Shown here piece by piece: positions 1-64,000 of a DNA stretch of 64,000 nucleotides; the stretch's first letter is position 1; each line of letters begins with the position of its first letter. The notes beneath the pieces were generated by a model, which saw only the letters and a program-made list of their open reading frames with translations, did not search any database and had not been told where the DNA came from. This DNA is from Pseudomonas sp. CFBP13508 (lineage in GTDB: Bacteria > Pseudomonadota > Gammaproteobacteria > Pseudomonadales > Pseudomonadaceae): contig NZ_QFZZ01000001.1 in NCBI RefSeq assembly GCF_005233515.1, forward strand, positions 401,320 through 465,319, read 5' to 3'. A program made the position numbers and the translations under genes.

Positions 1-881
1 CCGACCAGACGCTGCATCAATCGGCGGCGATGCTGCGTGCCATCGCGCTGGCCAAGGCGAGCGGGGCGGCGCTGGATGTGCGGGCCTTTGTTTCGCCGGT
101 GCCGATCACCCATCTGTGGGAGGAAAAAATCGATGACGTGGATGCTCAGCGCTATCAGCGGCGCTACCGGCGCTGGGTGGCCGATGAGCTCGAGCAGCTC
201 AGCAACCAGGGGCTGGACGGCACCGTTGACGTGGTCTTCTCCAGCCATCCGCTGCTGGACATCCTCAAGACCGTCCATGTGCTCAAGCCCGACCTGTTGA
301 TCAAGGACGTGCGACTGGAACCGGCGCTCAAACGCGTGTTCATCACGCCGCTCGATTGCCACCTGCTGCGTGAGTGTCCGATCCCGGTGCATCTGGTCAA
401 TCAGATTCGCTATGCGTTGCCGCATCGTGTCGTGGCAGCCGTGGACCCGTTCGATCCGGATACCCAAATCAGTGGCTTGAACGACGTGATCATACGGTCG
501 GCGAACGCTTTGGCGGTGCAATGCGACGTGCCGTTGCACCTGCTCTGCGCCTACGATTTGTCCGCCGCTTTCAACGGCGATGCACCAATGATCAACGGTG
601 GCTGGAACGAAGATTTGGCCAACGAACTGCGTCAGACACTGCATCAGGCTTTTGTCGCCCTTGCCGATCGCCACGGCGTGCCCCCTGAGCGTCGACACTT
701 CGTCATGGGCCATCCAGTGCAGGTCATCAATGAGTTCGTCGAGCAGTACCTGGCCGACGTGGTGGTGATGGGCACGGTTCATCGCGTGGGCATCGAACGC
801 GTGATCGGCAGCACCACCGAGCGCGCCTTGTATTCGGTGCCGGGGAGCATTCTGGCGGTGAGGAAAGAGCCTGTGCGGTGA
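1..881 (+). CDS. Tandem-domain universal stress protein, 5' end outside window
   Basis: The open frame continues to the left edge, so the true start lies upstream and at least 293 residues are visible. Two UspA folds can be seen. The second ends with the classical nucleotide-binding signature: a GHP turn, then VVVMGTVHR, then GSTTE followed by VPGSILAV. Tandem Usp proteins of this type (UspE-like) act in the cytoplasm in stress and anaerobic survival; in Pseudomonas several belong to the Anr regulon. Its promoter is not in view, so I cannot say whether it has an Anr box like its neighbours. It converges on the binding-protein gene at 923-1828 across a hairpin. Confidence 0.9.
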   Translation, partial: DQTLHQSAAMLRAIALAKASGAALDVRAFVSPVPITHLWEEKIDDVDAQRYQRRYRRWVADELEQLSNQGLDGTVDVVFSSHPLLDILKTVHVLKPDLLIKDVRLEPALKRVFITPLDCHLLRECPIPVHLVNQIRYALPHRVVAAVDPFDPDTQISGLNDVIIRSANALAVQCDVPLHLLCAYDLSAAFNGDAPMINGGWNEDLANELRQTLHQAFVALADRHGVPPERRHFVMGHPVQVINEFVEQYLADVVVMGTVHRVGIERVIGSTTERALYSVPGSILAVRKEPVR

Positions 882-895
882 GCATGATCGCAGCG

Positions 896-925
896 TAGCG
901 AGCCGGCCTGTTCGCTGGCTCGCTA
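896..925. terminator. Hairpin between convergent genes
   Basis: TAGCGAGCC (896-904) is complementary to GGCTCGCTA (917-925) around a 12-nt loop. It lies just after the usp stop and includes the stop codon of the convergent binding-protein gene. No long T tract follows on either strand, so it is a likely but not textbook terminator for both genes. Confidence 0.5.
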
Positions 926-1828
926 GGGTATTGCATAGATCCTGAAGAGCTTTTTGGCGGCACTGCTGGCGCCGCCCAGATGTTTGTCGAATGCCTGTTC
1001 AATTTCGCCGGATCGGTACATGTCACTCAGCGCAGTGTCGACCAGCAGACGAAAGTCCTCATCCTCTCGATCCACTGCCATCGCCGTCGGTGCGTACTCG
1101 AAAATCCGCTCCAGCAGCACCAGGTTGCCCGATGGATAATTTCTGGTCAGCAGATGTTTGAGCAGCATGCGTTCAGCGAAGAAGGCATCGGCTTTGCCAT
1201 TGGCAACCAGATTCAGACCGGCTTCTGCGTTTTCTACGGTGACCAGCGTGGCTACTACACCCAGCAATCGCATCTGCTGTTGTATCCACGTCTCGGTGAC
1301 ACCACCAGCAATGGCGGCATAGGTCTGATTGGCCAGACCACGGTTCACCGTGGCTCGCCATGTTGGCCCGGTATGGGCCACTTTGCCATTCAGCACATTG
1401 AGCAAGGTTTCGGACGCATCCTGGCGCACCACAGCCGAGAGGCCAGCGGTGTAAATCGGCACCGAGTAGCTGACGATCCTGCGCCGCGCCAGCGTGGGTG
1501 GGGTCGGCGTACAAAGAATGTCGATCTTGCCGGAACTGACGGCGTTCATCTCGTCGTTGAGCGAGACCGCTTGGTACTGGATTTTCAACGCCGGCAGATT
1601 CAGATCGATCCTGACCTTGTCGGCTATTTTCAGACAGAGATCGATGGCATAACCGCTGGCTTTATCGGCGTCCTGATCACTGAACGGCATGAAGTCAGGC
1701 ACGTAGCCAAGGATGATCGCTTGACTGGCACGGATGCGCTCCAGCGTGTTGCCATGGGTCACTACCGGTAGCAGCGCAAGGACGCAGGCGAGCAGCAGGT
1801 GGTGGGCTCTGATCAGTTTCACGTTCAT
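923..1828 (-). CDS. Periplasmic solute-binding protein, family 3 (amino-acid type)
   Basis: A 301-residue protein with an N-terminal signal peptide (about residues 1-26, ending near VVTHG) and one SBP_bac_3 domain; the ILGYVPDFMPFS and GYAIDLCLKIAD stretches are typical of the family. Such proteins bind polar amino acids or opines and feed an ABC importer or a sensor. No ABC permease or ATPase gene is adjacent. It starts 49 nt downstream of the PotE-like exchanger gene on the same strand, so the two may be co-transcribed and the ligand may be ornithine, arginine or putrescine (inference). The protein could instead work in signalling. Confidence 0.85.
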   Translation of the reverse strand: MNVKLIRAHHLLLACVLALLPVVTHGNTLERIRASQAIILGYVPDFMPFSDQDADKASGYAIDLCLKIADKVRIDLNLPALKIQYQAVSLNDEMNAVSSGKIDILCTPTPPTLARRRIVSYSVPIYTAGLSAVVRQDASETLLNVLNGKVAHTGPTWRATVNRGLANQTYAAIAGGVTETWIQQQMRLLGVVATLVTVENAEAGLNLVANGKADAFFAERMLLKHLLTRNYPSGNLVLLERIFEYAPTAMAVDREDEDFRLLVDTALSDMYRSGEIEQAFDKHLGGASSAAKKLFRIYAIP

Positions 1829-1877
1829 GCGCGCGGTTCCTCGAATTCAGATATCTGTGCTGTACCGAAGACTTCGA

Positions 1878-3218
1878 TCAAGGGTTATCAGGCCGGGGGC
1901 CGACAGGCGCAGGGGCATCGACAAAACGTTTGGCAAGGAAACCGTAAAGCAGGTAGCCGAACACCAAGACCAGGATGCCGCCGAACACCGCGTCCTTGCC
2001 GCAGGCATACAGCGCATACAACGAATAGGCCACGGCAACCACTAACAGCAGGGTATTGCGCGTGTATACGGCGGCGCTGACTCTGGCTTTGTACATCATC
2101 ACCAGCAGCCCGGTGGCTGCCGTCACATAGGGAATCAGGTTGGTCACCGCCGCGAGGCTGACGAGTTTTCCAAACTGCGCGCTCGCGTTCGGCGAAATGG
2201 TCGACAGCGCCATACAGGTCTGCAGGACGCCGCAGACCAGCATCCCGACGATGGGGGCGTTGCGTGCGCTGACCTTGCAGAAAAACTTTGGAAACATGCC
2301 CTGATCAGCGGTCACTTTGGCAGTTTGCGCCAAGGTGAACTGCCAGCCCAGGAGCGAGCCGACACAGGCCATCACCGCGAGCGCCATGATGATGTTGCCG
2401 ACCAGGGGATTGAACATGTGCGCATAAACGAGCGCGAAAGGCGCTGACGAGTTGGCCAGTTCGGCGTTGGGAATAATGCCCTGAATGACCGTCGTCGATA
2501 GCACATAGACCACCGCTGCGCCCAATGTGCCGAACAGACAGGCCAGCGGTACGGTGCGCTTGGGGTTTTCCACCGCATCTGAGGCCTGGGCTGCCGACTC
2601 CATGCCGAGAAACGCCCAGAGCGTGAGGGGAATCGCTTTGCTGATGGCCTCGGATATCGGTAGCTGATTCGGGTTCCAGGCGGCGATGATCAGCTCCGGT
2701 TTGAACCAGAACCAACCGATGATGCTCAAGCCCGCTACAGGAATGATCACCCCCCACACCGTAACCGCGCCAATCCTGCCGGTGATGCCTGGGCCGCCGA
2801 AATTCGCCACGGTGGTCAGCCAGAGCAGGCCGACCGTTCCAACGAATAAAGGAATGGCGCCGCTTCCCAGCCAGGGCATGAACGACGTCATGTAGCCCAC
2901 TGCCGAAATGGCCACCGCCACGTTGGCGATGGCCAGCGACAGGAAGTACAGGTAAGAGCACAGAAAAAAGCCTGACTTTGCATGCGCCTCTTCGGTGTAG
3001 GCGGATAGCCCGCCTGAGCGCAGGCAGAAGATGCCGCATTGGGAAAAGCAGTACGCGATAGCCATCGAGCCGACAGCGGTGACGATCCATGACAGCAATG
3101 AAACAGCCCCGAGTTGGGCCATGCTCGTCGGCAGCATGATGATGCCTGAGCCCATCATGTTCACCGTCACCAGTGTGGTGAGCCCCATGAGGCTCATTTT
3201 CTTGCTTGAGTCGGCCAT
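1878..3218 (-). CDS. potE: Putrescine/ornithine antiporter-like APC permease
   Basis: A 446-residue inner-membrane protein with about 12 hydrophobic segments. It matches E. coli PotE (439 residues) by eye over its whole length, for example VNMMGSGIIMLPT near the N terminus, SAVGY, VTVWGVIIPV, LWAFLGMES and GSLLGWQFTLAQ. PotE exchanges ornithine for putrescine, or takes up putrescine with protons. In Pseudomonas such exchangers accompany arginine or ornithine fermentation and acid or low-oxygen survival, which fits the Anr-like regulator 1.5 kb away. Only a single TTGAT half-site (around 3386) is seen upstream, so direct Anr control is unproven. Arginine/ornithine exchange is an alternative specificity. 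Confidence 0.85.
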   Translation of the reverse strand: MADSSKKMSLMGLTTLVTVNMMGSGIIMLPTSMAQLGAVSLLSWIVTAVGSMAIAYCFSQCGIFCLRSGGLSAYTEEAHAKSGFFLCSYLYFLSLAIANVAVAISAVGYMTSFMPWLGSGAIPLFVGTVGLLWLTTVANFGGPGITGRIGAVTVWGVIIPVAGLSIIGWFWFKPELIIAAWNPNQLPISEAISKAIPLTLWAFLGMESAAQASDAVENPKRTVPLACLFGTLGAAVVYVLSTTVIQGIIPNAELANSSAPFALVYAHMFNPLVGNIIMALAVMACVGSLLGWQFTLAQTAKVTADQGMFPKFFCKVSARNAPIVGMLVCGVLQTCMALSTISPNASAQFGKLVSLAAVTNLIPYVTAATGLLVMMYKARVSAAVYTRNTLLLVVAVAYSLYALYACGKDAVFGGILVLVFGYLLYGFLAKRFVDAPAPVGPRPDNP

Positions 3219-3441
3219 CGGAGTTCCCTCGATTTGCGCAACGCGTCACCGCTCAGCCATCGAACGCACTGGGAGACAGGCTCAGGCTGCCGACGAAAAC
3301 GGCGACGGACTATCTGAGCAACTGCCTGAAAAGGCTCATGCGCCTGCCCATTCCTTGCGCTGTGAGGGTTGTTCGGGCAGAAGCTTGATCACGTCCCGTC
3401 ACAACCCTAGTCGCGGCAGACGGTGGCATTTCTGACAATTA

Positions 3442-4632
3442 TCAATTAATCCGATTTGCCAGCCGTGACACCCATGGATTGGCACTCAAGCCATGGAGCA
3501 GCACGCTGAGTAAAACGGTACAGGCCGCCACGGCTACCAACGTCCGACCGGTTTGCAGAGGGTAGTCCAAAATCATTATGGCGAAGACGATGCTGGCCAA
3601 ACCTCGCGGGCCGAACCAGCCGATGAACAGGCGGGTTTCGAAATCGAAGCCGGTTCCCGCCAGGCTGACAAGTACCGGCACGATGCGAATCACGGTCAGA
3701 CTGAGCAACGCATACAGCCAGACATCGACCGTGAAACTGCTCCAGACCGAAGGGATCACCAACGCGCCGAACACGACCCAGGTGATGATCGACAGCAGGC
3801 TGGCGAACTCTTCACTGGCCTTGAGCAGGTCATGTTTTTGTTCAGCAAACAGATAGCTGGCGAGCAGCCCGCCGACGAACGCGGCGATAAACCCGCTACC
3901 ACCCAATGTTTGGGCGGTGGCAAAGCAAAGCACAGCCAATCCGGGCAGCGTCAGCTGCGACCACATCGGTGTCTGCCAGTGATGTTTTCCAGAGTAGCGC
4001 TGCATCAGCCAGGCCATGAAAGTCAGGGTGCCGCCGATGAGCGCGCCGATACCGAGCTCCTCGAAAAACAGCTCTATCGCCAGCGAGAGGGGGGACTGCG
4101 TGTGCTCTTCGATCAACAAGGCCAGGAACATCAACAACACCGGAACACAAATGCCGTCGTTGAGCCCGCTTTCCACGTTCAATCCCTCGCGCACGGGCGC
4201 CGCAACCTTGGGATTGCTCACGACAGCCTTGCCCAGCGCTGCGTCTGTGGGGGCCAGAAGGATTGCCAGTAATGCCAACTCGATCAAGGGCGCCTGCGGG
4301 AACAGCCAGATGCCCAGCAGCCAGCCACTCAGCATGGTCAGCGGCAGACCGATCAACAGCAAGCGCAGCGGTAATCCCTCGTGCGCCTTGAGCACCTTGA
4401 GATCAGCATTGGCTGCATCACTGAACAGGACGATCGCCAATGTCAGTTCTGCAAGAATCCTGAGCCCATGACTACCGATCCGAGGTTGCAGAATACCCAG
4501 AAACGCCGGGCCGAGAATCAGCCCCGCCAGCATGAACATCAGTGGTCCATTGAGCAGACGTGACTCGAAGCGCCCGGCAAATATGCTGTAGGTCAGAAGG
4601 AAAGCGGCAAGCAGGGCGAGGTTCTGATACAT
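3442..4632 (-). CDS. NhaP-type cation:proton antiporter (CPA1)
   Basis: A 396-residue inner-membrane protein with 11-12 predicted segments. It carries the CPA1 signature region APTDAALGKAVV with NVESGLNDG, whose Asn-Asp pair lies in the ion-binding core, and a late WFGPRGLASIVFA segment typical of NhaP/NHE proteins. It lacks the long cytoplasmic C-terminal domain (TrkA-C or cNMP) found in larger relatives. Predicted to exchange Na+ or K+ for H+ in pH and salt homeostasis. It lies 71 nt downstream of the Anr paralogue on the same strand and may share its transcript. Confidence 0.88.
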   Translation of the reverse strand: MYQNLALLAAFLLTYSIFAGRFESRLLNGPLMFMLAGLILGPAFLGILQPRIGSHGLRILAELTLAIVLFSDAANADLKVLKAHEGLPLRLLLIGLPLTMLSGWLLGIWLFPQAPLIELALLAILLAPTDAALGKAVVSNPKVAAPVREGLNVESGLNDGICVPVLLMFLALLIEEHTQSPLSLAIELFFEELGIGALIGGTLTFMAWLMQRYSGKHHWQTPMWSQLTLPGLAVLCFATAQTLGGSGFIAAFVGGLLASYLFAEQKHDLLKASEEFASLLSIITWVVFGALVIPSVWSSFTVDVWLYALLSLTVIRIVPVLVSLAGTGFDFETRLFIGWFGPRGLASIVFAIMILDYPLQTGRTLVAVAACTVLLSVLLHGLSANPWVSRLANRIN

Positions 4633-4703
4633 GACCGCTTGCCTGTTGTGATGGCTGCCACAGCCATGGCAGTACGGGCCTTCTCAGGCGAGCTTGGACG
4701 GGC

Positions 4704-5444
4704 TCAATGACTCTGGCGGTTGCAGCCCGACACCATCTGCTTGAGGCCGTCCATGTTGTGGATTCTCACGTCGCGCGCGGTGATTTCCACCAAGCCCTGA
4801 TCGCGCAAGTGGGCAATGCCGCGGCAAATGGTTTCCAGACGCAGCCCAAGGTAGGAGCCGATTTCTTCGCGGCGCATTTTCAGCACGAACTCTTTCGAGG
4901 AATAGCCACGGGAGCTCAGGCGTTGCGAGAGGTTGAGCAGGAAAGCCGCCAGGCGCTCATCGGAGTTCATGTTGCCCATGAGCATCAACATGCTGTGATC
5001 GCGCACGATTTCCCGGCTCAGCAACTTGTTGAGGTTGTGCTGCAGGGAGGGAAGGCTTTGCGCGAGTTTTTCCAGTTGTGCGAAGTGAATCGGACAGACT
5101 TCGCTGTCTTCCAGCGCATACGCAGTACACGCGTGTTGATCGATGCTGATGGCGTCCAGCCCGAGCATTTCGCCGGGAATATGAAAACCGGTCACTTGCT
5201 CGCGCCCATCGACGGAGACCACGCTGGTCTTGAACGAACCTATCCGAACAGCGTACAGCGAGCGCAGCGGGTCCCCGGTCCGGTAGAGCGCGGCACCTTT
5301 CTTCACCTTGTATCGCTGCACGATCAGCGTGTCGAGCCGCTCGACCTCCGCGCCCGTCAAACCGAGCGGCAGGCATAACTCGACCACACTGCAGTTGGAA
5401 CAGGCAGTTTTGAGAATCGGCGGGGGCGAGTGGGCTTCAAGCAT
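4704..5444 (-). CDS. Anr/Fnr-family oxygen-sensing regulator (paralogue)
   Basis: A 246-residue Crp/Fnr protein. Cys15, Cys18, Cys24 and Cys117 match the four [4Fe-4S] ligands of E. coli Fnr, so oxygen sensing is expected. A cyclic-nucleotide-type barrel (about 30-150) is followed by a winged helix (about 165-235). The recognition helix reads ETICR, against ETVSR or ETISR in Anr and Fnr: Glu204 and Arg208 are kept but the serine is Cys207. The divergence from the Anr sequence I remember and the neighbours suggest a second copy rather than the housekeeping anr. The start is placed by GGAGG 10 nt upstream. It diverges from a usp gene that has a perfect Anr box. Confidence 0.88.
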   Translation of the reverse strand: MLEAHSPPPILKTACSNCSVVELCLPLGLTGAEVERLDTLIVQRYKVKKGAALYRTGDPLRSLYAVRIGSFKTSVVSVDGREQVTGFHIPGEMLGLDAISIDQHACTAYALEDSEVCPIHFAQLEKLAQSLPSLQHNLNKLLSREIVRDHSMLMLMGNMNSDERLAAFLLNLSQRLSSRGYSSKEFVLKMRREEIGSYLGLRLETICRGIAHLRDQGLVEITARDVRIHNMDGLKQMVSGCNRQSH

Positions 5445-5605
5445 GGATTAGCAGCCTCCAATGAGTGTGATAAGCATAGAAGTCTTCGCAGCGCACGTGC
5501 CTTTCGTTTGGGGTGTCGGCGTGATTACGGACGAACGGCGGGGAGGGGAATCACAGAGGCGTCGGGCTATTCGCCGCTCTTGTATTGCAGGGTTAATGGG
5601 GAGAC

Positions 5606-5619
5606 TTGATGCATATCAA
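5606..5619 (+). promoter_or_regulatory. Anr/Fnr box before usp
   Basis: TTGATGCATATCAA is a perfect TTGAT-N4-ATCAA dyad. Its centre (5612.5) lies about 41 nt before a start point predicted from a -10-like CAGAAT at 5641-5646, the class II activator position. The usp start codon follows at 5678. The site is also 162 nt upstream of the divergent Anr paralogue and could serve both. Confidence 0.85.
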
Positions 5620-5677
5620 GCGTGGCGGTTGGCAGAGTTGCAGAATCGTCCAATGGCGCTGACTGGAAATACACGTG

Positions 5678-6598
5678 ATGTTCAGGCTCAAACGCATTCT
5701 TTTGATCGCACCCGCCGAAATGACCCGCACCCCGGCGTTTGATCGCGCCCAGGCGCTCGCTCGGGCCAGTGGCGCGTTATTGCACATCGTGGCGTTCGAT
5801 CATGTCCAGTCCCTGGCGTTGGCCGGCCTGATCGACCACGACGCCATGGCGCAAGCGCGTGAAGGCTATTTGCAGATGCATCGCCAGTGGCTGGAGCAGC
5901 AGGCCCGGTTTCAACGTGGCGCTGGCGTGCAAGTCAGCACCGAAGTGGTCTGGGCCAGGGCCACGCCGGCGCATGTACTTGAGTACATCAATGACTTTCA
6001 TGTCGATCTGGTGATCAAGGATGCTCACCATGTTCCAGCGCTCACTCAAACGTTTCATACGCCATTGGACTGGCTATTGGTACGAGATTGTCCCGCCTGC
6101 GTGCATCTGGTCACCGAGGCCGCACATCCGAAACCCTTGAAGATACTGGCGGCCATTGACCTGTCGCATCTCGAGGATCTGACCCAAGGGCTCAACGACC
6201 GGATACTCGGCGTTGCATCGACATTGGCGTCGAAATGCGATGCATCGTTGCACTTGTTGAACGTCGCCAATTGGTCAGTGGTGGGTGATGCGGCGATGAG
6301 CGTGCCGAACTTGAGCCTGGACCACAGCTTGTGCGATGCGATCAACGACACTCAGCAGGAAGCCTTCGATACGCTGGCCGAGCGCTATGGTCTCGATGAA
6401 CAGCACAGCCACATGCTCTCAGGTGTCCCTTACCGGGTGATCGAAGACTTCGCCCGGCAGCACGCGTTCGATCTGCTGGTGCTCGGCATCTGTCACCATC
6501 AAGCGCTGGACGGCTTTATCGGCGGCACGGCCGAATGCCTGATGAACCGGGCTCCATGCAGCTTGTTGATGGTCAAGGCAATGCCTGCCACAGCCTGA
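5678..6598 (+). CDS. Tandem-domain universal stress protein, Anr-box controlled
   Basis: A 306-residue protein with two UspA domains (about 1-145 and 150-300). The first opens with RILLIAPAEMTRTPAFDRAQ. The second ends in DLLVLGICHHQALDGFIGGTAE, where the usual GSTTE is GGTAE, so ATP binding at that site may be altered. The ATG at 5678 is preferred over an overlapping GTG at 5675. Cytoplasmic; the role is survival under oxygen limitation or energy stress, by analogy with Anr-dependent Usps of P. aeruginosa. The perfect Anr box at 5606-5619 supports anaerobic induction. Confidence 0.9.
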   Translation: MFRLKRILLIAPAEMTRTPAFDRAQALARASGALLHIVAFDHVQSLALAGLIDHDAMAQAREGYLQMHRQWLEQQARFQRGAGVQVSTEVVWARATPAHVLEYINDFHVDLVIKDAHHVPALTQTFHTPLDWLLVRDCPACVHLVTEAAHPKPLKILAAIDLSHLEDLTQGLNDRILGVASTLASKCDASLHLLNVANWSVVGDAAMSVPNLSLDHSLCDAINDTQQEAFDTLAERYGLDEQHSHMLSGVPYRVIEDFARQHAFDLLVLGICHHQALDGFIGGTAECLMNRAPCSLLMVKAMPATA

Positions 6599-6642
6599 CC
6601 GGTCATCGCAGCAGTTGATGGTAATCGGTTGGGGGTAATCCA

Positions 6643-6876
6643 TCAGTGACTGCGCCCGCCGTGTGCGTATTGCCATTGTTGCCAGGCGTGCCGATATTTC
6701 TCATCGGCGCGTTTCCTCGCTTCAGTGAACTTGTGCATGGTGTCTGGAGAAAACGGCTCTTCAAGGACGGCATAGGCCCGTTCGCTGAGCCGATCGGCTT
6801 CGTGAAACAGTGCGCCACTGTCATCGATCGCGTCGGGGACATTGGCAGTTGTCATGGCTGGATCATTGATGACCAT
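6643..6876 (-). CDS. Small acidic/basic hypothetical protein, 77 aa
   Basis: No family is recognised. The protein is soluble, with no signal peptide, and mostly helical: an acidic N-terminal half (NVPDAIDDSGALFHEADR) and a charged, Trp/His-rich C terminus (KYRHAWQQWQYAHGGRSH). The ATG at 6876 is chosen because GAGG sits 8 nt upstream; an in-frame ATG 21 nt earlier has no such site. The perfect Anr box at 7042-7055 lies 166 nt upstream, so the gene may be oxygen-regulated. It converges on usp (45-nt gap). Confidence 0.5.
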   Translation of the reverse strand: MVINDPAMTTANVPDAIDDSGALFHEADRLSERAYAVLEEPFSPDTMHKFTEARKRADEKYRHAWQQWQYAHGGRSH

Positions 6877-7298
6877 ATCGTGAACCTCGCAAAGCAAGAA
6901 TGAGGGTGGGTTGCGGACCTGTCACCCTGTGGCCGCATCTGTAACTTTCACGCGTTCGAGCAGCTTGTGACTGTCCCTGATCCGAGATGCGGGCGCAGCC
7001 GAGTCATGACTCTATTTCGATCCAGTTTGTCGTCGCAGCGATTGATCCAGATCAATGTCGCTCGCCAGTTTCATCGCCGCTTTGTCGGTTTTCCAGGCGC
7101 TTGCGCAAGGGTGGTGGACAAGCCTCGATATTCAGGTTTTTCAGGGAGAGGACGCGCACCAGGGGCCTTGCATATGACATTTATCAAGGAAGTCGCCGGG
7201 CTATGGCGCAACCTCGATTGGCGTTGTTGTCTGATTCTTTCGGCCCGGGTCAGCTGCGAGTGACATGAGCGCAGATGTCCATCTCTCTGGAGACAAAC
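6877..7298. other. Intergenic region, 422 nt, with one Anr box
   Basis: No convincing gene. Its one clear signal is the Anr box at 7042-7055, which faces the small hypothetical gene on one side and the usp remnant on the other. Confidence 0.6.
7042..7055. promoter_or_regulatory. Anr/Fnr box between hypothetical gene and usp remnant
   Basis: TTGATCCAGATCAA is a perfect TTGAT-N4-ATCAA dyad. It lies 244 nt before the broken usp and 166 nt before the divergent small gene. No good -10 hexamer sits at the class II position on either side (a weak TAGAGT is at 7009-7014 on the minus strand). Which side it serves is undecided. Confidence 0.75.
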
Positions 7299-7629
7299 AT
7301 GAGCCAATATCAACACTTGTTGCTGATCATCAACCCGGCCCTGCGCCATTCCCCTGGTGAACAACTGGACGGTTTCGGAACTGATGAATGCCCGGCGCAA
7401 GGAACTGCAAGCGCATTACTGCGCTTTGGCGGGGAAATTCGGTGTGACGGCCGAGCACAGGCATAGCAGGGAGGGACATCCCGTGGCGGCGATCAGTGAG
7501 TTTGCCGAAGAGCACGATGTGGACGTGATTGTGATGGGCAGGGTTCAACGTCACGGGCTGGAAAAACTGCTGGGAAGTACCACCGAACATATTCTGTACC
7601 AGGTTCCCTGCAGCGTACTGGCGGTCTAG
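7299..7629 (+). pseudogene. Universal stress protein remnant (internal deletion and frameshift)
   Basis: A good ribosome site (TGGAGACA) precedes ATG 7299, which opens a typical Usp N terminus, MSQYQHLLLIINPALRHS. Around 7350 the frame breaks. In the next frame the sequence resumes as the last 85 or so residues of a tandem Usp: TVSELMNARRKEL, a GHPVAAI turn, VIVMGRVQRHG, GSTTEH and VPCSVLAV up to the stop. Aligned with the Usp at 1-881, roughly 180-190 codons between the two parts are missing. A C-terminal fragment could still be made from the GTG at 7357, but a working Usp is unlikely. Confidence 0.8.
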
Positions 7630-7657
7630 AACGAACAACGGTGCGCCTTGCCGAACA

Positions 7658-7685
7658 GCCCCTTGCCGACTCGTCGACAAGGGGC
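7658..7685. repeat. Strong hairpin after usp remnant
   Basis: GCCCCTTG (7658-7665) pairs with CAAGGGGC (7678-7685), and the inner bases CGAC/GTCG extend the stem. No T tract follows on either strand, so it may be a non-canonical terminator or an mRNA stabiliser. Confidence 0.4.
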
Positions 7686-7784
7686 AGCTGCTCGAAACTT
7701 ACTCGCCTTTGATGGGCTGAGGTGATAACCCTTGCGCTTCTGTTCATGGATAATTTCGAGCGAAACAATCACGAGGCGTTTCCT

Positions 7785-8336
7785 ATGATCCGCGACACCG
7801 CTGTAACCCGTTATGGAAAACTCTCAATCATCCTGCACTGGCTGATGCTGGCGTTGTTCGTCGGGGTGTATGCGTGCGTCGAAATCAAGGGCTACCTGCC
7901 CAAGGGCAGTGAGGGACGCGGCCTGCTGATGGGCCTGCATGGCCTGTTCGGCGCAAGCATCTTCGCGTTAGTGTGGATTCGCCTGATCGGCCGCCTGACC
8001 CCGCGTCCGCCGATCATCCCCAAGCCACCGGCGTGGCAGACCGCAATCGCGCACCTGACACACCTGGCGCTGTATGGATTGATGATTGTCACGCCTGTCC
8101 TGGCCTGGCTGATGCTCGCGGCGGGCGATAAGCCGTTTCCGTACTTCGGCTTCCATGTGCCGGCGCCGGTGGCTATTGACCCGGACTTGGCCAAACAACT
8201 CAAGTACTGGCACGAATGGATTGGCAGTGCCGGCTACTGGCTGATCGGCCTGCACGCGCTGGCGGGGCTGTTCCACCATTACTGGGTGAAGGACAACACG
8301 TTGCAGAGGATGTTGATTGAGCGTGCCCGCTCTTGA
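7785..8336 (+). CDS. Cytochrome b561, di-heme membrane protein
   Basis: A 183-residue Ni,Fe-hydrogenase-cytochrome-b / cytochrome b561 family protein with four membrane helices. Candidate heme-ligand histidines lie in LHWLML (first helix), MGLHGLFG (second), and YWHEW and LHALAGLFHH (last). ATG 7785 is chosen because GAGG lies 8 nt upstream and the product begins at the usual MIRDTAVTRYGKLS; longer in-frame starts add a non-family extension. Expected to pass electrons at the inner membrane, often superoxide to quinone in CybB-type proteins. Its donor is unknown. Confidence 0.9.
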   Translation: MIRDTAVTRYGKLSIILHWLMLALFVGVYACVEIKGYLPKGSEGRGLLMGLHGLFGASIFALVWIRLIGRLTPRPPIIPKPPAWQTAIAHLTHLALYGLMIVTPVLAWLMLAAGDKPFPYFGFHVPAPVAIDPDLAKQLKYWHEWIGSAGYWLIGLHALAGLFHHYWVKDNTLQRMLIERARS

Positions 8337-8463
8337 GGCAAGCATCTTGCGCTGTTCGTCGAAAGTAATGCTCGCCGCAAGCGCATGGCTGCGGTGGAGC
8401 TGAAAATCCGGAACTGCCAGCCCTCGCCGATGCCGAAATAGCATCGACAACGAGGGCAAAGCC

Positions 8464-8592
8464 ATGACTGAAGAAAAAACCGAAGTGCCGCAAGAAGTAC
8501 CGGATCAAACAACCCCGGCGCATTCCACCGAAGAAGAGCGCGAGCGCTTGAAGGACTTCAACAAGGACGGCATCCCGCCGGGCAGTTGCTGA
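8464..8592 (+). CDS. Small hydrophilic hypothetical protein, 42 aa
   Basis: ATG 8464 follows a clear GAGGG ribosome site. The product starts MTEEKTEVPQEVPDQTTP and ends KDGIPPGSC. It is highly charged, has no membrane segment and looks intrinsically disordered. No function is recognised. It ends 7 nt before the convergent MFS gene. The good ribosome site and coding-like composition argue that it is real. Confidence 0.55.
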   Translation: MTEEKTEVPQEVPDQTTPAHSTEEERERLKDFNKDGIPPGSC

Positions 8593-8599
8593 TCAGCGG

Positions 8600-9892
8600 T
8601 CACCGTGGCTGCGTCACCAGTTCCCCGCTGATCGCATCCATCATTGCCGGATGCTCCTCAGCGGCGACGCGCAAATCCTCGGTGACCCGCAACTCCGCAC
8701 CCGTCGGCGAATAGGTGGCTGCCGCCGTGAACGGTGCGGGGTTGGCCGGCACCGGGCGTTTGCCACGGCGCCAGAAGAAAAAGCTGACCATGCTCAAATT
8801 GACCACTGCGAAGACCCAGAACAGGCCGTTGGCGCCGAACGAATTCATCACCGGCGAGATCATCATCGGGCTGATGGCCGAGCCCAGCGAGTTGATCAGC
8901 AGCAAACCCTGAATCATCGGCACCAGCGCTTCGGCCGGGGCGCGGTCGGCCGCGTGGCTGACGGCCACCGGGTACAGCGCGAAGACGCCGCCACCGAGCA
9001 GAAACAGCATTGCCGCGAGCATGTCCGAGGACAGCGGCAGCAGAACAATCACCAGCGACAAAGCGGTGCACGCCACCGTCAGCAGCGTCAGCACCTGCAA
9101 GCGATCAGTGCGATCGGACCAGCGTCCGACCGGATACTGCAGCAGCATCGCGCCGAGAATCGTCCAGGCCATCATGCTGCCGACTTCACCGACGTCCAGA
9201 CCTCTGCGTTGCAGATACAGCGGCAACAAGGTGTAGATCGCCGCGATGGTCACCCCCGAACCGAAACAGCCGACCAGCCCGGTCGGCGTCACGCCCAGCA
9301 GTTGCCGGGGCTTGAGCGGCTCGACCTGATCGAGCAGCGGCGACACCCGCGGCAGGATCACGATCGGCAGCACCGACAAGGCGGCGAGCATCCCGGCGAC
9401 CATGAACGGCGCGCTGTCGCTCATGCCGGTGATGGTCCCGAGCGTCGCCTGGCCCAGAACGCCAGCGCCATAAAGGACGATCATATACAGCGCGAGCAAG
9501 CGCCCGCGAATCTTCTCGTCACCCGCCAGCAGCAGCCAGCTTTCGATCACCAGAAACACACCGACCGTGGCCCAGCCGTTGATCAGGCGCAGGACCAGCC
9601 AGCCCCAAGTGTCATAGAACAAACCCTGCAACAGAATCGTCACCGCAATCAGCGAGGCGAAGCTGCCGTAGGCGCGTATATGGCCGATGCGCAGAATCAA
9701 CCGGTCGTTGAACACCGCTCCCAGCGTCAGGCCGATGAAGTAGGCCGACGAAACAATTCCGATCATCGTCGCCGAGGCGCCGGCGGCGTCCAGGCGAAGG
9801 GTGGTCAGGGAAGACAGAAAACCATTGCCCAGAGCAATAATGAACAGCCCGAGCAGGGGCGCCAGCGCCATGGCCAGCAAACGCGGAGACAT
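8600..9892 (-). CDS. MFS transporter, YcaD-like
   Basis: A 430-residue, 12-helix major facilitator protein. The start is set at 9892, where TTGAGG lies 5 nt before the ATG and the product opens MSPRLLAMALAPLLGLF; an in-frame extension of 39 residues upstream is not membrane-like. The early IGIVSSAYFIGLTLGAVFND and later GRWSDRTDR resemble the MFS loop motifs, and the overall pattern is that of the YcaD group. The substrate is unknown. A polar tail of about 60 residues is cytoplasmic. Two overlapping hairpins lie about 130 nt upstream of the start. Confidence 0.85.
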   Translation of the reverse strand: MSPRLLAMALAPLLGLFIIALGNGFLSSLTTLRLDAAGASATMIGIVSSAYFIGLTLGAVFNDRLILRIGHIRAYGSFASLIAVTILLQGLFYDTWGWLVLRLINGWATVGVFLVIESWLLLAGDEKIRGRLLALYMIVLYGAGVLGQATLGTITGMSDSAPFMVAGMLAALSVLPIVILPRVSPLLDQVEPLKPRQLLGVTPTGLVGCFGSGVTIAAIYTLLPLYLQRRGLDVGEVGSMMAWTILGAMLLQYPVGRWSDRTDRLQVLTLLTVACTALSLVIVLLPLSSDMLAAMLFLLGGGVFALYPVAVSHAADRAPAEALVPMIQGLLLINSLGSAISPMMISPVMNSFGANGLFWVFAVVNLSMVSFFFWRRGKRPVPANPAPFTAAATYSPTGAELRVTEDLRVAAEEHPAMMDAISGELVTQPR

Positions 9893-10026
9893 AAAAACCT
9901 CAAGGAATCGTACAGCGCAACGTGCGCCTCTGCGCATGCGGTTGCCAGGCTGGAACAGGTGTTGTGCAAATGTCTGCCGATCGGGCAGGGCGGTGGCGTC
10001 GGACGACATGGCCAGCCCTGCAAGTT

Positions 10027-10064
10027 CGCGTCTGTGACCAGACGCGCGCTTGCAAGAGCGCGCG
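10027..10064. repeat. Two overlapping, mutually exclusive hairpins
   Basis: CGCGTCTG (10027-10034) pairs with CAGACGCG (10039-10046). CGCGCGCT (10043-10050) pairs with AGCGCGCG (10057-10064). They share 10043-10046, so only one can form fully. Both lie upstream of the MFS start at 9892; a regulatory leader is possible but untested. Confidence 0.4.
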
Positions 10065-10177
10065 GGATTCTACGGTTTGCGCAGGATTTGCCAATAGCCG
10101 AAGGCTGCGACGTTAGGACGCAGGCAATTTTGAAGTCGAAGAGGAGGCTGAAAACCCACCATCGAGCTCAGCTCTGA

Positions 10178-10212
10178 CAAGGGCCTGCCAGCGAAGCTGA
10201 CGCAGGCCCTTG
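10178..10212 (-). terminator. Terminator-like hairpin after PL7 gene
   Basis: CAAGGGCCTGC (10178-10188) is complementary to GCAGGCCCTTG (10202-10212), an 11-bp stem with a 13-nt loop, 14 nt past the lyase stop. No T tract follows on the minus strand. Confidence 0.5.
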
Positions 10213-10225
10213 CTCGTTTCAGCGC

Positions 10226-10900
10226 CTAGGTATGCGAAATCAACAAATCACTGATGATGCAGATCGAGCCATCCTCGGGCGGCGTGGCGTCGGTGTAGTC
10301 GATCTGGTTGTAGACCCCGCCGTGGAAATTGAACACCTGCGAGTTCCAGGTTGAATCGAGCTGCAGATCACCTGATGTGCCGACAACGCCGTTGTAATCG
10401 ACGGTGACTCGGGCCACGCCGGCAGAGTTGGCGCGAATGGTGATCTTGAACTTCGCCCCCAGCGGTACGCCCTTGAGCACCGTGGTGTTGACCGGGGTGG
10501 GCTGGTTGAAGCTCTGGCGGAAGCCCATGGTGATGTTGCCTTTCTGCCAGAACACTTTGATGACCGGGCCGTCGTCGTTTTTCACATGCATCTGCGAGAT
10601 AACGACTTTCTGCGCAGAGTTGACCTTGGTCACGGTCATTTCCTGATAGTTGAGGTGGTCAGCGGCGCTGCCCAGCGACCAGTAGAACGATTCCTTCCAT
10701 TCGCAGCGGGTGCGGTGAGTGCTCTTGCTCGAGGCGCCTTTGGTCGGCGCGGACAGTTGCAGCGAACCGTCCGGTAGCACCGTGACGATGCTGGGGAACT
10801 GCGCAATGGCCTCGGCGCCGTTGAGCTCAAGTGCGACCGGATTGGTTGCCGAAACGGGTACCGGGGTGGAAAGGGTGAGATTGCTGATGTTTACGGCCAT
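10226..10900 (-). CDS. Polysaccharide lyase family 7 (alginate lyase)
   Basis: A 224-residue single-domain PL7 protein. The three hallmark regions are present: Arg65-Cys66-Glu67 in place of the usual R-T/S-E, Gln103-Met104-His105 (the QIH motif with Met), and a final HGGVYNQ corresponding to KAGVYNQ. These residues line the cleft that binds uronates and carries out beta-elimination. There is no signal peptide, as in P. aeruginosa PA1167 of nearly equal length, so the enzyme is cytoplasmic or leaves by another route. AGGAG precedes the ATG. The upstream MFS gene ends 27 nt away on the same strand, so co-transcription is likely. Confidence 0.85.
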   Translation of the reverse strand: MAVNISNLTLSTPVPVSATNPVALELNGAEAIAQFPSIVTVLPDGSLQLSAPTKGASSKSTHRTRCEWKESFYWSLGSAADHLNYQEMTVTKVNSAQKVVISQMHVKNDDGPVIKVFWQKGNITMGFRQSFNQPTPVNTTVLKGVPLGAKFKITIRANSAGVARVTVDYNGVVGTSGDLQLDSTWNSQVFNFHGGVYNQIDYTDATPPEDGSICIISDLLISHT

Positions 10901-10927
10901 GGTTTGTACTCCTGACGATAAAAATCA

Positions 10928-12103
10928 TTAGCGACCCAAGCCTTCGGTGGATTGGCACATCTGTCTGCGCGGACTTTCACCATCTCTTGGGCACATCACC
11001 ATGGCGGCGCAAGCGGCCGCCGCGAAAACACTCAGGGCAAAGGTCACGCCCGTTGCCTCCAGCACTGCGCCGAAAATCGGCGTGCCGGCGGTTTGGCCGA
11101 GTGCCAGAAGCAGAAACGGTATGCCCAATCCCAAGTCCGGGCGATCCGCAAACAGGCGGATGCCTTGCAACAGATAAACGCCTGAAGAGACGATATAGGC
11201 CGCGCCAAACAGGCTCATCGCGGCGAGGCCGTAAATGGCAGAAGCGCCGGTGGCGGCAAGTCCCAGCGTGCCGACGGCGATCCCTGCAAGCGCCAGATGC
11301 TGCATGCGTACGACACCAAACCGGTCGGTCAGTACTCCGGTTGCGCAACCACTAATGCCCGCGGCCCCCAACACTATCCACGCCCCTGCAATCGACCGAT
11401 CGGAGAACCCAGCCTCGCTGCGCAGAATGTCGGCACCAAATGTCCAGATCGCCGTGCTCGCCAACCCCATCAAAAAAGCACTGGCGCACAACGGCAGTAC
11501 GCCCGGTCGACGCAACATTGCCAGAGAAAAATTCTGCCCGACGTCATGTACGACCCGGCGCGGTAGCGCAAACCAAAGCCAGAACGTGACGCCGATGCCG
11601 ATCAAGCCGAACAGCGCGTAGAGTTGCCGCCACTGCCCGGCCGCCAATATCGCCGCCAGGCCGGAAAAAACGATACCCGCCGCCGTCCCGGCATTGATAA
11701 AGCCATTGGCGCGCGGACGGTCGGTATCATCAAGACGCGCCGCAACCGCGCTGGCCAACGGCGGCGAGGTCAGTCCCGTGCTCAATCCCGCGAGCGCCAC
11801 GCCGCAACCCAACGCCAAACCGGATGAAGCGATGACAATCAACGCCATCCCGAGCGAAGCGGCGGCTCCGGCCATCACTGTCAACCCGCGCGGGCTGACC
11901 TTTGCGCCGAGCACGAATGTCGCAACGATGCCCAGACAATAAGCCGCAAAAGCACTGCCACCGATCCATCCCGCAGCGGACACACTCAGTGCCAGATCCT
12001 GACGAATCTGTGGCAGCAGCAATCCATAGGCGAAGCGCGCCAGTCCATAGGACAGCGCCGTCAGCGCGAAGGCCGCCAGTACCAGGTTTATGCCGCGCCT
12101 CAC
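10928..12103 (-). CDS. MFS transporter, YbfB/YjiJ-like
   Basis: A 391-residue, 12-helix major facilitator protein. The N-terminal ALSYGLARFAYGLLLPQIRQ pattern and overall layout match the YbfB group, whose substrates are mostly undefined. It precedes the PL7 lyase in a likely two-gene unit, so uptake or efflux of an oligouronide-related compound is a possibility, but this rests only on position. The C-terminal 20 residues are polar and cytoplasmic. Confidence 0.82.
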   Translation of the reverse strand: MRRGINLVLAAFALTALSYGLARFAYGLLLPQIRQDLALSVSAAGWIGGSAFAAYCLGIVATFVLGAKVSPRGLTVMAGAAASLGMALIVIASSGLALGCGVALAGLSTGLTSPPLASAVAARLDDTDRPRANGFINAGTAAGIVFSGLAAILAAGQWRQLYALFGLIGIGVTFWLWFALPRRVVHDVGQNFSLAMLRRPGVLPLCASAFLMGLASTAIWTFGADILRSEAGFSDRSIAGAWIVLGAAGISGCATGVLTDRFGVVRMQHLALAGIAVGTLGLAATGASAIYGLAAMSLFGAAYIVSSGVYLLQGIRLFADRPDLGLGIPFLLLALGQTAGTPIFGAVLEATGVTFALSVFAAAACAAMVMCPRDGESPRRQMCQSTEGLGR

Positions 12104-12143
12104 GAGACCTTTGCTCCGGCAGTCACGCGGCTTTCAAGACCGG

Positions 12144-12386
12144 TCATTTGGCCGCGGAGGTGTTTTTCTTGCGGGTTCTGGTGGTAGGAGCAGTGGTCGC
12201 AGCCTTGGCCTTTTTGCGTGGTGCCGGCGGCGCTACGCTGCTGGCTACCGAACCGGGCAAGCCATCGGAATCGAACGCATCGAGCTCGGCGCGCGCCTGC
12301 AACCAGTGCTCGAAATCATTACCGTGCGGCCGGCCTTGCTCTTCCCAGAGCCGATAGGCGATTTTGCGGATGGTTTCCTCGTCCAT
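12144..12386 (-). CDS. DUF2934 protein with lysine/alanine-rich tail
   Basis: An 80-residue protein. The first 35 residues are a DUF2934 motif (MDEETIRKIAYRLWEEQG, then HGNDFEHWLQAR), a short helical domain common in small proteobacterial proteins. The tail is rich in Lys, Ala and Thr (PRKKAKAATTAPTTRTRKKN), resembling histone-H1-like tails. The function of the domain is unknown; the tail suggests nucleic-acid contact. ATG 12386 is backed by AGGAGA. It is the last gene of the cyo-metallothionein transcript, 47 nt after the metallothionein stop. Confidence 0.75.
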   Translation of the reverse strand: MDEETIRKIAYRLWEEQGRPHGNDFEHWLQARAELDAFDSDGLPGSVASSVAPPAPRKKAKAATTAPTTRTRKKNTSAAK

Positions 12387-12433
12387 TTCATTTTCTCCTG
12401 CAGATGAAAAAATCAGTGCCTTCGGGCAAAGGG

Positions 12434-12694
12434 TCAAGGCGAAATCGGATCGCTGGCGGGAAACGTTTCCTCAACCGCTTGATCCAGTTTCGAGTCACTC
12501 ACATTGCGCTCATCAGCCCCAAGGTTTTGCTCGCAATGACAGGAGGACGAGGGGCAGGGCTGGCCTTTTGGGTGAAGATCCGCGCAGGCCTGGCTGCAAA
12601 ACTGCTTGCCGTCACGCTCGAAGGTTTGCTCGCCGCTGCATTTGCAGGTGCAGCCGGGGCAGGCGCAATCGGCTGTTGAAAGATCGTTAGCCAT
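12434..12694 (-). CDS. Bacterial metallothionein with acidic tail
   Basis: An 86-residue protein with ten cysteines in its first 54 residues (10, 12, 15, 17, 19, 33, 37, 47, 52, 54) and histidines 41 and 53, the SmtA/BmtA pattern that binds a Zn or Cd cluster; the segment around Cys33-Cys37 forms the zinc-finger-like part. Residues 55-86 form a cysteine-free tail ending AVEETFPASDPISP, a motif I know from the ends of other small proteobacterial proteins. GGAG lies 7 nt before the ATG, which itself lies inside the last codons of cyoE (8-nt overlap), so translation is probably coupled to the oxidase operon. Confidence 0.9.
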   Translation of the reverse strand: MANDLSTADCACPGCTCKCSGEQTFERDGKQFCSQACADLHPKGQPCPSSSCHCEQNLGADERNVSDSKLDQAVEETFPASDPISP

Positions 12695-13712
12695 GGGTTT
12701 GCTCCAAGTAGTCTGTAGGTGCAGTCGTTACCGATTCTGATAACCCGCCCCGCACCTGCGTTTGATGATTCTCCCCGGCGCCCGATGAGCGGTAGAACGC
12801 GGAGGGCGAGGGCAACACAGCGTTCAACGACAGAGAGAGATTCAGCGCCAGGATCAGGACGATCGACACGCTGAACAAGCGCCGCGCCCAAGGCTTCGAG
12901 GTAGCGTTTCGCACCGGGCGCAATGCCAGATAAAACCAGTACCCGCCCAACCCGACAATCACCAGCGGATAGGAAGCATTGATATCCGCCACCCAGCCCA
13001 ATATCGCCGCGCTGACCAGGAAGGCGACCATGTAGATATTGATCTCTCGTTTCGCCTCGCTGAGCGTCAACGTCGGCAATCCGGCGGCACGAAAGTCTTC
13101 ATGGCGCATGACGGTGATCGCGTGGGAGTGGGGCATCTGCCAGCAGCAAAACACCACGATCAGCATCAGCGCCGTGGCATCGAAGCTGCCGGTCACGGCG
13201 CAATAACCGACCACCGGCGGCATGGCCCCGGACAGGCTGCCGACCAGCGTGCCCCAGTGCGAACGGCGTTTCATCAGGCAGGTGTAAACGCCCGCATAAA
13301 CGATCAGACCGACTGCGGCCATGGCGCAGGCCAGTGCTGTGGTGCCGACCCACAGCAAACCGAAGCCGATCACACCCAGCACCGCCGCGTAGCAAAACGC
13401 ACTGGGCAACGACACAGCGCGAACGGCCAGCGCCCGATGACAGGTGCGCACCATGCGCCGGTCGATATCGCGGTCGACGCAGTTATTGATCACGCATCCG
13501 CAAGCGATGACCAGTGCGGTGCCGAGCAGCGCGGCCAACAGGTGCGCCAGGGAGACCGGACGCCCGTCCGCAGCAAGCAGATAGCCACCGAACACCGAAG
13601 CCAGATTGCCGACGATGATGCCGGGCTTGGTCAGTTCCAGCCCGACATTCAGCGACAGCCGCCATTGCTTCAGTGCGCCAGCATGTTGTGGTGAATGCTG
13701 TCCATGATCCAT
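12687..13712 (-). CDS. cyoE: Protoheme IX farnesyltransferase (heme O synthase)
   Basis: A 341-residue UbiA-family membrane protein that adds a farnesyl group to heme B to give heme O for the cyo oxidase. The first prenyl-diphosphate/Mg site is NNCVDRDID; the second acidic region is RHEDFRAAGLP. LVGSLSGAMPPVVGY and CCWQMPHSHAI are also typical of CyoE. It has about 20 extra residues at the N terminus and about 40 at the C terminus compared with ordinary CyoE. Its start lies 43 nt inside cyoD and its end overlaps the metallothionein start. Confidence 0.93.
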   Translation of the reverse strand: MDHGQHSPQHAGALKQWRLSLNVGLELTKPGIIVGNLASVFGGYLLAADGRPVSLAHLLAALLGTALVIACGCVINNCVDRDIDRRMVRTCHRALAVRAVSLPSAFCYAAVLGVIGFGLLWVGTTALACAMAAVGLIVYAGVYTCLMKRRSHWGTLVGSLSGAMPPVVGYCAVTGSFDATALMLIVVFCCWQMPHSHAITVMRHEDFRAAGLPTLTLSEAKREINIYMVAFLVSAAILGWVADINASYPLVIVGLGGYWFYLALRPVRNATSKPWARRLFSVSIVLILALNLSLSLNAVLPSPSAFYRSSGAGENHQTQVRGGLSESVTTAPTDYLEQTHG

Positions 13713-14008
13713 AACGAAAGCCCAACCAGCAGAAGAATGATCACCACTGAAAAAATCAGCGCTCTGAGGTTCCAGCGCTGCTCCTTGGCAGTGTCCAGAT
13801 GCAGGAAGTATTTGAGGTGGGCGAAAACCTGTACCACGCCGAGCGCGACCACCACCCAGGCAGTGACGCTACGCGGCAACGTCGGGTACATGACCAGGCC
13901 AAAGGGAATCACCGTCAGGATCACCGAAATGATGAAACCGACCATGTATGAACGACTGGTGCCATGGCTGGTGCCGGCACTGCTGTGAATCGGACTCTGG
14001 TTATACAT
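13670..14008 (-). CDS. cyoD: Cytochrome o ubiquinol oxidase subunit IV
   Basis: A 112-residue protein with three membrane helices, matching CyoD in size and in the late VVQVFAHLKYFLHLD segment. It helps assemble the CuB site of subunit I. The start at 14008 gives MYNQSPIHSS and leaves 1 nt after the cyoC stop; an in-frame upstream ATG adds a stretch foreign to the family. Confidence 0.92.
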   Translation of the reverse strand: MYNQSPIHSSAGTSHGTSRSYMVGFIISVILTVIPFGLVMYPTLPRSVTAWVVVALGVVQVFAHLKYFLHLDTAKEQRWNLRALIFSVVIILLLVGLSLWIMDSIHHNMLAH

Positions 14009-14009
14009 G

Positions 14010-14624
14010 TCACACCACCCCCAGCAGATAAACCACGGTAAACACGCAGATCCACACCACATCGAGGAAGTGCCAGAACAGACTCAGGCAGCTCAGCCGC
14101 GTGGTGTTGGTATTGGTCAGGCCCCGGCTGCTTACTTGCAGCATCAACACCGCCATCCACACCAGACCACTGAGCACGTGCGCGCCGTGGGTGCCGACGA
14201 GGGTGAAGAACGCGGTGAGGAAACCGCTGCGATCCGGCCCGTAGCCTTCTGCGATCAGATGATGGAATTCGTTGATCTCCATGGCGATGAAGCCGCAACC
14301 CAGTACGAAGGTGACGCCGAGCCAGCGCAGCACATGGGCTTTGTCATTACGGTTCATCGCCAGCATCGCGTAGCCGTAAGTGATGCTGCTGAGCAGCAGC
14401 AACGCGGTTTCGGCAAGGACATAGGGCAGTTCGAAAATGTCGACGGTCGAAGGCCCGCCAGCCACGCTGTCTCGCAACACGGCATAGCCTGCGAACAGCG
14501 TCGCAAACAGGATGCAGTCGGTCATCAGGTAGATCCAGAAACCGAAAATGCGCATCGAGCCCGCGTCTTCATGGCCATGTTCATGGCTGTGGGCGATGTC
14601 TTTATCCAGAACGATATTGGACAT
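14010..14624 (-). CDS. cyoC: Cytochrome o ubiquinol oxidase subunit III
   Basis: A 204-residue COX3-family protein with five helices. Typical stretches are [35 protein letters not shown], and [18 protein letters not shown] near the fourth helix. Structural subunit without redox centres. It lies 2 nt after cyoB. Confidence 0.95.
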
Positions 14625-14626
14625 GA

Positions 14627-16600
14627 TCAGGCCTCCGCCAAGTCTTTGAGACGTGCTTTTTCAATCCGCGCCACTTCCTGCGCAGGGACGAAATAGTCGA
14701 TGTCTTCGTCATAGCTGCGCACAATCATTGCCACTACCGAAGCGACCAGGCCGAAGATCGCCAGCCACCAGATATGCCAGACCAGGGCGAAGCTGCAGAT
14801 CAGCGCGAAGACACTGATCACCAGGCCGGCGGAGGTGTTGCGCGGCATATGGATGGCGCGGTAGTCGGTGTGGCTGAGGGTGCTGACGCCGCGCTCCTTC
14901 ATGCCCCAATAGGCGTCGAGGTCGTTGACTTTCGGTTGCTCGGCGAAGTTGTAGAACGGTGGCGGCGAGGCCGTGGCCCATTCCAGCGTACGGCCGTCCC
15001 ACGGGTCGCCGGTGAGGTCGCGCAGTTTCGCGCGGTTGCGGATGCTTACGTAGAGCTGCAACGCCTGCGCCGACACGCCACAAAGAATGATGCCGACGCC
15101 AAACAGTTCCAGCAGCAGCCACGGTTGCCAGGCCGGGTTGTCGAAATGGTTCAGGCGCCGGGTCATGCCCATGAAACCGAGCACGTAAGACGGCATGAAC
15201 GCGAAGTAGAAACCGACCAGCCAGCACCAGAACGCAATGCGCCCGAGGCGGTCGTTGAGGCGGAAACCGAACGCCTTGGGGAACCAGTAAGTCAGCCCGG
15301 CCATGTAGCCGAACACCGCGCCACCGATGATCACATTATGGAAGTGGGCGATCAGGAACAGGCTGTTGTGCAGCAGGAAGTCGGCCCCGGGCACCGCCAG
15401 CAGCACGCCGGTCATGCCGCCGATACTGAACGTGACGATAAAGCCCAGCGTCCACAGCATCGGCGTTTCGAAGCGCACGCGGCCGCGATACATGGTGAAC
15501 AGCCAAGTGAAGATCTTCACCCCGGTCGGCACTGCAATGATCATCGTCATGATGCCGAAGAACGCGTTGACGTTGGCCCCCGCGCCCATGGTGAAGAAGT
15601 GGTGCAGCCAGACGATGAACGACAGAATCGTGATCGCAATCGTTGCCCACACCAGCGAGACATAGCCGAACAGGCGTTTGCTGCTGAAGGTCGCGGCGAT
15701 TTCCGAGAAGATCCCGAACGCAGGAAGGATCAGGATGTACACCTCCGGATGGCCCCACGCCCAGATGAGGTTGACGTACATCATCGGGTTGCCGCCGGCC
15801 TCGTTGGTGAAGAAGTGCATGCCCAGATAACGGTCGAGCGTCAGCATCAGCAAGGTTGCGGTGAGGATCGGGAACGCAGCAAGAATCAGGATCGAGGTGC
15901 ACAGTGCGTTCCAGGTGAACACCGGCATCTTGAACAGGGTCATGCCTTCGGTGCGCATTTTGAGGATGGTCACGAAGAAGTTGACCCCGGTTAACAGCGT
16001 CCCTATACCGGATATCTGTAATGACCAGATGTAGTAATCCACCCCGACCCCGGGGCTGTAGCCAAGTTCGGACAGGGGCGGGTAGGCGACCCAACCGGTG
16101 CGGGCAAATTCACCGACGCCCAGGGAAATATTCACCAGTGCCGCGCCAACCACGAACAGCCAGAAACTCAGCGCGTTGAGGAACGGGTAAGCGACGTCGC
16201 GAGCGCCGATCTGCAGTGGCACGACGATGTTCATCAGGCCGACCACGAACGGCATGGCCATGAAGAAAATCATGATCACGCCGTGGGCGGTGAAGATCTG
16301 GTCGTAATGTTCCGGCGGCAGGTAACCCGGGCCGCCACTGGATGCCATGGCCTGTTGGGTACGCATCATGATCGCGTCGGAGAAACCGCGCAGCAGCATG
16401 ACCAGCGCGACGATGATGTACATGCAGCCGATTTTCTTGTGATCCACCGAAGTAAACCACTCGCGCCACAGGTAGCCCCACTTGCGCTTCCAGGTGACGG
16501 TACCGACCAGGGCAAAACCCATCAGGCCGACGATAGCCAGGGTGTACATGACAATCGGCTCGTGCAATGGAACCGCGTCCCATGAAAGTTTCCCGAACAT
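14627..16600 (-). CDS. cyoB: Cytochrome o ubiquinol oxidase subunit I
   Basis: A 657-residue heme-copper oxidase core subunit (E. coli CyoB 663). It carries low-spin heme b, high-spin heme o3 and CuB. The CuB/Tyr segment [17 protein letters not shown], the paired histidines of WLHHFFTMG, and the late [12 protein letters not shown] segment with the heme ligands are all present. It reduces O2 to water with proton pumping at the inner membrane, using ubiquinol. GAGGAG precedes the start. Confidence 0.97.
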
Positions 16601-16603
16601 GAT

Positions 16604-17533
16604 TTAACGCTCCTCGGCCAGCAGACTCGGTTGTTGATTGACGCGCACATCGTCGCCGTTGCGTTGCACCTGGGTTTCCTTCTTGCGCGGTGCTTTGTTC
16701 ATTCCTTCGTACTTGTCGACGATGTCGAGAAACAGTCGCTCCTGCACAGCCGAGTAATAAGTGATCTTGTGCGCCACTGAAGGCTTGGCCAACTCGGCGT
16801 AACTGGCTTGATCAAGTTGCCCGGGCGCCGCTTTGACTTTGTTGACCCACGCCTCGTAATCAGAGCCGCTGAGTGCCAGGGTGCTGAAGTGCATGTCGGA
16901 AAAACCGTGGCCGTTATAGTTCGCAGCAATCCCGCGATACTGGCCGATTTCATTGGCGATCAAGTGCAACTTGGTCTGCATGCCGGCCATGGCATATATC
17001 TGCCCACCGAGTGCCGGAATAAAGAATGAAGTCATGGCCGCGTCGGAAGTGACGGTGAAACTTACCGGCGTGTTCACCGGTATCGCCAGTTCATTGACCG
17101 AGGCAATGCCCAGATCGGGGTAAATGAATAGCCATTTCCAGTCCGTTGCCACCACTTGCACATTGAGGTGCGGCACGTCGGAGTCCAACGGGCGATAGGG
17201 ATCGAGTGCATGGGTGGTTTCCCAGGTCACCCAGCCGAGTACGCAAATAATCAGGAACGGCACGCCCCAGACCACCGCTTCGATCTTGTGCGAACTGGCC
17301 CAACGCGGCGAATAACGGGCCTTCTTGTTGGTCGCGCGGTAGCGATAGGCGAACAGGAAGGTCATGACGATGACCGGGACCACCACCAACAGCATCAGGC
17401 CCGTGGCGAGAATGATCAGGTCGCGTTCATCGCGGGCAACATCGCCCTTGGGGTTGAACACCACCAGGTTGCAACCGGCGAGCAGAACGCTGGTAGCGAG
17501 ATAGACCAGGCAATAGCTGATTGTTCGCTTCAT
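16604..17533 (-). CDS. cyoA: Cytochrome o ubiquinol oxidase subunit II
   Basis: A 309-residue lipoprotein subunit. The lipobox is LLAGC (Cys about residue 21), followed by a second membrane helix and a periplasmic cupredoxin domain. The CuA cysteines are absent, as expected for a quinol oxidase; ATDWKWLFIYP and YNGHGFSDMHF match CyoA. AGGAG lies just before the ATG. First gene of the operon cyoABCDE-metallothionein-DUF2934. Confidence 0.96.
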   Translation of the reverse strand: MKRTISYCLVYLATSVLLAGCNLVVFNPKGDVARDERDLIILATGLMLLVVVPVIVMTFLFAYRYRATNKKARYSPRWASSHKIEAVVWGVPFLIICVLGWVTWETTHALDPYRPLDSDVPHLNVQVVATDWKWLFIYPDLGIASVNELAIPVNTPVSFTVTSDAAMTSFFIPALGGQIYAMAGMQTKLHLIANEIGQYRGIAANYNGHGFSDMHFSTLALSGSDYEAWVNKVKAAPGQLDQASYAELAKPSVAHKITYYSAVQERLFLDIVDKYEGMNKAPRKKETQVQRNGDDVRVNQQPSLLAEER

Positions 17534-17853
17534 ACATGCTCCTGTTCTTTATATCGATCCTTGTTTTCTTCGGGCAACAGTTGGCCATGGACAGAAAACC
17601 CTGTTTCTGTACCGGCTAATCACACTGGGCTGAATAACGAGTTGTACTTGAGCTCGCCTGGGCCTCGAACTTTTTGAATGAGCATTCCGGCGTTGGTTTT
17701 ACAGAATGTTACGCAAGCTGACGAACGGTTGAACTAGCGAAACGGCGGGCGCGAATCAACGCGCTATGCTGAAAATGCCTCTTGGCAATCCGTGGAATTA
17801 TTCCGCCAAAGGAAAGATCTTTGACGTGAGCGAGTTGAGTTCAGGAGTACGAC
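17534..17853. other. Intergenic region, 320 nt (cyo promoter region)
   Basis: No gene seen. It must hold the cyoA promoter (minus) and that of the small gene at 17854 (plus). I find no Anr box here and cannot place -35/-10 elements with confidence. Confidence 0.5.
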
Positions 17854-18168
17854 ATGTTCAAACGCGGCGATACCTACAACAAATGGAAGGCGACGGAAAA
17901 GGCCGAAAAGTGCCATACCGAAGAGGTTGAAAACGGCTGTCATATAGAGGTACGGGCACGGGAAGCCGATGATGGCGACGTCGAAATGTTCATCAGCGTT
18001 TACACCGCGACCGGCGAGTGCGCCTACGAGCGCATCAGGACATTGCCCGGCGTGGAATGGGAAGTCGAGGACGCGCTCAAGCGTGGCATCGATCAGGCAG
18101 AACGAATCGCCGGCGGCGAGTCCGGACGATTGTCCTGTGCCGACGCGCACGGCCACGAGAACGAGTGA
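17854..18168 (+). CDS. Hypothetical protein, 104 aa
   Basis: No family is recognised. AGGAG lies 7 nt before the ATG. The protein is soluble and acidic, without signal peptide or membrane segment. It begins MFKRGDTYNKWKATEKA; the middle (ISVYTATGECAYERI) looks like beta strands and the end is charged and helical. Three cysteines are scattered. It is divergent from cyoA and convergent with galE (13-nt gap). Confidence 0.6.
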   Translation: MFKRGDTYNKWKATEKAEKCHTEEVENGCHIEVRAREADDGDVEMFISVYTATGECAYERIRTLPGVEWEVEDALKRGIDQAERIAGGESGRLSCADAHGHENE

Positions 18169-18181
18169 CCGTGCGCAGCTT

Positions 18182-19207
18182 TCAATTGGCCTGGCGAACC
18201 TCAACCTGGCCGAGTTGATTGCACTGCCAGCGCCAGGCATCGGCGAGCATGCACGGCAGTGAACGGCTCGCCTGCCAGCCCAGTTCTTCGAGGGCTTTTT
18301 GCGGATCCGCCCAGCATCGCGCGATGTCGCCGGGGCGCCTTGCTTCAATCCGCAAAGGGATCTTGATACCGGTCACTTGCTCGAAGGCGCTGACTACCTC
18401 CAACACCGAATAGCCGCGTCCGGTGCCAAGGTTCCAGATGCTCATGCCATGACGATCGCGCAAGGCGTCGAGCGCGCAGACGTGCCCGAGCGCAAGGTCG
18501 ACGACGTGCAGATAATCGCGAATGCCGGTGCCGTCCGGGGTCGGGTAATCGTTGCCGAACACTGACAGTTGCGCGCGCTGGCCACTGGCAACTTCCAGCA
18601 GATAGGGCAGCAGATTGTTGGGCGTGCTGGTGGGTGCCTCGCCGAGCAGGCCGGAAGGGTGCGCACCGATCGGATTGAAATAACGCAGCAAGCCGATCGA
18701 CCAGCGCGGGTCGGAACTGACGACACTCTTCATGATGTTTTCCGACATCAGTTTCGACATGCCGTAAGGATTGGTCGGCTGGCCAGTGGCGCAGTTTTCG
18801 TTGATTGGCAGGGTAGCGCAGTCGCCATAAACAGTGGCCGATGAACTGAACACCAGATGGAAAACTCCGGCCTGGGCCATGGCCTGGCACAAAGTCAGGC
18901 TGCCGCCGACATTGGTGTCGAAATAGCGCAGGGGTTCACGCACGCTTTCGCCGACCGCTTTCAACCCGGCGCAATGCACCACGGCGTCGATCGGATAGTC
19001 CCGCAAAAGGTTGTCGAGCAGTCGTCGATTGCGTACATCGCCCTGGATGAACTCCGGTCGTTTTCCGGCCAGCGTACTGATGCGCTCGATCGCCGCGCGT
19101 TGGCTGTTGCACAAGTTGTCGAGGATCACCACATCCTCGCCGTTGCCCAGCCATTGCAGTGCGACATGCGCACCAATGTATCCCGCACCACCCGTAATCA
19201 AGATCAT
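18182..19207 (-). CDS. galE: UDP-glucose 4-epimerase, copy 1
   Basis: A 341-residue extended SDR enzyme interconverting UDP-glucose and UDP-galactose. GGAGYIGAH binds NAD; SSSATVYG carries the catalytic serine region and NPYGMSK the Tyr-x3-Lys pair; RYFNPIGAH and GTGIRDYLHV are GalE-specific. The start is set at MILITGGAGYIG (19207) with GAGGG upstream; the open frame extends 51 codons further without family similarity. It is divergent from the glycosyltransferase-glf unit, whose mutase uses its product UDP-galactopyranose. Confidence 0.93.
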   Translation of the reverse strand: MILITGGAGYIGAHVALQWLGNGEDVVILDNLCNSQRAAIERISTLAGKRPEFIQGDVRNRRLLDNLLRDYPIDAVVHCAGLKAVGESVREPLRYFDTNVGGSLTLCQAMAQAGVFHLVFSSSATVYGDCATLPINENCATGQPTNPYGMSKLMSENIMKSVVSSDPRWSIGLLRYFNPIGAHPSGLLGEAPTSTPNNLLPYLLEVASGQRAQLSVFGNDYPTPDGTGIRDYLHVVDLALGHVCALDALRDRHGMSIWNLGTGRGYSVLEVVSAFEQVTGIKIPLRIEARRPGDIARCWADPQKALEELGWQASRSLPCMLADAWRWQCNQLGQVEVRQAN

Positions 19208-19526
19208 GCGCCCGCCCTCACAAGTGACGCCATCGGCGATGGCTTCGTAGATGGTTTCGATGCGCCTGTGCGGCGGCAAAAACCATGGTTGTTCTGGACG
19301 GTAGGGGCTGGATTGATCGGCAAGTTCAACCTTGTTTGCCAGCCGGTATGTGCAGTTCATCGGCTGTGTTCAAGGTTGGGCTGAACGTCGTGTGAACGCC
19401 GTGATTCCAACCTTCAAGAGCCTTACGGCCTCATCGAGAAATGCCCTGCACTTGCAGTGTCGACAAGTGTGACGGCCCGGTGGCTCGGCACTGAGTCGTC
19501 TTGTTTTTTTTGATGAGGAGCTGGCT
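19208..19526. other. Divergent promoter region galE / glycosyltransferase
   Basis: 319 nt with no supported gene; the open frame continuing upstream of galE here has no recognisable protein signature. It should contain both divergent promoters. No clear operator or hairpin seen. Confidence 0.45.
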
Positions 19527-20696
19527 ATGAACCTGGCAGAACAACCCGAGGCCCTCGCACTGGCGAGTGCGCAAAATGCTCTCGACGCATCTCTTCAAGT
19601 GCGGCCCACACTGGTGTGCCTGTCGCATCTGCGCTGGGGATTTGTCTATCAACGGCCGCAGCACGTCATGTCGCGATTGGCCAAACACTACGACGTGGTG
19701 TTTTTCGAAGAGCCGGTATTTGCCGAACACGCCACGCCCAGACTCGAGCTTTCGAATCCGGCGGCGGGAATAGAAGTGGCGGTGCCGCAATTGCCGATCG
19801 GCATGAGTGGCGAGGCGATCGAGCAGGCGCAGAGACAATTGCTCGATGAGCACCTCGCCGGACGCGTTCAGGGCGATCTTTTGCTGTGGTATTTCACGCC
19901 GATGAGCCTGCTGTTTACCGAGCACCTCGACGCTCGGGTTACTGTCTATGACTGCATGGATGAACTGTCGGCGTTCATGGGCGCACCGGCGCGCTTGATC
20001 GACATGGAGCAGCAACTGCTCGCCCGAGCTGACGTGGTGTTTACCGGTGGCTTCAGTCTGTGGGAGGTCAAGCAGCGCCAGCACGGCAATGCTTATCCGG
20101 TACCGAGCAGCGTCGACATCGCGCATTTCGCGGCGGCGCGGCAGGCACTGCCGGAACCGCCCGATCAAGCATCCATAGCGCGGCCACGCCTGGGCTTTTT
20201 CGGCGTGATCGATGAACGCTTCGATATCGAACTGATAGATCGCGTGGCGGCAATGCGTCCCGACTGGCAAATCGTGCTCATCGGTCCGGTGGTGAAGATC
20301 GATCCGCAGACGCTACCGCAACGGCCGAACATTCATTATCTGGGCGGCAAGCAATATGCCGAGCTGCCGGACTACCTCGCTGGCTGGGACGTGGCACTGA
20401 TGCCGTTCGCCCTCAACGCCTCCACGCGTTACATCAGCCCGACCAAGACTCCCGAATACCTCGCTGGCGGTTGCCCAGTGGTGTCGACGCCGATTCACGA
20501 TGTGATCAGCGGCTACGGCCAGAGTGGTGCGGTGTTCATTGCCGACACCGCCGAGGCCTTCGTCGAGGCCATCGGAAAAGCCTTGCCGCTCAAAGGCACC
20601 ATCGAATTTCTGCAGTGCGCCGATGCCGCCATCGCGGGCATGTCGTGGGACAACACCAGCCGCTTCATGCAGGAGCAGATCGAATGCCTACGATAA
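19527..20696 (+). CDS. Glycosyltransferase, GT-B fold (family 1/4 type)
   Basis: A 389-residue protein. The N-terminal half starts with TLVCLSHLRWGFVYQRPQH, where an RPQH turn is typical of a subgroup acting on surface glycans. The C-terminal donor domain has LGFFGVIDERFD and the sugar-nucleotide segment KTPEYLAGGCPVVSTP. No membrane helix. Predicted to transfer a sugar, possibly galactofuranose since the next gene makes UDP-Galf. Its last 13 nt overlap the glf start, so the two are tightly coupled. Confidence 0.85.
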   Translation: MNLAEQPEALALASAQNALDASLQVRPTLVCLSHLRWGFVYQRPQHVMSRLAKHYDVVFFEEPVFAEHATPRLELSNPAAGIEVAVPQLPIGMSGEAIEQAQRQLLDEHLAGRVQGDLLLWYFTPMSLLFTEHLDARVTVYDCMDELSAFMGAPARLIDMEQQLLARADVVFTGGFSLWEVKQRQHGNAYPVPSSVDIAHFAAARQALPEPPDQASIARPRLGFFGVIDERFDIELIDRVAAMRPDWQIVLIGPVVKIDPQTLPQRPNIHYLGGKQYAELPDYLAGWDVALMPFALNASTRYISPTKTPEYLAGGCPVVSTPIHDVISGYGQSGAVFIADTAEAFVEAIGKALPLKGTIEFLQCADAAIAGMSWDNTSRFMQEQIECLR

Positions 20697-21856
20697 GCCT
20701 GGAGCACGCAAAGTCCGGCCAATCCTACGACTATCTGATCGTCGGTGCGGGATTCGCCGGCAGTGTCATCGCCGAGCGACTGGCCGAAGGATTGGGCCGC
20801 CGGGTATTGCTGATCGACCGGCGCCCGCACATCGCCGGCAATGCCTACGATCACTACGACGCCGCCGGCGTGCTGGTGCATCGTTATGGCCCGCACATCT
20901 TTCACACCAATGCCCAGCGCATTGTCGATTACCTGTCGCGCTTCACCGAATGGCGACCTTACGAGCATCGAGTCCTCGCTCGGGTCGACGGTCAACTGGT
21001 GCCGATTCCAATCAATCTGACCACATTGAATAAGCTCTACGGCTTGTCGATGTCCTCCGCGGAAGCCGAGGTTTTCCTCGCCGAACGCGCCGAACCGGTG
21101 GCGACCATCCGCACGTCCGAAGACGTCGTGGTCAATCAGATCGGCCGTGAACTCTACGAGAAATTTTTCCGTGGCTACACGCGCAAGCAATGGGGGCTGG
21201 ATCCTTCGCAGCTGGACAAATCGGTGACGTCGCGCATCCCCACGCGGACCAGCGAAGACGACCGCTATTTCGGTGACACCTTCCAGATCATGCCCTCGGG
21301 CGGCTACACGCAAATGTTCGAACGCATGCTCGATCACCCGAACATCGATCTGCTGCTCAGTACCGATTTCAAGGCGGTGCGCGACGAGGTGCAGTACGCG
21401 CATCTGATCTACTGCGGCCCGATCGACGAATACTTCGATTTCCAGTTGGGCCGTTTGCCGTATCGGTCCTTGCGCTTCGAACACCAGACCCTCGAGCAGG
21501 AACACTATCAGCCAGTGGCGGTGGTGAATTATCCGCACGCGGATGTGCCGTACACGCGCATCACCGAATACAAGCACCTGACCGGGCAAACACACCCGTG
21601 CACCAGCATCACTTACGAATATCCGTGTGACGACGGCGACCCGTATTACCCGGTGCCGCGCGCGGAAAACGCTGAGCTGTACAAACGCTATCGCGCGCTC
21701 GCCGAGCAGATCCCGAACGTCACATTCCTTGGCCGACTGGGCACCTACAAGTATTACAACATGGATCAGGTGGTGGGCCAGGCGCTGGCCTTGTATCGGG
21801 ATATCCAGGCCGCGCAGGCAGAAACCACGGCTGAAACCGAGGTCGATATTCCATGA
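20684..21856 (+). CDS. glf: UDP-galactopyranose mutase
   Basis: A 390-residue flavoenzyme interconverting UDP-galactopyranose and UDP-galactofuranose. FAD-binding YLIVGAGFAGSVIAE, the HIAGNAYDH and GPHIFHTN segments, KQWGLDPSQLD, and the substrate-loop region SRIPTRTSEDDRYFGD with PSGGYTQMFE are all Glf hallmarks. ATG 20684, with AGGAG upstream, is chosen because the frame before it is the overlapping glycosyltransferase. The next gene overlaps by 4 nt. Confidence 0.95.
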   Translation: MPTISLEHAKSGQSYDYLIVGAGFAGSVIAERLAEGLGRRVLLIDRRPHIAGNAYDHYDAAGVLVHRYGPHIFHTNAQRIVDYLSRFTEWRPYEHRVLARVDGQLVPIPINLTTLNKLYGLSMSSAEAEVFLAERAEPVATIRTSEDVVVNQIGRELYEKFFRGYTRKQWGLDPSQLDKSVTSRIPTRTSEDDRYFGDTFQIMPSGGYTQMFERMLDHPNIDLLLSTDFKAVRDEVQYAHLIYCGPIDEYFDFQLGRLPYRSLRFEHQTLEQEHYQPVAVVNYPHADVPYTRITEYKHLTGQTHPCTSITYEYPCDDGDPYYPVPRAENAELYKRYRALAEQIPNVTFLGRLGTYKYYNMDQVVGQALALYRDIQAAQAETTAETEVDIP

Positions 21857-23046
21857 CCGCGCAGCCGAAAGGCGACGAGCCCGGCGCAGATGCTTCTTCG
21901 ATCTTCAGCAGCTTCGTCATGGCCGGTTTCGAATGTTCCAGCCAGCGCCGCCAGGACGGTCGGCGCCTGGATCTGCTGGCCGACACCGGGCATGCGCGCT
22001 GGGTCGCCAAGGACTACCAGCGACTGAGCGGGTTGAAGATTCGTTGCGCCCGCGACGGCTTGCGCTGGCACCTGATCGAGCGCAGCCCCGGGCGCTATGA
22101 CTGGAGCAGTTTTATGCCGATGCTCAAAGCGGCGCAAGCGCAGCAAGTGCAGGTGGTCTGGGATCTGTGCCATTACGGCTACCCGGATGATCTGGATATC
22201 TGGCGCCCCGCGTTCGTCGAGCGCTTCGCCCGTTTCGCCGCTGCTGCAGCGAAGCTGATGATGGACGAAGGCGTAAGCGTGCCGTTCTACTCGCCGATCA
22301 ACGAGATTTCCTTCTGGAGTTGGGCGGGAGGCGAGGTGGCGTACTTCAACCCGAACGCACGCGGGCGCGCGCAGGAACTCAAGCATCAACTGGTGCGGGC
22401 GAGCATTGCTGCGATCGAAGCGATTCGCGAACAGGCGCCGAATGCGCGATTCGTCCAGTGCGACCCGTTGATCCATGTAATCGCTGGCTCCAGGCGCAGC
22501 GACGATATCGAAGCGGCGGAAGCCTATCGATTGTCGCAATTCCAGGCGTGGGATCTGCTCACCGGCCGCGAATGGCCGGGTCTGGGTGGGCAGGAGCATT
22601 ACCTGGATATCGTCGGCGCCAATTTCTATGCGCATAACCAGTGGTATTTCCACGGCCGACGGATCCTTCGCGGCGAGCGCGACTTCCGGCCGTTGTCTGG
22701 CATGCTCAAGGAACTGCACCAGCGTTATCAACGGCCAGTGCTGATCGCCGAAACCGGTGCCGAAGATGAGGAACGCCTGCCGTGGCTGGCTTACATTGTC
22801 GAGCAGACGCTACTGGCGCTCGAACGCGGTGTGCCGGTGCAGGGGATTTGCTGGTACCCGTTTCTCGATTATCCCGGTTGGGATAACGGCCGTTATTGCC
22901 CCACCGGTGTGTTTGGCTACCCAGATGGCGAGGGCGAGCGCGCGGCGTTTCACCCGTTGCACGTCGAGTTGGCGCAAGTGCCCGAGCGGATTGACGCGTG
23001 TCTGCGCCGGGTCAATGGCCGGCGCGCTGAGGGGCAAGGGAGATGA
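21853..23046 (+). CDS. GH1-like glycoside hydrolase (beta-glucosidase-like)
   Basis: A 397-residue TIM-barrel protein of clan GH-A. The acid/base is Glu151 in SPINEISF and the likely nucleophile Glu300 in IAETGAE; RWHLIERSPGRYDWS and VVWDLCHYGYPDD are typical GH1-like barrel segments. No signal peptide, so cytoplasmic. It sits between glf and an ABC exporter with 4-nt overlaps on both sides, which suggests a role in trimming or transglycosylating a galactofuranose-containing glycan or glycolipid rather than food-sugar hydrolysis (inference). Confidence 0.8.
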   Translation: MTAQPKGDEPGADASSIFSSFVMAGFECSSQRRQDGRRLDLLADTGHARWVAKDYQRLSGLKIRCARDGLRWHLIERSPGRYDWSSFMPMLKAAQAQQVQVVWDLCHYGYPDDLDIWRPAFVERFARFAAAAAKLMMDEGVSVPFYSPINEISFWSWAGGEVAYFNPNARGRAQELKHQLVRASIAAIEAIREQAPNARFVQCDPLIHVIAGSRRSDDIEAAEAYRLSQFQAWDLLTGREWPGLGGQEHYLDIVGANFYAHNQWYFHGRRILRGERDFRPLSGMLKELHQRYQRPVLIAETGAEDEERLPWLAYIVEQTLLALERGVPVQGICWYPFLDYPGWDNGRYCPTGVFGYPDGEGERAAFHPLHVELAQVPERIDACLRRVNGRRAEGQGR

Positions 23047-24803
23047 ACTTCCAGCGCATGCGTGATGAACCGTTGCCGGCGTCAGCCGCCGCGTTTCTAT
23101 GGCGCTACATAAGAATTCGCCCGGCGCACTTCGTCGCCATGGTCGCACTGGTGATCGGCGCGGCTTGCTGTGCGGTAGTGGTGCAATACGGCATGAAACT
23201 GCTGATCGATGCCATGGCCGCCGGGTCGGCGGCGGAACAGGTCTGGCACGCGTTCGGCCTGTTCATGGCGTTGATCGTAATGGAAAACCTGTTGTGGCGC
23301 CTCGGCGGTTGGGTCGGTTGCCACACCATCGTGGGCAGTTGTGCGGATCTGCGCGTCGACCTGTTCCATCACCTGACTGGCCACCCGATGCGTTATTTCC
23401 GGCGGCATTTCTCCGGTTCGCTGGCCAATCGCGTCTCGGCGATCGGTGCCGCTGCCGACAAAGTGTATGGCGGGCTGACCTGGCGTATCGTGCCGCCATG
23501 CGTGGATTTCATCGGTGCCGTGGCCTTGCTGTTGGCGGTGCACGGTGCGATGGCGCTGGCGTTGGTCGGTTGCGTGATCGTTGTCGCCGCGCTGATTACC
23601 CTATTCGGCGTGCGCGGCCGCAGCCGCCACATCGCTTTCGCTTCGCAGTCGGCGCGGGTCGGTGGCGAGATTGTCGATCTGGTTTCCAACGTATGGACGA
23701 TCAAGGCTTTTTCCGGGCGTGAACGCGAGCGCCTGCGCCTGGAGCGCGAGATCGGCATCGAGGCCGATTCGCACCGCAGCAGCTGGATGTACATGGAAAA
23801 AGCCCGGGTACTGCACGACATCTGCCTGACCGTTATGGCCGGCGGCATGCTCGGCTGGGCGATTCTGCTCTGGCGAGCGGGACAGGTGACGGCGGGGGAT
23901 GTGGTGATGGTCAGCGCATTGACCTTCCGCATCCTGCACGGATCGCGCGAACTGGCGCTGGCCCTGGTGGAAACCAGCCAGCAGATGGGCGTCATCAGCG
24001 AAACCCTGGGCATCGTCGCCCAGCCCCACGAGCTCAGCGACGCCTTGGAGGAACTGGCACCGACCCGTGGGCATATCAAGATGCTCGACGTCAGTTACGC
24101 CTACCCGGATGGGCGCAAGGTCTTCGAGCATTTCTTTCTCGATATTCCGGCCGGGCAAAGCGTCGGCATTGCCGGCACCTCGGGCTCGGGAAAATCGACC
24201 TTGCTCGGTTTGCTGCAACGTCTGGATGATGTGCGCAGCGGGGTGATCCTGATCGACGACCGCGACATCCGCTCCGTCAGCCAGGACAGCCTGCGCCGGC
24301 AGATCGCGGTAGTGCCGCAGGAGCCAACGCTGTTCAATCGCAGCATTTTGGAAAACATCGGCTACGGCCAACCGCACGCCACCGAGCAGCAGATCATCGA
24401 TGCGGCGCACCAAGCGTTTTGCGACGAGTTCGTCCAGGCGCTGCCGCAGGGTTATCACACGCCGGTCGGTGAGCGCGGGGTGACCTTGTCCGGTGGGCAG
24501 CGCCAGCGTCTCGGGCTGGCGCGGGCATTTTTGAAGGACGCACCGATCCTGATTCTCGACGAGGCGACCTCGGCACTGGATTCCGATTCCGAAGCGATCA
24601 TCCAGCGCGCACTGAGCAACCTGATGCGCGGCCGCACGGTACTCGCCGTGGCCCACCGCCTCTCGACCATCGCCAATTTTGATCGGGTGCTGGTGCTCGA
24701 GGACGGTGAGATCGTCCAGGACGGCACTCCCGAAGAACTGCGCGAAAGCCAAGGGCGATTCCGCACGCTGTGGCAGATGCAGGCGATGGTGCACAACCGT
24801 TGA
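23043..24803 (+). CDS. ABC exporter, fused membrane and ATPase domains
   Basis: A 586-residue half-transporter. Six membrane helices lie in residues 1-310 or so. The nucleotide-binding domain has Walker A GTSGSGKST, signature LSGGQRQRLGLARAF, Walker B ILILDEATSALD and a switch histidine in VAHRLST. The layout is of the MsbA/lipid- or glycan-exporter type, working as a homodimer. Last gene of the GT-glf-GH unit, so it most likely flips the product of those enzymes. It converges on the GH16 gene with 8 nt between. Confidence 0.9.
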   Translation: MNFQRMRDEPLPASAAAFLWRYIRIRPAHFVAMVALVIGAACCAVVVQYGMKLLIDAMAAGSAAEQVWHAFGLFMALIVMENLLWRLGGWVGCHTIVGSCADLRVDLFHHLTGHPMRYFRRHFSGSLANRVSAIGAAADKVYGGLTWRIVPPCVDFIGAVALLLAVHGAMALALVGCVIVVAALITLFGVRGRSRHIAFASQSARVGGEIVDLVSNVWTIKAFSGRERERLRLEREIGIEADSHRSSWMYMEKARVLHDICLTVMAGGMLGWAILLWRAGQVTAGDVVMVSALTFRILHGSRELALALVETSQQMGVISETLGIVAQPHELSDALEELAPTRGHIKMLDVSYAYPDGRKVFEHFFLDIPAGQSVGIAGTSGSGKSTLLGLLQRLDDVRSGVILIDDRDIRSVSQDSLRRQIAVVPQEPTLFNRSILENIGYGQPHATEQQIIDAAHQAFCDEFVQALPQGYHTPVGERGVTLSGGQRQRLGLARAFLKDAPILILDEATSALDSDSEAIIQRALSNLMRGRTVLAVAHRLSTIANFDRVLVLEDGEIVQDGTPEELRESQGRFRTLWQMQAMVHNR

Positions 24804-24811
24804 AGGCGCTG

Positions 24812-26290
24812 CTATTGCGCTGAGCGGGTCCAGACCCTGACGTAATCAATGCGGAACACCGACGGCAGGTCAGCATCGTCGACCACGCCGAACCAGTCCC
24901 ACATCGCTTCGCTGTCGAAGACGATTTGCATGGGGAAGTGCCAGTAGTTGTTCTTCGCCTCCCGGACCAGCACGCCGTCGACGTACCAGCGCAAGGTCTC
25001 GGGTTGCCAGTCAAAGCCGTAGACATGAAAGGTATTGGCCAGCCGCCACGGTGCAATCCAGGTACTGCCGGAACTCAGGTGTTGATCATTCTGCGGTCTG
25101 GCCCAGACATGCGCGTTCATGTTGTACAGGCGATCAAAGGCTTCGTTGCGGGTCTTGCCGCCGATTTCAAAGATGTCGATTTCCGTGGCGTTGTCCGGCA
25201 GCCCGGTCCACGCCAGCCAGAACGCACTGGAACCGGCGGAATTCATCGGTTTCGCCCGCGCTTCGTAATAGCCGTACATCCCGCGCTCGTTGGTGCGCAC
25301 CATCGCCGAGCTGTAGTCCTTGTAGCCCAAGGCGACGTATTTCTCCGGCAGAGTCTGCTTGCGGAAAGTGATGTTCAGATTGCCGCTGCCGACCTTGGCA
25401 TTCTCCGGCAAAAACAGCGCCGGTTTGCGCCCGAGGGAATCAGTGCCGGTGGCGTTGTTGACGTGCCAGCGTTGGGCATCGAGCGCGCTGCCGTTGAATT
25501 CGTCGGACAGACGCGTATCGAGCTTCCAGCCGCCGGCATTGGCCTGATCCGACAACGGCAGGTCGGGGGTAACGTGAGTCGGGGTCGGGCCTAATGGGCC
25601 GACGCGGGTCCACGCATCGGCCTGTTGCGGAACGGTGACCGCCCATTTTTGCGCGAGGTAGTCGAACACGTTACGGCGTTCGTCCTGGTTGCTGAATGGG
25701 CGGTCATAAACCAGCACTTCGGCGATGTCGCCACGCAGGATCTCCGAGGTGCCAACCACATTGCGCGCCACCGCGAACGGGCCGATCGGCACGTCACTGG
25801 TTTCCAGCAACGCCAGCGCCGGTTCGTACGCGGTGGTTTGCTGCACGCTGATGCCGAAGTTCGGTGCGACGTTATCGTTATCCGCCAGTTGCGGCCGCGA
25901 GCTGAACAGTCGTTGCCAGGCCTTGCCGCCGGCCTGCTCCGGCAAGCGCCGCGAGACAACGAACACCGTCACCGGGCCTTTGCTCGTGCGGATCGCCTGG
26001 CCCATGAACGCCGCCGTGCCGCTGAAACGCACCACGCCGTGGCCGTTGAGCGCGTTGTCGACCCGCGTCGGCAAAGTCGTCGCCGCGCGATTGTCGACGA
26101 CTACGTCGTTGCCCTTGCCGGATTTATCCAGCCAGCGCACGACCTGGTTTTGCCCCTCCAGTGTCATCGAGGCCGGATCATTGCCGTCCAGCCACAACAC
26201 CAGTCCATTCGTGACCGGTCCTGGAATATTGGCGCTGGCGCCAGCGCTCAGCAGCAGCAAGACAAACAGCAAGCAACGTGATCTGTTCAT
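24812..26290 (-). CDS. Secreted GH16 glycoside hydrolase with LamG-like N-terminal domain
   Basis: A 492-residue protein with a signal peptide (about 1-20, ending ASA). Residues about 25-225 form a concanavalin-like (LamG/pentraxin) domain; residues about 255-492 a GH16 catalytic domain with Glu370, Asp372 and Glu375 in EIDIFE. GH16 enzymes cut beta-1,3/1,4 glucans and galactans; the shape resembles the agarase/carrageenase branch. It is the last gene of the exopolysaccharide operon (30 nt after galE), so a processing or release hydrolase for that polymer is the natural reading. AGGGA precedes the start. Confidence 0.88.
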   Translation of the reverse strand: MNRSRCLLFVLLLLSAGASANIPGPVTNGLVLWLDGNDPASMTLEGQNQVVRWLDKSGKGNDVVVDNRAATTLPTRVDNALNGHGVVRFSGTAAFMGQAIRTSKGPVTVFVVSRRLPEQAGGKAWQRLFSSRPQLADNDNVAPNFGISVQQTTAYEPALALLETSDVPIGPFAVARNVVGTSEILRGDIAEVLVYDRPFSNQDERRNVFDYLAQKWAVTVPQQADAWTRVGPLGPTPTHVTPDLPLSDQANAGGWKLDTRLSDEFNGSALDAQRWHVNNATGTDSLGRKPALFLPENAKVGSGNLNITFRKQTLPEKYVALGYKDYSSAMVRTNERGMYGYYEARAKPMNSAGSSAFWLAWTGLPDNATEIDIFEIGGKTRNEAFDRLYNMNAHVWARPQNDQHLSSGSTWIAPWRLANTFHVYGFDWQPETLRWYVDGVLVREAKNNYWHFPMQIVFDSEAMWDWFGVVDDADLPSVFRIDYVRVWTRSAQ

Positions 26291-26320
26291 GAGTCGTCCC
26301 TAACGTGGATTTGCCCCGGT

Positions 26321-27376
26321 TCAAGTGCCCACCGCCAGCAGCAGCGCCGGTTGCGGGCGGTAGCCCCATGGGTTGTTGGTCTGCCAGCGCCAGCTGTCGA
26401 CGAGCATTTGCGTCAGTTCGCGTTGCGCCCGCCAGCCCAATTCGCGCCCGGCCTTGCTCGCGTCGGCGCGGCACTCGGCGATATCACCGGCGCGGCGCGG
26501 GGCGAAGCGATAGGGAATGCGCAGGCCGCTGACATCTTCGAAGGCGCTGATGATCTGCAACACGCTGTAGCCGGTGCCAGTGCCGAGGTTCCATACGTGC
26601 AGGCCATGCTCAGTGCCTTGCAAAACCTGCAGTGCCTTGAGATGACCTTCGGCCAGATCCAGCACATGGATGTAATCGCGGATACAGGTGCCGTCGACCG
26701 TTGGATAGTCGTTGCCATAAACGGTCAACGCCGCGCGCTGGCCGCTGGCAACTTCCGTCAGGCACGGCAGCAGGTTGTTCGGTCGACCATTGGGCGCTTC
26801 GCCGATCAGGCCGCTCTCGTGTGCGCCGATCGGGTTGAAGTAGCGCAGCACTGCGATGCTCCAGCGCGAGTCGGCAAGGGCGAGGTCGCTGAGCAGTTCT
26901 TCGATCACCAGCTTCGAGCGCCCGTACGGATTGGCCGGTTTGCCGGTGCCGTGGTCTTCGATGATGGGCATGCGGGCGGGCTCGCCGTACACCGTCGCCG
27001 AGGAACTGAACACCAGATTGAACACCTGCGCGCGGGCCATCGCCTGACACAGGTTCAGCGTGCCGACCACATTGTTGGCGTAGTAATCCATGGGGCGGCG
27101 CACGCTTTGCGCAACCGCTTTGAGCCCGGCGAAATGCAGCACCGCGTCGATCGCGTAGGTGCTGAAAATCTCCTCCAGCAGAGCTGCGTCGCGTATATCG
27201 CCTTCGATGAAGTCGATGTGCGAATGACTCAACAGTTCCAGCCGTGCGATGGCCTCACGGCTGCTGTTGCACAGATTGTCGAGGATCAGCACCGAGCGGC
27301 CCGACTCGATCAGTTGCAATGCCGTGTGCGAACCGATGTAGCCGGCACCGCCCGTGATCAACGTGGTTTTGCGCAT
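26321..27376 (-). CDS. galE: UDP-glucose 4-epimerase, copy 2
   Basis: A 351-residue GalE with the same hallmarks as copy 1 (GGAGYIGSH, SSSATVYGE, NPYGRSK, RYFNPIGAHESG, GTCIRDYIHV), clearly a homologue 7 kb away but not identical. The start is set at 27376 because GGAG lies 9 nt upstream; a start 15 nt earlier has no ribosome site. It supplies UDP-Gal for the exopolysaccharide operon in which it sits, between wzx and the GH16 gene. Confidence 0.92.
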   Translation of the reverse strand: MRKTTLITGGAGYIGSHTALQLIESGRSVLILDNLCNSSREAIARLELLSHSHIDFIEGDIRDAALLEEIFSTYAIDAVLHFAGLKAVAQSVRRPMDYYANNVVGTLNLCQAMARAQVFNLVFSSSATVYGEPARMPIIEDHGTGKPANPYGRSKLVIEELLSDLALADSRWSIAVLRYFNPIGAHESGLIGEAPNGRPNNLLPCLTEVASGQRAALTVYGNDYPTVDGTCIRDYIHVLDLAEGHLKALQVLQGTEHGLHVWNLGTGTGYSVLQIISAFEDVSGLRIPYRFAPRRAGDIAECRADASKAGRELGWRAQRELTQMLVDSWRWQTNNPWGYRPQPALLLAVGT

Positions 27377-27407
27377 GACGACGTGCTCCATTGCGAGGAA
27401 ATCCGGC

Positions 27408-28826
27408 TCAGCGGGCGGTGAATACCAGCTTGAATTCTTGCGGCCAGCGCGGGTGCAGCAGGCTATAGGCCAAGGCGTAGGTCAGCGTGCCGATGGCAAT
27501 GTCGCTGGCCAGGTGCGCGTAGCCGGACAGGCCGGTTTGGCGCGACGCCCACATCACCACGACGACCATCAGCAGCGAGGCGAACAGGCTGCGGTAACTG
27601 GACTGAAAGAAGCAGCGCCAGTCATAACCAATCGCGGCGTGCAGGCCGCGTACCTGCAACGGCGTAATCAGCAGCATGCGCAGCAGCAATGCCAGCGCCG
27701 CCGCCATGCCGCCGTAGGTCGCCCCGAGCAGATACACCAGCGCCAGCGCGAGCAAGGTGGTGGCGACTTCCGCCTTGAGGGTCAAGTGCGTGCGATTGAC
27801 CGCCACCAGCGCGGTGGTCGCATACAGCGCCAGATTGCCCAGCGCCGCCGTGCAGGCGAGCACTTGCAGCAAGGGAATCGCTTCGGCCCATTTCGCACCG
27901 AAGATCAGCAGGATGATGTCTTTGGCGGTCAGGGCGATGCCGAAAAACAGCGGCGTGAGCACGAAGCCGCTGATCGCCGTGGAATCACCAATCACGCCGA
28001 TCAGTCGCGCCGGTTCGGCACTGCGCCGGGCGAACACCGGCAAGGCATAACTCATCAAGCCGTTGTAGATTGCCGAGCGTGGCAGGTCGATGATGCGCAT
28101 GGCCAGGTTGAACATGCCCACCGCATGGGCGCCAGCGGTGAGACCGAGAATCAGGTTGACGCCACGTTGCAGGGTCTGCGAACTCATGGCGTTGACGCAG
28201 ACTGGCAGGCCGGCGCGCAGCACTTCGCCCAGCACCTGGCGGTCGATCAAAAAAGCAATGCGCCGACGCTCGCTGCGCATCAACACCAGCGTGGAAATAC
28301 CGTCCATGATCAGCGCCTGCGCGACCACCGCCCACGGGCCGAAACCCAACAGCGCCACGGCCACGCCGCCGACCCCGCCAGCGACTTTGCCGAGCAACGT
28401 GCGCGAGGCCAGCAACTTGAAATTGCCGCTGCGGCGCATCTGCGCCACATACACCCGCGCCATCAGGGTGAAAAGGATTTTCACCGAGGCCACGGCGGTC
28501 ATCCAGCGCAGCGCGGTGGACGGCGTATACAGCACCACCGCCAGCGTAATCAACGCAATCGACAACAGACTGACCAGCACGGAAAACCAGAACACGCTGC
28601 TGATGTGTTTGTCTTCCACACGTTGCAGGCGCACCAGCGGATCTTCCAGCATCGACGAGAACAGAATGCCGACCACTTCGACCACGGCGATGATCAGCGT
28701 GCCGATGCCCAGCTCCGTCGGCGTCAGCAGATGCGCGTAGACGACAAAGGTAATCATCGACAGAAAGATCAGGCCGAACTTCTCGGTGAAAATCCATACG
28801 AGGGTCATCAGGCGACGGTTGGCCAT
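27408..28826 (-). CDS. wzx: Wzx-type polysaccharide flippase
   Basis: A 472-residue membrane protein with about 12-14 helices, of the polysaccharide-biosynthesis (MOP/PST) family. It starts with WIFTEKFGLIFLSMITFVVYAHLLTP, a typical first helix. Predicted to flip undecaprenyl-linked repeat units across the inner membrane. Its neighbours (Wzy-like, Wzc, Wza) complete a Wzx/Wzy pathway. Confidence 0.87.
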   Translation of the reverse strand: MANRRLMTLVWIFTEKFGLIFLSMITFVVYAHLLTPTELGIGTLIIAVVEVVGILFSSMLEDPLVRLQRVEDKHISSVFWFSVLVSLLSIALITLAVVLYTPSTALRWMTAVASVKILFTLMARVYVAQMRRSGNFKLLASRTLLGKVAGGVGGVAVALLGFGPWAVVAQALIMDGISTLVLMRSERRRIAFLIDRQVLGEVLRAGLPVCVNAMSSQTLQRGVNLILGLTAGAHAVGMFNLAMRIIDLPRSAIYNGLMSYALPVFARRSAEPARLIGVIGDSTAISGFVLTPLFFGIALTAKDIILLIFGAKWAEAIPLLQVLACTAALGNLALYATTALVAVNRTHLTLKAEVATTLLALALVYLLGATYGGMAAALALLLRMLLITPLQVRGLHAAIGYDWRCFFQSSYRSLFASLLMVVVVMWASRQTGLSGYAHLASDIAIGTLTYALAYSLLHPRWPQEFKLVFTAR

Positions 28827-28843
28827 GGCGCGATCCCTGAAAT

Positions 28844-29773
28844 TCAGCGGCTGTTGCCCAGGCTTTTAAAGCAGGCGTAGAGGTAGCGCAGGGTCGGTTT
28901 GCCCCGGGAGAACAACAGCGTCTGCCACGAATGCCCGAGCATCTGCTGGAACACCTCGATGACCCGGCGATGATCGCCGCGCCGGGAAAAGGCATTGAGA
29001 AATTCCACGTGGTTGGCGAGGACGAAATAGATCCGTTGCTGTTTGTTCAGCCGCGTGCCGTAACGCGCCAGGTACAGCTGGATGAAGCGCAGCTTGTGCG
29101 GGTAATACTTGTGCGGTTGCGCGGTGATGTTGGCGGCGTTGACGGCGCGCCAGTGCAGAATCTGCGGCACGCTGTGGATCTCGCTGATTTCCGCGATGCG
29201 CGTCCACAGCAGGCGATCCTCAGCAAAACGCAGGCTCTGATCGAAGCCGCCAATGGCGACGATGATCTCGCGCAGGGCGAGTACGCCGGAGGTGCCGTTG
29301 ATGATGTTCTCGCGCATGAAATCGGCAAAGTGCTCGCCGTGTTTGCAGCGATCTTCCAATTGACGTTTGCCATCACTGAATTCACTCATCTGAAAGCAAT
29401 CGATCAAACCGACTTTGCGTCCCTGTTGGCTCAGTTCGGCGTGCAGCGCCAGTTGCTTTTGCAGTTTTTCCGGATGCCAGCGGTCGTCGGCATCGAGGAA
29501 AGCGATAAAGGTTTCTTCGGCGCTGAACACGCCGCGATTGCGCGCACTGGCCGGGCCTTGATTGGGCTGCTGCAACAGCACGATGGGGAAGGGCGCGGCG
29601 TATTGCCTGACGATCTGCGGCCCGGCATCACTGGAGCCGTCATCGACGACAATCACTTTGTCCGGCAGGCGGGTCTGTGCGCACACCGAGTCGAGTGTGC
29701 GTTGGATGCTGGCGGCGGCGTTGTACAGCGGAATCACCACGCACACGGTGACGGCGGAGGGATCATTCAGCAC
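28844..29773 (-). CDS. Glycosyltransferase family 2
   Basis: A 309-residue GT-A fold enzyme. CVVIPLYNAAASI opens the nucleotide-sugar domain, VVDDGSSD follows, and FLDADDRWHPEK holds the metal-binding DxD. No membrane helix in the catalytic part. It starts at a GTG (29773) that overlaps the end of the Wzy-like gene by 7 nt. Adds one sugar of the repeat unit; donor and acceptor unknown. Confidence 0.88.
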   Translation of the reverse strand: MLNDPSAVTVCVVIPLYNAAASIQRTLDSVCAQTRLPDKVIVVDDGSSDAGPQIVRQYAAPFPIVLLQQPNQGPASARNRGVFSAEETFIAFLDADDRWHPEKLQKQLALHAELSQQGRKVGLIDCFQMSEFSDGKRQLEDRCKHGEHFADFMRENIINGTSGVLALREIIVAIGGFDQSLRFAEDRLLWTRIAEISEIHSVPQILHWRAVNAANITAQPHKYYPHKLRFIQLYLARYGTRLNKQQRIYFVLANHVEFLNAFSRRGDHRRVIEVFQQMLGHSWQTLLFSRGKPTLRYLYACFKSLGNSR

Positions 29774-31074
29774 GGGCGTTGCTCCCGGAAAGTGCCGCGC
29801 ATTGGCCGAGCATTCGCCGCTGGCAGCGGCTGCGGACGGGCGATGAGGTGATGGCGGAAGGTCAGGCTGAGCACGCAGAAAATCAGGAACTCGCCCGAGC
29901 GATAGTTGGGGATCACGTAGGCGACGTAATTGGTCACCACGAACAGGCCGATGATCACCAGCGCACAGGCCTGATAGCGCGCCGACTGGTCGGCGGTGAT
30001 TGCCCGGTAGCGCTTGCTCAGGGTCTGGGCAAACATCAGCAGCAGGGCGATCAACTGAATCAGGCCGCCATTGAGCAGGGTTTCGACGTAGCCACTGTGG
30101 GCATTGCCGATGTAGCCCCAGCGGGTAATGAACGCATCGGCATCGGCACTCGCCCAGAACGCACCGAAGCCGTAGCCCTTGAGGAACTGATCGTCAATCA
30201 GCGGCTGCAACAGTTCCCAGATCAGCGTGCGGTCGGTCAGCGACGGATCACGGCCGACGAGTTCCAGCAGCATCGCGTAGTTGGCGTAGAGCACACCACA
30301 CAGAAGGAAGAACACAATCGTTGCCGCCGTGAACGCCAACAGTGAACGGTTGATGCGCAAGCGGATCAGCGTGATGAAGTAGGCGTAACTGGCGGTGCCG
30401 GCGACGATCAGCGTAATCGCCGTGGCCGACTGCGCCAGGCCAATGGCAATCAGCGCGAACAGTCCGTAGAGCATGGCCATCGGATTGCGCTGGCGGATCA
30501 TCGGCAGCAGCAACAGGATCGCAATCGCGTTCAGGCGTGCGCCAGCGTTCTTTTCCGCGAACACCCCGCGAAAGGCACCGTCACGGATGCCGCCGGAAAT
30601 AAAGGCGATATCCGGGCGAATCAAAGCGAAGATCAAGCCGACCAACGCCGCCGCGCCGATCACGCAGCCGAACAGAAACGCGATCCGTTCGATGCTGTAG
30701 CGCCAGGCGATGAAACCGGCAAAGAACACTACGCTGAGCAGCGCAACGAAACGCTTGAAGCTGAGCATCGGCTCGCTCGACCAACTGATCGACGCCGCCA
30801 CGCAGCCCAGAAACAGCAGCAAAAACAGATTCTGCCGGTAGAAGGTCTTGCTAAGGAAAACCTTGTGGCGGATGAAGAAGAACAGCGGCACCAGCAAAGT
30901 CAGCAAGCCGCAGACCTGATTGGCCAGATTGCCTTCCAGATCCTGCTGGGCATCGTCCAGCGTGCTGACATTGCCCAGGCGCAGGAAGAAGCCGATCACT
31001 TGCGTATAGAACAGCACGCCAAACAGGGTGAAGGCGTCGGCCAGCGTCGAATAACGCACTTGCAGGCGGTTCAT
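29767..31074 (-). CDS. Wzy-type polymerase / O-antigen-ligase family protein
   Basis: A 435-residue membrane protein with about 11 helices and a Wzy_C/O-antigen-ligase core: LTDRTLIWELLQP and GYGFGAFW, then NAHSGYVETLLNGG carrying the key His. The start is at 31074 (MNRLQVRYSTL), one base after the previous stop, with GGGAGG upstream; the frame further upstream is an overlap with the GT4 gene and not part of this protein. In this operon polymerase is more likely than LPS ligase. Confidence 0.85.
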   Translation of the reverse strand: MNRLQVRYSTLADAFTLFGVLFYTQVIGFFLRLGNVSTLDDAQQDLEGNLANQVCGLLTLLVPLFFFIRHKVFLSKTFYRQNLFLLLFLGCVAASISWSSEPMLSFKRFVALLSVVFFAGFIAWRYSIERIAFLFGCVIGAAALVGLIFALIRPDIAFISGGIRDGAFRGVFAEKNAGARLNAIAILLLLPMIRQRNPMAMLYGLFALIAIGLAQSATAITLIVAGTASYAYFITLIRLRINRSLLAFTAATIVFFLLCGVLYANYAMLLELVGRDPSLTDRTLIWELLQPLIDDQFLKGYGFGAFWASADADAFITRWGYIGNAHSGYVETLLNGGLIQLIALLLMFAQTLSKRYRAITADQSARYQACALVIIGLFVVTNYVAYVIPNYRSGEFLIFCVLSLTFRHHLIARPQPLPAANARPMRGTFREQRPC

Positions 31075-31075
31075 C

Positions 31076-32182
31076 TCAGCGCCTCCCGAGTAACGCCTTG
31101 AGGTAGGTCTGCACCGCGCGAGCGTTGACAAAGCGCGCGGCGGCCTCGATACGGCGCTGGCGATGCACGGCTCGCGGCGTGGCCATTTGTGCACTGATCG
31201 CGGCGGCGAGGGCGGCCGGATCGTCAACCTCGACCAAGGGCGCCACGGCGCCATCGGCGAGGATTTCCTGCGGGCCGTACGGGCAGCGGGTCGCCACGAC
31301 CGGCGTGCCGGTCGACAAGGCTTCGACCAAGGCATTGGGGCTGCCCTCGAAACGCGACGACAAGACGAAACAGTCCGCTCGGGCAATCTCGGCGATAGGG
31401 TCACTGGCGTACCCCGGCAGATCACAACGCTCTGCGACGCCGAGCGCTGCCGCCTGGGCCAGCAGTTCGCCGCGCAAGGCGCCGTCGCCGAAGATGATCA
31501 GCCGCGCATCGCCTTGTGGCAGGCGGGCGAAGGCGTCGATCAGAGTGTCGAAGCCCTTTTGCTGCGCCAGGCGACCCACGGCGACGATCACCGGGGTGGT
31601 TTTGTTCTTCAGCCAGGGATGGCTGGGCGCGGCGGCAGGCTTGTCGCGAAAATCGTTGTCGAGCACCGGGTTGTCAGCGGTGGTCACATCGCGCGGGCGG
31701 GCGATGGTGGTGTCGACCAGATCCTCGGCGACGCCTTGCGACACGCAGATCACCGGGTTGGGAATCAGCCGGTACAGCCATGGCGCCAGCCAGTAGGCGA
31801 GCTTTACCGACAGCGCCGGGTTGACGTGCTTGTCCCGCGAAAAGGCATTGCGCTCGCTGACATGCAGCCGCGCCAAGGTACCGGACAACGCGGCGGCGGC
31901 AATCGCGACGACGTTGACATGAGTGAGCACCGCCAGTTGCGCGTCGTAGCGGTTGCTGCGCAAAAAGCGCATCAGCGCCGGCACGGCGGCGGCGCTGCGC
32001 GGGCTGTCGAGCAACACTTGCCTGACCCGAGGATCGAGCGCCGGTTGATTGATGCCGGCACCGGTGAGCATCAGCAATGTCACTTCATTACCGGCCTCGA
32101 CCAAGGCACCGGCGAGGCGCACCATCATTTTCTCCGCGCCACCGGCGCCGAGGTCCTGGAGGATGATCAGCAGCTTTTTCAT
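31076..32182 (-). CDS. Glycosyltransferase family 4
   Basis: A 368-residue GT-B enzyme. LQDLGAGGAEKMMVRLA starts the acceptor domain; VAVGRLAQQKGFDTLI and EGSPNALVEALSTGTPVV (E-x7-E) form the donor site. ATG 32182 makes an ATGA overlap with the preceding gene; a GTG at 32191 is the alternative. Cytoplasmic, retaining transferase for one sugar of the repeat unit. Confidence 0.88.
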   Translation of the reverse strand: MKKLLIILQDLGAGGAEKMMVRLAGALVEAGNEVTLLMLTGAGINQPALDPRVRQVLLDSPRSAAAVPALMRFLRSNRYDAQLAVLTHVNVVAIAAAALSGTLARLHVSERNAFSRDKHVNPALSVKLAYWLAPWLYRLIPNPVICVSQGVAEDLVDTTIARPRDVTTADNPVLDNDFRDKPAAAPSHPWLKNKTTPVIVAVGRLAQQKGFDTLIDAFARLPQGDARLIIFGDGALRGELLAQAAALGVAERCDLPGYASDPIAEIARADCFVLSSRFEGSPNALVEALSTGTPVVATRCPYGPQEILADGAVAPLVEVDDPAALAAAISAQMATPRAVHRQRRIEAAARFVNARAVQTYLKALLGRR

Positions 32183-33273
32183 CGGTTCCACACCTGGTAA
32201 TAAGCCTGCGCGGCGTACTGGCTGGTATAGGGCTGGATCGCTTCGCTGACTGAGCGTCGCGGCGGTGGCGCGGATTCGCGGCTGGCCAGGCTGTCGAGCA
32301 GCGCCTCGGCCAACGCCTGCGCATCATTAACGTTGACCAGGCGCCCGAGGCGTCCGTCGTCGAGCAACTCGCGCGGCCCGCTGCCGCAATCGGTGGAAAT
32401 CACCGGCGTGCCCAGCGCCAGCGCCTCGACCAGTACCGTCGGCAAGCCTTCGTGCAATGAGCTGAGCACCAATAGCTGCGCATGGCGGATCAGCGGATAG
32501 GGATTGCGCAGATGCCCGGTGAAATGCACCAAGCGTTCGATGCCCAGCCGTTGTGCCTGCGCTTCAAGCTGCGCGCGCAAAGGGCCGTCGCCGGCAATTA
32601 CCAGATAGGGCAGCGTGCGTTGTTGCGCCGCCAGCGCGTACGCCTCCAGCAGCAAATCGAAGCCTTTGGTTTCCACCAGCCGGCCGACCCCCAACCAGTA
32701 ATGATGGGGCACGCCACCGGGCAGCGGCGCTTGTGCCGCGCGCAGTAGTTGCTCGGTGATGACCGCGTTCGGGCAATAACGGATGCGCGGTTGGCCCCAA
32801 GGCATCAACCCGGCAAGCGACTGGCGCAATCCCTGGGACACCGCGACCACCTTGCCGCTGCCGCACAGATACAGCGCGTACAACAGCCGCAGGCTGGCGC
32901 GCCCGGTGTTCTGCTCGGCACAATCCAGCGCGGCATGGCGGGTGTAGATGACTTTGCAGGCACTGCCCAGAGTGGCGAACCAGGTGCAGAGGTTGGCCTG
33001 CTCCTTGGCGCCAATCAGGTGCGTCACGCTTTCGCGGCGAATCAGCCGGCGCAACAGCACGATCGACTTCAGCCAGCCAGCGAGGCCGCCACCGCCACCG
33101 GCCATGCTCGGCGCACCGTCAACGTTGGGCGAGTCGCCGTTCATGACGAAAAAACTCACCCGCCGTCCGTCCGCCAGAAACTGCTCGGCGAGGCGTTGCT
33201 GCACGCACTCGACGCCGCCGCCAGTCTGGTAATCCTTGAGCGTGAACAGAATATGCATCGGCACAATCCTCAT
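32179..33273 (-). CDS. Glycosyltransferase family 4
   Basis: A 364-residue GT-B enzyme distinct from its neighbour. MHILFTLKDYQTGGGVECVQ opens the protein, LGVGRLVETKGFDLLLEAY and EGLPTVLVEALALGTPVIS form the donor site. ATG 33273 overlaps the previous stop as ATGA; an in-frame ATG at 33258 is also possible. Second retaining transferase of the exopolysaccharide operon. Confidence 0.88.
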   Translation of the reverse strand: MRIVPMHILFTLKDYQTGGGVECVQQRLAEQFLADGRRVSFFVMNGDSPNVDGAPSMAGGGGGLAGWLKSIVLLRRLIRRESVTHLIGAKEQANLCTWFATLGSACKVIYTRHAALDCAEQNTGRASLRLLYALYLCGSGKVVAVSQGLRQSLAGLMPWGQPRIRYCPNAVITEQLLRAAQAPLPGGVPHHYWLGVGRLVETKGFDLLLEAYALAAQQRTLPYLVIAGDGPLRAQLEAQAQRLGIERLVHFTGHLRNPYPLIRHAQLLVLSSLHEGLPTVLVEALALGTPVISTDCGSGPRELLDDGRLGRLVNVNDAQALAEALLDSLASRESAPPPRRSVSEAIQPYTSQYAAQAYYQVWNR

Positions 33274-33977
33274 GGGGCAGTGACATTGATTGCCACTTGC
33301 TGGCGCAGAATCAGTTCGGTCAGGCGTAGGGCATTGCTCGGGTAGTCGAGCAGGTAACGCTTGATCGTGTGCGGCTCGCGATACATGCGGTAAAAGGCGC
33401 GCAGGTGCAGGCGATTGATCGCGTCGGGGTAGTAACGCTCGCTGGCATTGGCCTCCTGACGGATGAAACCGCCGCAGGTGAACGCCACGCCGCTGAAACC
33501 ACCGCGCAGTGCTTCGAGGATAAAGCGCTCTTGCAGACCGGCGCCAAGGCCGACCAGTAGCAGATTGGTCCGCTGCCGGCAGATGTCAGCTTGGATTGCC
33601 GCACCTTGTTCGGCGTCGAAGTAACCGTTGCGCGCGCCGACCAATTGCAGGCGCGGGTACTGCGTGCCGAGCTTGTCGACGAAACGATCAAGCTCCGCCT
33701 GCTGCGCGCCGACCACATACACGCGCTTGCCGCGCTGCTCGGACTCGCGCAGCACCGGGTCGGCAATCGAGGTGAAATCGAAACTGACCCGCTGCACCGC
33801 GCGCCCGGTGATGCGCGACATGAAACCGGACATCAGCATGCCGTCGCAGAAATACGCCAGCGACGACGGCGGCTGGCGGATGAAACTGCCGATCGAGGCG
33901 AAGTTGAGAAAGGAAAACGCCCGGTTGGATTCCAGCAGGGCCGGCGAATAACGGTCGAGCAGCTCGAGGCGGATCAT
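33270..33977 (-). CDS. WecG/TagA/CpsF-family glycosyltransferase (GT26)
   Basis: A 235-residue protein. The [20 protein letters not shown] stretch corresponds to the catalytic Asp-Gly region of TagA/WecG, and [15 protein letters not shown] to their conserved GxPKQE segment, here with an altered GAGLQE. Length fits (E. coli WecG 246). The start is at 33977 in an ATGA overlap with ugd; the longer open frame upstream is a shadow of ugd. Expected to add one sugar to a lipid-linked acceptor. The changed motif makes the donor hard to guess. Confidence 0.72.
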
Positions 33978-35332
33978 GATGCAAGATCCTGTGCTTCGGC
34001 GGCGCAGGTCGGCCGACCAACGCTGATGTAGGTGAAGCCGCGTGCACTGAGGCGTTGCGGATCGAAGAGGTTGCGGCCATCGAAGATCAGCGGATTTTTC
34101 AGTTGCCGCGCGAGCAGTTCGAAGTCCGGCGCGCGAAACGATTGCCATTCGGTGACGATCACCAGCGCGTCGGCATTTTTCAGCGCCGCCTCTTTGGTCC
34201 CGGCAAGCGTCAGGTCGTCGCGCGGGCCGTAAAGCTGCTGCGCCTGTTCCATGGCTTTCGGGTCGAATGCCTGCACGCTGGCGCCGGCTCGCCACAACGC
34301 TTCCATCAACACGCGGCTGGGGGCCTCGCGCATGTCGTCGGTGTTGGGCTTGAAGCTCAGGCCCCACAGCGCGAAGGTTTTGCCTTCCAGCGCGCCGTTG
34401 AAGTGCTCGGCGATCTTGTGAAACAGCGTGCTTTTCTGCTCGTTGTTGCGTGACTCCACCGCGCGGAGCAGGCGCGCATCGATGTCGACGCCGTGGGCGG
34501 CATGGATCAACGCCCGCACATCCTTGGGGAAACACGAACCGCCATAACCGATGCCGGGATAGATGAACTGGTAGCCGATGCGTGGATCCGAGCCGATGCC
34601 ATGGCGGACCATTTCGATGTCGGCGCCAAGCTTTTCGGCGAGCCCGGCCATTTCGTTCATGAAGCTGATCTTCGTCGCGAGCATGCAGTTGGCCGCGTAC
34701 TTGGTCAGCTCGGCGCTGCGCACATCCATGACGATGATTTTTTCGCGGTTGCGATTGAACGGTTCGTACAGCTCGCGCATCAGCGCTTCGGCACGCGGGC
34801 TGTCGGTGCCGATGATGATCCGGTCGGGGCGCATGCAGTCGTCGACCGCGCAACCTTCCTTGAGAAATTCCGGGTTGGAAACCACATCGAAGGTCAGCGC
34901 AGCGCGGCCGCTTTCGCCGAGGATTGCATTGATGCATTCGCGCACCCGATCCGCCGTGCCCACCGGCACCGTGGATTTGTCGACGATGATCTGCTCGCCG
35001 CGCAGGTGCTCGCCGATGGTGCGGGCGACGCTGAGCACATGCTTGAGATCGGCCGAGCCGTCCTCATCCGGCGGCGTGCCGACCGCGATCAGCAACACAT
35101 CGCCGTGTTTTACCGCAGCGGCCAGATCGCTGCCGAATTGCAGGCGGCCGCTGTGATGATTGTCCCGCACCAGGCTTTTCAGCCCGGGTTCGTAGATGGG
35201 CAGGCTGCCGTCATTCAAGGCCTGCACCTTGGCCGCGTCGACATCCACACACAGCACGTTGTGGCCAACCTCGGCCAGCGCGGCGCCCTGGACCAGTCCG
35301 ACATAACCGATACCGAATACACTCACATTCAT
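33974..35332 (-). CDS. ugd: UDP-glucose 6-dehydrogenase
   Basis: A 452-residue enzyme oxidising UDP-glucose to UDP-glucuronate with two NAD+. [19 protein letters not shown] binds [18 protein letters not shown] lies near the substrate loop, and [11 protein letters not shown] holds the catalytic Cys. [19 protein letters not shown] is the usual C-terminal site. GAGG lies 7 nt before the ATG. It provides UDP-GlcA for this operon and for the 4-epimerase at 42107. Confidence 0.96.
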
Positions 35333-35378
35333 GGGAAAACCTCATGCGTGGCGGGGTGGGCCAGAGCGCTGGCCGCTG

Positions 35379-36770
35379 TCAGTAGATGTTTTTCGAGAAC
35401 AGGGTGAAGGGCGTCTTCAGCAGGATCTTGATGTCCAGCCACAGCGACCATTGATTGATGTAATTGAGGTCTTGAGCGACCCGGCGCTGCATCTTCTCCA
35501 CGGTCTCGGTTTCGCCGCGATGCCCGGTGATCTGTGCCAGCCCGGTGATGCCAGGCTTGAGCCGATGCCGCGCCATGTAGGCGCGCACCTTGCCGGTGTA
35601 ATAGATGTTGTGGGTCACCGCGTGGGGGCGCGGGCCGACCAGCGCCATGTGGCCGAACAGCACGTTGAACAGTTGCGGCAACTCATCGATCGAGCTGCGT
35701 CGCAGAAAGCGTCCCAGCGGTGTGACGCGGTCGTCGTCGCGGGTGGCCTGACGCACTTGCTGATCGTCGTGCACGCGCATTGAGCGAAACTTCCACACGC
35801 GGATCACTTCGCCGTCGCAGCCATGGCGGTTCTGCTTGAACAGCACCGGCCCCGGCGACGTCAGCTTGATCGCGATGGCCACGCCTAGCAGCAGCGGGCT
35901 GAGCAGAATCAGCGCCACCGCAGCGACGCTGCGTTCGAACAGGTCCTTGCAGAACAGGCTGCCGGGGTGCGAAGTGAGCAGGCTTTCGTTGAGATAGATC
36001 GCCGGCATCCGCTCGATCTCGGAGATCGAATGATTGAGCAGGACCATGCTGCCCAGATCCGGAATCCACACCACGTCGACGTTCATGTCGAGCAGGTTGA
36101 TGTACAGCGCTTCGATGGTCGCTGCCTCGGCCATCGGCAGCACGATGTACACGCGCCGCGCCTGCAACCGCGTAATGATTTCGCGAATGTCCTCGACCTC
36201 ACCGAGCAGCGGCAGGATGCTCGGCGCCGGGCCGCTGTCGGCTTTCGCCGCGACAAACCCGAGCAGCAGCGCGCGATCCGGGTCGAGCAGTTTGCGCGCC
36301 AGCTCATGGGCGGTCGGGCAGGTGCCGATGATCACCGCGCGGCGCTCGTTGCAGATCATCTTGGTGTACATGCGCACGAACAGATGCAGCGGCAGAAACG
36401 TCGCCGCCTGGGCGAGAAAACCCACCACCGCCCAGACAATCACCACCTGCCGGGAGAACAAAGCGCTGGTCTGGGTGACGAAGGCGATGCTCATCAGCAG
36501 CCCGAGCAGAATCAGCCAGCCGGCGAGCAAACGTCCGAGCCCGACCAGCAGACCATGGCGCTTGTGGTAGACCTGCACCAGGCCGTAGACCGGCATCGAG
36601 CCAAGCACGGTGAGGATGATCAGCAGCCGATATTCACTGGGCAACTCGCCGATGCGCCAGTGCACCAGCACAATCAGCAACAGGTTGACCAGGGTCATTG
36701 CGCACAGCCATTGCACCCAGAAGGTGAGGCCGCGACGGTGTGCCATTTGCGCGGAATATTGCGAGGTCAT
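35379..36770 (-). CDS. Undecaprenyl-phosphate sugar phosphotransferase (WcaJ-like)
   Basis: A 463-residue polyprenyl-glycosylphosphotransferase. Four N-terminal helices, a CoA-binding-like middle, then a fifth helix (VALILLSPLLLGVAIAIKL) and the catalytic domain with KFRSMRVHDD, RRSSIDELPQLFNVL and MALVGPRPHA. It starts the repeat unit by placing (usually) glucose-1-P on undecaprenyl phosphate at the inner membrane. Confidence 0.93.
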   Translation of the reverse strand: MTSQYSAQMAHRRGLTFWVQWLCAMTLVNLLLIVLVHWRIGELPSEYRLLIILTVLGSMPVYGLVQVYHKRHGLLVGLGRLLAGWLILLGLLMSIAFVTQTSALFSRQVVIVWAVVGFLAQAATFLPLHLFVRMYTKMICNERRAVIIGTCPTAHELARKLLDPDRALLLGFVAAKADSGPAPSILPLLGEVEDIREIITRLQARRVYIVLPMAEAATIEALYINLLDMNVDVVWIPDLGSMVLLNHSISEIERMPAIYLNESLLTSHPGSLFCKDLFERSVAAVALILLSPLLLGVAIAIKLTSPGPVLFKQNRHGCDGEVIRVWKFRSMRVHDDQQVRQATRDDDRVTPLGRFLRRSSIDELPQLFNVLFGHMALVGPRPHAVTHNIYYTGKVRAYMARHRLKPGITGLAQITGHRGETETVEKMQRRVAQDLNYINQWSLWLDIKILLKTPFTLFSKNIY

Positions 36771-36836
36771 CGGCGCGATCTCCGATTCGTCGAACAGGGA
36801 AGGATTTGCTGTTGCCGGGCGGCACGGCCCGAAGGA

Positions 36837-39146
36837 TCAGCGCGGGGCGAAGTCGTAGTCGTAGAAAGAACGGGAATGGCCATGGCCGTACTTGCGCGCC
36901 TTGCGCAGATCGACCTGATTGAGTACCACGCCGAATACCGGCGCCTGGCTCTGCTGCAACACGGCGATGCTTTTGCGCACCTGGCCGACCGGCGTGCTCT
37001 GCGCTTTGACCACGTAGATCACCGCATCGGAATGCTGGGCCAGCAACAGTGCGTCGCTGACGATTTCTGCCGGCGGTGAATCGATGATGATGTGCCGGTA
37101 GCGCGACTTGAGAATCTGCAACAGCCGACCGAGGCGCGGCGAACTGAGCAGATCCTGGGCGGGGGCCACGGCGCTGCTGGAATTGCTCGAGGATTTCAGT
37201 CGTGGTGCGTCGAACGGGTCCAGCATCGAGGGCGTGAGACAGCCGGCCGGGAGCATGTCGAGATTGCCGACACTGCGGATGCAGTCTTCCAGCCGCGCGG
37301 TGCCGGCCATGAGGTTGGCGAGGCCGGGGCTTTGGGGCGGGAAATCGAAGTTCAGCGACAGCGTCGGCTGTCGCATGTCAGCATCGATCAGCAGCACTCG
37401 CTCCAGCGGCGCCAACGACGAGGCGAGGTTGTTGGCGATGGTGCTCTTGCCTTCGCCGGACACCGAAGACGTGACCAGCACCACCTGCGTCGGGCGTTCG
37501 TTGTTTTGCAGCATCAGCCAGGTGCGCAGGTTGCGGATGGTTTCGCAGAAACGCGGGTGGTCGTTGTCCTCGAACAAACGCGCCAACTGCCGCCGGCTCT
37601 TTTTCATCACCAACGGCACGACGCTGAGCAGCGGCACATTGAGCAGGCTCTCGACGGTGTCGTCGGTCTTGAACGTGTTGCTCAACGTATCGAAGAGGAA
37701 GGCGAGGGCGACGCCGACCACCGCAGCCACCAGCGCGACGATGGCGAGGATCAGATTCTTGCGCGGTTTGCTCGCTTCCAGCGGCGCGATCGCCGGGTCG
37801 ACGATGCGCGCCTTGGCCGAATCCATGTCCGAAGTGGCGGCGGTTTCCTTGAGGCGGGTGACGAAGGTTTCGTACAGCGCCCGGGTGCTGTCGACTTCAC
37901 GCTGAAATTCGCGCAGCTGGAATTCCTTGCGCGAAATGTCCTGAATCTGCGCCTTGTTGCTGTTGAAGGATTTGCGCAACGCGTCTTCGCTGGCTACTGC
38001 CAGTTGATACTGGCGCTCGATACCGGCAACCACTTGCTGCACTTGCAGGCGCAGGCTGTTGGCCGCCGTACGTTGTTCGGAGCGGGCGGAAATCAGCGCC
38101 GGGTGCTTCGGCCCGTAGCGGCCCGACAACTCTTCGACTTTGGCCTGAGCCTTGGCGAGATCAGCCTGGAACTGCTGAATCAGCGGATTGCTCAACACTG
38201 CCGGCACGCTGGACAAACGGCTGATGTCGCCGTTGCTCAAGGATTGCGCCTGACGGAACTGGCTCTCCGCTTCAGCACGGTCGCGGCGCGCATCGATCAT
38301 GCGGTTACCGGTCATCTGCAGTTCGTTGGCACTGATGGTGGCGACGCCGTCGACATCGACCAGACCCTGTTCTTCGCGATAGGCCTGCAACTTGTTTTCG
38401 GCAACGCGCAGGTTGTCGCGCAACTCGACCAGGCGGGTGTTCATCCAACTGGTGTTGTTTTGCGAAGACTTGAGGCTGGTGTCCTGCTGGCTGTCGATAA
38501 AGCCTTGGGCGAGGGCGTTGGCCACCGCCGCAGCGAGGGCCGGGTCAGGCAGTTCGACGTCGATTTCCAGCAACTGACTCTTGCCGACAAACTTGACGCT
38601 GGTGTGCAGCATCAGGTTTTGCGTGACGTCGTTGAACACCTGTTCTTCGGTCGCTGGCGGCTTCGGCGGCGGCAGCAGATCCAGCCATGGCAGCCACTGG
38701 TCACGATTGAGGTCGGCCAGCCATTGGCGCGGAGTGAACCAGCTCTGCGCCTGCTGGCGGGGATCGGTGATCGGATTGGTAGTCAGGCCAAGTTTGCGCA
38801 CGGCGCGCTCGGCCAGTTCCCGCGATTGCAGCAACGCCTGCTGGGTCTGCAAATAATCAGTGGTGGTGGCGCCGCCGGATTCGGCGGCTTGCTGAAAACT
38901 CAACACCGGCGGCGTCTTGTCCTTGATCAGCAACGTGGCACTGCCGACGTACTGCGGCGTGATGAACGACAACACCGCGACGGCCAGCGCGCAACTGAGC
39001 AGCACCAGCCAGGCAATGTTCCACTTCGCCGACCAGACCACGCGCCACAGGTGCAGCAGATCAAGGGTGTCCGACTCATCGGCGGCTTGCGTTGGCAAGT
39101 GGCCCTGGAGCGGACGTTCGAGGTAGGTGCTTGGGCTGTTGTCCAT
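36837..39146 (-). CDS. wzc: Wzc-type chain-length regulator and tyrosine autokinase
   Basis: A 769-residue inner-membrane BY-kinase. A Wzz domain with TM1 near 55-75 and a long coiled periplasmic part precede TM2 near 465; the kinase domain has Walker A SSVSGEGKST (about 557-568), A' LLIDADMRQP and Walker B IIIDSPP. The C terminus has a short tyrosine cluster (YGHGHSRSFYDYDFAPR). The start at 39146 (MDNSPSTYL) follows the wza stop by 2 nt; the frame extends further upstream only as a shadow of wza. No partner phosphatase (Wzb) gene is present in the operon. Confidence 0.93.
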   Translation of the reverse strand: MDNSPSTYLERPLQGHLPTQAADESDTLDLLHLWRVVWSAKWNIAWLVLLSCALAVAVLSFITPQYVGSATLLIKDKTPPVLSFQQAAESGGATTTDYLQTQQALLQSRELAERAVRKLGLTTNPITDPRQQAQSWFTPRQWLADLNRDQWLPWLDLLPPPKPPATEEQVFNDVTQNLMLHTSVKFVGKSQLLEIDVELPDPALAAAVANALAQGFIDSQQDTSLKSSQNNTSWMNTRLVELRDNLRVAENKLQAYREEQGLVDVDGVATISANELQMTGNRMIDARRDRAEAESQFRQAQSLSNGDISRLSSVPAVLSNPLIQQFQADLAKAQAKVEELSGRYGPKHPALISARSEQRTAANSLRLQVQQVVAGIERQYQLAVASEDALRKSFNSNKAQIQDISRKEFQLREFQREVDSTRALYETFVTRLKETAATSDMDSAKARIVDPAIAPLEASKPRKNLILAIVALVAAVVGVALAFLFDTLSNTFKTDDTVESLLNVPLLSVVPLVMKKSRRQLARLFEDNDHPRFCETIRNLRTWLMLQNNERPTQVVLVTSSVSGEGKSTIANNLASSLAPLERVLLIDADMRQPTLSLNFDFPPQSPGLANLMAGTARLEDCIRSVGNLDMLPAGCLTPSMLDPFDAPRLKSSSNSSSAVAPAQDLLSSPRLGRLLQILKSRYRHIIIDSPPAEIVSDALLLAQHSDAVIYVVKAQSTPVGQVRKSIAVLQQSQAPVFGVVLNQVDLRKARKYGHGHSRSFYDYDFAPR

Positions 39147-39148
39147 GA

Positions 39149-39682
39149 TCAGAAAAAGCCTTGTGCAATGGAAATGGTGTCGCCGGGGGCGATGACGGTG
39201 GTGCGCGAGATGTTCTCGGTGACCGGCGGGCCACCACTGCCGCGCAGAATCGTCACTCGTTTCATTGAGGCGCGTTCGGTCAGGCCGCCACCCAGGGCGA
39301 TGGCTTTTTCCAGGGTCAGGCCGGGCTGAAACGGATAACTGCCGGGTTTCTGCACTTCGCCGTTGATGTAGAACGGGCGGTATTCGATCTGACTGAGGCT
39401 GACTTTCGGATCGACCAGATAGCCTTGCTTGAGGCCGTCGACGATCTTCTGTTCGACCTGATTGGGCGTCAGGCCCTTGGCAACGATTTCGCCGAGAAAC
39501 GGGTAGGAGAAGGTGCCGGCGTCGTTGAGGCGGATCTTCTTGAAACTCAGTTCCGGCTCGCCGAACACGATGATGCGCAAGACATCGCCAGCGGCCAGGC
39601 GGTAATTGGTGTCGGTGTCCGCCGCCTCGACTGTGGGCACTGTCCAGAGCAGCAACAACAATAAAATCAGGCGCGTGTGCAT
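39149..39682 (-). CDS. Short Wza-like polysaccharide export protein
   Basis: A 177-residue secreted protein: signal peptide (about 1-20, ending VEA), Poly_export domain (YRLAAGDVLRIIVFGEPEL onward) and one SLBB repeat (FYINGEVQKPGSYPF). Much shorter than E. coli Wza (379): it lacks the lipobox cysteine and the C-terminal membrane helix that forms the outer-membrane pore. It may rely on the barrel protein encoded next to it for the outer-membrane step. AGGAGG precedes the start. Confidence 0.88.
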   Translation of the reverse strand: MHTRLILLLLLLWTVPTVEAADTDTNYRLAAGDVLRIIVFGEPELSFKKIRLNDAGTFSYPFLGEIVAKGLTPNQVEQKIVDGLKQGYLVDPKVSLSQIEYRPFYINGEVQKPGSYPFQPGLTLEKAIALGGGLTERASMKRVTILRGSGGPPVTENISRTTVIAPGDTISIAQGFF

Positions 39683-39694
39683 GGCCCAACCCTC

Positions 39695-40855
39695 CTACAG
39701 ACTGACGTCGAACGTGATCTGGAAAACATTGCGGGTGAAGCTTTCGTTGTCGGCATCGGAGTCGTTATCGCGGTGGCGGTAGGCGACTTCGACGTCCAGC
39801 CAGCGGCGCATTTCGTAATTCACGCCGAGTTTGTAATCCTGCAGGTCGTCGCTGCGGTCCTGGCCTTCGTAGACGTAATGGCCCATGCCGGCTTCGGCGA
39901 CGGTGGTGATGCGCTCGGTCCAGCCGTGACGCCAACCGATCTGGGTGAAGGTGGCTTTCACCGCGTCGGACCCGTCGTCGCCTTCGGCCATGGCCTGGCG
40001 GGCGAGAAAGGTGAAGGTCGAGTAGGTGCGCGGTTTCCACGCCAGATCCACTTGCCAGGTAGGGTTGCTCAGGTCGTCGGAACCGCTCTGGTCGAAATTC
40101 TTGCGCTCGTAACCGACGCGCAATTTGCCGGTGGTTTTCGCTGTCATGTCCCACTCGGCCCCAGCCAGCACTGCGTCGGAGCGGCTGCTCCGCGGGCTGT
40201 TCGATTGCAGGTAGTCGAAGCGGGTGTGGTCGTATTCGAGCAAGCCACGGGTTTTGCTGCCGAGGCGGTGATACCAGGTGCTGGTCAGATTGCTGGTGTT
40301 GCGCTCCTTGTCATCGTTGATGCCATCGGAGTTGTCGTAGCGCAGCTGTGCGTAGCTGGCGCCGAGGTCGATCTGGTTCAGCGCACTGCGCGCGCCGAAG
40401 GTGTAGACGCCGCCGACGCGCTGGCTCTCGATCTTGTCGTTGATGCCGTCGACGGCGGTCGAGGTGGTGCGCTCGTATTTACGCGCCTCGGCTTCAAACT
40501 TCAGCCGGTGCCGATCGGTGAATTCCATGATGCTGTCGGCGCGCAGCCGCTGGGCGGTGTTCGAAGCGTCCGAAGCGCTGTGATAGATGTAGCGGGTCGG
40601 CTCCCAGATAACCCGCGTGGCGCTGTTGCGATCCTCGGCCTTGAGCTCGAAGGCCGGCGCCAAACGGGTGACCATGGTCGATTCGACATCGTGTTCGACT
40701 TCGCGAAAGTTGTCGTCGTAGCTTTCTGACAAAGCAAAGGTCGGGGTGAAATCGAAGCCGTAGACATTGATCGCTTGCGGCTCAACGCTCCAGGCAGCTT
40801 CGGGGGCACAGCAGGCGACGACTAAAACCAGGGAACAGCGAGGCTTCAGAGCCAT
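39695..40855 (-). CDS. Outer-membrane beta-barrel protein of the exopolysaccharide operon
   Basis: A 386-residue protein with a signal peptide (about 1-23) and a series of amphipathic strands with alternating aromatic residues, ending in FQITFDVSL with a terminal hydrophobic residue after Val-Ser, fitting BAM insertion. It matches the putative beta-barrel porin-2 (BBP2) type often found beside short Wza proteins. Proposed exit channel for the polymer. AGGAG upstream. Confidence 0.8.
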   Translation of the reverse strand: MALKPRCSLVLVVACCAPEAAWSVEPQAINVYGFDFTPTFALSESYDDNFREVEHDVESTMVTRLAPAFELKAEDRNSATRVIWEPTRYIYHSASDASNTAQRLRADSIMEFTDRHRLKFEAEARKYERTTSTAVDGINDKIESQRVGGVYTFGARSALNQIDLGASYAQLRYDNSDGINDDKERNTSNLTSTWYHRLGSKTRGLLEYDHTRFDYLQSNSPRSSRSDAVLAGAEWDMTAKTTGKLRVGYERKNFDQSGSDDLSNPTWQVDLAWKPRTYSTFTFLARQAMAEGDDGSDAVKATFTQIGWRHGWTERITTVAEAGMGHYVYEGQDRSDDLQDYKLGVNYEMRRWLDVEVAYRHRDNDSDADNESFTRNVFQITFDVSL

Positions 40856-40906
40856 GGATCACGCTCCTGATTAAGGGGGTCGGGGTCAGGGCGAAGCAGA
40901 TCCGGA

Positions 40907-41425
40907 CTATTGTCGCTGGCGTTCGAGGTAACTCAGCGGGACGCTGACGTGCTGTTGGCGGTTGAGGAAATTGAGCAGCATCATCACCCGCTCGTCGCCC
41001 TGCATCGACAGAAAAACGCCTTCAAGCGGGGAGAGTGGGCCTTGGACGATTTGCAGAGGTTCGCCGGGTTTGAGCTGCGGATCGGCAGGAAAGCCGAGCG
41101 ACTCCTGGCTGCGCTCACGCAATTGCGCGATCACGTCTTCATCGACGCGGGCGGGCACATGGTTGAATTCGACGATGCGGCTGACACCACGGGTCGAGCG
41201 AATCGGTGCCCAGTTATCGTCGCGGCTCAGTTGAATGAACACGTAGCCGGGGAACAGCGATTCCAGGGTTCGTTGGCGTTTGCCACGAATACTGCGCTCG
41301 CTCATCAGTTGCGGCCGAAAGGTCGAATAGTTCTGTTGCTGCAGATTGAGTTGTGCCCGTTCATCCTGGCGGGGCTTGCACTGCAATAAATACCAGTTAG
41401 AACCGTTGCGGCAAACCGTTAGCAT
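40907..41425 (-). CDS. RfaH/NusG-like transcription antiterminator
   Basis: A 172-residue NusG-paralogue (E. coli RfaH 162). NGN domain with NWYLLQCKPRQDERAQLNL, SLFPGYVFIQL and IRSTRGVSRIV; a KOW-type C-terminal part follows (ISP-like PLSPLEGVFLSMQGDERV). The ATG at 41425 is chosen because GGAG lies 9 nt upstream; ATGs further upstream have no ribosome site. RfaH-type proteins are recruited by ops elements and keep RNA polymerase going through long surface-polysaccharide operons. Here it is the first gene of the 16.6-kb operon it probably serves. Confidence 0.88.
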   Translation of the reverse strand: MLTVCRNGSNWYLLQCKPRQDERAQLNLQQQNYSTFRPQLMSERSIRGKRQRTLESLFPGYVFIQLSRDDNWAPIRSTRGVSRIVEFNHVPARVDEDVIAQLRERSQESLGFPADPQLKPGEPLQIVQGPLSPLEGVFLSMQGDERVMMLLNFLNRQQHVSVPLSYLERQRQ

Positions 41426-42106
41426 GCTGGAGTACTCCATACATAGCGATCGTTTAAGCAGGGCGGCCGATAGCGTGGGACGAGCCGTCATGCTTGCTAG
41501 TAGGTAGTAGGCTGATCAAGGCAAAGTGCCGAGCCAGATGCATCAATGTTTATTGGCAGAAGAAGTGTTTCAAAAATGAATCAACTTGGCTGGGTTATTG
41601 TTATATCCGTGGCCGTCTTGGCTATAACGAGTCCGCGCTTTTGTTCAAGCAAAGCTACCGCACGGTTCGCAGTTGCGACCTTCAGGATCCAATTACATAA
41701 GTAGCCTGAGAGCAAAAAGTGTGCGTCGGCGCGAGCTCATCGGGCAGTGATTAGTTATCGGCCAGTCTTTGCAAGCTGTCAATTGCTAACAGTCAAAAAC
41801 ATTACCTTTCATCCGCTGATGATGGCCATCTCACGTAAGTCATTGTTTGGTCAAGGCGGATTTTATTCGTCGGGTTTTTTAAACTTTTCGAAGTTGTTGA
41901 AGTCACGCGGGTTAGATGGCGCGCGTGATAGCAAATTAGTTTCAATCTTACATGTTTCGGTTCGTAAGAAGTTTTGATTTTAGATGCCTCGCGTCGGATG
42001 CTGCTGGCCCGAGTAACTAAGGTCGTCTATGAATAGTTACGGTCGTTCGCAGGTAAATGTTCGGGCTGCATATTTCTTGAAGTCAAACCGGTGAGCCGAG
42101 GCAATC
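41426..42106. other. AT-rich divergent regulatory region, 681 nt
   Basis: Lies between the antiterminator gene and the divergent epimerase. Base composition is clearly more AT-rich than the flanks from about 41500 to 42080. It holds the ops-like element and must hold both promoters. Short open frames here lack ribosome sites and coding character and are not accepted as genes. Confidence 0.6.
41652..41662 (-). promoter_or_regulatory. ops-like element in exopolysaccharide leader
   Basis: On the minus strand the sequence reads TGCGGTAGCTT, 10 of 11 positions matching the RfaH ops consensus GGCGGTAGCNT. It lies about 230 nt upstream of the RfaH-like start codon, so within the probable untranslated leader of the operon, where ops elements normally work. 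A small inverted repeat (TCGCA/TGCGA) lies just upstream. Confidence 0.6.
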
Positions 42107-43081
42107 ATGAGTGTTCTGGTAACGGGTGCCGCAGGTTTTATCGGTTATCACACGGTCATGCGTTTATGTCGCGAAGGGCTAGAGGTTGTGGCGGTCGACA
42201 ATCTCAGTCCTTATTACGACGTCAAACTCAAACAGGCGCGTTTGCAGAGATTGCAGACGCTGGCCAATTTCACGTTCCAGCGGCTGGACATTGTCGATCA
42301 GAGCGCTTTGACCGCGTTGTTCGAACACGGCCACTACAAACAGGTCATTCACCTCGCTGCGCAGGCCGGAGTGCGCTACTCGCTGGACAATCCTGATGCC
42401 TATGCGCAGTCGAATCTGGTCGGGTTTCTCAACGTTCTGGAAGCGTGCCGTCGTCACCCTCCAGAGCACTTGATCTATGCATCGAGCAGTTCGGTGTATG
42501 GCGCCAATACCAAGATGCCGTTTGCAGAAGACGATCCGGTCGATCAACCGGTCTCGTTGTACGCCGCGAGCAAACGCGCCAACGAACTGCTCGCGCACAG
42601 TTACTGCCATCTCTACGGCTTGCAGGCCACCGGCCTGCGCTTCTTTACCGTGTACGGCCCGTGGGGGCGACCGGACATGGCGCTGTTCAAATTCACCGAA
42701 GCGATGCTCAACGGGCGCGCCATCGACCTCTACAACCAAGGCGAAATGGCGCGGGACTTCACCTTTATCGACGACATCGTCGAAGCGATTTTCCGACTGC
42801 TCGACAAACCGCCCGCAATCAGCGCCGAGCGCGGCACCAATCGCCTGTTCAATATCGGTCGCGGCAGTCCGGTGGCGCTGATGAGCTTCGTCGAATGTCT
42901 GGAGCAGGCACTGGGCATCAAGGCTCAGCGCCGTTATTTGCCGATGCAGGAGGGCGACGTGCTGAAGACCTGGGCCGACGTATCGGCGCTGGCACGCTGC
43001 ATTGACTTCAGCCCGCAGGTGCCGATCGAGCAGGGCGTGCAAGCGTTCGTGCAGTGGTATCGCGAGTTTTACCAGGTCTGA
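42107..43081 (+). CDS. UDP-glucuronate 4-epimerase-like NAD-dependent epimerase
   Basis: A 324-residue extended SDR enzyme. TGAAGFIGYH binds NAD; HLAAQAGVRYSLDNPDAY, SSSSVYGANTKMPF, SLYAASKRANELL (Tyr-x3-Lys) and FFTVYGPWGRPDMA match UDP-GlcA 4-epimerases such as LspL. It would turn UDP-GlcA from Ugd into UDP-GalA. GAGG lies 5 nt before the ATG. It is transcribed away from the exopolysaccharide operon but probably supplies the same polymer. Confidence 0.88.
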   Translation: MSVLVTGAAGFIGYHTVMRLCREGLEVVAVDNLSPYYDVKLKQARLQRLQTLANFTFQRLDIVDQSALTALFEHGHYKQVIHLAAQAGVRYSLDNPDAYAQSNLVGFLNVLEACRRHPPEHLIYASSSSVYGANTKMPFAEDDPVDQPVSLYAASKRANELLAHSYCHLYGLQATGLRFFTVYGPWGRPDMALFKFTEAMLNGRAIDLYNQGEMARDFTFIDDIVEAIFRLLDKPPAISAERGTNRLFNIGRGSPVALMSFVECLEQALGIKAQRRYLPMQEGDVLKTWADVSALARCIDFSPQVPIEQGVQAFVQWYREFYQV

Positions 43082-43082
43082 T

Positions 43083-43292
43083 TCAGTGCAGGGTGACGGC
43101 CCTGCGACTTTCCCCGATGCGGATCCGGTCGAGGGCGCGGTTCAGCGCGTCCAGTGCATCGAGCAGCGCCTTGGCCTCGGCTTCACGCTCATCGCCCCAG
43201 AGGCGTTCGGCCATTTTGTTCAAGGCCAGAATGGCGCGTTCGATGTCGGCTGCGCTGGGGTTGCTGTCAGGGGGTGGTGGTTTTTTCGGCAT
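43083..43292 (-). CDS. Small helical hypothetical protein, 69 aa
   Basis: The ATG at 43292 follows GAGGA by 7 nt; upstream in-frame codons look non-coding. After a proline-rich start (MPKKPPPPDSNPS) the rest is one amphipathic, charged helix or coiled coil (AADIERAILALNKMAERLW onward). No domain recognised. It ends 1 nt from the convergent epimerase gene. Confidence 0.6.
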   Translation of the reverse strand: MPKKPPPPDSNPSAADIERAILALNKMAERLWGDEREAEAKALLDALDALNRALDRIRIGESRRAVTLH

Positions 43293-43386
43293 TAAGGGTT
43301 CCTCGGCGGTCGGCAAACCACCATACCGCCAAGGCGCCGAGCTATACAGCCAGAAGTGTCGCCGATCAGCAGCGAATGCTGTCTGA

Positions 43387-44313
43387 TCAGCAAGCCGCCC
43401 CAATCAACCCCGCCTCGATAAACCGCACCGAACTCTCCAGCGCCTGCTGCCCCTCGGCCAGCATGCCTGCGTAGAAATGCCAGGCGTGAAACATGCCGGG
43501 CCACACTTCGAGATTGACCCGGACGCGGTTTTCCGCCAGGTGATTGGCCAGACGCATGGCGTCACTGAGCATCAGTTCGTTTTCGCCGATCTGTACCAGA
43601 ATCGGTGGCAGTCCGGTGACGTCGGCGAACACCGGCGACGCCAGCGGATGGTTGGCCAAGGTGTCGCCGAGAAAGGCTCGCGCGAGGATATCCAGCACGG
43701 GCTTGGAGTTCAGCGGATCAAGGCCTTCACGATTGCTCATGGAGACGCCGGTGTGTTCGAGGTTGGCCCATGGCGAGATGGACGAACCCACTGCGGGCAA
43801 GGGCAAGCCTTTGGATTTTGCCGCGACCATCACGCTGACCACCATCGCGCCACCCGCCGACTCGCCTGCGAAGGCAATCTTGCTGGCGGCGATGTTCTGC
43901 TCAAGCAACCACTCATAGGCGCGCAAAGTGTCATCGATGGGGGCGGGGAACTGATGCTCGGGTGCGAGGCGGTAATCCGGCATGTACACCCGCGCGCCGA
44001 GCATTTTTGCGTAGTTGCCGCCGATGCCGTGGTAGCCGTCAGGTCGACCGACGATGTAGGCACCGCCGTGGATGTACATCAGCACCGCGTCGGTCTTGAG
44101 TTCATCCGGAGTCACCAGCGTAGCGGGCACGCCGCCCATGTCGACTGCTTCAAACCTCACGCCAGCCGGTGGTTGATTCTGCCCTAGCATTTTTGCGTAG
44201 GCATCGCGGATGTCGCTCATCTTAGTGGTGGTATCGATACCCTTCAGCACGGGCACCAGATCGCTGAGGCTGTTGGCCCAGGTTTGTACAGCTGCTTTTA
44301 CTTCAATGTTCAT
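43387..44313 (-). CDS. Alpha/beta hydrolase, HSL-type esterase
   Basis: A 308-residue esterase of the hormone-sensitive-lipase group. The oxyanion motif YIHGGAY, the nucleophile elbow FAGESAGG (Ser) and a late HAWHFY (His) are visible; the Asp is probably in VQIGENELMLSD. Cytoplasmic. The start at 44313 has GAGG before it; the frame further upstream is a shadow of the divergent LysR gene. That regulator probably controls it. Confidence 0.9.
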   Translation of the reverse strand: MNIEVKAAVQTWANSLSDLVPVLKGIDTTTKMSDIRDAYAKMLGQNQPPAGVRFEAVDMGGVPATLVTPDELKTDAVLMYIHGGAYIVGRPDGYHGIGGNYAKMLGARVYMPDYRLAPEHQFPAPIDDTLRAYEWLLEQNIAASKIAFAGESAGGAMVVSVMVAAKSKGLPLPAVGSSISPWANLEHTGVSMSNREGLDPLNSKPVLDILARAFLGDTLANHPLASPVFADVTGLPPILVQIGENELMLSDAMRLANHLAENRVRVNLEVWPGMFHAWHFYAGMLAEGQQALESSVRFIEAGLIGAAC

Positions 44314-44370
44314 ATGACCTCGATCAGACGTTAGTGATGGCTTAACTAATCGAAATGGTATGCTCATGAT

Positions 44371-44389
44371 TGGGGAATAGGTTTCCCCA
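44371..44389. promoter_or_regulatory. Candidate LysR operator (inverted repeat)
   Basis: TGGGGAA (44371-44377) and TTCCCCA (44383-44389) form a perfect 7-5-7 inverted repeat in the 118-nt gap between the esterase and the divergent LysR gene, the usual place for a LysR-type recognition site. Confidence 0.5.
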
Positions 44390-44431
44390 TAACCGGTGCC
44401 AAGCCGCCTGAATGCCAAACCCGGAGGCCAC

Positions 44432-45337
44432 ATGGAACTGCATAACCTGAACGACATCGCCGCCTTCGTCGCCTCGGTGGATACTGGAAGTTTTACGGCG
44501 GCGGCCAGGCAACTCGGGCTGACCCGCTCGGCCGTCGGTAAATCGATCGTGCGGCTCGAATCGCGTCTGCAGGTCCGTCTGCTCAACCGCACCACCCGCA
44601 GCCTGAGCCTGACCGACGATGGTCGGGTGCTGTATGAGCGATGTGTGGGCATCTTGCAGGATCTGGACGAGGTCGAAGAGGCTTTGGCGTTCCGCCGTTC
44701 GACGCCCAGCGGCCGCTTGCGCATGAGCCTGCCGGTAGCACTGGGCCGGCTGCACGTTGTGCAGCACATCGAGCGCTGTCTGAGAGACTGGCCGTCGCTC
44801 GCCATCGACGCGACGTTTTCCGATCGGCTGGTCGACCTGATCGACGAGGGTTTCGATCTGGCGATTCGCATCGGTCCGCCCAAGGAAGACTCCGGGCTAC
44901 TCACGCGCACGGTGGCTTACCAGCAAATGATCACCTGTGCCTCGCCCGATTATCTGAATGAACATCCGGCACCGCAGACACCCGAAGATCTCGCCGGGCA
45001 TGCGTGCCTGCACTTCGTCAGCGGCGGCCGATTGCTGGCGTGGAATTTTCGCGTCAATGGTCAGCCTGTGCCGGTCATTCATGCCGGACGGCTGCAAATG
45101 GACAGCGCCGAAGCCTTGCATCAGGCGACTGCGGCGGGCCTCGGTATCGCGACGTTGCCATCCTATGTGGTCAACGATGACCTGCGCAGTGGCAAGCTTG
45201 TGCAGTTGCTCGCAGAGTACGCCGAGGCTGCCGAGCCGATCCGGGTGATTTACCCGAGCAAGCGACACCTGTCGCCGAAGATTCGGCTGTTTATCGACAG
45301 GCTGGTGGAAGCGTGGTCACCGGCGCCTTGGGAGTGA
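44432..45337 (+). CDS. LysR-family transcriptional regulator
   Basis: A 301-residue regulator. N-terminal winged helix MELHNLNDIAAFVASVDTGS with TAAARQLGLTRSAVGKSIVR as the recognition part, then a coiled linker and a periplasmic-binding-type effector domain from about residue 90. The ATG at 44432 with GGAGG 5 nt upstream is chosen over an earlier in-frame start. Divergent from the esterase; effector unknown. Confidence 0.92.
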   Translation: MELHNLNDIAAFVASVDTGSFTAAARQLGLTRSAVGKSIVRLESRLQVRLLNRTTRSLSLTDDGRVLYERCVGILQDLDEVEEALAFRRSTPSGRLRMSLPVALGRLHVVQHIERCLRDWPSLAIDATFSDRLVDLIDEGFDLAIRIGPPKEDSGLLTRTVAYQQMITCASPDYLNEHPAPQTPEDLAGHACLHFVSGGRLLAWNFRVNGQPVPVIHAGRLQMDSAEALHQATAAGLGIATLPSYVVNDDLRSGKLVQLLAEYAEAAEPIRVIYPSKRHLSPKIRLFIDRLVEAWSPAPWE

Positions 45338-45410
45338 TTGCCTGGTCATTGCAGCTGTTTTGCAAACTCCGATGTTATTGATGACGGCAATGTCCAAACT
45401 GTGCGCATTG

Positions 45411-45433
45411 AAAAGCCCTGAATCATCAGGGCT
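45411..45433 (-). terminator. Rho-independent terminator of fimbrial operon
   Basis: AGCCCTGA (45414-45421) pairs with TCAGGGCT (45426-45433) over a 4-nt loop. Read on the minus strand the stem is followed by TTTTC, so it fits the end of the usher operon (usher stop at 45478). Confidence 0.75.
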
Positions 45434-45477
45434 GAGTTCTGGCTGAGGGGGCGCAGAGTGACAAGTTCGCGGTCGGT

Positions 45478-48048
45478 CTACTTCGCGCTCGAAGAGCAAG
45501 CCAACCGATATTGCTCGTAGTTCAAACCCTCGACCTTTTCCGGCAGCTTGTATGGCACGGGGCAGCTTTTGCCCTGCCACTTGATGGTGATGACACCGTG
45601 ATCTTTGGTCACCAGCGCCAGGGCCTTGCCTGTCGGATCTGACAATGCCAGTTGTTTGCCGTCGCTATCCAACAGCACCGCGCCGAATGGAATCGGCTGG
45701 CCATTGGCATCGTACAGTTCAAACTGGACGCGTCTGCCTTTGCTGCCTTCGAAGCGTGCAAGAACCACCGAACCTCGTCTTGGCACCAGTTGCTGGGTGG
45801 CATTGTCCAGCTCGATCTCACCGCCCAGGTTGCGCGTGTCCAGCGTTACCCAGTTGACGCGATACGGTTGCGCGTTAGGCAGAACCGCATAGCCGTTCAG
45901 GCCGGTTTTCACACCCGAATAGCTGCTGACTTCGACGCCCGACATGCCGGGGACTTCCACCAGGCCGAACGTTTCACCGACGGTCTGGCCCATATTGATG
46001 CCGCCGGCATGAGCCACGATCGATCCGGCCGCACTCAGGTTCTGCGACTCATAGCCGCTGCCTCGGCTGTAGCCAAAGCCCATATCGCCCATCGACGTAC
46101 GGGTACTCAGACTGAGCGAGCCAGAGCGCTCGCCCTGGACGCTGCGCCCGGTCTGCACGGAATAGTAGGTGTCGCTGTCCTCGGTCAGATAACCATTGAT
46201 CCCGGCTTGCGTGCTGGTACCGGCGTTCTGATGGTTACTGGAAACGTAGGCACGCGGTGCGCGTGGTGTCGATCCGAGCGGGAACGATATTGAAACGCTT
46301 AATTGCGTATCGTTGCTGGTGTCACCGCGTGCGCCGAATTCCTGGGTTTTGCTCAGGCTGATGTTGTAGTTCAGGTCGCGCCAATTGTTGTTGTAGCCGG
46401 CGGAAAAGCTGCGCGAGCCACCGCGATCCCAATAGCGCTGGTCACTGGCATTCAAATAAAGCGAGCCGAACTGGCGCGCTTCGCCAAGGGTCTGGTTGAC
46501 CGTGAGATCTGTACGGGTTTTGGCATTGCCCGCGCGCCGCGTAGCGCCAGCGCTGGTGTCCTGCACATGGTCGGTCAGCGTGCGGTAACCCTCGGTCGAA
46601 TAACGATAGGCGGCGAGAGTGAAGCTGGTATCGGTACCGGTGAAGGTCTTTGCATAGAGCGCGCGGACACTGCTGCCCTGGGTAGTTTTGCCGAATGCCT
46701 TGCTGGACGATTGCGTAACGTCCAGGGACATCGCGCCAATCGAGGTGTTCTTCGCCGCACCGATGGACAGCGCCTTGAAGCCGTTGCTCGCCTGAATGCC
46801 GGCAATGCCCGTCAGATTGCTGGTCAAGCCGTAGGCGAAAGTGCCCCCAAGGAAAGCCGGTTTGTCATAGCCCTCGCTGTTGTTGTTGAACTTGCCGCTC
46901 GACAGGCTGTACTTCAGTTGCCCCTCACGCACCATCGTCGGCAGGGCGGAGAACGCCTGCCGGGTTACCTTGCGCCGACCATCCGCTTCGACAATGGTGA
47001 TCTCCAGGTCACCGTTGGAGCCCGATGGGTAGATATCACTGATCTCGAACGGACCCGGCGGTACATTGGTGGTGTAGAGAATGTAGTTGTCCTGGCGGAC
47101 CTCGATCTTCGCATTGGTTTCCGCCACGCCACGAATGATCGGTGCATAACCGCGCTCACTGTCCGCACGCATGCCTTCATCAGAAGCGATCTTGACGCCT
47201 TGGTAGCGCACGCTGTCGAACAGATCCGAGTCGGAAAAGATTTCACCCGCGCTCAGTTGCCCCTTGATCGCCGTGAGGTCGCGCTGGATGAACGTGCGGT
47301 TGCTGACAAAACGGTTGGGCCGGCCGGTGGAGCTGCTCAGGTTGGATTCGTTGCGCAGACGCCAGGCACCAAAGTTGATGCCGTTGCGCAGCCCCAGGTT
47401 ATTGGAGATTTGCGTGGTGTAATCGGTTTTGCTGCGGGTGCTGCTCAGCTGGTAGTTGATGAAACCGGCGGCCACACCTTGGTCCCAAAGCTCTGGATCT
47501 ACATAGCCGCGCATGCCACGCGCCATGGCGACCTGCGGCACGCTGATATTGAGGCGCAGGCGGTTGGCATCGAAATTGAGACTCGCTTGCTCGATCATTG
47601 CAGGCAGGTCGTAGTGATCGGCAGGGTGTTGCTCGTCAACAAGACCCTGCTCACGCAGTTTGCGCATGTCCACACCCAGCTGCTGCAACAGTTCCAGGGT
47701 GATGCGTGGCTCGACTTTGCCGTTGACCGGGTTGGCCGCGAAATCGATATCGCGACGCCCGACCAGCGTGCCGTTGCTGAACACGTCGACGCGGTATTGG
47801 CCTGGCAAGACGCTGTTGGCATTCAGCAACGGTTGCAGATCGACCGCCGATGAACCTTCAAGGAACAGCGTATTGAAAGATTCACTCGCCACTGCGGCCG
47901 GGGCTTCGGCGCCCACGGCGAATCCGCAAATGGCCATGTTGATAGCAAAGCACAATGGATGCAGGCAGCCCAACGCCGCTTTGTTTTTCTGGCGCGCAAC
48001 ATGATGCATAACACAACTTTCAGATGTGTGGTGTTGGGAGGAAAACAT
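45478..48048 (-). CDS. Fimbrial usher (FimD/PapC family)
   Basis: An 856-residue outer-membrane usher. A signal sequence within the first 47 residues, then the N-terminal chaperone-binding domain (FNTLFLEGSSAVDL), the 24-strand barrel with the plug (around DIYPSGSNGDLEITIVEADG), and C-terminal domains with a cysteine pair near the end (GKSCPVPYKLPE...LACSSS). AAGG lies 8 nt before ATG 48048; an in-frame ATG at 48009 is an alternative. It assembles and secretes the pilus encoded by this island. Last gene of pilin-chaperone-usher. Confidence 0.92.
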   Translation of the reverse strand: MFSSQHHTSESCVMHHVARQKNKAALGCLHPLCFAINMAICGFAVGAEAPAAVASESFNTLFLEGSSAVDLQPLLNANSVLPGQYRVDVFSNGTLVGRRDIDFAANPVNGKVEPRITLELLQQLGVDMRKLREQGLVDEQHPADHYDLPAMIEQASLNFDANRLRLNISVPQVAMARGMRGYVDPELWDQGVAAGFINYQLSSTRSKTDYTTQISNNLGLRNGINFGAWRLRNESNLSSSTGRPNRFVSNRTFIQRDLTAIKGQLSAGEIFSDSDLFDSVRYQGVKIASDEGMRADSERGYAPIIRGVAETNAKIEVRQDNYILYTTNVPPGPFEISDIYPSGSNGDLEITIVEADGRRKVTRQAFSALPTMVREGQLKYSLSSGKFNNNSEGYDKPAFLGGTFAYGLTSNLTGIAGIQASNGFKALSIGAAKNTSIGAMSLDVTQSSSKAFGKTTQGSSVRALYAKTFTGTDTSFTLAAYRYSTEGYRTLTDHVQDTSAGATRRAGNAKTRTDLTVNQTLGEARQFGSLYLNASDQRYWDRGGSRSFSAGYNNNWRDLNYNISLSKTQEFGARGDTSNDTQLSVSISFPLGSTPRAPRAYVSSNHQNAGTSTQAGINGYLTEDSDTYYSVQTGRSVQGERSGSLSLSTRTSMGDMGFGYSRGSGYESQNLSAAGSIVAHAGGINMGQTVGETFGLVEVPGMSGVEVSSYSGVKTGLNGYAVLPNAQPYRVNWVTLDTRNLGGEIELDNATQQLVPRRGSVVLARFEGSKGRRVQFELYDANGQPIPFGAVLLDSDGKQLALSDPTGKALALVTKDHGVITIKWQGKSCPVPYKLPEKVEGLNYEQYRLACSSSAK

Positions 48049-48134
48049 GCAATTTGCCTTATCAGTCCGTGTTGCTTCAACCGGAGTCCGGAACTTTTGA
48101 ATAGCTTGTAAGCTGGCAGGGTGGGGCGGGGGAT

Positions 48135-48884
48135 TTACTGGGCGGAGGCATCTTTCACGCGCTCGGCATGGCTTTCGGCAACGCTTAGTGGTGCATCGAA
48201 TCGTTGTTGTGCGCCGTAATCGTTAATTGCTGAAAAACTCAAATGCGAAGTGCCAGCTGGCAGATCTTTCAGATTGAATGAGCGAACTTCCCCTGGAACG
48301 ATCATTGTCGAATCAATTACCAATTCCGCTTTTTTCCCTGCAACGACTTTCAGATCCGCCAGCGACACGTGGTAGTTGCTTTGGTTTTTTACTTTCAGCA
48401 CCGACTTGCCAGCCTGAGTGACCAATTGCCATGCAAGTTGCTCCGGTGCCTTTGCGGCATCACCGGTGAGTCCGTCCGGGCGGAAGAAGACCTTGATACG
48501 CTGACGTACCGCCAATTGCAGCGTGTTGACATCGGCAGCACTGGCCTGGGGGATTTCCTGCACGTTCAGCCATACCACCGACTCCTTGTCCGCAGGCATG
48601 CCGCGGCCTTCATAAAGAATCCTCAGTAATTGCTGTTGATTGGGCTCAAGTTTGGCCAGTGGTGGAGTAACTGCGAAAGGCGGTGCGCTGCCAGCCGTGT
48701 CGCCGGCATCCAGCCACGATTGCGCCAGAATGGTTTGTCCGCCGTTGCGCACGGTGACATTCGCCTCTTTGTGCGCGCCATCGAAGATAATCCGGGTGGA
48801 GCTCAAGGAGATGCTGGCGAATGCCGAGTGCGTCATCAACACCCCGGCAAGCCCCAGGCAAAGCGGAAAGTAGCGACTTAACAT
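48135..48884 (-). CDS. Periplasmic fimbrial chaperone (PapD family)
   Basis: A 249-residue protein with signal peptide (about 1-24, ending AFA) and two Ig-like domains. SLSSTRIIFDGAHKEANVTV, AQSWLDAGD, PLAKLEPNQQQLLRI and VWLNVQEIPQ are PapD-family hallmarks; the basic residues of the subunit-binding cleft (Arg in SSTRIIF, Lys in the RIKVFFRP strand) are present. ATG 48884 is chosen because GGTGA precedes it by 6 nt. It folds pilin subunits and hands them to the usher. Confidence 0.93.
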   Translation of the reverse strand: MLSRYFPLCLGLAGVLMTHSAFASISLSSTRIIFDGAHKEANVTVRNGGQTILAQSWLDAGDTAGSAPPFAVTPPLAKLEPNQQQLLRILYEGRGMPADKESVVWLNVQEIPQASAADVNTLQLAVRQRIKVFFRPDGLTGDAAKAPEQLAWQLVTQAGKSVLKVKNQSNYHVSLADLKVVAGKKAELVIDSTMIVPGEVRSFNLKDLPAGTSHLSFSAINDYGAQQRFDAPLSVAESHAERVKDASAQ

Positions 48885-48952
48885 AGATTTCACCGATTAA
48901 TCTGGTCGGGAAGGACGAGGCACAGCGGCCCCGTCCAGGTATTGCGGGCTGC

Positions 48953-49555
48953 TTATTCGTATTCGAGAACGAACGGCAGAGTGGCGTTACCGGTACCGGC
49001 AGTAGCGGTGGTCTTGTCGCCGGTGGTGACGTAAGCGGCTGCGAACGACAGGGTGCCGTCACCGCCTGTGGTTGCGTCGCCAGTCAGGTTGGTCTGCACT
49101 TTGGCAGTGGCTTCGGAGCTCAGGTCGATCAACTGGCCATTGCTGTCCAGCAGTGCGATACCAACGCCTTTGGCCGCGTCTGCACCCTGTAGCTTGAGAA
49201 CTTTCTTGCCATCAACCAGGCCCGAACCGCCGTTTACGGTTGGTTTGAACAGCATCGAAACCTTGGTGCCAGCGTTGCAGTTCACTTTCAGGTTGAAATC
49301 GTTGGCGGCCACACGACCGGCGCCCGGAGCGGAGTCGGTGCCCATGTCTTTGATCGACACGCTGCCCATGTCCACGGCAATCATCTTGTCGTTACCCAAG
49401 GCGCCATCTACCGAGCAAGCGTCGTTATTGATAACGCCGGTGAAGCTGATTTGACCGCTGCCGCCCTTGACAGCTTTGGCGGCTTCTTCAGCCACTGCAC
49501 CAGTGGAGGCAGCCAGTACGGAAAGAGTGAGTACTGCGAAAGCGAACTTTTTCAT
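48953..49555 (-). CDS. Major fimbrial subunit (type 1 pilin family)
   Basis: A 200-residue pilin with signal peptide (about 1-22, ending AVA). Cys47 and Cys93 form the conserved disulphide. The C-terminal strand TLPFVLEYE accepts the donor strand, with a penultimate Tyr. An extra Lys/Gly-rich segment (EEAAKAVKGGSG) lies just after the signal peptide and would be the donor strand. First gene of the three-gene operon. Two RcsB-like boxes lie upstream. Confidence 0.92.
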   Translation of the reverse strand: MKKFAFAVLTLSVLAASTGAVAEEAAKAVKGGSGQISFTGVINNDACSVDGALGNDKMIAVDMGSVSIKDMGTDSAPGAGRVAANDFNLKVNCNAGTKVSMLFKPTVNGGSGLVDGKKVLKLQGADAAKGVGIALLDSNGQLIDLSSEATAKVQTNLTGDATTGGDGTLSFAAAYVTTGDKTTATAGTGNATLPFVLEYE

Positions 49556-49631
49556 GTTTATATCCGAAGTTATTGTGAAGTGCTGCATTGAAATGCCAGG
49601 CCATATTAGGTGTGCGGTGGTGGCGGGTCTT

Positions 49632-49645
49632 TGGGATTTGTCTTA
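49632..49645 (-). promoter_or_regulatory. RcsB-like box upstream of pilin gene
   Basis: TGGGATTTGTCTTA fits TRAGA-N4-TCTYA with one mismatch in the left arm. Its centre lies 33 nt from the centre of a -10-like TAATAT (49603-49608, minus strand), which has no good -35. This spacing puts the box near -42, as for an activator touching RNA polymerase. Confidence 0.5.
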
Positions 49646-49722
49646 AAGCGATAAAGGTGCGAGCCAGTCAGTAATATGGCCGTGGCGTATTTATATTTGC
49701 GGTAATGGTGCAGCGAACCAAA

Positions 49723-49736
49723 TGAGACAATTCTCA
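49723..49736. promoter_or_regulatory. RcsB-like box in divergent pilin/rocR-like region
   Basis: TGAGACAATTCTCA matches TRAGA-N4-TCTYA completely. On the minus strand it contains GAGAATTGTCT, an 11-mer found again at 56163 and 59408. It could act on either divergent gene. Confidence 0.6.
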
Positions 49737-49818
49737 AAGTCGTGCGGTCTTTGTCTGGTTAGTATTCGCGGATGCAGAAATTCTCAGTCAACGCAAAGTT
49801 TGTGAGCGGGCGTCCTGC

Positions 49819-49848
49819 TTGAAAGATTATTCAGACTTTCGCTATTAA
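49819..49848 (+). promoter_or_regulatory. Candidate sigma-70 promoter of the EAL-regulator gene
   Basis: TTGAAA (49819-49824), an 18-nt spacer and TATTAA (49843-49848) end 27 nt before the GTG start at 49876. Confidence 0.45.
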
Positions 49849-49875
49849 CGACTGATAGAAAGAGGTTCCAGGTTT

Positions 49876-51096
49876 GTGAACACGCTTCGTATATTGGTCT
49901 TGGAAGATCACGCCTTTCAGCGCACGGCGGCAGTCAGTGCGCTTAATAGTCTGGGGTACAAAAATATCTTTCAGGCGGCTGACGGCAAGGATGCGCTGGC
50001 TGTGATATCCCAGGCTGGAGGCGTGGACGTTGCATTGTGTGACTTGAGCATGGCCGGGATGGATGGTTTGACGTTCTTGCGCCTGGCGAGAGAAGCCGGT
50101 TTGATTCGTGCAGTGATCATCTGCAGTTCATTGCCTGAAGACTTGTTGCGCACGGTTGACCGGATTGTCACGTTGCAGGGGCTGGAATTGCTTGGCAGTG
50201 TCGGCAAGCCTCTGATGGTCGATGTGCTGGGGCCATTGTTGGCGCGTTATCGGCCGCACACTCCGGGCGATGCCAAAGTGGTGGAAAGTCATCTCGATCA
50301 GCCTTCGGAGAACGAAGTGCTCGAAGCGATACGCCGTCAGGAATTTCGCGCCTATTTCCAGCCCAAGTTTCATCTGCGCAGTGGTGAGGTGGATGGCGCC
50401 GAGGTGCTGGTGCGATGGCAGAGCCCCAGTCGCGGCTTGCTCTCGCCAGGCATGTTCTTGCCGACGATCGAGCGTTGCGGTCTGCTCGATGAGATGTTTT
50501 TCAGCCTGCTCACGCAAGGCTTGAGTCTGCAGCGCTTCGTCCAGTCTCACGGCAAGCCGTTCAAGCTGGCGTTCAATCTCGACGTGACGCAGATGGCCAA
50601 TCCGAATCTTGTCGACCGGATCAAGGCGCTGTTGCGCATCCATGGCGCCTCGCCAGCTGGGCTCATTTTCGAGCTCACGGAAACCGGCCTGCTGCAGATG
50701 CCCGAGATCAGCATGGAAAACATGGTGCGTCTGCGCATGCTCGGCTTCAGTCTGGCAATCGATGATTTCGGTGTCGGCTATTCTTCACTTGAGCGGCTGT
50801 GCCAGATGCCGTTCAACGAAATCAAACTCGACGCCGGCTTCGTGCAGAATTTCCATCAGGCGCGCTACAGCGCGGTCATCCACGGGGCGTTGGCCCTGGC
50901 GCGGGAATTGGACATGCGCGTGGTGGCAGAGGGTATTGAAACCGCAGATCAGGTTCAGCATCTGGCGCGGCTTGGTTGTCAGTGGGGGCAGGGCTTCTTC
51001 TATGCTCGCCCGATGAATTGGGCGCATTTGGTCGACTGGCGTTTCGAGGGTCAGAAGTCATCCTGGCGCCGCGCAATAGGCACATCCGATCGTTGA
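49876..51096 (+). CDS. Response regulator with EAL phosphodiesterase domain (RocR/PvrR-like)
   Basis: A 406-residue protein starting at GTG 49876. Receiver domain (about 1-120) with phospho-acceptor Asp56 (CDLSMAGMDG), then an EAL domain (about 148-395). The EAL motif reads EVL at Glu176. FNLDVTQ, FELTET, DDFGVGYSS, KLDAGF and EGIET keep the metal and general-base residues, so c-di-GMP hydrolysis is likely. In P. aeruginosa the counterpart lowers c-di-GMP and opposes the LuxR-type regulator in fimbrial control. It is divergent from the pilin operon and upstream of the phosphorelay genes. Confidence 0.92.
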   Translation: MNTLRILVLEDHAFQRTAAVSALNSLGYKNIFQAADGKDALAVISQAGGVDVALCDLSMAGMDGLTFLRLAREAGLIRAVIICSSLPEDLLRTVDRIVTLQGLELLGSVGKPLMVDVLGPLLARYRPHTPGDAKVVESHLDQPSENEVLEAIRRQEFRAYFQPKFHLRSGEVDGAEVLVRWQSPSRGLLSPGMFLPTIERCGLLDEMFFSLLTQGLSLQRFVQSHGKPFKLAFNLDVTQMANPNLVDRIKALLRIHGASPAGLIFELTETGLLQMPEISMENMVRLRMLGFSLAIDDFGVGYSSLERLCQMPFNEIKLDAGFVQNFHQARYSAVIHGALALARELDMRVVAEGIETADQVQHLARLGCQWGQGFFYARPMNWAHLVDWRFEGQKSSWRRAIGTSDR

Positions 51097-51269
51097 TGCA
51101 AGCGGCATTCTGACTTTTGGGACAAAGCCCTATTTCGTCACGCCTTTAAAACACTCATCATGTGCCGAGAAATCAATCAGATGCACCTGAATGCTTCGGT
51201 GATGCCCGGGATTTGCTGCGGTTGCCAAGTGCTGATGGTCCTCCAACACTCTTCATCATGGAGCTGTTC

Positions 51270-51977
51270 ATGCATTGGTCAGTCGTGAATCCGTTACGCG
51301 TTGCCATCCTTGATGATCACTCGCTCATACGTCTGGCGATGAAGTCGCGGCTGACGCGCGAAGCCGAGTTCAGTGTCGTAGGTGTGTATGGCAGCAGCGC
51401 GCAGTTGCTCGCCGGATTGCGCGAAATCGACATCGACCTGCTGATACTCGATTACAAACTGCACGATGGGGAGCTGGACGGGCTCAATCTGATCCGCCTG
51501 CTGCGCAAGCAATATCCGGGCATGCGCATCCTCGTCTCTTCCTCAGAAGAGCGCCCGGCAGTTGTGAACATGGCGGTCGGGGCGGGCGTCAGTGGATTCT
51601 TCGGCAAGTCACAGTCGGTCGATGACCTGATTACTGCCATTCGCTGTGCAGCGTCCGGCCAGTTGTACCTGTCTCCAACCATGGCCTTTGAGCTTGACGT
51701 GTTGCCAGCATCGATCGAAGAGCCCGCCGGTGCCAAAGACGAGAGCGCGGCGCACAGCGACGATTTCCTCAGTAATCCTCTGCTGTCACCTAAAGAGAAA
51801 GAAGTCTTGCGCTGTTGTCTCGAGGGGATGGGGGTGACGCAGATTGCCTTGAAGTTCTCGCGCAGTCGCAAAACCATCAGTGGGCAAAAACAGGCCGCTT
51901 TCAAAAAGCTTGGCATTCGTGGTGACGCAGAGCTGTTCAAGTTGCAGCACAGCCTGACAGCCGACAACCAGGGATAA
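51270..51977 (+). CDS. LuxR-type response regulator, RcsB/RocA1-like
   Basis: A 235-residue protein. Receiver domain with Asp61 (LILDYKLHDG), then a LuxR helix-turn-helix from about residue 170. The recognition region VTQIALKFSRSRKTISGQKQ is strikingly close to that of E. coli RcsB (VTEIAKKLNRSIKTISSQKK). ATG 51270 has GGAG 6 nt upstream; an ATG 12 nt earlier is possible. The kinase gene follows after 7 nt, so they form an operon. Expected to activate the fimbrial promoters; RcsB-like boxes occur in these intergenic regions. Confidence 0.9.
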   Translation: MHWSVVNPLRVAILDDHSLIRLAMKSRLTREAEFSVVGVYGSSAQLLAGLREIDIDLLILDYKLHDGELDGLNLIRLLRKQYPGMRILVSSSEERPAVVNMAVGAGVSGFFGKSQSVDDLITAIRCAASGQLYLSPTMAFELDVLPASIEEPAGAKDESAAHSDDFLSNPLLSPKEKEVLRCCLEGMGVTQIALKFSRSRKTISGQKQAAFKKLGIRGDAELFKLQHSLTADNQG

Positions 51978-51984
51978 CACGCTT

Positions 51985-54900
51985 ATGTTTCATCTGTTGC
52001 GCGGTGTTTTGCTAATCAGTGTGCTTTTCGTATTCAGTAGTGGTGTGTTATTGGCAGCAGAGCCGCGCACCTTGCAGGTGTTCGGTCGCTCGGACTGCAA
52101 GGAGCTGCAAGTCGATCTGGCCAATGAAGACTGGAGTTGGCTGCGGCAAAAGCGCAGCCTGATATTGGGTTCTGCGCTTCCGGATTTCCCGCCTTATGTC
52201 ATGACCGCCAGCGGTACGCGCTATGAGGGGATTGCCGCCGATATCGCCTGCATTATCGGTCAGGCACTGCATGTTGAGATTACCGTCAAGGCTTACCCTG
52301 ACCGGCGTGACGCCATGGCCGCACTTGAGCGCGGTGACATCGACATGTTGGGCAGTTCCAACAGTTTCGAATTGATCGATGGCCTCGTCACGCTCAGCAA
52401 ACCTTATGTCGAAGACGTGCCGGCGATGTTCATGCGCGGCGATGATCGACGACCGATGCCGGCCAATCTGGCCGGTTTGCGTATTGCGGTTGCCGACGAT
52501 TACCTGCCTTCCAGTCAATTACACGCGTTATACCCCAACGCCGAATTCGTGCTTTTTCCATCGAACGAGTTGGCACTGGCTGCGCTGGCTTTTGGCAAGG
52601 TCGACCTGTTTCTCGGCGATACGGTGTCGAGCAATTACCTGATCAACCTCAACTACTTCAACTATGTGCGGCTGCACTCTTTCGTCAAAACCCAAACCAG
52701 CGGTTTCAGCTTTGCCTTGCGCCGGGGCAACGACCAATTGCTGCGTCTGATCGATTCGACCCTCGAGTCGCTGGGTGATGCGAAGATTGCCGAAATTACC
52801 AAGCGCTGGTCGGGCGGCGGCGGGGCGCTGACGCCCAAACGCATTGACCTGACACCCGGCGAAGCACGTTGGCTTGAGCTGCATCCGGTCGCGCGGTTCG
52901 TGATCAATGACGATCAGGCACCGTTTGCATTCTTTGATGGTGACGGCAACTTCGGCGGGATCGGCGCTGATCTGCTCGAGCTCATCCAGCGGCGTACCGG
53001 CTTGCAGATCAATGTCGAGCGCACCGACAGCTTTTCCAGTCTGAGCACGCGTCTGCTGGATGGCAGCGCGGATATTTCTCTGCTGACACCAACGGTCTCG
53101 CGGGAAGTCGGCATGCGTTTCACTCATCCGTTCCTTGCCAGCCCCTTTGTGATCGTCACCACCAAGGACGCAGGCGCGCCTTCAAGCCTGCAGGAGCTGC
53201 GCGGCAAGCGCGTCGCAGTGCCCGAAAGTTCGGCTGAGCGTGAGCTGCTCAAGGACTACCCCGACATCGAGATCGTTGATAACGAAACAGTTCTGGGCGC
53301 CTTGGCTGACGTGAAGGACGGTCGAGCGGACGCGATGATTACCACGTTGCACAGTGCGCGCTACTACATCGCCCACATCTACAGCGACAGCTTGCGTATC
53401 TCCAACATCGTCGGCATGAACAAAGGCTTCCTCGCTTTCGCCGCGCGGCGTGCCGATACCGAACTGGTCAGCATTCTGAACAAGGCGCTGCTGAGCATTC
53501 CGCCGGATGAGCTGGACGTAATTCTCAACAGGTGGCGTCCCATTGCAGCGTTTTCGGGGTTGTCGTGGCGCGATTACAAGGCGCTGATCTACCAGATCAG
53601 CGCTGGCGCGTTCCTGATTATCCTGGGATCGCTGGCGTGGAATTTCTATATTCGCCGGCAGATCCGCGAACGCAGCCGGGCAGAGCGCTTGCTGGGCGAT
53701 CAGTTGAAGTTCATGGGCGCGTTGATCAACGGCACGCCGCATCCCATCTACGTACGTGATCGTGAAGGTCGGCTTGTCACCTGCAATAATAATTATCTGC
53801 AAACATTTGGCCTGCTGGAAAAGGACGTGATCGGCAAGACCGTGCTCGAAAGCGGCAAGCGCAATCGTCAGGAGGCGTTGCAATTTCACGACGACTACCT
53901 GCGCGTCATCGAGCAGGACGAACCTTACGAGGTGGATCGCACGCTGCATGTCGGTGATACGCGGCTGATCATTTACCACTGGATCCAGCCGTATCACGAC
54001 ACGGCGGGTGAAGTCAGAGGCGTGATCTGCGGCTGGATCGATATCAGCGAACGCCGTGAACTCATCGAGGAGTTGCGTTCGGCGAAAGAGCTGGCTGACG
54101 AGTCGAGCCGCGCCAAAACCACGTTCCTGGCGACCATGAGCCACGAAATCCGTACGCCGATGAGCGCCGTGATCGGCATGCTCGAACTTACCCTCAAGCG
54201 TGCCGAGCAGGGACACTTCGATCGGCCGGCGATTGAAGTGGCATACGACTCGGCAAAAGGTCTGCTGGAACTGATCGGCGATATCCTCGATGTGGTACGC
54301 ATCGAATCGGGCCATGTCAGCCTTTCGCCGAAACGTGCCAACCTGCGCGAATTGGTCGAATCCGTGGCGCGGGTGTTCGACGGCTTGGCCAGGCAGAAGA
54401 GTCTGGTGCTGAAGCTCGACATCGACGCCACTGTCGGCTGTGACGTATTGGTTGATCCGATGCGCTTCCAGCAGGTGCTCTCGAACCTGGTGGGCAACGC
54501 GATCAAGTTTACCGACACCGGTCATGTCAGCGTCTCGATTCGCGGCCAACGTCTCGCTGACGAACGCTTACAGGTCGACCTCAAGGTCGAGGACACCGGC
54601 ATCGGCATTTCCAGCGCCGATCTGCAGAATCTGTTCCAGCCGTTTTCCCAAGCCAATCATGGTCCCTCCAGCAGAGGCGGCACCGGTCTGGGACTGGCGA
54701 TCTCCCGTTCATTGTGCGAATTGATGGGCGGGCGGCTGAACATTACCAGTACGCTTGGCAAAGGCACCTGCCTGGAAGTGTCGCTCTTCTTCAATATTCT
54801 CAGCCCGCTTGGCGGCAAAGTGCTGCCTGTTTCGGTTGTTCAGGACAAACCGGTACCGACACTCAGGATTCTCGTAGTCGATGACCAGAGCGCCAACCGC

Positions 54901-55617
54901 CTGCTGTTGACGCAGCAGCTGAGTTTCCTTGGCCAGGCGGTGCGTGATGCCGCCGACGGTGCCCAGGCATTGGCGCTGTGGCGCTCGGAGCCGTTCGACA
55001 TTGTGATCACGGACTGCAACATGCCGGTCATGAACGGCTATGAGCTGGCCCGCACCATTCGCCAGGACGAACGCGAAAGTGGTGGATCGCCGTGCATCGT
55101 ACTGGGCTTCACGGCCAACGCGCAGCCGGAAGAAAAAGTGAAATGCCGGGAGGCCGGGATGGATGATTGCCTGTTCAAACCGATCAGTCTCGGCACCTTG
55201 TCGATCATGCTTGCAGGCTGGGAAAAAAATGTTGAAACCCAGCCATTTGAAAGCCCGCCTGCGGCGACTATCAAGGAGCTGGGTTCGATTCGCGAGCGTC
55301 TTGACGAGCTCACCGGGGGCGATCTCGACATGATGAAAGAACTTCTGCGCGAGGCGCTGTCGAGTTGCGAAAAGGATCTGGAGGAGTTGCATTCGCTAAT
55401 ACCCGAAAGCGATCCCGGGCTGTTGGCTGACCTGGCGCACCGCATCAAGGGGGCGGCGCGCATTGTTGCCGAGCATCAGGTCATTGAGGCGTGTAACGAG
55501 CTTGAGGCCGAGTGCGAGGCGCCTGTTATCGATCCGCTGGACCTCAATCGCAGTGCATTGAAGCTGGAGCATGCACAGGCTGATCTGATCAAGAAAATCA
55601 AACGGATCGAGCTGTAA
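51985..55617 (+). CDS. BvgS/RocS1-type hybrid sensor kinase
   Basis: A 1210-residue protein. Order: signal peptide (about 1-24); two periplasmic SBP_bac_3 (Venus flytrap) domains (about 45-275 and 285-510); one membrane helix (about 534-554); PAS domain (about 570-685); HisKA with His720 in MSHEIRTPM; HATPase with NLVGNAIKFT, DTGIGIS and GGTGLGLAIS; receiver with Asp1010 (ITDCNMPVMNG); and Hpt with His1152 (AHRIKGAARIV). This His-Asp-His chain passes phosphate to the RcsB-like regulator encoded 7 nt upstream, and perhaps to the EAL regulator. The periplasmic signal is unknown. Confidence 0.95.
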   Translation: MFHLLRGVLLISVLFVFSSGVLLAAEPRTLQVFGRSDCKELQVDLANEDWSWLRQKRSLILGSALPDFPPYVMTASGTRYEGIAADIACIIGQALHVEITVKAYPDRRDAMAALERGDIDMLGSSNSFELIDGLVTLSKPYVEDVPAMFMRGDDRRPMPANLAGLRIAVADDYLPSSQLHALYPNAEFVLFPSNELALAALAFGKVDLFLGDTVSSNYLINLNYFNYVRLHSFVKTQTSGFSFALRRGNDQLLRLIDSTLESLGDAKIAEITKRWSGGGGALTPKRIDLTPGEARWLELHPVARFVINDDQAPFAFFDGDGNFGGIGADLLELIQRRTGLQINVERTDSFSSLSTRLLDGSADISLLTPTVSREVGMRFTHPFLASPFVIVTTKDAGAPSSLQELRGKRVAVPESSAERELLKDYPDIEIVDNETVLGALADVKDGRADAMITTLHSARYYIAHIYSDSLRISNIVGMNKGFLAFAARRADTELVSILNKALLSIPPDELDVILNRWRPIAAFSGLSWRDYKALIYQISAGAFLIILGSLAWNFYIRRQIRERSRAERLLGDQLKFMGALINGTPHPIYVRDREGRLVTCNNNYLQTFGLLEKDVIGKTVLESGKRNRQEALQFHDDYLRVIEQDEPYEVDRTLHVGDTRLIIYHWIQPYHDTAGEVRGVICGWIDISERRELIEELRSAKELADESSRAKTTFLATMSHEIRTPMSAVIGMLELTLKRAEQGHFDRPAIEVAYDSAKGLLELIGDILDVVRIESGHVSLSPKRANLRELVESVARVFDGLARQKSLVLKLDIDATVGCDVLVDPMRFQQVLSNLVGNAIKFTDTGHVSVSIRGQRLADERLQVDLKVEDTGIGISSADLQNLFQPFSQANHGPSSRGGTGLGLAISRSLCELMGGRLNITSTLGKGTCLEVSLFFNILSPLGGKVLPVSVVQDKPVPTLRILVVDDQSANRLLLTQQLSFLGQAVRDAADGAQALALWRSEPFDIVITDCNMPVMNGYELARTIRQDERESGGSPCIVLGFTANAQPEEKVKCREAGMDDCLFKPISLGTLSIMLAGWEKNVETQPFESPPAATIKELGSIRERLDELTGGDLDMMKELLREALSSCEKDLEELHSLIPESDPGLLADLAHRIKGAARIVAEHQVIEACNELEAECEAPVIDPLDLNRSALKLEHAQADLIKKIKRIEL

Positions 55618-55719
55618 ACGTATCGGCTCATGACCATCCGACTGGCCTTGCATTGAAGCTGACGTTAAAGATCATTTTGCAGCGGGCGATACCTTGGTTA
55701 ATAACCATGGAGTTTCGCG

Positions 55720-56097
55720 ATGATCATTCGACGTCCTTTATTGATTGCCTGCCTTTGCCTGCTCGGTTTTGACACCGTCAGCGCAGCCCAGTCTGCGCCG
55801 GTCAGCGGAGTGATTCGCTTCAGCGGTCGAATTGTCGAGGCAAGTTGCATTGCGAGTGGCGCCAGCCATTCTTCTGTCGAGTTGCTTGATTGCCCCCAGG
55901 CAAACACCGGGCAGATTTTTACCGTGAACAACGTCAGTGCGGCAGGGCGAGGTGAGTCGCGCCAGCAGGTGTTTGTGAAGGTGATTGCCGATACTCATGA
56001 GCAGGACGATTATTACGACCAGCGCTTGCTGCTCACGGACAACAAGGGTCACCAGATAACGAGCGGTAATTACGTAGTGACGATGACGCTGCCTTGA
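55720..56097 (+). CDS. Minor fimbrial subunit-like protein
   Basis: A 125-residue protein with signal peptide (about 1-22) and a short pilin domain: VIRFSGRIVEASCIAS with the first Cys, LLDCPQA with the second only 14-15 residues later, and a C-terminal SGNYVVTMTLP strand. It is smaller than a normal pilin and the cysteine spacing is unusual, so it may be a terminator, tip or adaptor subunit. GGAG lies 7 nt before the ATG. It is 102 nt after the kinase stop and may be co-transcribed with it. Confidence 0.75.
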   Translation: MIIRRPLLIACLCLLGFDTVSAAQSAPVSGVIRFSGRIVEASCIASGASHSSVELLDCPQANTGQIFTVNNVSAAGRGESRQQVFVKVIADTHEQDDYYDQRLLLTDNKGHQITSGNYVVTMTLP

Positions 56098-56119
56098 TGG
56101 CTTGGAAAGAATGAGTCTG

Positions 56120-56155
56120 CGCCCCTTGTTTCAAGGTTACTGACAAAAAGGGGCG
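56120..56155 (+). terminator. Hairpin after minor pilin
   Basis: CGCCCCTT (56120-56127) pairs with AAGGGGCG (56148-56155) over a 20-nt loop, 22 nt past the stop. Only a weak T run follows (TTAAT), so termination may be partial. Confidence 0.45.
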
Positions 56156-56162
56156 TTAATAA

Positions 56163-56176
56163 TGAGAATTGTCTGG
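56163..56176. promoter_or_regulatory. RcsB-like box (left arm strong)
   Basis: TGAGAATTGTCTGG: the left arm TGAGA and TCT of the right arm fit, the last two bases do not. It shares the 13-mer ATGAGAATTGTCT, and then GTT-x-GC, with the site at 59408. Confidence 0.45.
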
Positions 56177-56327
56177 TTCGCACAGAACCGTCCCGCGCTT
56201 CTGGCTCGTCGCGACTCCCCTGCGTTGCAAAATCCCTCCTTCAACACTTTCTGAGCCAGACCATGCGCCGATCGCGTGGGCTGTCGTCAAGGTGTGGCTT
56301 TTTATCATCTATCCCTGCGTTCATTTT

Positions 56328-56341
56328 TGAGACAAGTCTCA
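56328..56341 (+). promoter_or_regulatory. RcsB-like box, perfect palindrome
   Basis: TGAGACAAGTCTCA is a perfect dyad fitting TRAGA-N4-TCTYA. The centre of a -10-like TATTTT (56365-56370) lies 33 nt away and the receiver-like gene starts at 56406, so the box sits near -42. Confidence 0.6.
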
Positions 56342-56405
56342 TATCAGGCAGGTTGGCCCTTGGTTATTTTCTTGAAAGGAAGAATGGAGCTGCCAAAGGT
56401 GTCCG

Positions 56406-56867
56406 ATGTTTCTTGAAAATAACCGCAGTAGATCCTTGCGGATCCTGATCGCCGATAGCGATGTGCGCAGAGGTCAGTCAATCGAACAGCAGTTCAACAA
56501 GCTGGGCTGTCTCAGCGTCTTGAACGTTTGCACTTATCGTGACCTGAAAATACTGACGTATTACTGCCCTCAACGGTTGAGCCTGGTCGTCGTCAATGCT
56601 GAGTTGCTCAACGAAATGGCGATGGATCCGCTCGACTTTTTCGGGGAAAACCCGCTGATTCGTCATCTGCTGATTTTCAATCCCAACGATGATCACCAGT
56701 GGTCGAAGACCTTCTTCAACCCGCATCCGCAACGCTGGATGCGCCTGGTCTCGAAAATCAATCTGCCGCGACTGGCAGATTTTCTGATGCTGGCCGACCC
56801 GGCGCTCAAGGAAATTGCGGAGCCGGCCTCGACCAACTCCACACTCTCTCCGTGCGCCAACCGCTAG
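56406..56867 (+). CDS. Receiver-like protein lacking the phospho-acceptor Asp
   Basis: A 153-residue single-domain protein. The first strand and acidic pair of a receiver are kept (LRILIADSD, Asp17 and Asp19), but the expected phospho-acceptor strand reads LVVVNAEL with Asn64, so it should not be phosphorylated in the usual way. The later half (HLLIFNPNDDHQWSKTFF) keeps the strand order but not the usual Lys. No output domain. It could bind the kinase or a regulator without phosphate. It precedes the chemoreceptor gene by 114 nt. Confidence 0.65.
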   Translation: MFLENNRSRSLRILIADSDVRRGQSIEQQFNKLGCLSVLNVCTYRDLKILTYYCPQRLSLVVVNAELLNEMAMDPLDFFGENPLIRHLLIFNPNDDHQWSKTFFNPHPQRWMRLVSKINLPRLADFLMLADPALKEIAEPASTNSTLSPCANR

Positions 56868-56981
56868 CTACCGCACCTTCCCGCGTTGATCCAGGTATGC
56901 GCCGAGGCGCTATACCGCAGCGCCGCTCTGCTGCCCACTCGTTTACCCCATTGTCTTGAATACACTCTAAGGTAAGGCATC

Positions 56982-58610
56982 ATGCTGCTTCGTAAACTCA
57001 ATCTCGCGCCGCGTTCGGCGCTGTGTTTCGGCTTGTTCTGTCTCATGATTATCGCGATCGGATTGATCGCTCTGCAGCAAGTCGACTTGCTCAACAAGGC
57101 AGAAACGTACGTCGAGACGACGATCGTGCCGAGTATCAAGCTGCTCGGCCAACTCGATCGCGAGTTCGTCGAAATCAAGGGCAACAACGCTCGCTTGCGC
57201 AATCCCATTGAAACGAGTGAGCGCAAAGCGCAGGCCCTGATTGACATCCAGCAGTCGCGTCAGATGATCAAAAATCATCAGCGTGCGCTCATTGACCTGC
57301 TGGCGACTGACGCCGGGCGCGAGGCGTTCGAGGAGTTTGCCAAAGCACAGAAGGTCAACGATCAGGCGCAAGATCAATACCTTGAAACAGTGGCGAACGG
57401 GCAGCTTGAAGCGGCCATTGCGCTGTCCAGGAATCAGATGCGTGCGGCGTCGGATGGCGTACAGGTCGCGCTCAAGAAGTTGATTGCTCTCAACGAGATA
57501 GAAGCTTATGAGGCGGGCAAGCAGGCCGACAATGTCTATGAGCACACGCTGTTGATCGTCAGTGTGTTCATTCTCATCGCGATCGGTGCTTCGTTGGCCC
57601 TGGCCGTGTTGTATACCCGCAGCCTGACGGTACCCATTGCAGGCTCGCTAAGGGTGGCCGAATGCATCGCCGCCAATGATCTGAGCGAAACCATTGCGCT
57701 GGATGGCTCCGATGAGGCGGCGCAAATGCTGTCGTCATTGGCGGCGATGCAAACCAGTCTGCGAGATGCCTTGATCATGATCCGTGATTCGTCCACGCAG
57801 TTGGCCGAGACCTCGGAGGTCATGCACGGCGTCACTGAAGATATCTCGCGTATCACTCAACGTCAGAGCCATGAAATCGAAATGGCCGCCACCGCCGTCA
57901 CTGAAATGAGTGCAGCGGTGGAGCAGGTTGCAGACAACGCCGCATCGACCTCGCAGCTGACGTCGGAATCAAGCGCGGCAGCCATTGCCGGTCGAAGTCA
58001 GGTCAGCGACACGGTAGCCGCAATCAACCTGATGGTGTCCAGCGTGCACAGCACCTCGGCTGAGGTGCAGGCGCTATCGACCATGGCGAGCGATATCAGC
58101 AGCGTGCTGGACGTTATCCGAGAGGTTGCCGAACAAACCAATCTGCTTGCCTTGAACGCAGCGATCGAAGCGGCGCGGGCGGGGGAGGCGGGTCGCGGTT
58201 TTGCCGTGGTTGCCGATGAGGTGAGAGGGCTGGCGCAGCGTACTCAGAAGTCGACCGAGGACATCGAGTCCATGGTCAGCTCCATTCAGTCGGGCACCAG
58301 CCGCGCAGTTTCCTCCATGAGCCACACCCGCGCTCAGGCCGAGAGAACGCTCGAAATGGCCAATATCGCCGGCGAAGTGCTGACCGACATCACTGGCTCG
58401 CTGAATCTCATCAACGAGCGAAACCTGCTGATGGCAACCGCTGCAGAAGAGCAGGCTCAGGTTGCGCGTGAAGTGGATCGCAGCCTGATCAGCATTCGCG
58501 ACCTTTCGTGTGAAACCGCAGAGGGATCGAAACAGACCGCAGTCGCATCGGCGGAGCTGTCGCAATTGGCGGCGTCGCTGAACAAATTGACCAAGGAATT
58601 CAAACTTTAA
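56982..58610 (+). CDS. Methyl-accepting chemotaxis protein
   Basis: A 542-residue receptor. TM1 (about 13-33), a periplasmic four-helix-bundle ligand domain (about 34-187), TM2 (about 189-211), a HAMP domain (about 212-265) and a long cytoplasmic signalling helix pair. The hairpin tip is [21 protein letters not shown] with [15 protein letters not shown], which contacts CheA/CheW. No C-terminal CheR-binding pentapeptide. The ligand is unknown. Its place inside a fimbrial island suggests a link between attachment and taxis or a Wsp-like pathway. Confidence 0.93.
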
Positions 58611-58621
58611 TCAGTAAACGT

Positions 58622-58646
58622 AAAGCCCTGGCTACCAGGGCTTTTT
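58622..58646. terminator. Bidirectional terminator
   Basis: AAAGCCCTGG (58622-58631) pairs with CCAGGGCTTT (58635-58644) with a 3-nt loop; T runs follow on both strands. It separates the chemoreceptor gene from the convergent coiled-coil gene. Confidence 0.88.
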
Positions 58647-58648
58647 GA

Positions 58649-59233
58649 TCAGCGCTCGATCGGCGCAGCAAAGTCTTGCGCATGGGGTGCAGAGTCAGTT
58701 TGTGCTGGCGATGCGGTTTGTGCTGTCAACTGCTCAATGCAGCTGGCGAGTTGTTTTTCATAGCTTTCAAGTACCGCTTCGGCTTCAGCTTCGCGCTCAT
58801 CACGCAGGCGGAAGAAATCGTCGCGATTGAGTTGGTCCGCAACAAGTCGGATGTTTTGCTCGATGATCGCGCACAGTGAATCTTCATCCTCTAACGCCGC
58901 GCTGGACAGGGCTGCCTGTCGGTTGTTTTCGAGTTCGGTTTTTGCGTGCTCAGCGGCCTTCGCCTGTTCCTTTGCGCTAAGCAGGTCGGCTTCCAAAACC
59001 TGTTTCTGTTCCGCCAGGCGCTTCAGTTCTGCGCTCATCGACTGGATTGCATCGGCGCGCTGGGTGAGTTGGACCTCCTGTTGTTGCACCACAGCCTTCA
59101 GTGGAAACAGTTCATTGAGTTGGTAGCCGGCGACCACAGTCATGGCGATCAGTGCCAGCGCAAGAATGGTCAGGCAGTAGATGGCGGCGTTGCTCTGGGG
59201 TTTTGAGCTATTGAGGGTATCGAGGGCTCTCAC
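58649..59233 (-). CDS. Single-pass membrane coiled-coil protein, unknown function
   Basis: A 194-residue protein from a GTG start (59233) with AGGAG 10 nt upstream. One membrane helix (about 19-39, IYCLTILALALIAMTVVAG) is followed by a long heptad-rich coiled coil (about 45-110, QQEVQLTQRADAIQSMSAEL onward) and a charged C-terminal part with two cysteines and a Pro/Ala/Thr tail. No family recognised. It stands between the chemoreceptor and the adhesin, and a perfect RcsB-like palindrome lies 56-73 nt upstream, so it may belong to the fimbrial regulon. Confidence 0.7.
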   Translation of the reverse strand: MRALDTLNSSKPQSNAAIYCLTILALALIAMTVVAGYQLNELFPLKAVVQQQEVQLTQRADAIQSMSAELKRLAEQKQVLEADLLSAKEQAKAAEHAKTELENNRQAALSSAALEDEDSLCAIIEQNIRLVADQLNRDDFFRLRDEREAEAEAVLESYEKQLASCIEQLTAQTASPAQTDSAPHAQDFAAPIER

Positions 59234-59288
59234 GGAATCGTTTCTCCTATCAAGAGTAGACAGTGTAATAACCTCGATTCGCTGGGCC

Positions 59289-59306
59289 TTTAAGACGAGT
59301 CTTAAA
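59289..59306. promoter_or_regulatory. RcsB-like box, perfect 18-nt palindrome
   Basis: TTTAAGACGAGTCTTAAA is a perfect dyad whose core TAAGA-N4-TCTTA equals the arm pattern of the enterobacterial RcsAB box. It lies 56-73 nt upstream of the coiled-coil gene (minus strand), with a -10-like TATTAC on that strand at 59265-59270. Confidence 0.6.
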
Positions 59307-59407
59307 TTGTGCTCTATTTGCGTATGTCGATAACGGCTAACATTTGTTAACGAATTCGCAGAAGGCTTCTTGTTTAAACCGACTATCTAAAGTTTCTTGT
59401 GGGTCCA

Positions 59408-59426
59408 TGAGAATTGTCTTGTTTGC
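59408..59426 (+). promoter_or_regulatory. RcsB-like box upstream of adhesin
   Basis: TGAGAATTGTCTTGTTTGC repeats the core and following GTT-x-GC of the site at 56163. It lies 138-156 nt upstream of the adhesin start. Confidence 0.45.
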
Positions 59427-59563
59427 GAATAAATAAACTTTTTGCTCAAGCTCCTTTTTTTCATTATCGTCTGCTGCCGCTTTGGTGGCGTTTACTGCTG
59501 ATAGTTCACGCAATCGTCCGCCATTCAAATGTTTGCAAACACGGCGAGTTCAGAGAGATTGCT

Positions 59564-60520
59564 ATGAAGTTTTCCCATGTTTTAATTGTCGGTTTTTTGT
59601 ATTTACTGCCATTTAACGCAATGGCTGCAGTTTGCGAATTTTATCCCGACCATTCCAAGGGCAGTGTCAGGGTGGTTCTTCCAGCCACGATCTCGGTGCC
59701 TCGTGACACGCCCAACGGCACGGTTATCTATGAAAGCCCGATCGTGACCCTGGGCGCCATACCCAGCTCATTCAGGTGCTCTGCGGTACACAACGAAGGT
59801 GTACGCAATACTGTCGGCGTTACTCAGCCGGGCGCGGAGATTTTTCCTATCGGAAATACCGGAATCGGCTGGCAATGGGTCCGACCGCCATCGGGGAAAG
59901 CGTGGAAAGGCTTTCCAGGAACTACCGACACTGCTGGCGGTTGGGGTTGGAATGGTTCTGAGCACATCTTGCGTTTTGTAAAGACGGGAACTATTTCCGG
60001 CAGTGCGACGATACCCTCAGGCCAACTTGGGACCTTCGTCGCTGCAGAGATCGAGCCTCTGGCAATGAATACAAATGGCACGCGGATCGTCTCGCAGTCT
60101 TGTGAAACACCTGATGTGAAAGTGGATATGGGCAGCTACACCATGAGCGATTTTTTGCAGAACGGTGATTATGCGAAGGAGAAATACTTCTTTCTTGATA
60201 TGAAAAACTGTCCTCCCGGAATCAATAACTTCAGGTACTCCTTTTCGCCCACTGCGGGCAGCCCTGCATGGAGCGCTGATACCGGCGTGGTACACCTCAA
60301 CAGTAATTCCACTGCCAAAGGGCTGGCATTGCAAATGCGCTTCAGTGACAGGACGATACTCAAGCTGAACCAGAATTACATAATGAAAGCGCCAACATCG
60401 AGCGGCGGTAATGCATCCGTTTCCTTGCAAGCCCGCTTCGTGCGCATCGAGCCTTCCAATGCGCAAATGCGAGCGGGCGATGCCAATGCCGAAATTGCCT
60501 TTGTCGTCGAGTATCTATGA
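59564..60520 (+). CDS. Two-domain fimbrial adhesin-like protein
   Basis: A 318-residue secreted protein with signal peptide (about 1-21, ending AMA). The N-terminal half (about 22-180) is a distinct, Trp/Gly-rich domain (GNTGIGWQWVRPP, GGWGWNGSE), the likely receptor-binding lectin. The C-terminal half is a pilin domain with a Cys in SQSCETPDVKVDMGSY and one in MKNCPPGINNF, ending with the strand EIAFVVEYL. This is the layout of tip adhesins. ATG 59564 has AGAGA upstream and the signal peptide follows directly; the frame extends 50 codons upstream without coding character. It is well separated from the main fimbrial operon. Confidence 0.82.
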   Translation: MKFSHVLIVGFLYLLPFNAMAAVCEFYPDHSKGSVRVVLPATISVPRDTPNGTVIYESPIVTLGAIPSSFRCSAVHNEGVRNTVGVTQPGAEIFPIGNTGIGWQWVRPPSGKAWKGFPGTTDTAGGWGWNGSEHILRFVKTGTISGSATIPSGQLGTFVAAEIEPLAMNTNGTRIVSQSCETPDVKVDMGSYTMSDFLQNGDYAKEKYFFLDMKNCPPGINNFRYSFSPTAGSPAWSADTGVVHLNSNSTAKGLALQMRFSDRTILKLNQNYIMKAPTSSGGNASVSLQARFVRIEPSNAQMRAGDANAEIAFVVEYL

Positions 60521-60874
60521 GCCCAACAGCCTCTTCACCTCAGCCACAATCACCGCAATATCAAACGGCTTGGGCACTACCACATCAAACAGATCCGAGC
60601 GCTGCATGCCGATGTGCGCTTGCGCGCCACTCATGAGAATGATCGGCAAGTGTTTGACGGACGGCTGGGCACGCACGGCTTCGGCGAATTCGAGGCCGTC
60701 CATGACCGGCATCATGAAGTCAGTGATGACCAGGGCTGGACGTTCTCTTTCCAGCACTTCTAGAGCCTTCTTGCCATTGCTCGCGGTCACAGTCATGAAG
60801 CCCTCATCCTCAAGCGCAAAGCCAAGAATGTCAGCAATCAGATACTCGTCGTCGACTACCAGAATGGTGGTCAT
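60515..60874 (-). CDS. CheY-like single-domain response regulator
   Basis: A 119-residue receiver with Asp8/Asp9, phospho-acceptor Asp52 (ITDFMMPVMDG), the switch Ser in ILMSGAQ and Lys in VVPKPF. No output domain. It follows the KaiC-like gene by 23 nt on the same strand, so the two are likely co-transcribed. It overlaps the end of the convergent adhesin gene by 6 nt. Confidence 0.93.
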   Translation of the reverse strand: MTTILVVDDEYLIADILGFALEDEGFMTVTASNGKKALEVLERERPALVITDFMMPVMDGLEFAEAVRAQPSVKHLPIILMSGAQAHIGMQRSDLFDVVVPKPFDIAVIVAEVKRLLGS

Positions 60875-60897
60875 GTTATTTCAACCCGCTTGAAGAC

Positions 60898-62337
60898 TTA
60901 CGAAATTGAACCAGGCAATGACTCAGCTGCGACTGAAGGTTCATTTTTCAAAGCCTTTTCCAGGAACACATCTTGATCGCGTACAACCACCTCGAACCGC
61001 GACGGGTTGTAGGAGCTATCGCGTACCTTAAGAATGGAAAGCGTCCTGCGAAGTTCAGCGTGATTTTCAAAGAACCGCATGAGGATCAGGTTGTCGACAA
61101 TACTGGACAGGTCAGAGTTCGGTGCGCTGACCTCGGAGCCGAACAAATCGCGCATTTCCCAGGAGGCAAAGACCGTCACGCCTCTGGACCGCAGTTCGTT
61201 CATCAGTGCACTGAAAAAGTCGGTGATGCGTTCCGGTGTGGTTGACACCCGTGTCATGCCGCTCAGGCTATCGATGAACAGGCGCTTGATGCCTCTCTCA
61301 TCGACCAGGCTCAGCAGGCGTGCGCCGAGGCCATCGAGCAAACCCTCCGTTGTTGGCTGCCAGGCAATGCTCAATGCGCCGCTGTGTTCCATGTGTTCGA
61401 TATCAATGCCCAGCGAACGGCCTTTCAGGCGCAGGCGCTGCGGGCTTTCATAGAAACCGAAATGCAGGCCAGGCGCTTCGACCGTCGATTGCGAGAGAAA
61501 CTTCAGACCCAGCGTGGTCTTGCCGATGCCGGAAGGCCCCATGACCAGCGTGACGCTGGAGCTGTGCAAGCCGCCACCAAAGATCTCGTCAAGGGAAGCA
61601 ATGCCGCTTGGAATGCGCGTCATGTCCGCGCTGTCGGGGGCGGAAGGGCGCTTGTAGAGACTTTCGAGGCGCGGGTAAACGACCAGGCCATTATCGGTGA
61701 TTTCACATTCGTGAAGACCGGTCAACGCGCCGCTGCCGCGAGTCTTGCGCAGATGAATGCGACGCACCGAGCGGGTGCCGAACAGCTCTTCGCCCATTTC
61801 GATGACGCCGTCGACCATCGTATGCTCGGGGCTGCCGTCGTCCAGGCGCGAGCTGGTGAGAAACAGCACGGTGCAACCGGCAAAAGCTGCGTGGCCTTGC
61901 AGTTCGGAGATGAATTTTTTCGTGTCGATCGGCGAGTCGGCTTTGGAGCGTGCATTGAGCAGGCCGTCGACGACCATGACGGTCGCCTTCTGCCGAGTGA
62001 TTTCGCGTCGCAGCAGCTTCACGACTTCATCGAGGCCTTCGTTTTCCAGCGTATCGAATGCGCTGACAAACTGAATTTCGGCGCCGACTCGCGAAGCGTC
62101 GAAGAAACTCATCGTCGACAGGAATTGGAACAGACGATCGTGGGACTCGGCCAGCAACGTAGCGACCAGAACACGACCACCGTTGCGGGCGTGATGAAAC
62201 CCCAACTGATTGGCGAGGATGGTCTTGCCGGAACCCGGACGCCCTTGAATGATGTACGAAGCACCCGCCACCAGGCCGCCCTGAAGCAGCGCGTCGAGCC
62301 CTTCGATTCCGCTTTGAAGGCGTTTTAGCTTTTCCAC
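60898..62337 (-). CDS. KaiC-like double-domain ATPase
   Basis: A 479-residue RecA-fold protein with two KaiC domains, starting at GTG 62337. Walker A motifs are GRPGSGKT (32-39) and GPSGIGKTT (about 265-273). Walker B-like strands are VMVVDGLL and RLFIDSLS. The cyanobacterial KaiC autophosphorylation segment HIST is DLSS here (in DLSSIVDNLILMRF), so two hydroxyl residues are kept. KaiA and KaiB genes are absent, so a clock function is not implied. Paired with a CheY-like receiver, a phosphorelay-linked signalling ATPase is the best reading. Confidence 0.88.
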   Translation of the reverse strand: MEKLKRLQSGIEGLDALLQGGLVAGASYIIQGRPGSGKTILANQLGFHHARNGGRVLVATLLAESHDRLFQFLSTMSFFDASRVGAEIQFVSAFDTLENEGLDEVVKLLRREITRQKATVMVVDGLLNARSKADSPIDTKKFISELQGHAAFAGCTVLFLTSSRLDDGSPEHTMVDGVIEMGEELFGTRSVRRIHLRKTRGSGALTGLHECEITDNGLVVYPRLESLYKRPSAPDSADMTRIPSGIASLDEIFGGGLHSSSVTLVMGPSGIGKTTLGLKFLSQSTVEAPGLHFGFYESPQRLRLKGRSLGIDIEHMEHSGALSIAWQPTTEGLLDGLGARLLSLVDERGIKRLFIDSLSGMTRVSTTPERITDFFSALMNELRSRGVTVFASWEMRDLFGSEVSAPNSDLSSIVDNLILMRFFENHAELRRTLSILKVRDSSYNPSRFEVVVRDQDVFLEKALKNEPSVAAESLPGSIS

Positions 62338-62530
62338 AATGCGACCCTGATCTGAATAAACAGGCTTGTTAAGCCGGATGGATGAAATGCTAACGCCAAT
62401 TTGAATTCGGGGCCATTGCGGTCAAGGCAAAGTAGCTTGGAAATTGACGGCTGGAGAGTGGCTGCGAGCGATCGAAGAATAGGGACAACCCGCAAACGGG
62501 AAGATTCGATTTTCAAACGCCAGAAACGAC

Positions 62531-62554
62531 AAAGCCCTGAATAATCAGGGCTTT
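62531..62554 (-). terminator. Terminator after tRNA-Ser
   Basis: AAAGCCCTGA (62531-62540) pairs with TCAGGGCTTT (62545-62554) over a 4-nt loop, 13 nt past the tRNA 3' end. Confidence 0.75.
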
Positions 62555-62567
62555 GTCGTACATAAGA

Positions 62568-62655
62568 TGGCGGAGGCGATGGGATTCGAACTCATGGACC
62601 TGTTACAGTCGACGGTTTTCAAGACCGTTGCCTTAAACCACTCGGCCACACCTCC
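62568..62655 (-). tRNA. tRNA-Ser (anticodon UGA)
   Basis: 88 nt with encoded CCA. On the minus strand the acceptor stem starts GGAGGTG and pairs with CGCCTCC before G-CCA. The D arm is GGCCGAGTGG-like, the anticodon loop CTTGAAA holds TGA, a long variable arm (type II) follows as expected for serine, and the T arm has GTTCGAATC. Confidence 0.97.
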
Positions 62656-62778
62656 GTTTGCGTTGCGGGCGCCATAATACCTGAATGAAACACACTGTCA
62701 AACTCTCTGCATGGCTTGTTACAGAGCGTCTGTTATGATCTTTGCGACTGAACGTTTCAAACCAACAGGAGTGTCGCC

Positions 62779-63450
62779 ATGCGCGAACAGGATTACGCAG
62801 TTAATAACAGCGTGCAGGCTGAGCAGCTAGAGGTTAGCCGCGTCCTGCGCAACACTTATGGTCTCTTGGCTCTGACCCTCGCATTCAGCGGTGTGATGGC
62901 CTTCGTAGCCCAGCAGATGCGTGTCGGCTACCCGAACATTTTCGTGGTGCTGATCGGCTTCTACGGGCTGTTCTTCCTCACCAACAAACTCCGTGATTCC
63001 GCGTGGGGCCTGGTGTCCGCCTTCGCGTTGACCGGTTTCATGGGTTTCCTGCTCGGCCCGATCCTCAACCGTTACCTGGGCATGCAGGGCGGCGCTGAAG
63101 TGGTCAGCTCGGCATTCGCCATGACCGCGCTGGTGTTCGGTGGTCTGTCGGCCTACGTGCTGATCACCCGCAAGGACATGAGCTTCCTTGGCGGCTTCAT
63201 CACCGCAGGTTTCTTTGTCCTGCTGGGCGCTACGCTGGCGAGCTTCTTCTTCCAGATCAGCGGCCTGCAACTGGCGATCAGCGCCGGCTTCGTGCTGTTC
63301 TCGTCGGTCTGCATTCTGTTCCAGACCAGCGCGATCATCCACGGCGGCGAGCGCAACTACATCATGGCGACCATCAGCCTGTATGTATCGATCTACAACC
63401 TGTTCGTCAGCCTGCTGCAACTGTTCGGCATCATGAGCCGCGACGACTGA
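62779..63450 (+). CDS. yccA: Bax inhibitor-1 / YccA family membrane protein
   Basis: A 223-residue inner-membrane protein with seven helices, of the UPF0005/BI-1 family. SRVLRNTYGLLALTLAFSG near the start and the SVCILFQTSAIIHGGERNYI region with its acidic residue are typical. E. coli YccA binds and modulates the FtsH protease. AGGAG precedes the ATG. Monocistronic, with its own terminator. Confidence 0.93.
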   Translation: MREQDYAVNNSVQAEQLEVSRVLRNTYGLLALTLAFSGVMAFVAQQMRVGYPNIFVVLIGFYGLFFLTNKLRDSAWGLVSAFALTGFMGFLLGPILNRYLGMQGGAEVVSSAFAMTALVFGGLSAYVLITRKDMSFLGGFITAGFFVLLGATLASFFFQISGLQLAISAGFVLFSSVCILFQTSAIIHGGERNYIMATISLYVSIYNLFVSLLQLFGIMSRDD

Positions 63451-63466
63451 TCGTAATGGCTGCAAT

Positions 63467-63492
63467 AAAAAACCCGCTTCTGCGGGTTTTTT
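63467..63492. terminator. Bidirectional Rho-independent terminator
   Basis: AACCCGC (63471-63477) pairs with GCGGGTT (63482-63488), flanked by A and T runs so that it works on both strands, for yccA and for the convergent lipoprotein gene. Confidence 0.92.
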
Positions 63493-63515
63493 ATTGTCTG
63501 GAAGAAAGTAGTCGT

Positions 63516-63845
63516 TCAGTTGATGACGATGCTGCCGTCCACTTGCTGACGATAGATCGTGTAGGGCAGGAGCAAGGTGTCGAGCGCGCCGGACACCACG
63601 GCGTCCACCAGCACCACCGGAATGGCCGCGTTGCGGTGGTCATCGGGATCGATGCCTGAGGCCAGCGGTGCGTTCAGCGTGCAGAAATCATAGGCGAGGC
63701 CGCTGTAGATTCTTGGTACCGCGCCGCAATAGCTTTTTTGCTCCTTGAGGCCGTTCACGGCAGCCTGATCACTACGCGCCACCGTCTGAATCGTGCCACA
63801 ACCGCCGATCAGCAGGGCCGCCAGCAGCATTGCCTGAATTTTCAT
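63516..63845 (-). CDS. YceK/YidQ-family lipoprotein
   Basis: A 109-residue lipoprotein. The signal peptide MKIQAMLLAALLIGGC ends in a lipobox with Cys16. The mature part has SYCGAVPRIYSGLAYDFC and PVVLVDAVVSGALDTLLLPYTI, the pattern of the YceK family. Function unknown; anchored to the inner face of the outer membrane or to the inner membrane. ATG 63845 has AAGGA 8 nt upstream. Confidence 0.85.
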   Translation of the reverse strand: MKIQAMLLAALLIGGCGTIQTVARSDQAAVNGLKEQKSYCGAVPRIYSGLAYDFCTLNAPLASGIDPDDHRNAAIPVVLVDAVVSGALDTLLLPYTIYRQQVDGSIVIN

Positions 63846-63903
63846 ACCGCCATTCCTTAGCCGCGAAAAAACACAATCTACCCTGATCATTCCCAAAAGA
63901 CAT

Positions 63904-64000
63904 CTACGCCATCGGTGGTAGCCGCCGTTTCACCGGGGTCTTCTTGACGATCGCGGTGTTGGTTTCAGCCAACGTATTCAGTCGGTCGAGCAGGGTATCG
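63904..64000 (-). CDS. C-terminal end of an unidentified gene
   Basis: The minus-strand frame enters from the right edge and ends at a TAG (63904-63906). The last 31 residues begin DTLLDRLNTLAETNTAIVKK and end with a basic, proline-containing tail. Too little is visible to name a family. It would precede the lipoprotein gene in the same direction (58-nt gap). Confidence 0.45.
   Translation of the reverse strand, partial: DTLLDRLNTLAETNTAIVKKTPVKRRLPPMA

Follow-up and report, generated by a model that had tools for sequence, protein, structure and literature searches.

Six copies of a TRAGA-N4-TCTYA-like palindrome lie among the fimbrial and signalling genes of an island in Pseudomonas sp. 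CFBP13508, which raises the question of which protein reads them and to what effect. The window (the whole stretch of 64,000 nucleotides that was analysed) had been given a sequence-only reading, in which an RcsB-type site was ascribed to a RocA1-like regulator. From sequence comparison, we place at about 0.8 the probability that the palindromes are conserved RcsB-type boxes, likely bound by the phosphorylated regulator encoded at 51270 and activating four promoters.

Palindromes and promoters of the island

Pattern matching in the window recovered all six palindromes where the sequence-only reading had placed them (Table 1), which confirms that observation; they fall in three intergenic regions with two sites in each, not in four as had been counted. 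The exact site at 59291 forms the core of an 18-nt palindrome (59289-59306). The box consensus is TTTRAGACWANTCTYAWA, and its arms are, as had been claimed, of the enterobacterial RcsAB-box type. The core of the enterobacterial consensus is AAT, whereas that of the window box is of CAA type. Seven matches with at most one mismatch were found in the window, where 2.45 would be expected, and none of 100 shuffles gave as many; the matches at 49195 and 50490 are intragenic.

Table 1. Boxes, -10-like elements and genes of the island (positions in the window).
Feature	Position	Strand	Remarks
Chaperone-usher fimbrial genes: pilin, chaperone, usher	45478..49588	-	Pfam
-10-like TAATAT	49603..49608	-	23 bp from pilin box
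RcsB-type box, pilin promoter	49632..49645	-	1 mismatch; exact in 6/10 orthologous islands
RcsB-type box, rocR promoter	49723..49736	+	exact; exact in 10/10 orthologous islands
-10-like TAGTAT	49760..49765	+	23 bp from rocR box
REC-EAL protein	49876..51096	+	45% identical to RocR (PDB 3sy8); Pfam, comparison
RcsB-type REC-LuxR response regulator, presumed box binder	51270..51977	+	Pfam, alignment, tree
Roc-type sensor kinase	51985..55617	+	47% to PA7 RocS; Pfam, comparison
Imperfect asymmetric box	56163..56176	+	2 mismatches; no -10-like element at 23
RcsB-type box, pseudo-receiver promoter	56328..56341	+	exact; exact in 9/10 orthologous islands
-10-like TATTTT	56365..56370	+	23 bp from pseudo-receiver box
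Pseudo-receiver	56406..56867	+	predicted receiver-like fold; Asn replaces phospho-Asp
Coiled-coil protein (name from the sequence-only reading)	58649..59233	-	no Pfam family
-10-like TACACT	59262..59267	-	23 bp from coiled-coil box
RcsB-type box, coiled-coil gene promoter	59291..59304	-	exact; exact in 9/10 orthologous islands
Imperfect asymmetric box before adhesin	59408..59421	+	1 mismatch; no -10-like element at 23
Fimbrial adhesin	59564..60520	+	Pfam

The conservation in orthologous islands, proposed earlier as a check, was borne out: the boxes are kept in the ten islands scanned while the flanks diverge (Table 1; the sites of L222, the G311 island, were left out of the counts). In a 7-way alignment, 42 of the 60 box-arm columns are invariant against 239 of the 868 flank columns (P 6e-11), and even between the window and L049, the most diverged island, 42/60 arm columns are identical against 337/868 in the flanks (P 2e-6).

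The constant spacing of 23 bp between box and -10-like element is new in the present analysis. We first noticed it by eye at the promoters of the window and then tested it on boxes already inspected, using our own definition of a -10-like hexamer. Of 42 box directions, 10 had such a hexamer at offset 23, against 0.87 in shuffles, and ten of them at any one offset occurred in 0 of 5000 shuffles. TANNNT was present at this offset in 11/11 RcsB-cup loci, which had been found through their box, and two adhesin copies in G035 each come with an exact box and, at this distance, a -10-like element. Class II activators sit near -42.5. With a -10-like element starting 23 bp from the box, the box centre would therefore lie near -42.5. 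The boxes at 56163 and 59408 (2 of 6) have no -10-like element at offset 23. Of the regulon proposed from the sequence alone, four putative members (pilin, rocR, pseudo-receiver, coiled-coil gene) each have the -10-like element at the fixed distance, while the membership of the adhesin rests here on an imperfect box, since 59408 lacks the element.

The same promoters bear on the possibility that the regulator binds the boxes and represses, covering the -35 region and blocking RNA polymerase. RcsB is known to repress gadA through a box situated between -10 and -35 (PMC5651002), and one promoter-like match, itself at chance level (56140-56169), overlaps the box at 56163. However, no sigma-70 consensus promoter was found by scanning the four proposed promoters (the region total was 4 against 4.2 expected), as would be expected of activator-dependent promoters, and cupD is activated by RcsB (PMC2696094, PMC3842833). 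Repression is consequently regarded as unlikely.

The regulator and related systems

By alignment and tree, the 51270 regulator is RcsB-type, not RocA-type. Its recognition helix was indeed found to be close to that of E. coli RcsB, with 12 of 18 residues identical by hand count from the alignment. The base-contacting residues of E. coli RcsB are K180 and S184 (PMC5829831); in the alignment K180 is kept, though the S184 position is Gly, and the I179 position is Arg. RocA-type helices also carry Lys in the K180 column, so K180 alone is insufficient. The receiver Asp, as read from the alignment, aligns with that of RcsB, and the identity across the whole protein is 32%. The regulator has no close kin elsewhere in its own genome, the next paralogue being 33% identical. 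In a tree of 55 rows (21 in no group, close copies omitted), RcsB (4 rows) and the window family (22 rows) share a fork with support 100/97, subject to long-branch warnings, and the RocA rows are separated from the window regulator by well-supported branches; the regulator thus sides with RcsB and with neither RocA nor the NarL-type paralogues.

The boxes would have another meaning if they were the motif of RocA1/2/3 and the system were Roc proper. The PA7 roc1 locus encodes relatives of RocR and RocS at 44-47%, and a consensus shared by RocA1/2/3 has been published, its letters being absent from the paper's text (PMC12051241). This possibility was rejected, as the tree places the regulator in the RcsB branch, the RocA of a true roc locus (PA7, L080) is only 27% identical with a different helix, SNKTVSTYK, and no site with at most one mismatch was found across 21 kb of the PA7 roc1 locus. 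Furthermore, just 2 exact sites occur in 22 RocA-only loci (0.28 expected, P 0.03; L187 stayed in group B and L188, L223 and L224 in the rest), one of them within rocA and the other ~1 kb ahead of a pilin that shares 58% identity with that of the window; being above expectation, these two sites also count somewhat against the preferred reading. It is thus very improbable that the motif belongs to Roc proper, and neither the RocA1-like label nor the assignment of the motif to Roc-type fimbrial systems could be upheld; what survives of the earlier proposal is a predicted RcsB-type site with a matching helix, conserved and concentrated in the island. Because the regulator groups with RcsB and RocA-only loci hold so few exact sites, the motif is best read as the RcsB-type box of a putative hybrid system with a Roc-type sensor, a RocR-like phosphodiesterase and an RcsB-type output. 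In the Roc1 system of P. aeruginosa (PMC12051241), RocR (44-45%) and RocS (47%) are related to the window proteins and the REC-EAL domain order is the same, whereas the output is RocA, of another clade, and the palindrome is absent from the PA7 locus.

An RcsAB-like RcsB site, with an essential GAA, is already published before the first fimbrial gene of P. aeruginosa cupD (PMC3842833), and the window box differs from it in having C at position 6 (GAC) where the PA14 box has GAA. The PA14 cupD-rcsBC-pvrRS system, compared by its published description, likewise combines a fimbrial operon, an HTH response regulator, a REC-EAL protein and an Hpt-bearing sensor (PMC2696094, PMC3842833). It has two sensors, whereas the island, the region considered here, contains the cup operon, the RcsB-type regulator, the REC-EAL protein and one Hpt sensor (two SBP, PAS, HisKA, HATPase, REC, Hpt) and lacks the second, hybrid sensor. 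Unlike that system, the window also has boxes before the rocR, pseudo-receiver and coiled-coil genes; in P. aeruginosa, the receiver-like PA1468 is among the RcsB-induced genes for which sites were predicted (PMC2696094, PMC3842833). With enterobacterial RcsB the window shares the helix (12/18), K180, the TRAGA-N4-TCTYA arms and, presumably, homodimer sites upstream of -35 (PMC5829831, PMC5651002). Kin to the window are also the RcsB-cup loci of other Pseudomonas (L230-L248), in which the box, TAAGAAYCGTCTTA, sits between the RcsB-type gene and the pilin; these have a truer RcsB (L226: 45% to E. coli RcsB) and pilins 57-62% identical to that of the window in 9/11, L230 and L246 best matching another pilin query.

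Box and regulator in other loci and genomes

The genome-wide scan suggested by the sequence-only reading revealed clustering: of 4 exact sites in 5,998,808 bp (1 for the reversed control pattern), 3 lie within the 9.8-kb island stretch. The probability of at least 3 of 4 falling within 9.8 kb is 1.7e-8, a somewhat optimistic value since the stretch was picked for its sites. TNAGACNANTCTNA is exact at 49723, 56328 and 59291 only. The fourth site, L004:1501, was rejected as a regulon member; it is probably the operator of another protein, because a PadR-family gene begins ~35 bp on and the 14-mer of the site recurs in several genus members among the matches listed. Outside the islands, the mean number of exact sites is 3.75 in eight close genomes against 3.74 in 186 genomes that belong to neither the close nor the intermediate group, so very little of the regulon seems to lie beyond the island.

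The box follows the regulator in loci selected by the regulator. In 12 such loci with the RSRKTISGQK helix outside the island (L187, L188, L223 and L224, fetched for their sites, being omitted), 6 exact sites were found against 0.14 expected (P 8e-9), and 30 matches with at most one mismatch against 6 for the reversed control; L216, a locus with this helix, lacks any site even when 1 mismatch is allowed. Of 11 genomes whose regulator is at least 59% identical, 9 contain TRAGACAAGTCTYA, as do 5 of 188 others. Among 248 family genomes at E <= 1e-60, the regulator was found in 3, all in the window's genus and one of them new (G537); its locus (L229, 58% regulator) showed neither a box at up to one mismatch in 3.7 kb nor a match to the helix expression. 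The idea that every relative at 40-47% uses the box was rejected, as 27 such loci (L160-L186) hold 0 exact sites, and boxes were not found in regulator-selected loci of RcsB-type relatives without the K180 lysine. When cup loci whose regulator lacks K180 were searched for palindromes, an CTTCTCTATAG element shared ahead of many pilins emerged, a lead that is unproven. Two Pantoea plasmids (L192, L193; 5 of 17 plasmid records were fetched) carry one exact site each and, having no helix-expression match, were placed in no helix class.

These data also address whether another cell protein binds the boxes, with the neighbouring regulator a coincidence. Exact background sites number 3.7 per genome, more than the 2.3 of the reversed pattern, so other proteins use some of the sites elsewhere, L004 being a likely example. 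For the island boxes this is highly unlikely, since the box accompanies the regulator from genome to genome, and also in regulator-selected loci whose other neighbours differ. Chance or non-regulatory palindromes, conceivable for single sites because these are short, can practically be dismissed in view of the clustering, conservation, regulator linkage and fixed -10 distance, and no Rfam match was found.

Proposed mechanism and its meaning

In the preferred reading of the palindromes as RcsB-type boxes, the 51270 regulator would be phosphorylated by the adjacent kinase, bind the box as a dimer near -42.5, with K180 acting as in RcsB, and switch on the pilin operon, REC-EAL, pseudo-receiver and coiled-coil genes together. 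The REC-EAL protein may oppose this by degrading c-di-GMP, by analogy with RocR and PvrR. As a guess, the boxes at 56163 and 59408 could be accessory or repressing sites.

A broader proposal, which we hold tentatively and at slightly less than even odds, is that of a portable cassette, comprising an RcsB-type clade, an 18-bp box 23 bp from the -10 and a box-driven pseudo-receiver, in which residue 180 chooses the TRAGA arms. If true, the cassette would serve more than one kind of adhesion machine: in the window, chaperone-usher fimbriae together with a Roc-type sensor, and elsewhere a type I secretion operon, which some regulator-selected box loci adjoin, in G058, G098 and G029. Should residue 180 set TRAGA-arm use within RcsB-type regulators, the regulator sequence would therefore predict box and regulon. 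The box, the 23 bp and the -10 would give a testable promoter code for recurrent Pseudomonas adhesion regulators, by which RcsB-type and RocA-type control could be told apart in look-alike gene clusters and the regulon might be read from sequence.

Palindromes of the island and their conservation

The repeated RcsAB-like palindrome (box, TRAGA-N4-TCTYA) described in the sequence-only reading stands: all six sites are present in the window, although in three intergenic regions instead of the four claimed, and three of them are exact. A genome-wide scan with this pattern (6.0 Mb) found exact sites concentrated in the island, which holds three of only four (P = 1.7e-8), and the stricter pattern TNAGACNANTCTNA matched exactly at these three alone. 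The fourth was excluded from the set since it precedes a PadR-family gene and its 14-mer is present again in other genomes of the genus, among the matches listed; it is probably the operator of the PadR-family regulator itself. Outside the palindrome, the imperfect boxes at 56163 and 59408 have ATGAGAATTGTCTKGTT in common, and neither shows the promoter geometry described below; we note in passing that they may form an asymmetric class with its own role.

Genes and boxes of the island, with the fourth exact genome site
Feature	Position	Box	Remark
Fimbrial operon		49632	pilin-chaperone-usher
REC-EAL protein (rocR product)	49876..51096	49723	45% identity to RocR
REC-LuxR regulator	51270..51977 (+)		presumed box binder
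Sensor			two periplasmic binding domains, PAS, kinase, REC, Hpt
Small protein			no family
Pseudo-receiver	56406..56867	56328	predicted receiver-like fold
Chemoreceptor-like gene			by appearance only
Coiled-coil protein		59291	named in the sequence-only reading
Adhesin		59408	
Fourth genome site	L004:1501-1514 (G000:C2:628693-628706)	TAAGATATATCTTA	~35 bp upstream of PadR-family gene

Comparison of ten orthologous islands (L044-L049; L094, Pseudomonas sp. Choline-02u-1; L096, P. fluorescens PS655; L117, P. siliginis; L123, P. crudilactis), as proposed in the sequence-only reading, revealed that the boxes are kept. The rocR box is exact in 10/10, the pseudo-receiver and coiled-coil boxes in 9/10 each, and the pilin box in 6/10 with one mismatch in the other four, while the adhesin box is less well kept, with no more than one mismatch in 6/10. 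Invariant alignment columns account for 42/60 in the box arms versus 239/868 in the flanks. L049 is the most diverged of the islands, with 84% for the regulator and 37% for the adhesin, yet both boxes between pilin and rocR survive in its altered intergenic region. Elsewhere in its genome, G035, two boxes, one of them exact, lie upstream of a gene related to the coiled-coil gene (46%; L188), and there are two copies of the adhesin with an exact box. A second adhesin-like gene and usher-like fragments (L188:11301-13440), located upstream of the main G035 island, show signs of duplication and decay.

The structure model of the pseudo-receiver (mean pLDDT 78.8) found almost exclusively receiver domains as best matches in the PDB. 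No match had E below 0.001, and the assignment of a receiver-like fold is fair, not strong, because E ranges from 0.0035 to 0.03 with TM ~0.5. Asn occupies the expected phospho-Asp position in our reading of the alignment. Two stretches resembling this protein (28-40%) flank rocR in four roc-type loci (L090, L092, L093, L095). Beside the adhesin, on the other strand, lie genes for a single-domain receiver and a KaiC-family ATPase (60515-62337), a pair retained in several orthologous islands.

An RcsB-type regulator in a Roc-type setting

The regulator had been proposed as a RocA1-like protein using an RcsB-type site. Sequence comparison makes a strong case for the RcsB-type part, for site and regulator; applied to the DNA-binding part, the Roc label is wrong. 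The PA7 roc1 locus encodes relatives of the sensor (RocS, 47%) and of the REC-EAL protein (RocR, 44%), whereas its RocA is only 27% identical to the window regulator. The recognition helix of the latter, RSRKTISGQKQ, resembles RSIKTISSQKK of E. coli RcsB and differs from SNKTVSTYK of PA7 RocA. A maximum-likelihood tree of 55 regulators places all 22 rows labelled RocA on the same side of a branch and groups the window family with RcsB at a support of 100/97; long-branch warnings apply to this tree. Since the regulator joins RcsB and not RocA while RocR and RocS relatives are present, the island is a hybrid of Roc-type sensor and phosphodiesterase with RcsB-type output.

Regulator-selected loci outside the island were sorted by recognition helix. 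The 12 loci with RSRKTISGQK contain six exact sites in five loci versus 0.14 expected (P = 8e-9); at most one mismatch gives 30 sites, versus 6 for the reversed control (the pattern read backwards), and at least one site in 11/12, with none in L216. Other helices bearing K180 (20 loci) gave five exact sites versus 0.25 expected (P = 6e-6), four of which come from two related genomes. The 19 loci with K180-less helices (SASTIS, SANTIS, STSTIS) gave no exact site versus 0.23 expected, and their 4 near-matches are fewer than the 11 of the reversed control. Counted against the linkage are two exact sites in 22 RocA-only loci (0.28 expected, P = 0.03), one within rocA (L098) and the other ~1 kb upstream of a pilin with 58% identity to that of the window (L085).

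In the RcsB-DNA crystal structure, base contacts are made by K180 and S184 (PMC5829831). In the window regulator, K180 is retained and position 184 is Gly. Residue 180 is a possible specificity residue, yet not the whole code, because RocA helices likewise have Lys in this column. Upstream of the pilin, K180-less RcsB-type cup loci (L173-L186) have CTTCTCTATAG(AGAA) in common, some as a full palindrome; it is a candidate operator of this subfamily.

The pattern TRAGACAAGTCTYA was found 14 times in 199 genomes, against once for the reversed control; it is present in 9/11 genomes whose regulator shares at least 59% identity versus 5/188 others. In eight of these nine genomes the match is no more than 7 kb from the regulator; in the ninth, G098, it adjoins a broken second copy, with the intact copy 22 kb away. 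Two of the five other genomes were inspected (L223, L224), and no such regulator was seen.

Promoter geometry

Four promoters (pilin, rocR, pseudo-receiver and coiled-coil) have a -10-like hexamer that starts exactly 23 bp from the box in the direction of the gene, a spacing first spotted by eye. For 21 boxes in both directions, the hexamer occurs at offset 23 in 10/42 versus 0.87 in mononucleotide shuffles, and none of 5000 shuffles reached 10 at any offset; because these boxes overlap those already inspected, the test guards only against choice of offset. Removal of the window's four promoters leaves six hexamers at 23 from 17 boxes. The RSRKTISGQK loci, at up to one mismatch, display a weaker peak at 23-25 (4, 3 and 3 of 60 box directions).

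A separate set came from the pattern TAAGAAYCGTCTTA, which matched 20 times in 18/199 genomes (reversed control, 0). In 11 loci the match has an RcsB-type gene on one side and a pilin on the other, with TANNNT at 23 in 11/11, of which G098 and G017 had been inspected earlier and several are orthologous promoters. Among the other nine, one adjoins a 35% RcsB relative, one precedes another fimbrial operon with CATCAT at 23, one has part of an adhesin-like gene nearby, and for six the 1.5 kb examined contain no such gene (one at a contig end). In G187, TAAGAATCGTCTTA occurs three times within 22 kb (C1:3528353, 3536685 and 3550442), the middle copy being flanked by a pilin and an RcsB-type gene (L248), and the cluster looks like a putative second multi-promoter island.

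Given the -10-like element at a constant 23 bp, the box would be centered near -42.5, where class II activators usually sit. RcsB homodimer sites have been reported upstream of -35 (PMC5651002). Scanning for consensus promoters gave no hit at any of the four proposed promoters and one chance-level match overlapping box 56163.

The box at other operons

In G058 (L052), G098 (L187) and G029 (L053), a regulator of this type is divergent from an operon for ABC transporter, HlyD-type adaptor and outer-membrane efflux protein (by Pfam for L052, by similarity of translations for the others), with a TGAGACAAGTCTCG box, one mismatch, in between; in G098 this regulator is broken. G058 and G098 also have an exact TGAGACAAGTCTCA upstream of a pseudo-receiver-like gene with just 19-20% identity to that of the window. 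An independent fimbrial case, G227 (L221), combines a 50% regulator with an exact box starting 144 bp upstream of the pilin ORF, and a Pantoea plasmid (L190) has an exact site ~30 bp upstream of an autotransporter gene.

In the PA14 cupD1 promoter, an RcsAB-like RcsB site with an essential GAA was described, located at about -75, along with predicted sites upstream of PA0034, PA3714 and the receiver-like PA1468 (PMC3842833); the cupD gene order is also available (PMC2696094). RocA1-3 have a common DAP-seq consensus, whose letters are absent from the text (PMC12051241), and a term look-up placed RcsB and CupD in the reference list alone of another article (PMC8041468). Among the papers listed by library searches on RcsB sites in other pseudomonads, RcsB with type I secretion, and RcsB-cup palindromes, titles and abstract openings mention neither the island nor the 23-bp rule. 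The finding offers a promoter code that can be tested, together with a candidate specificity residue.
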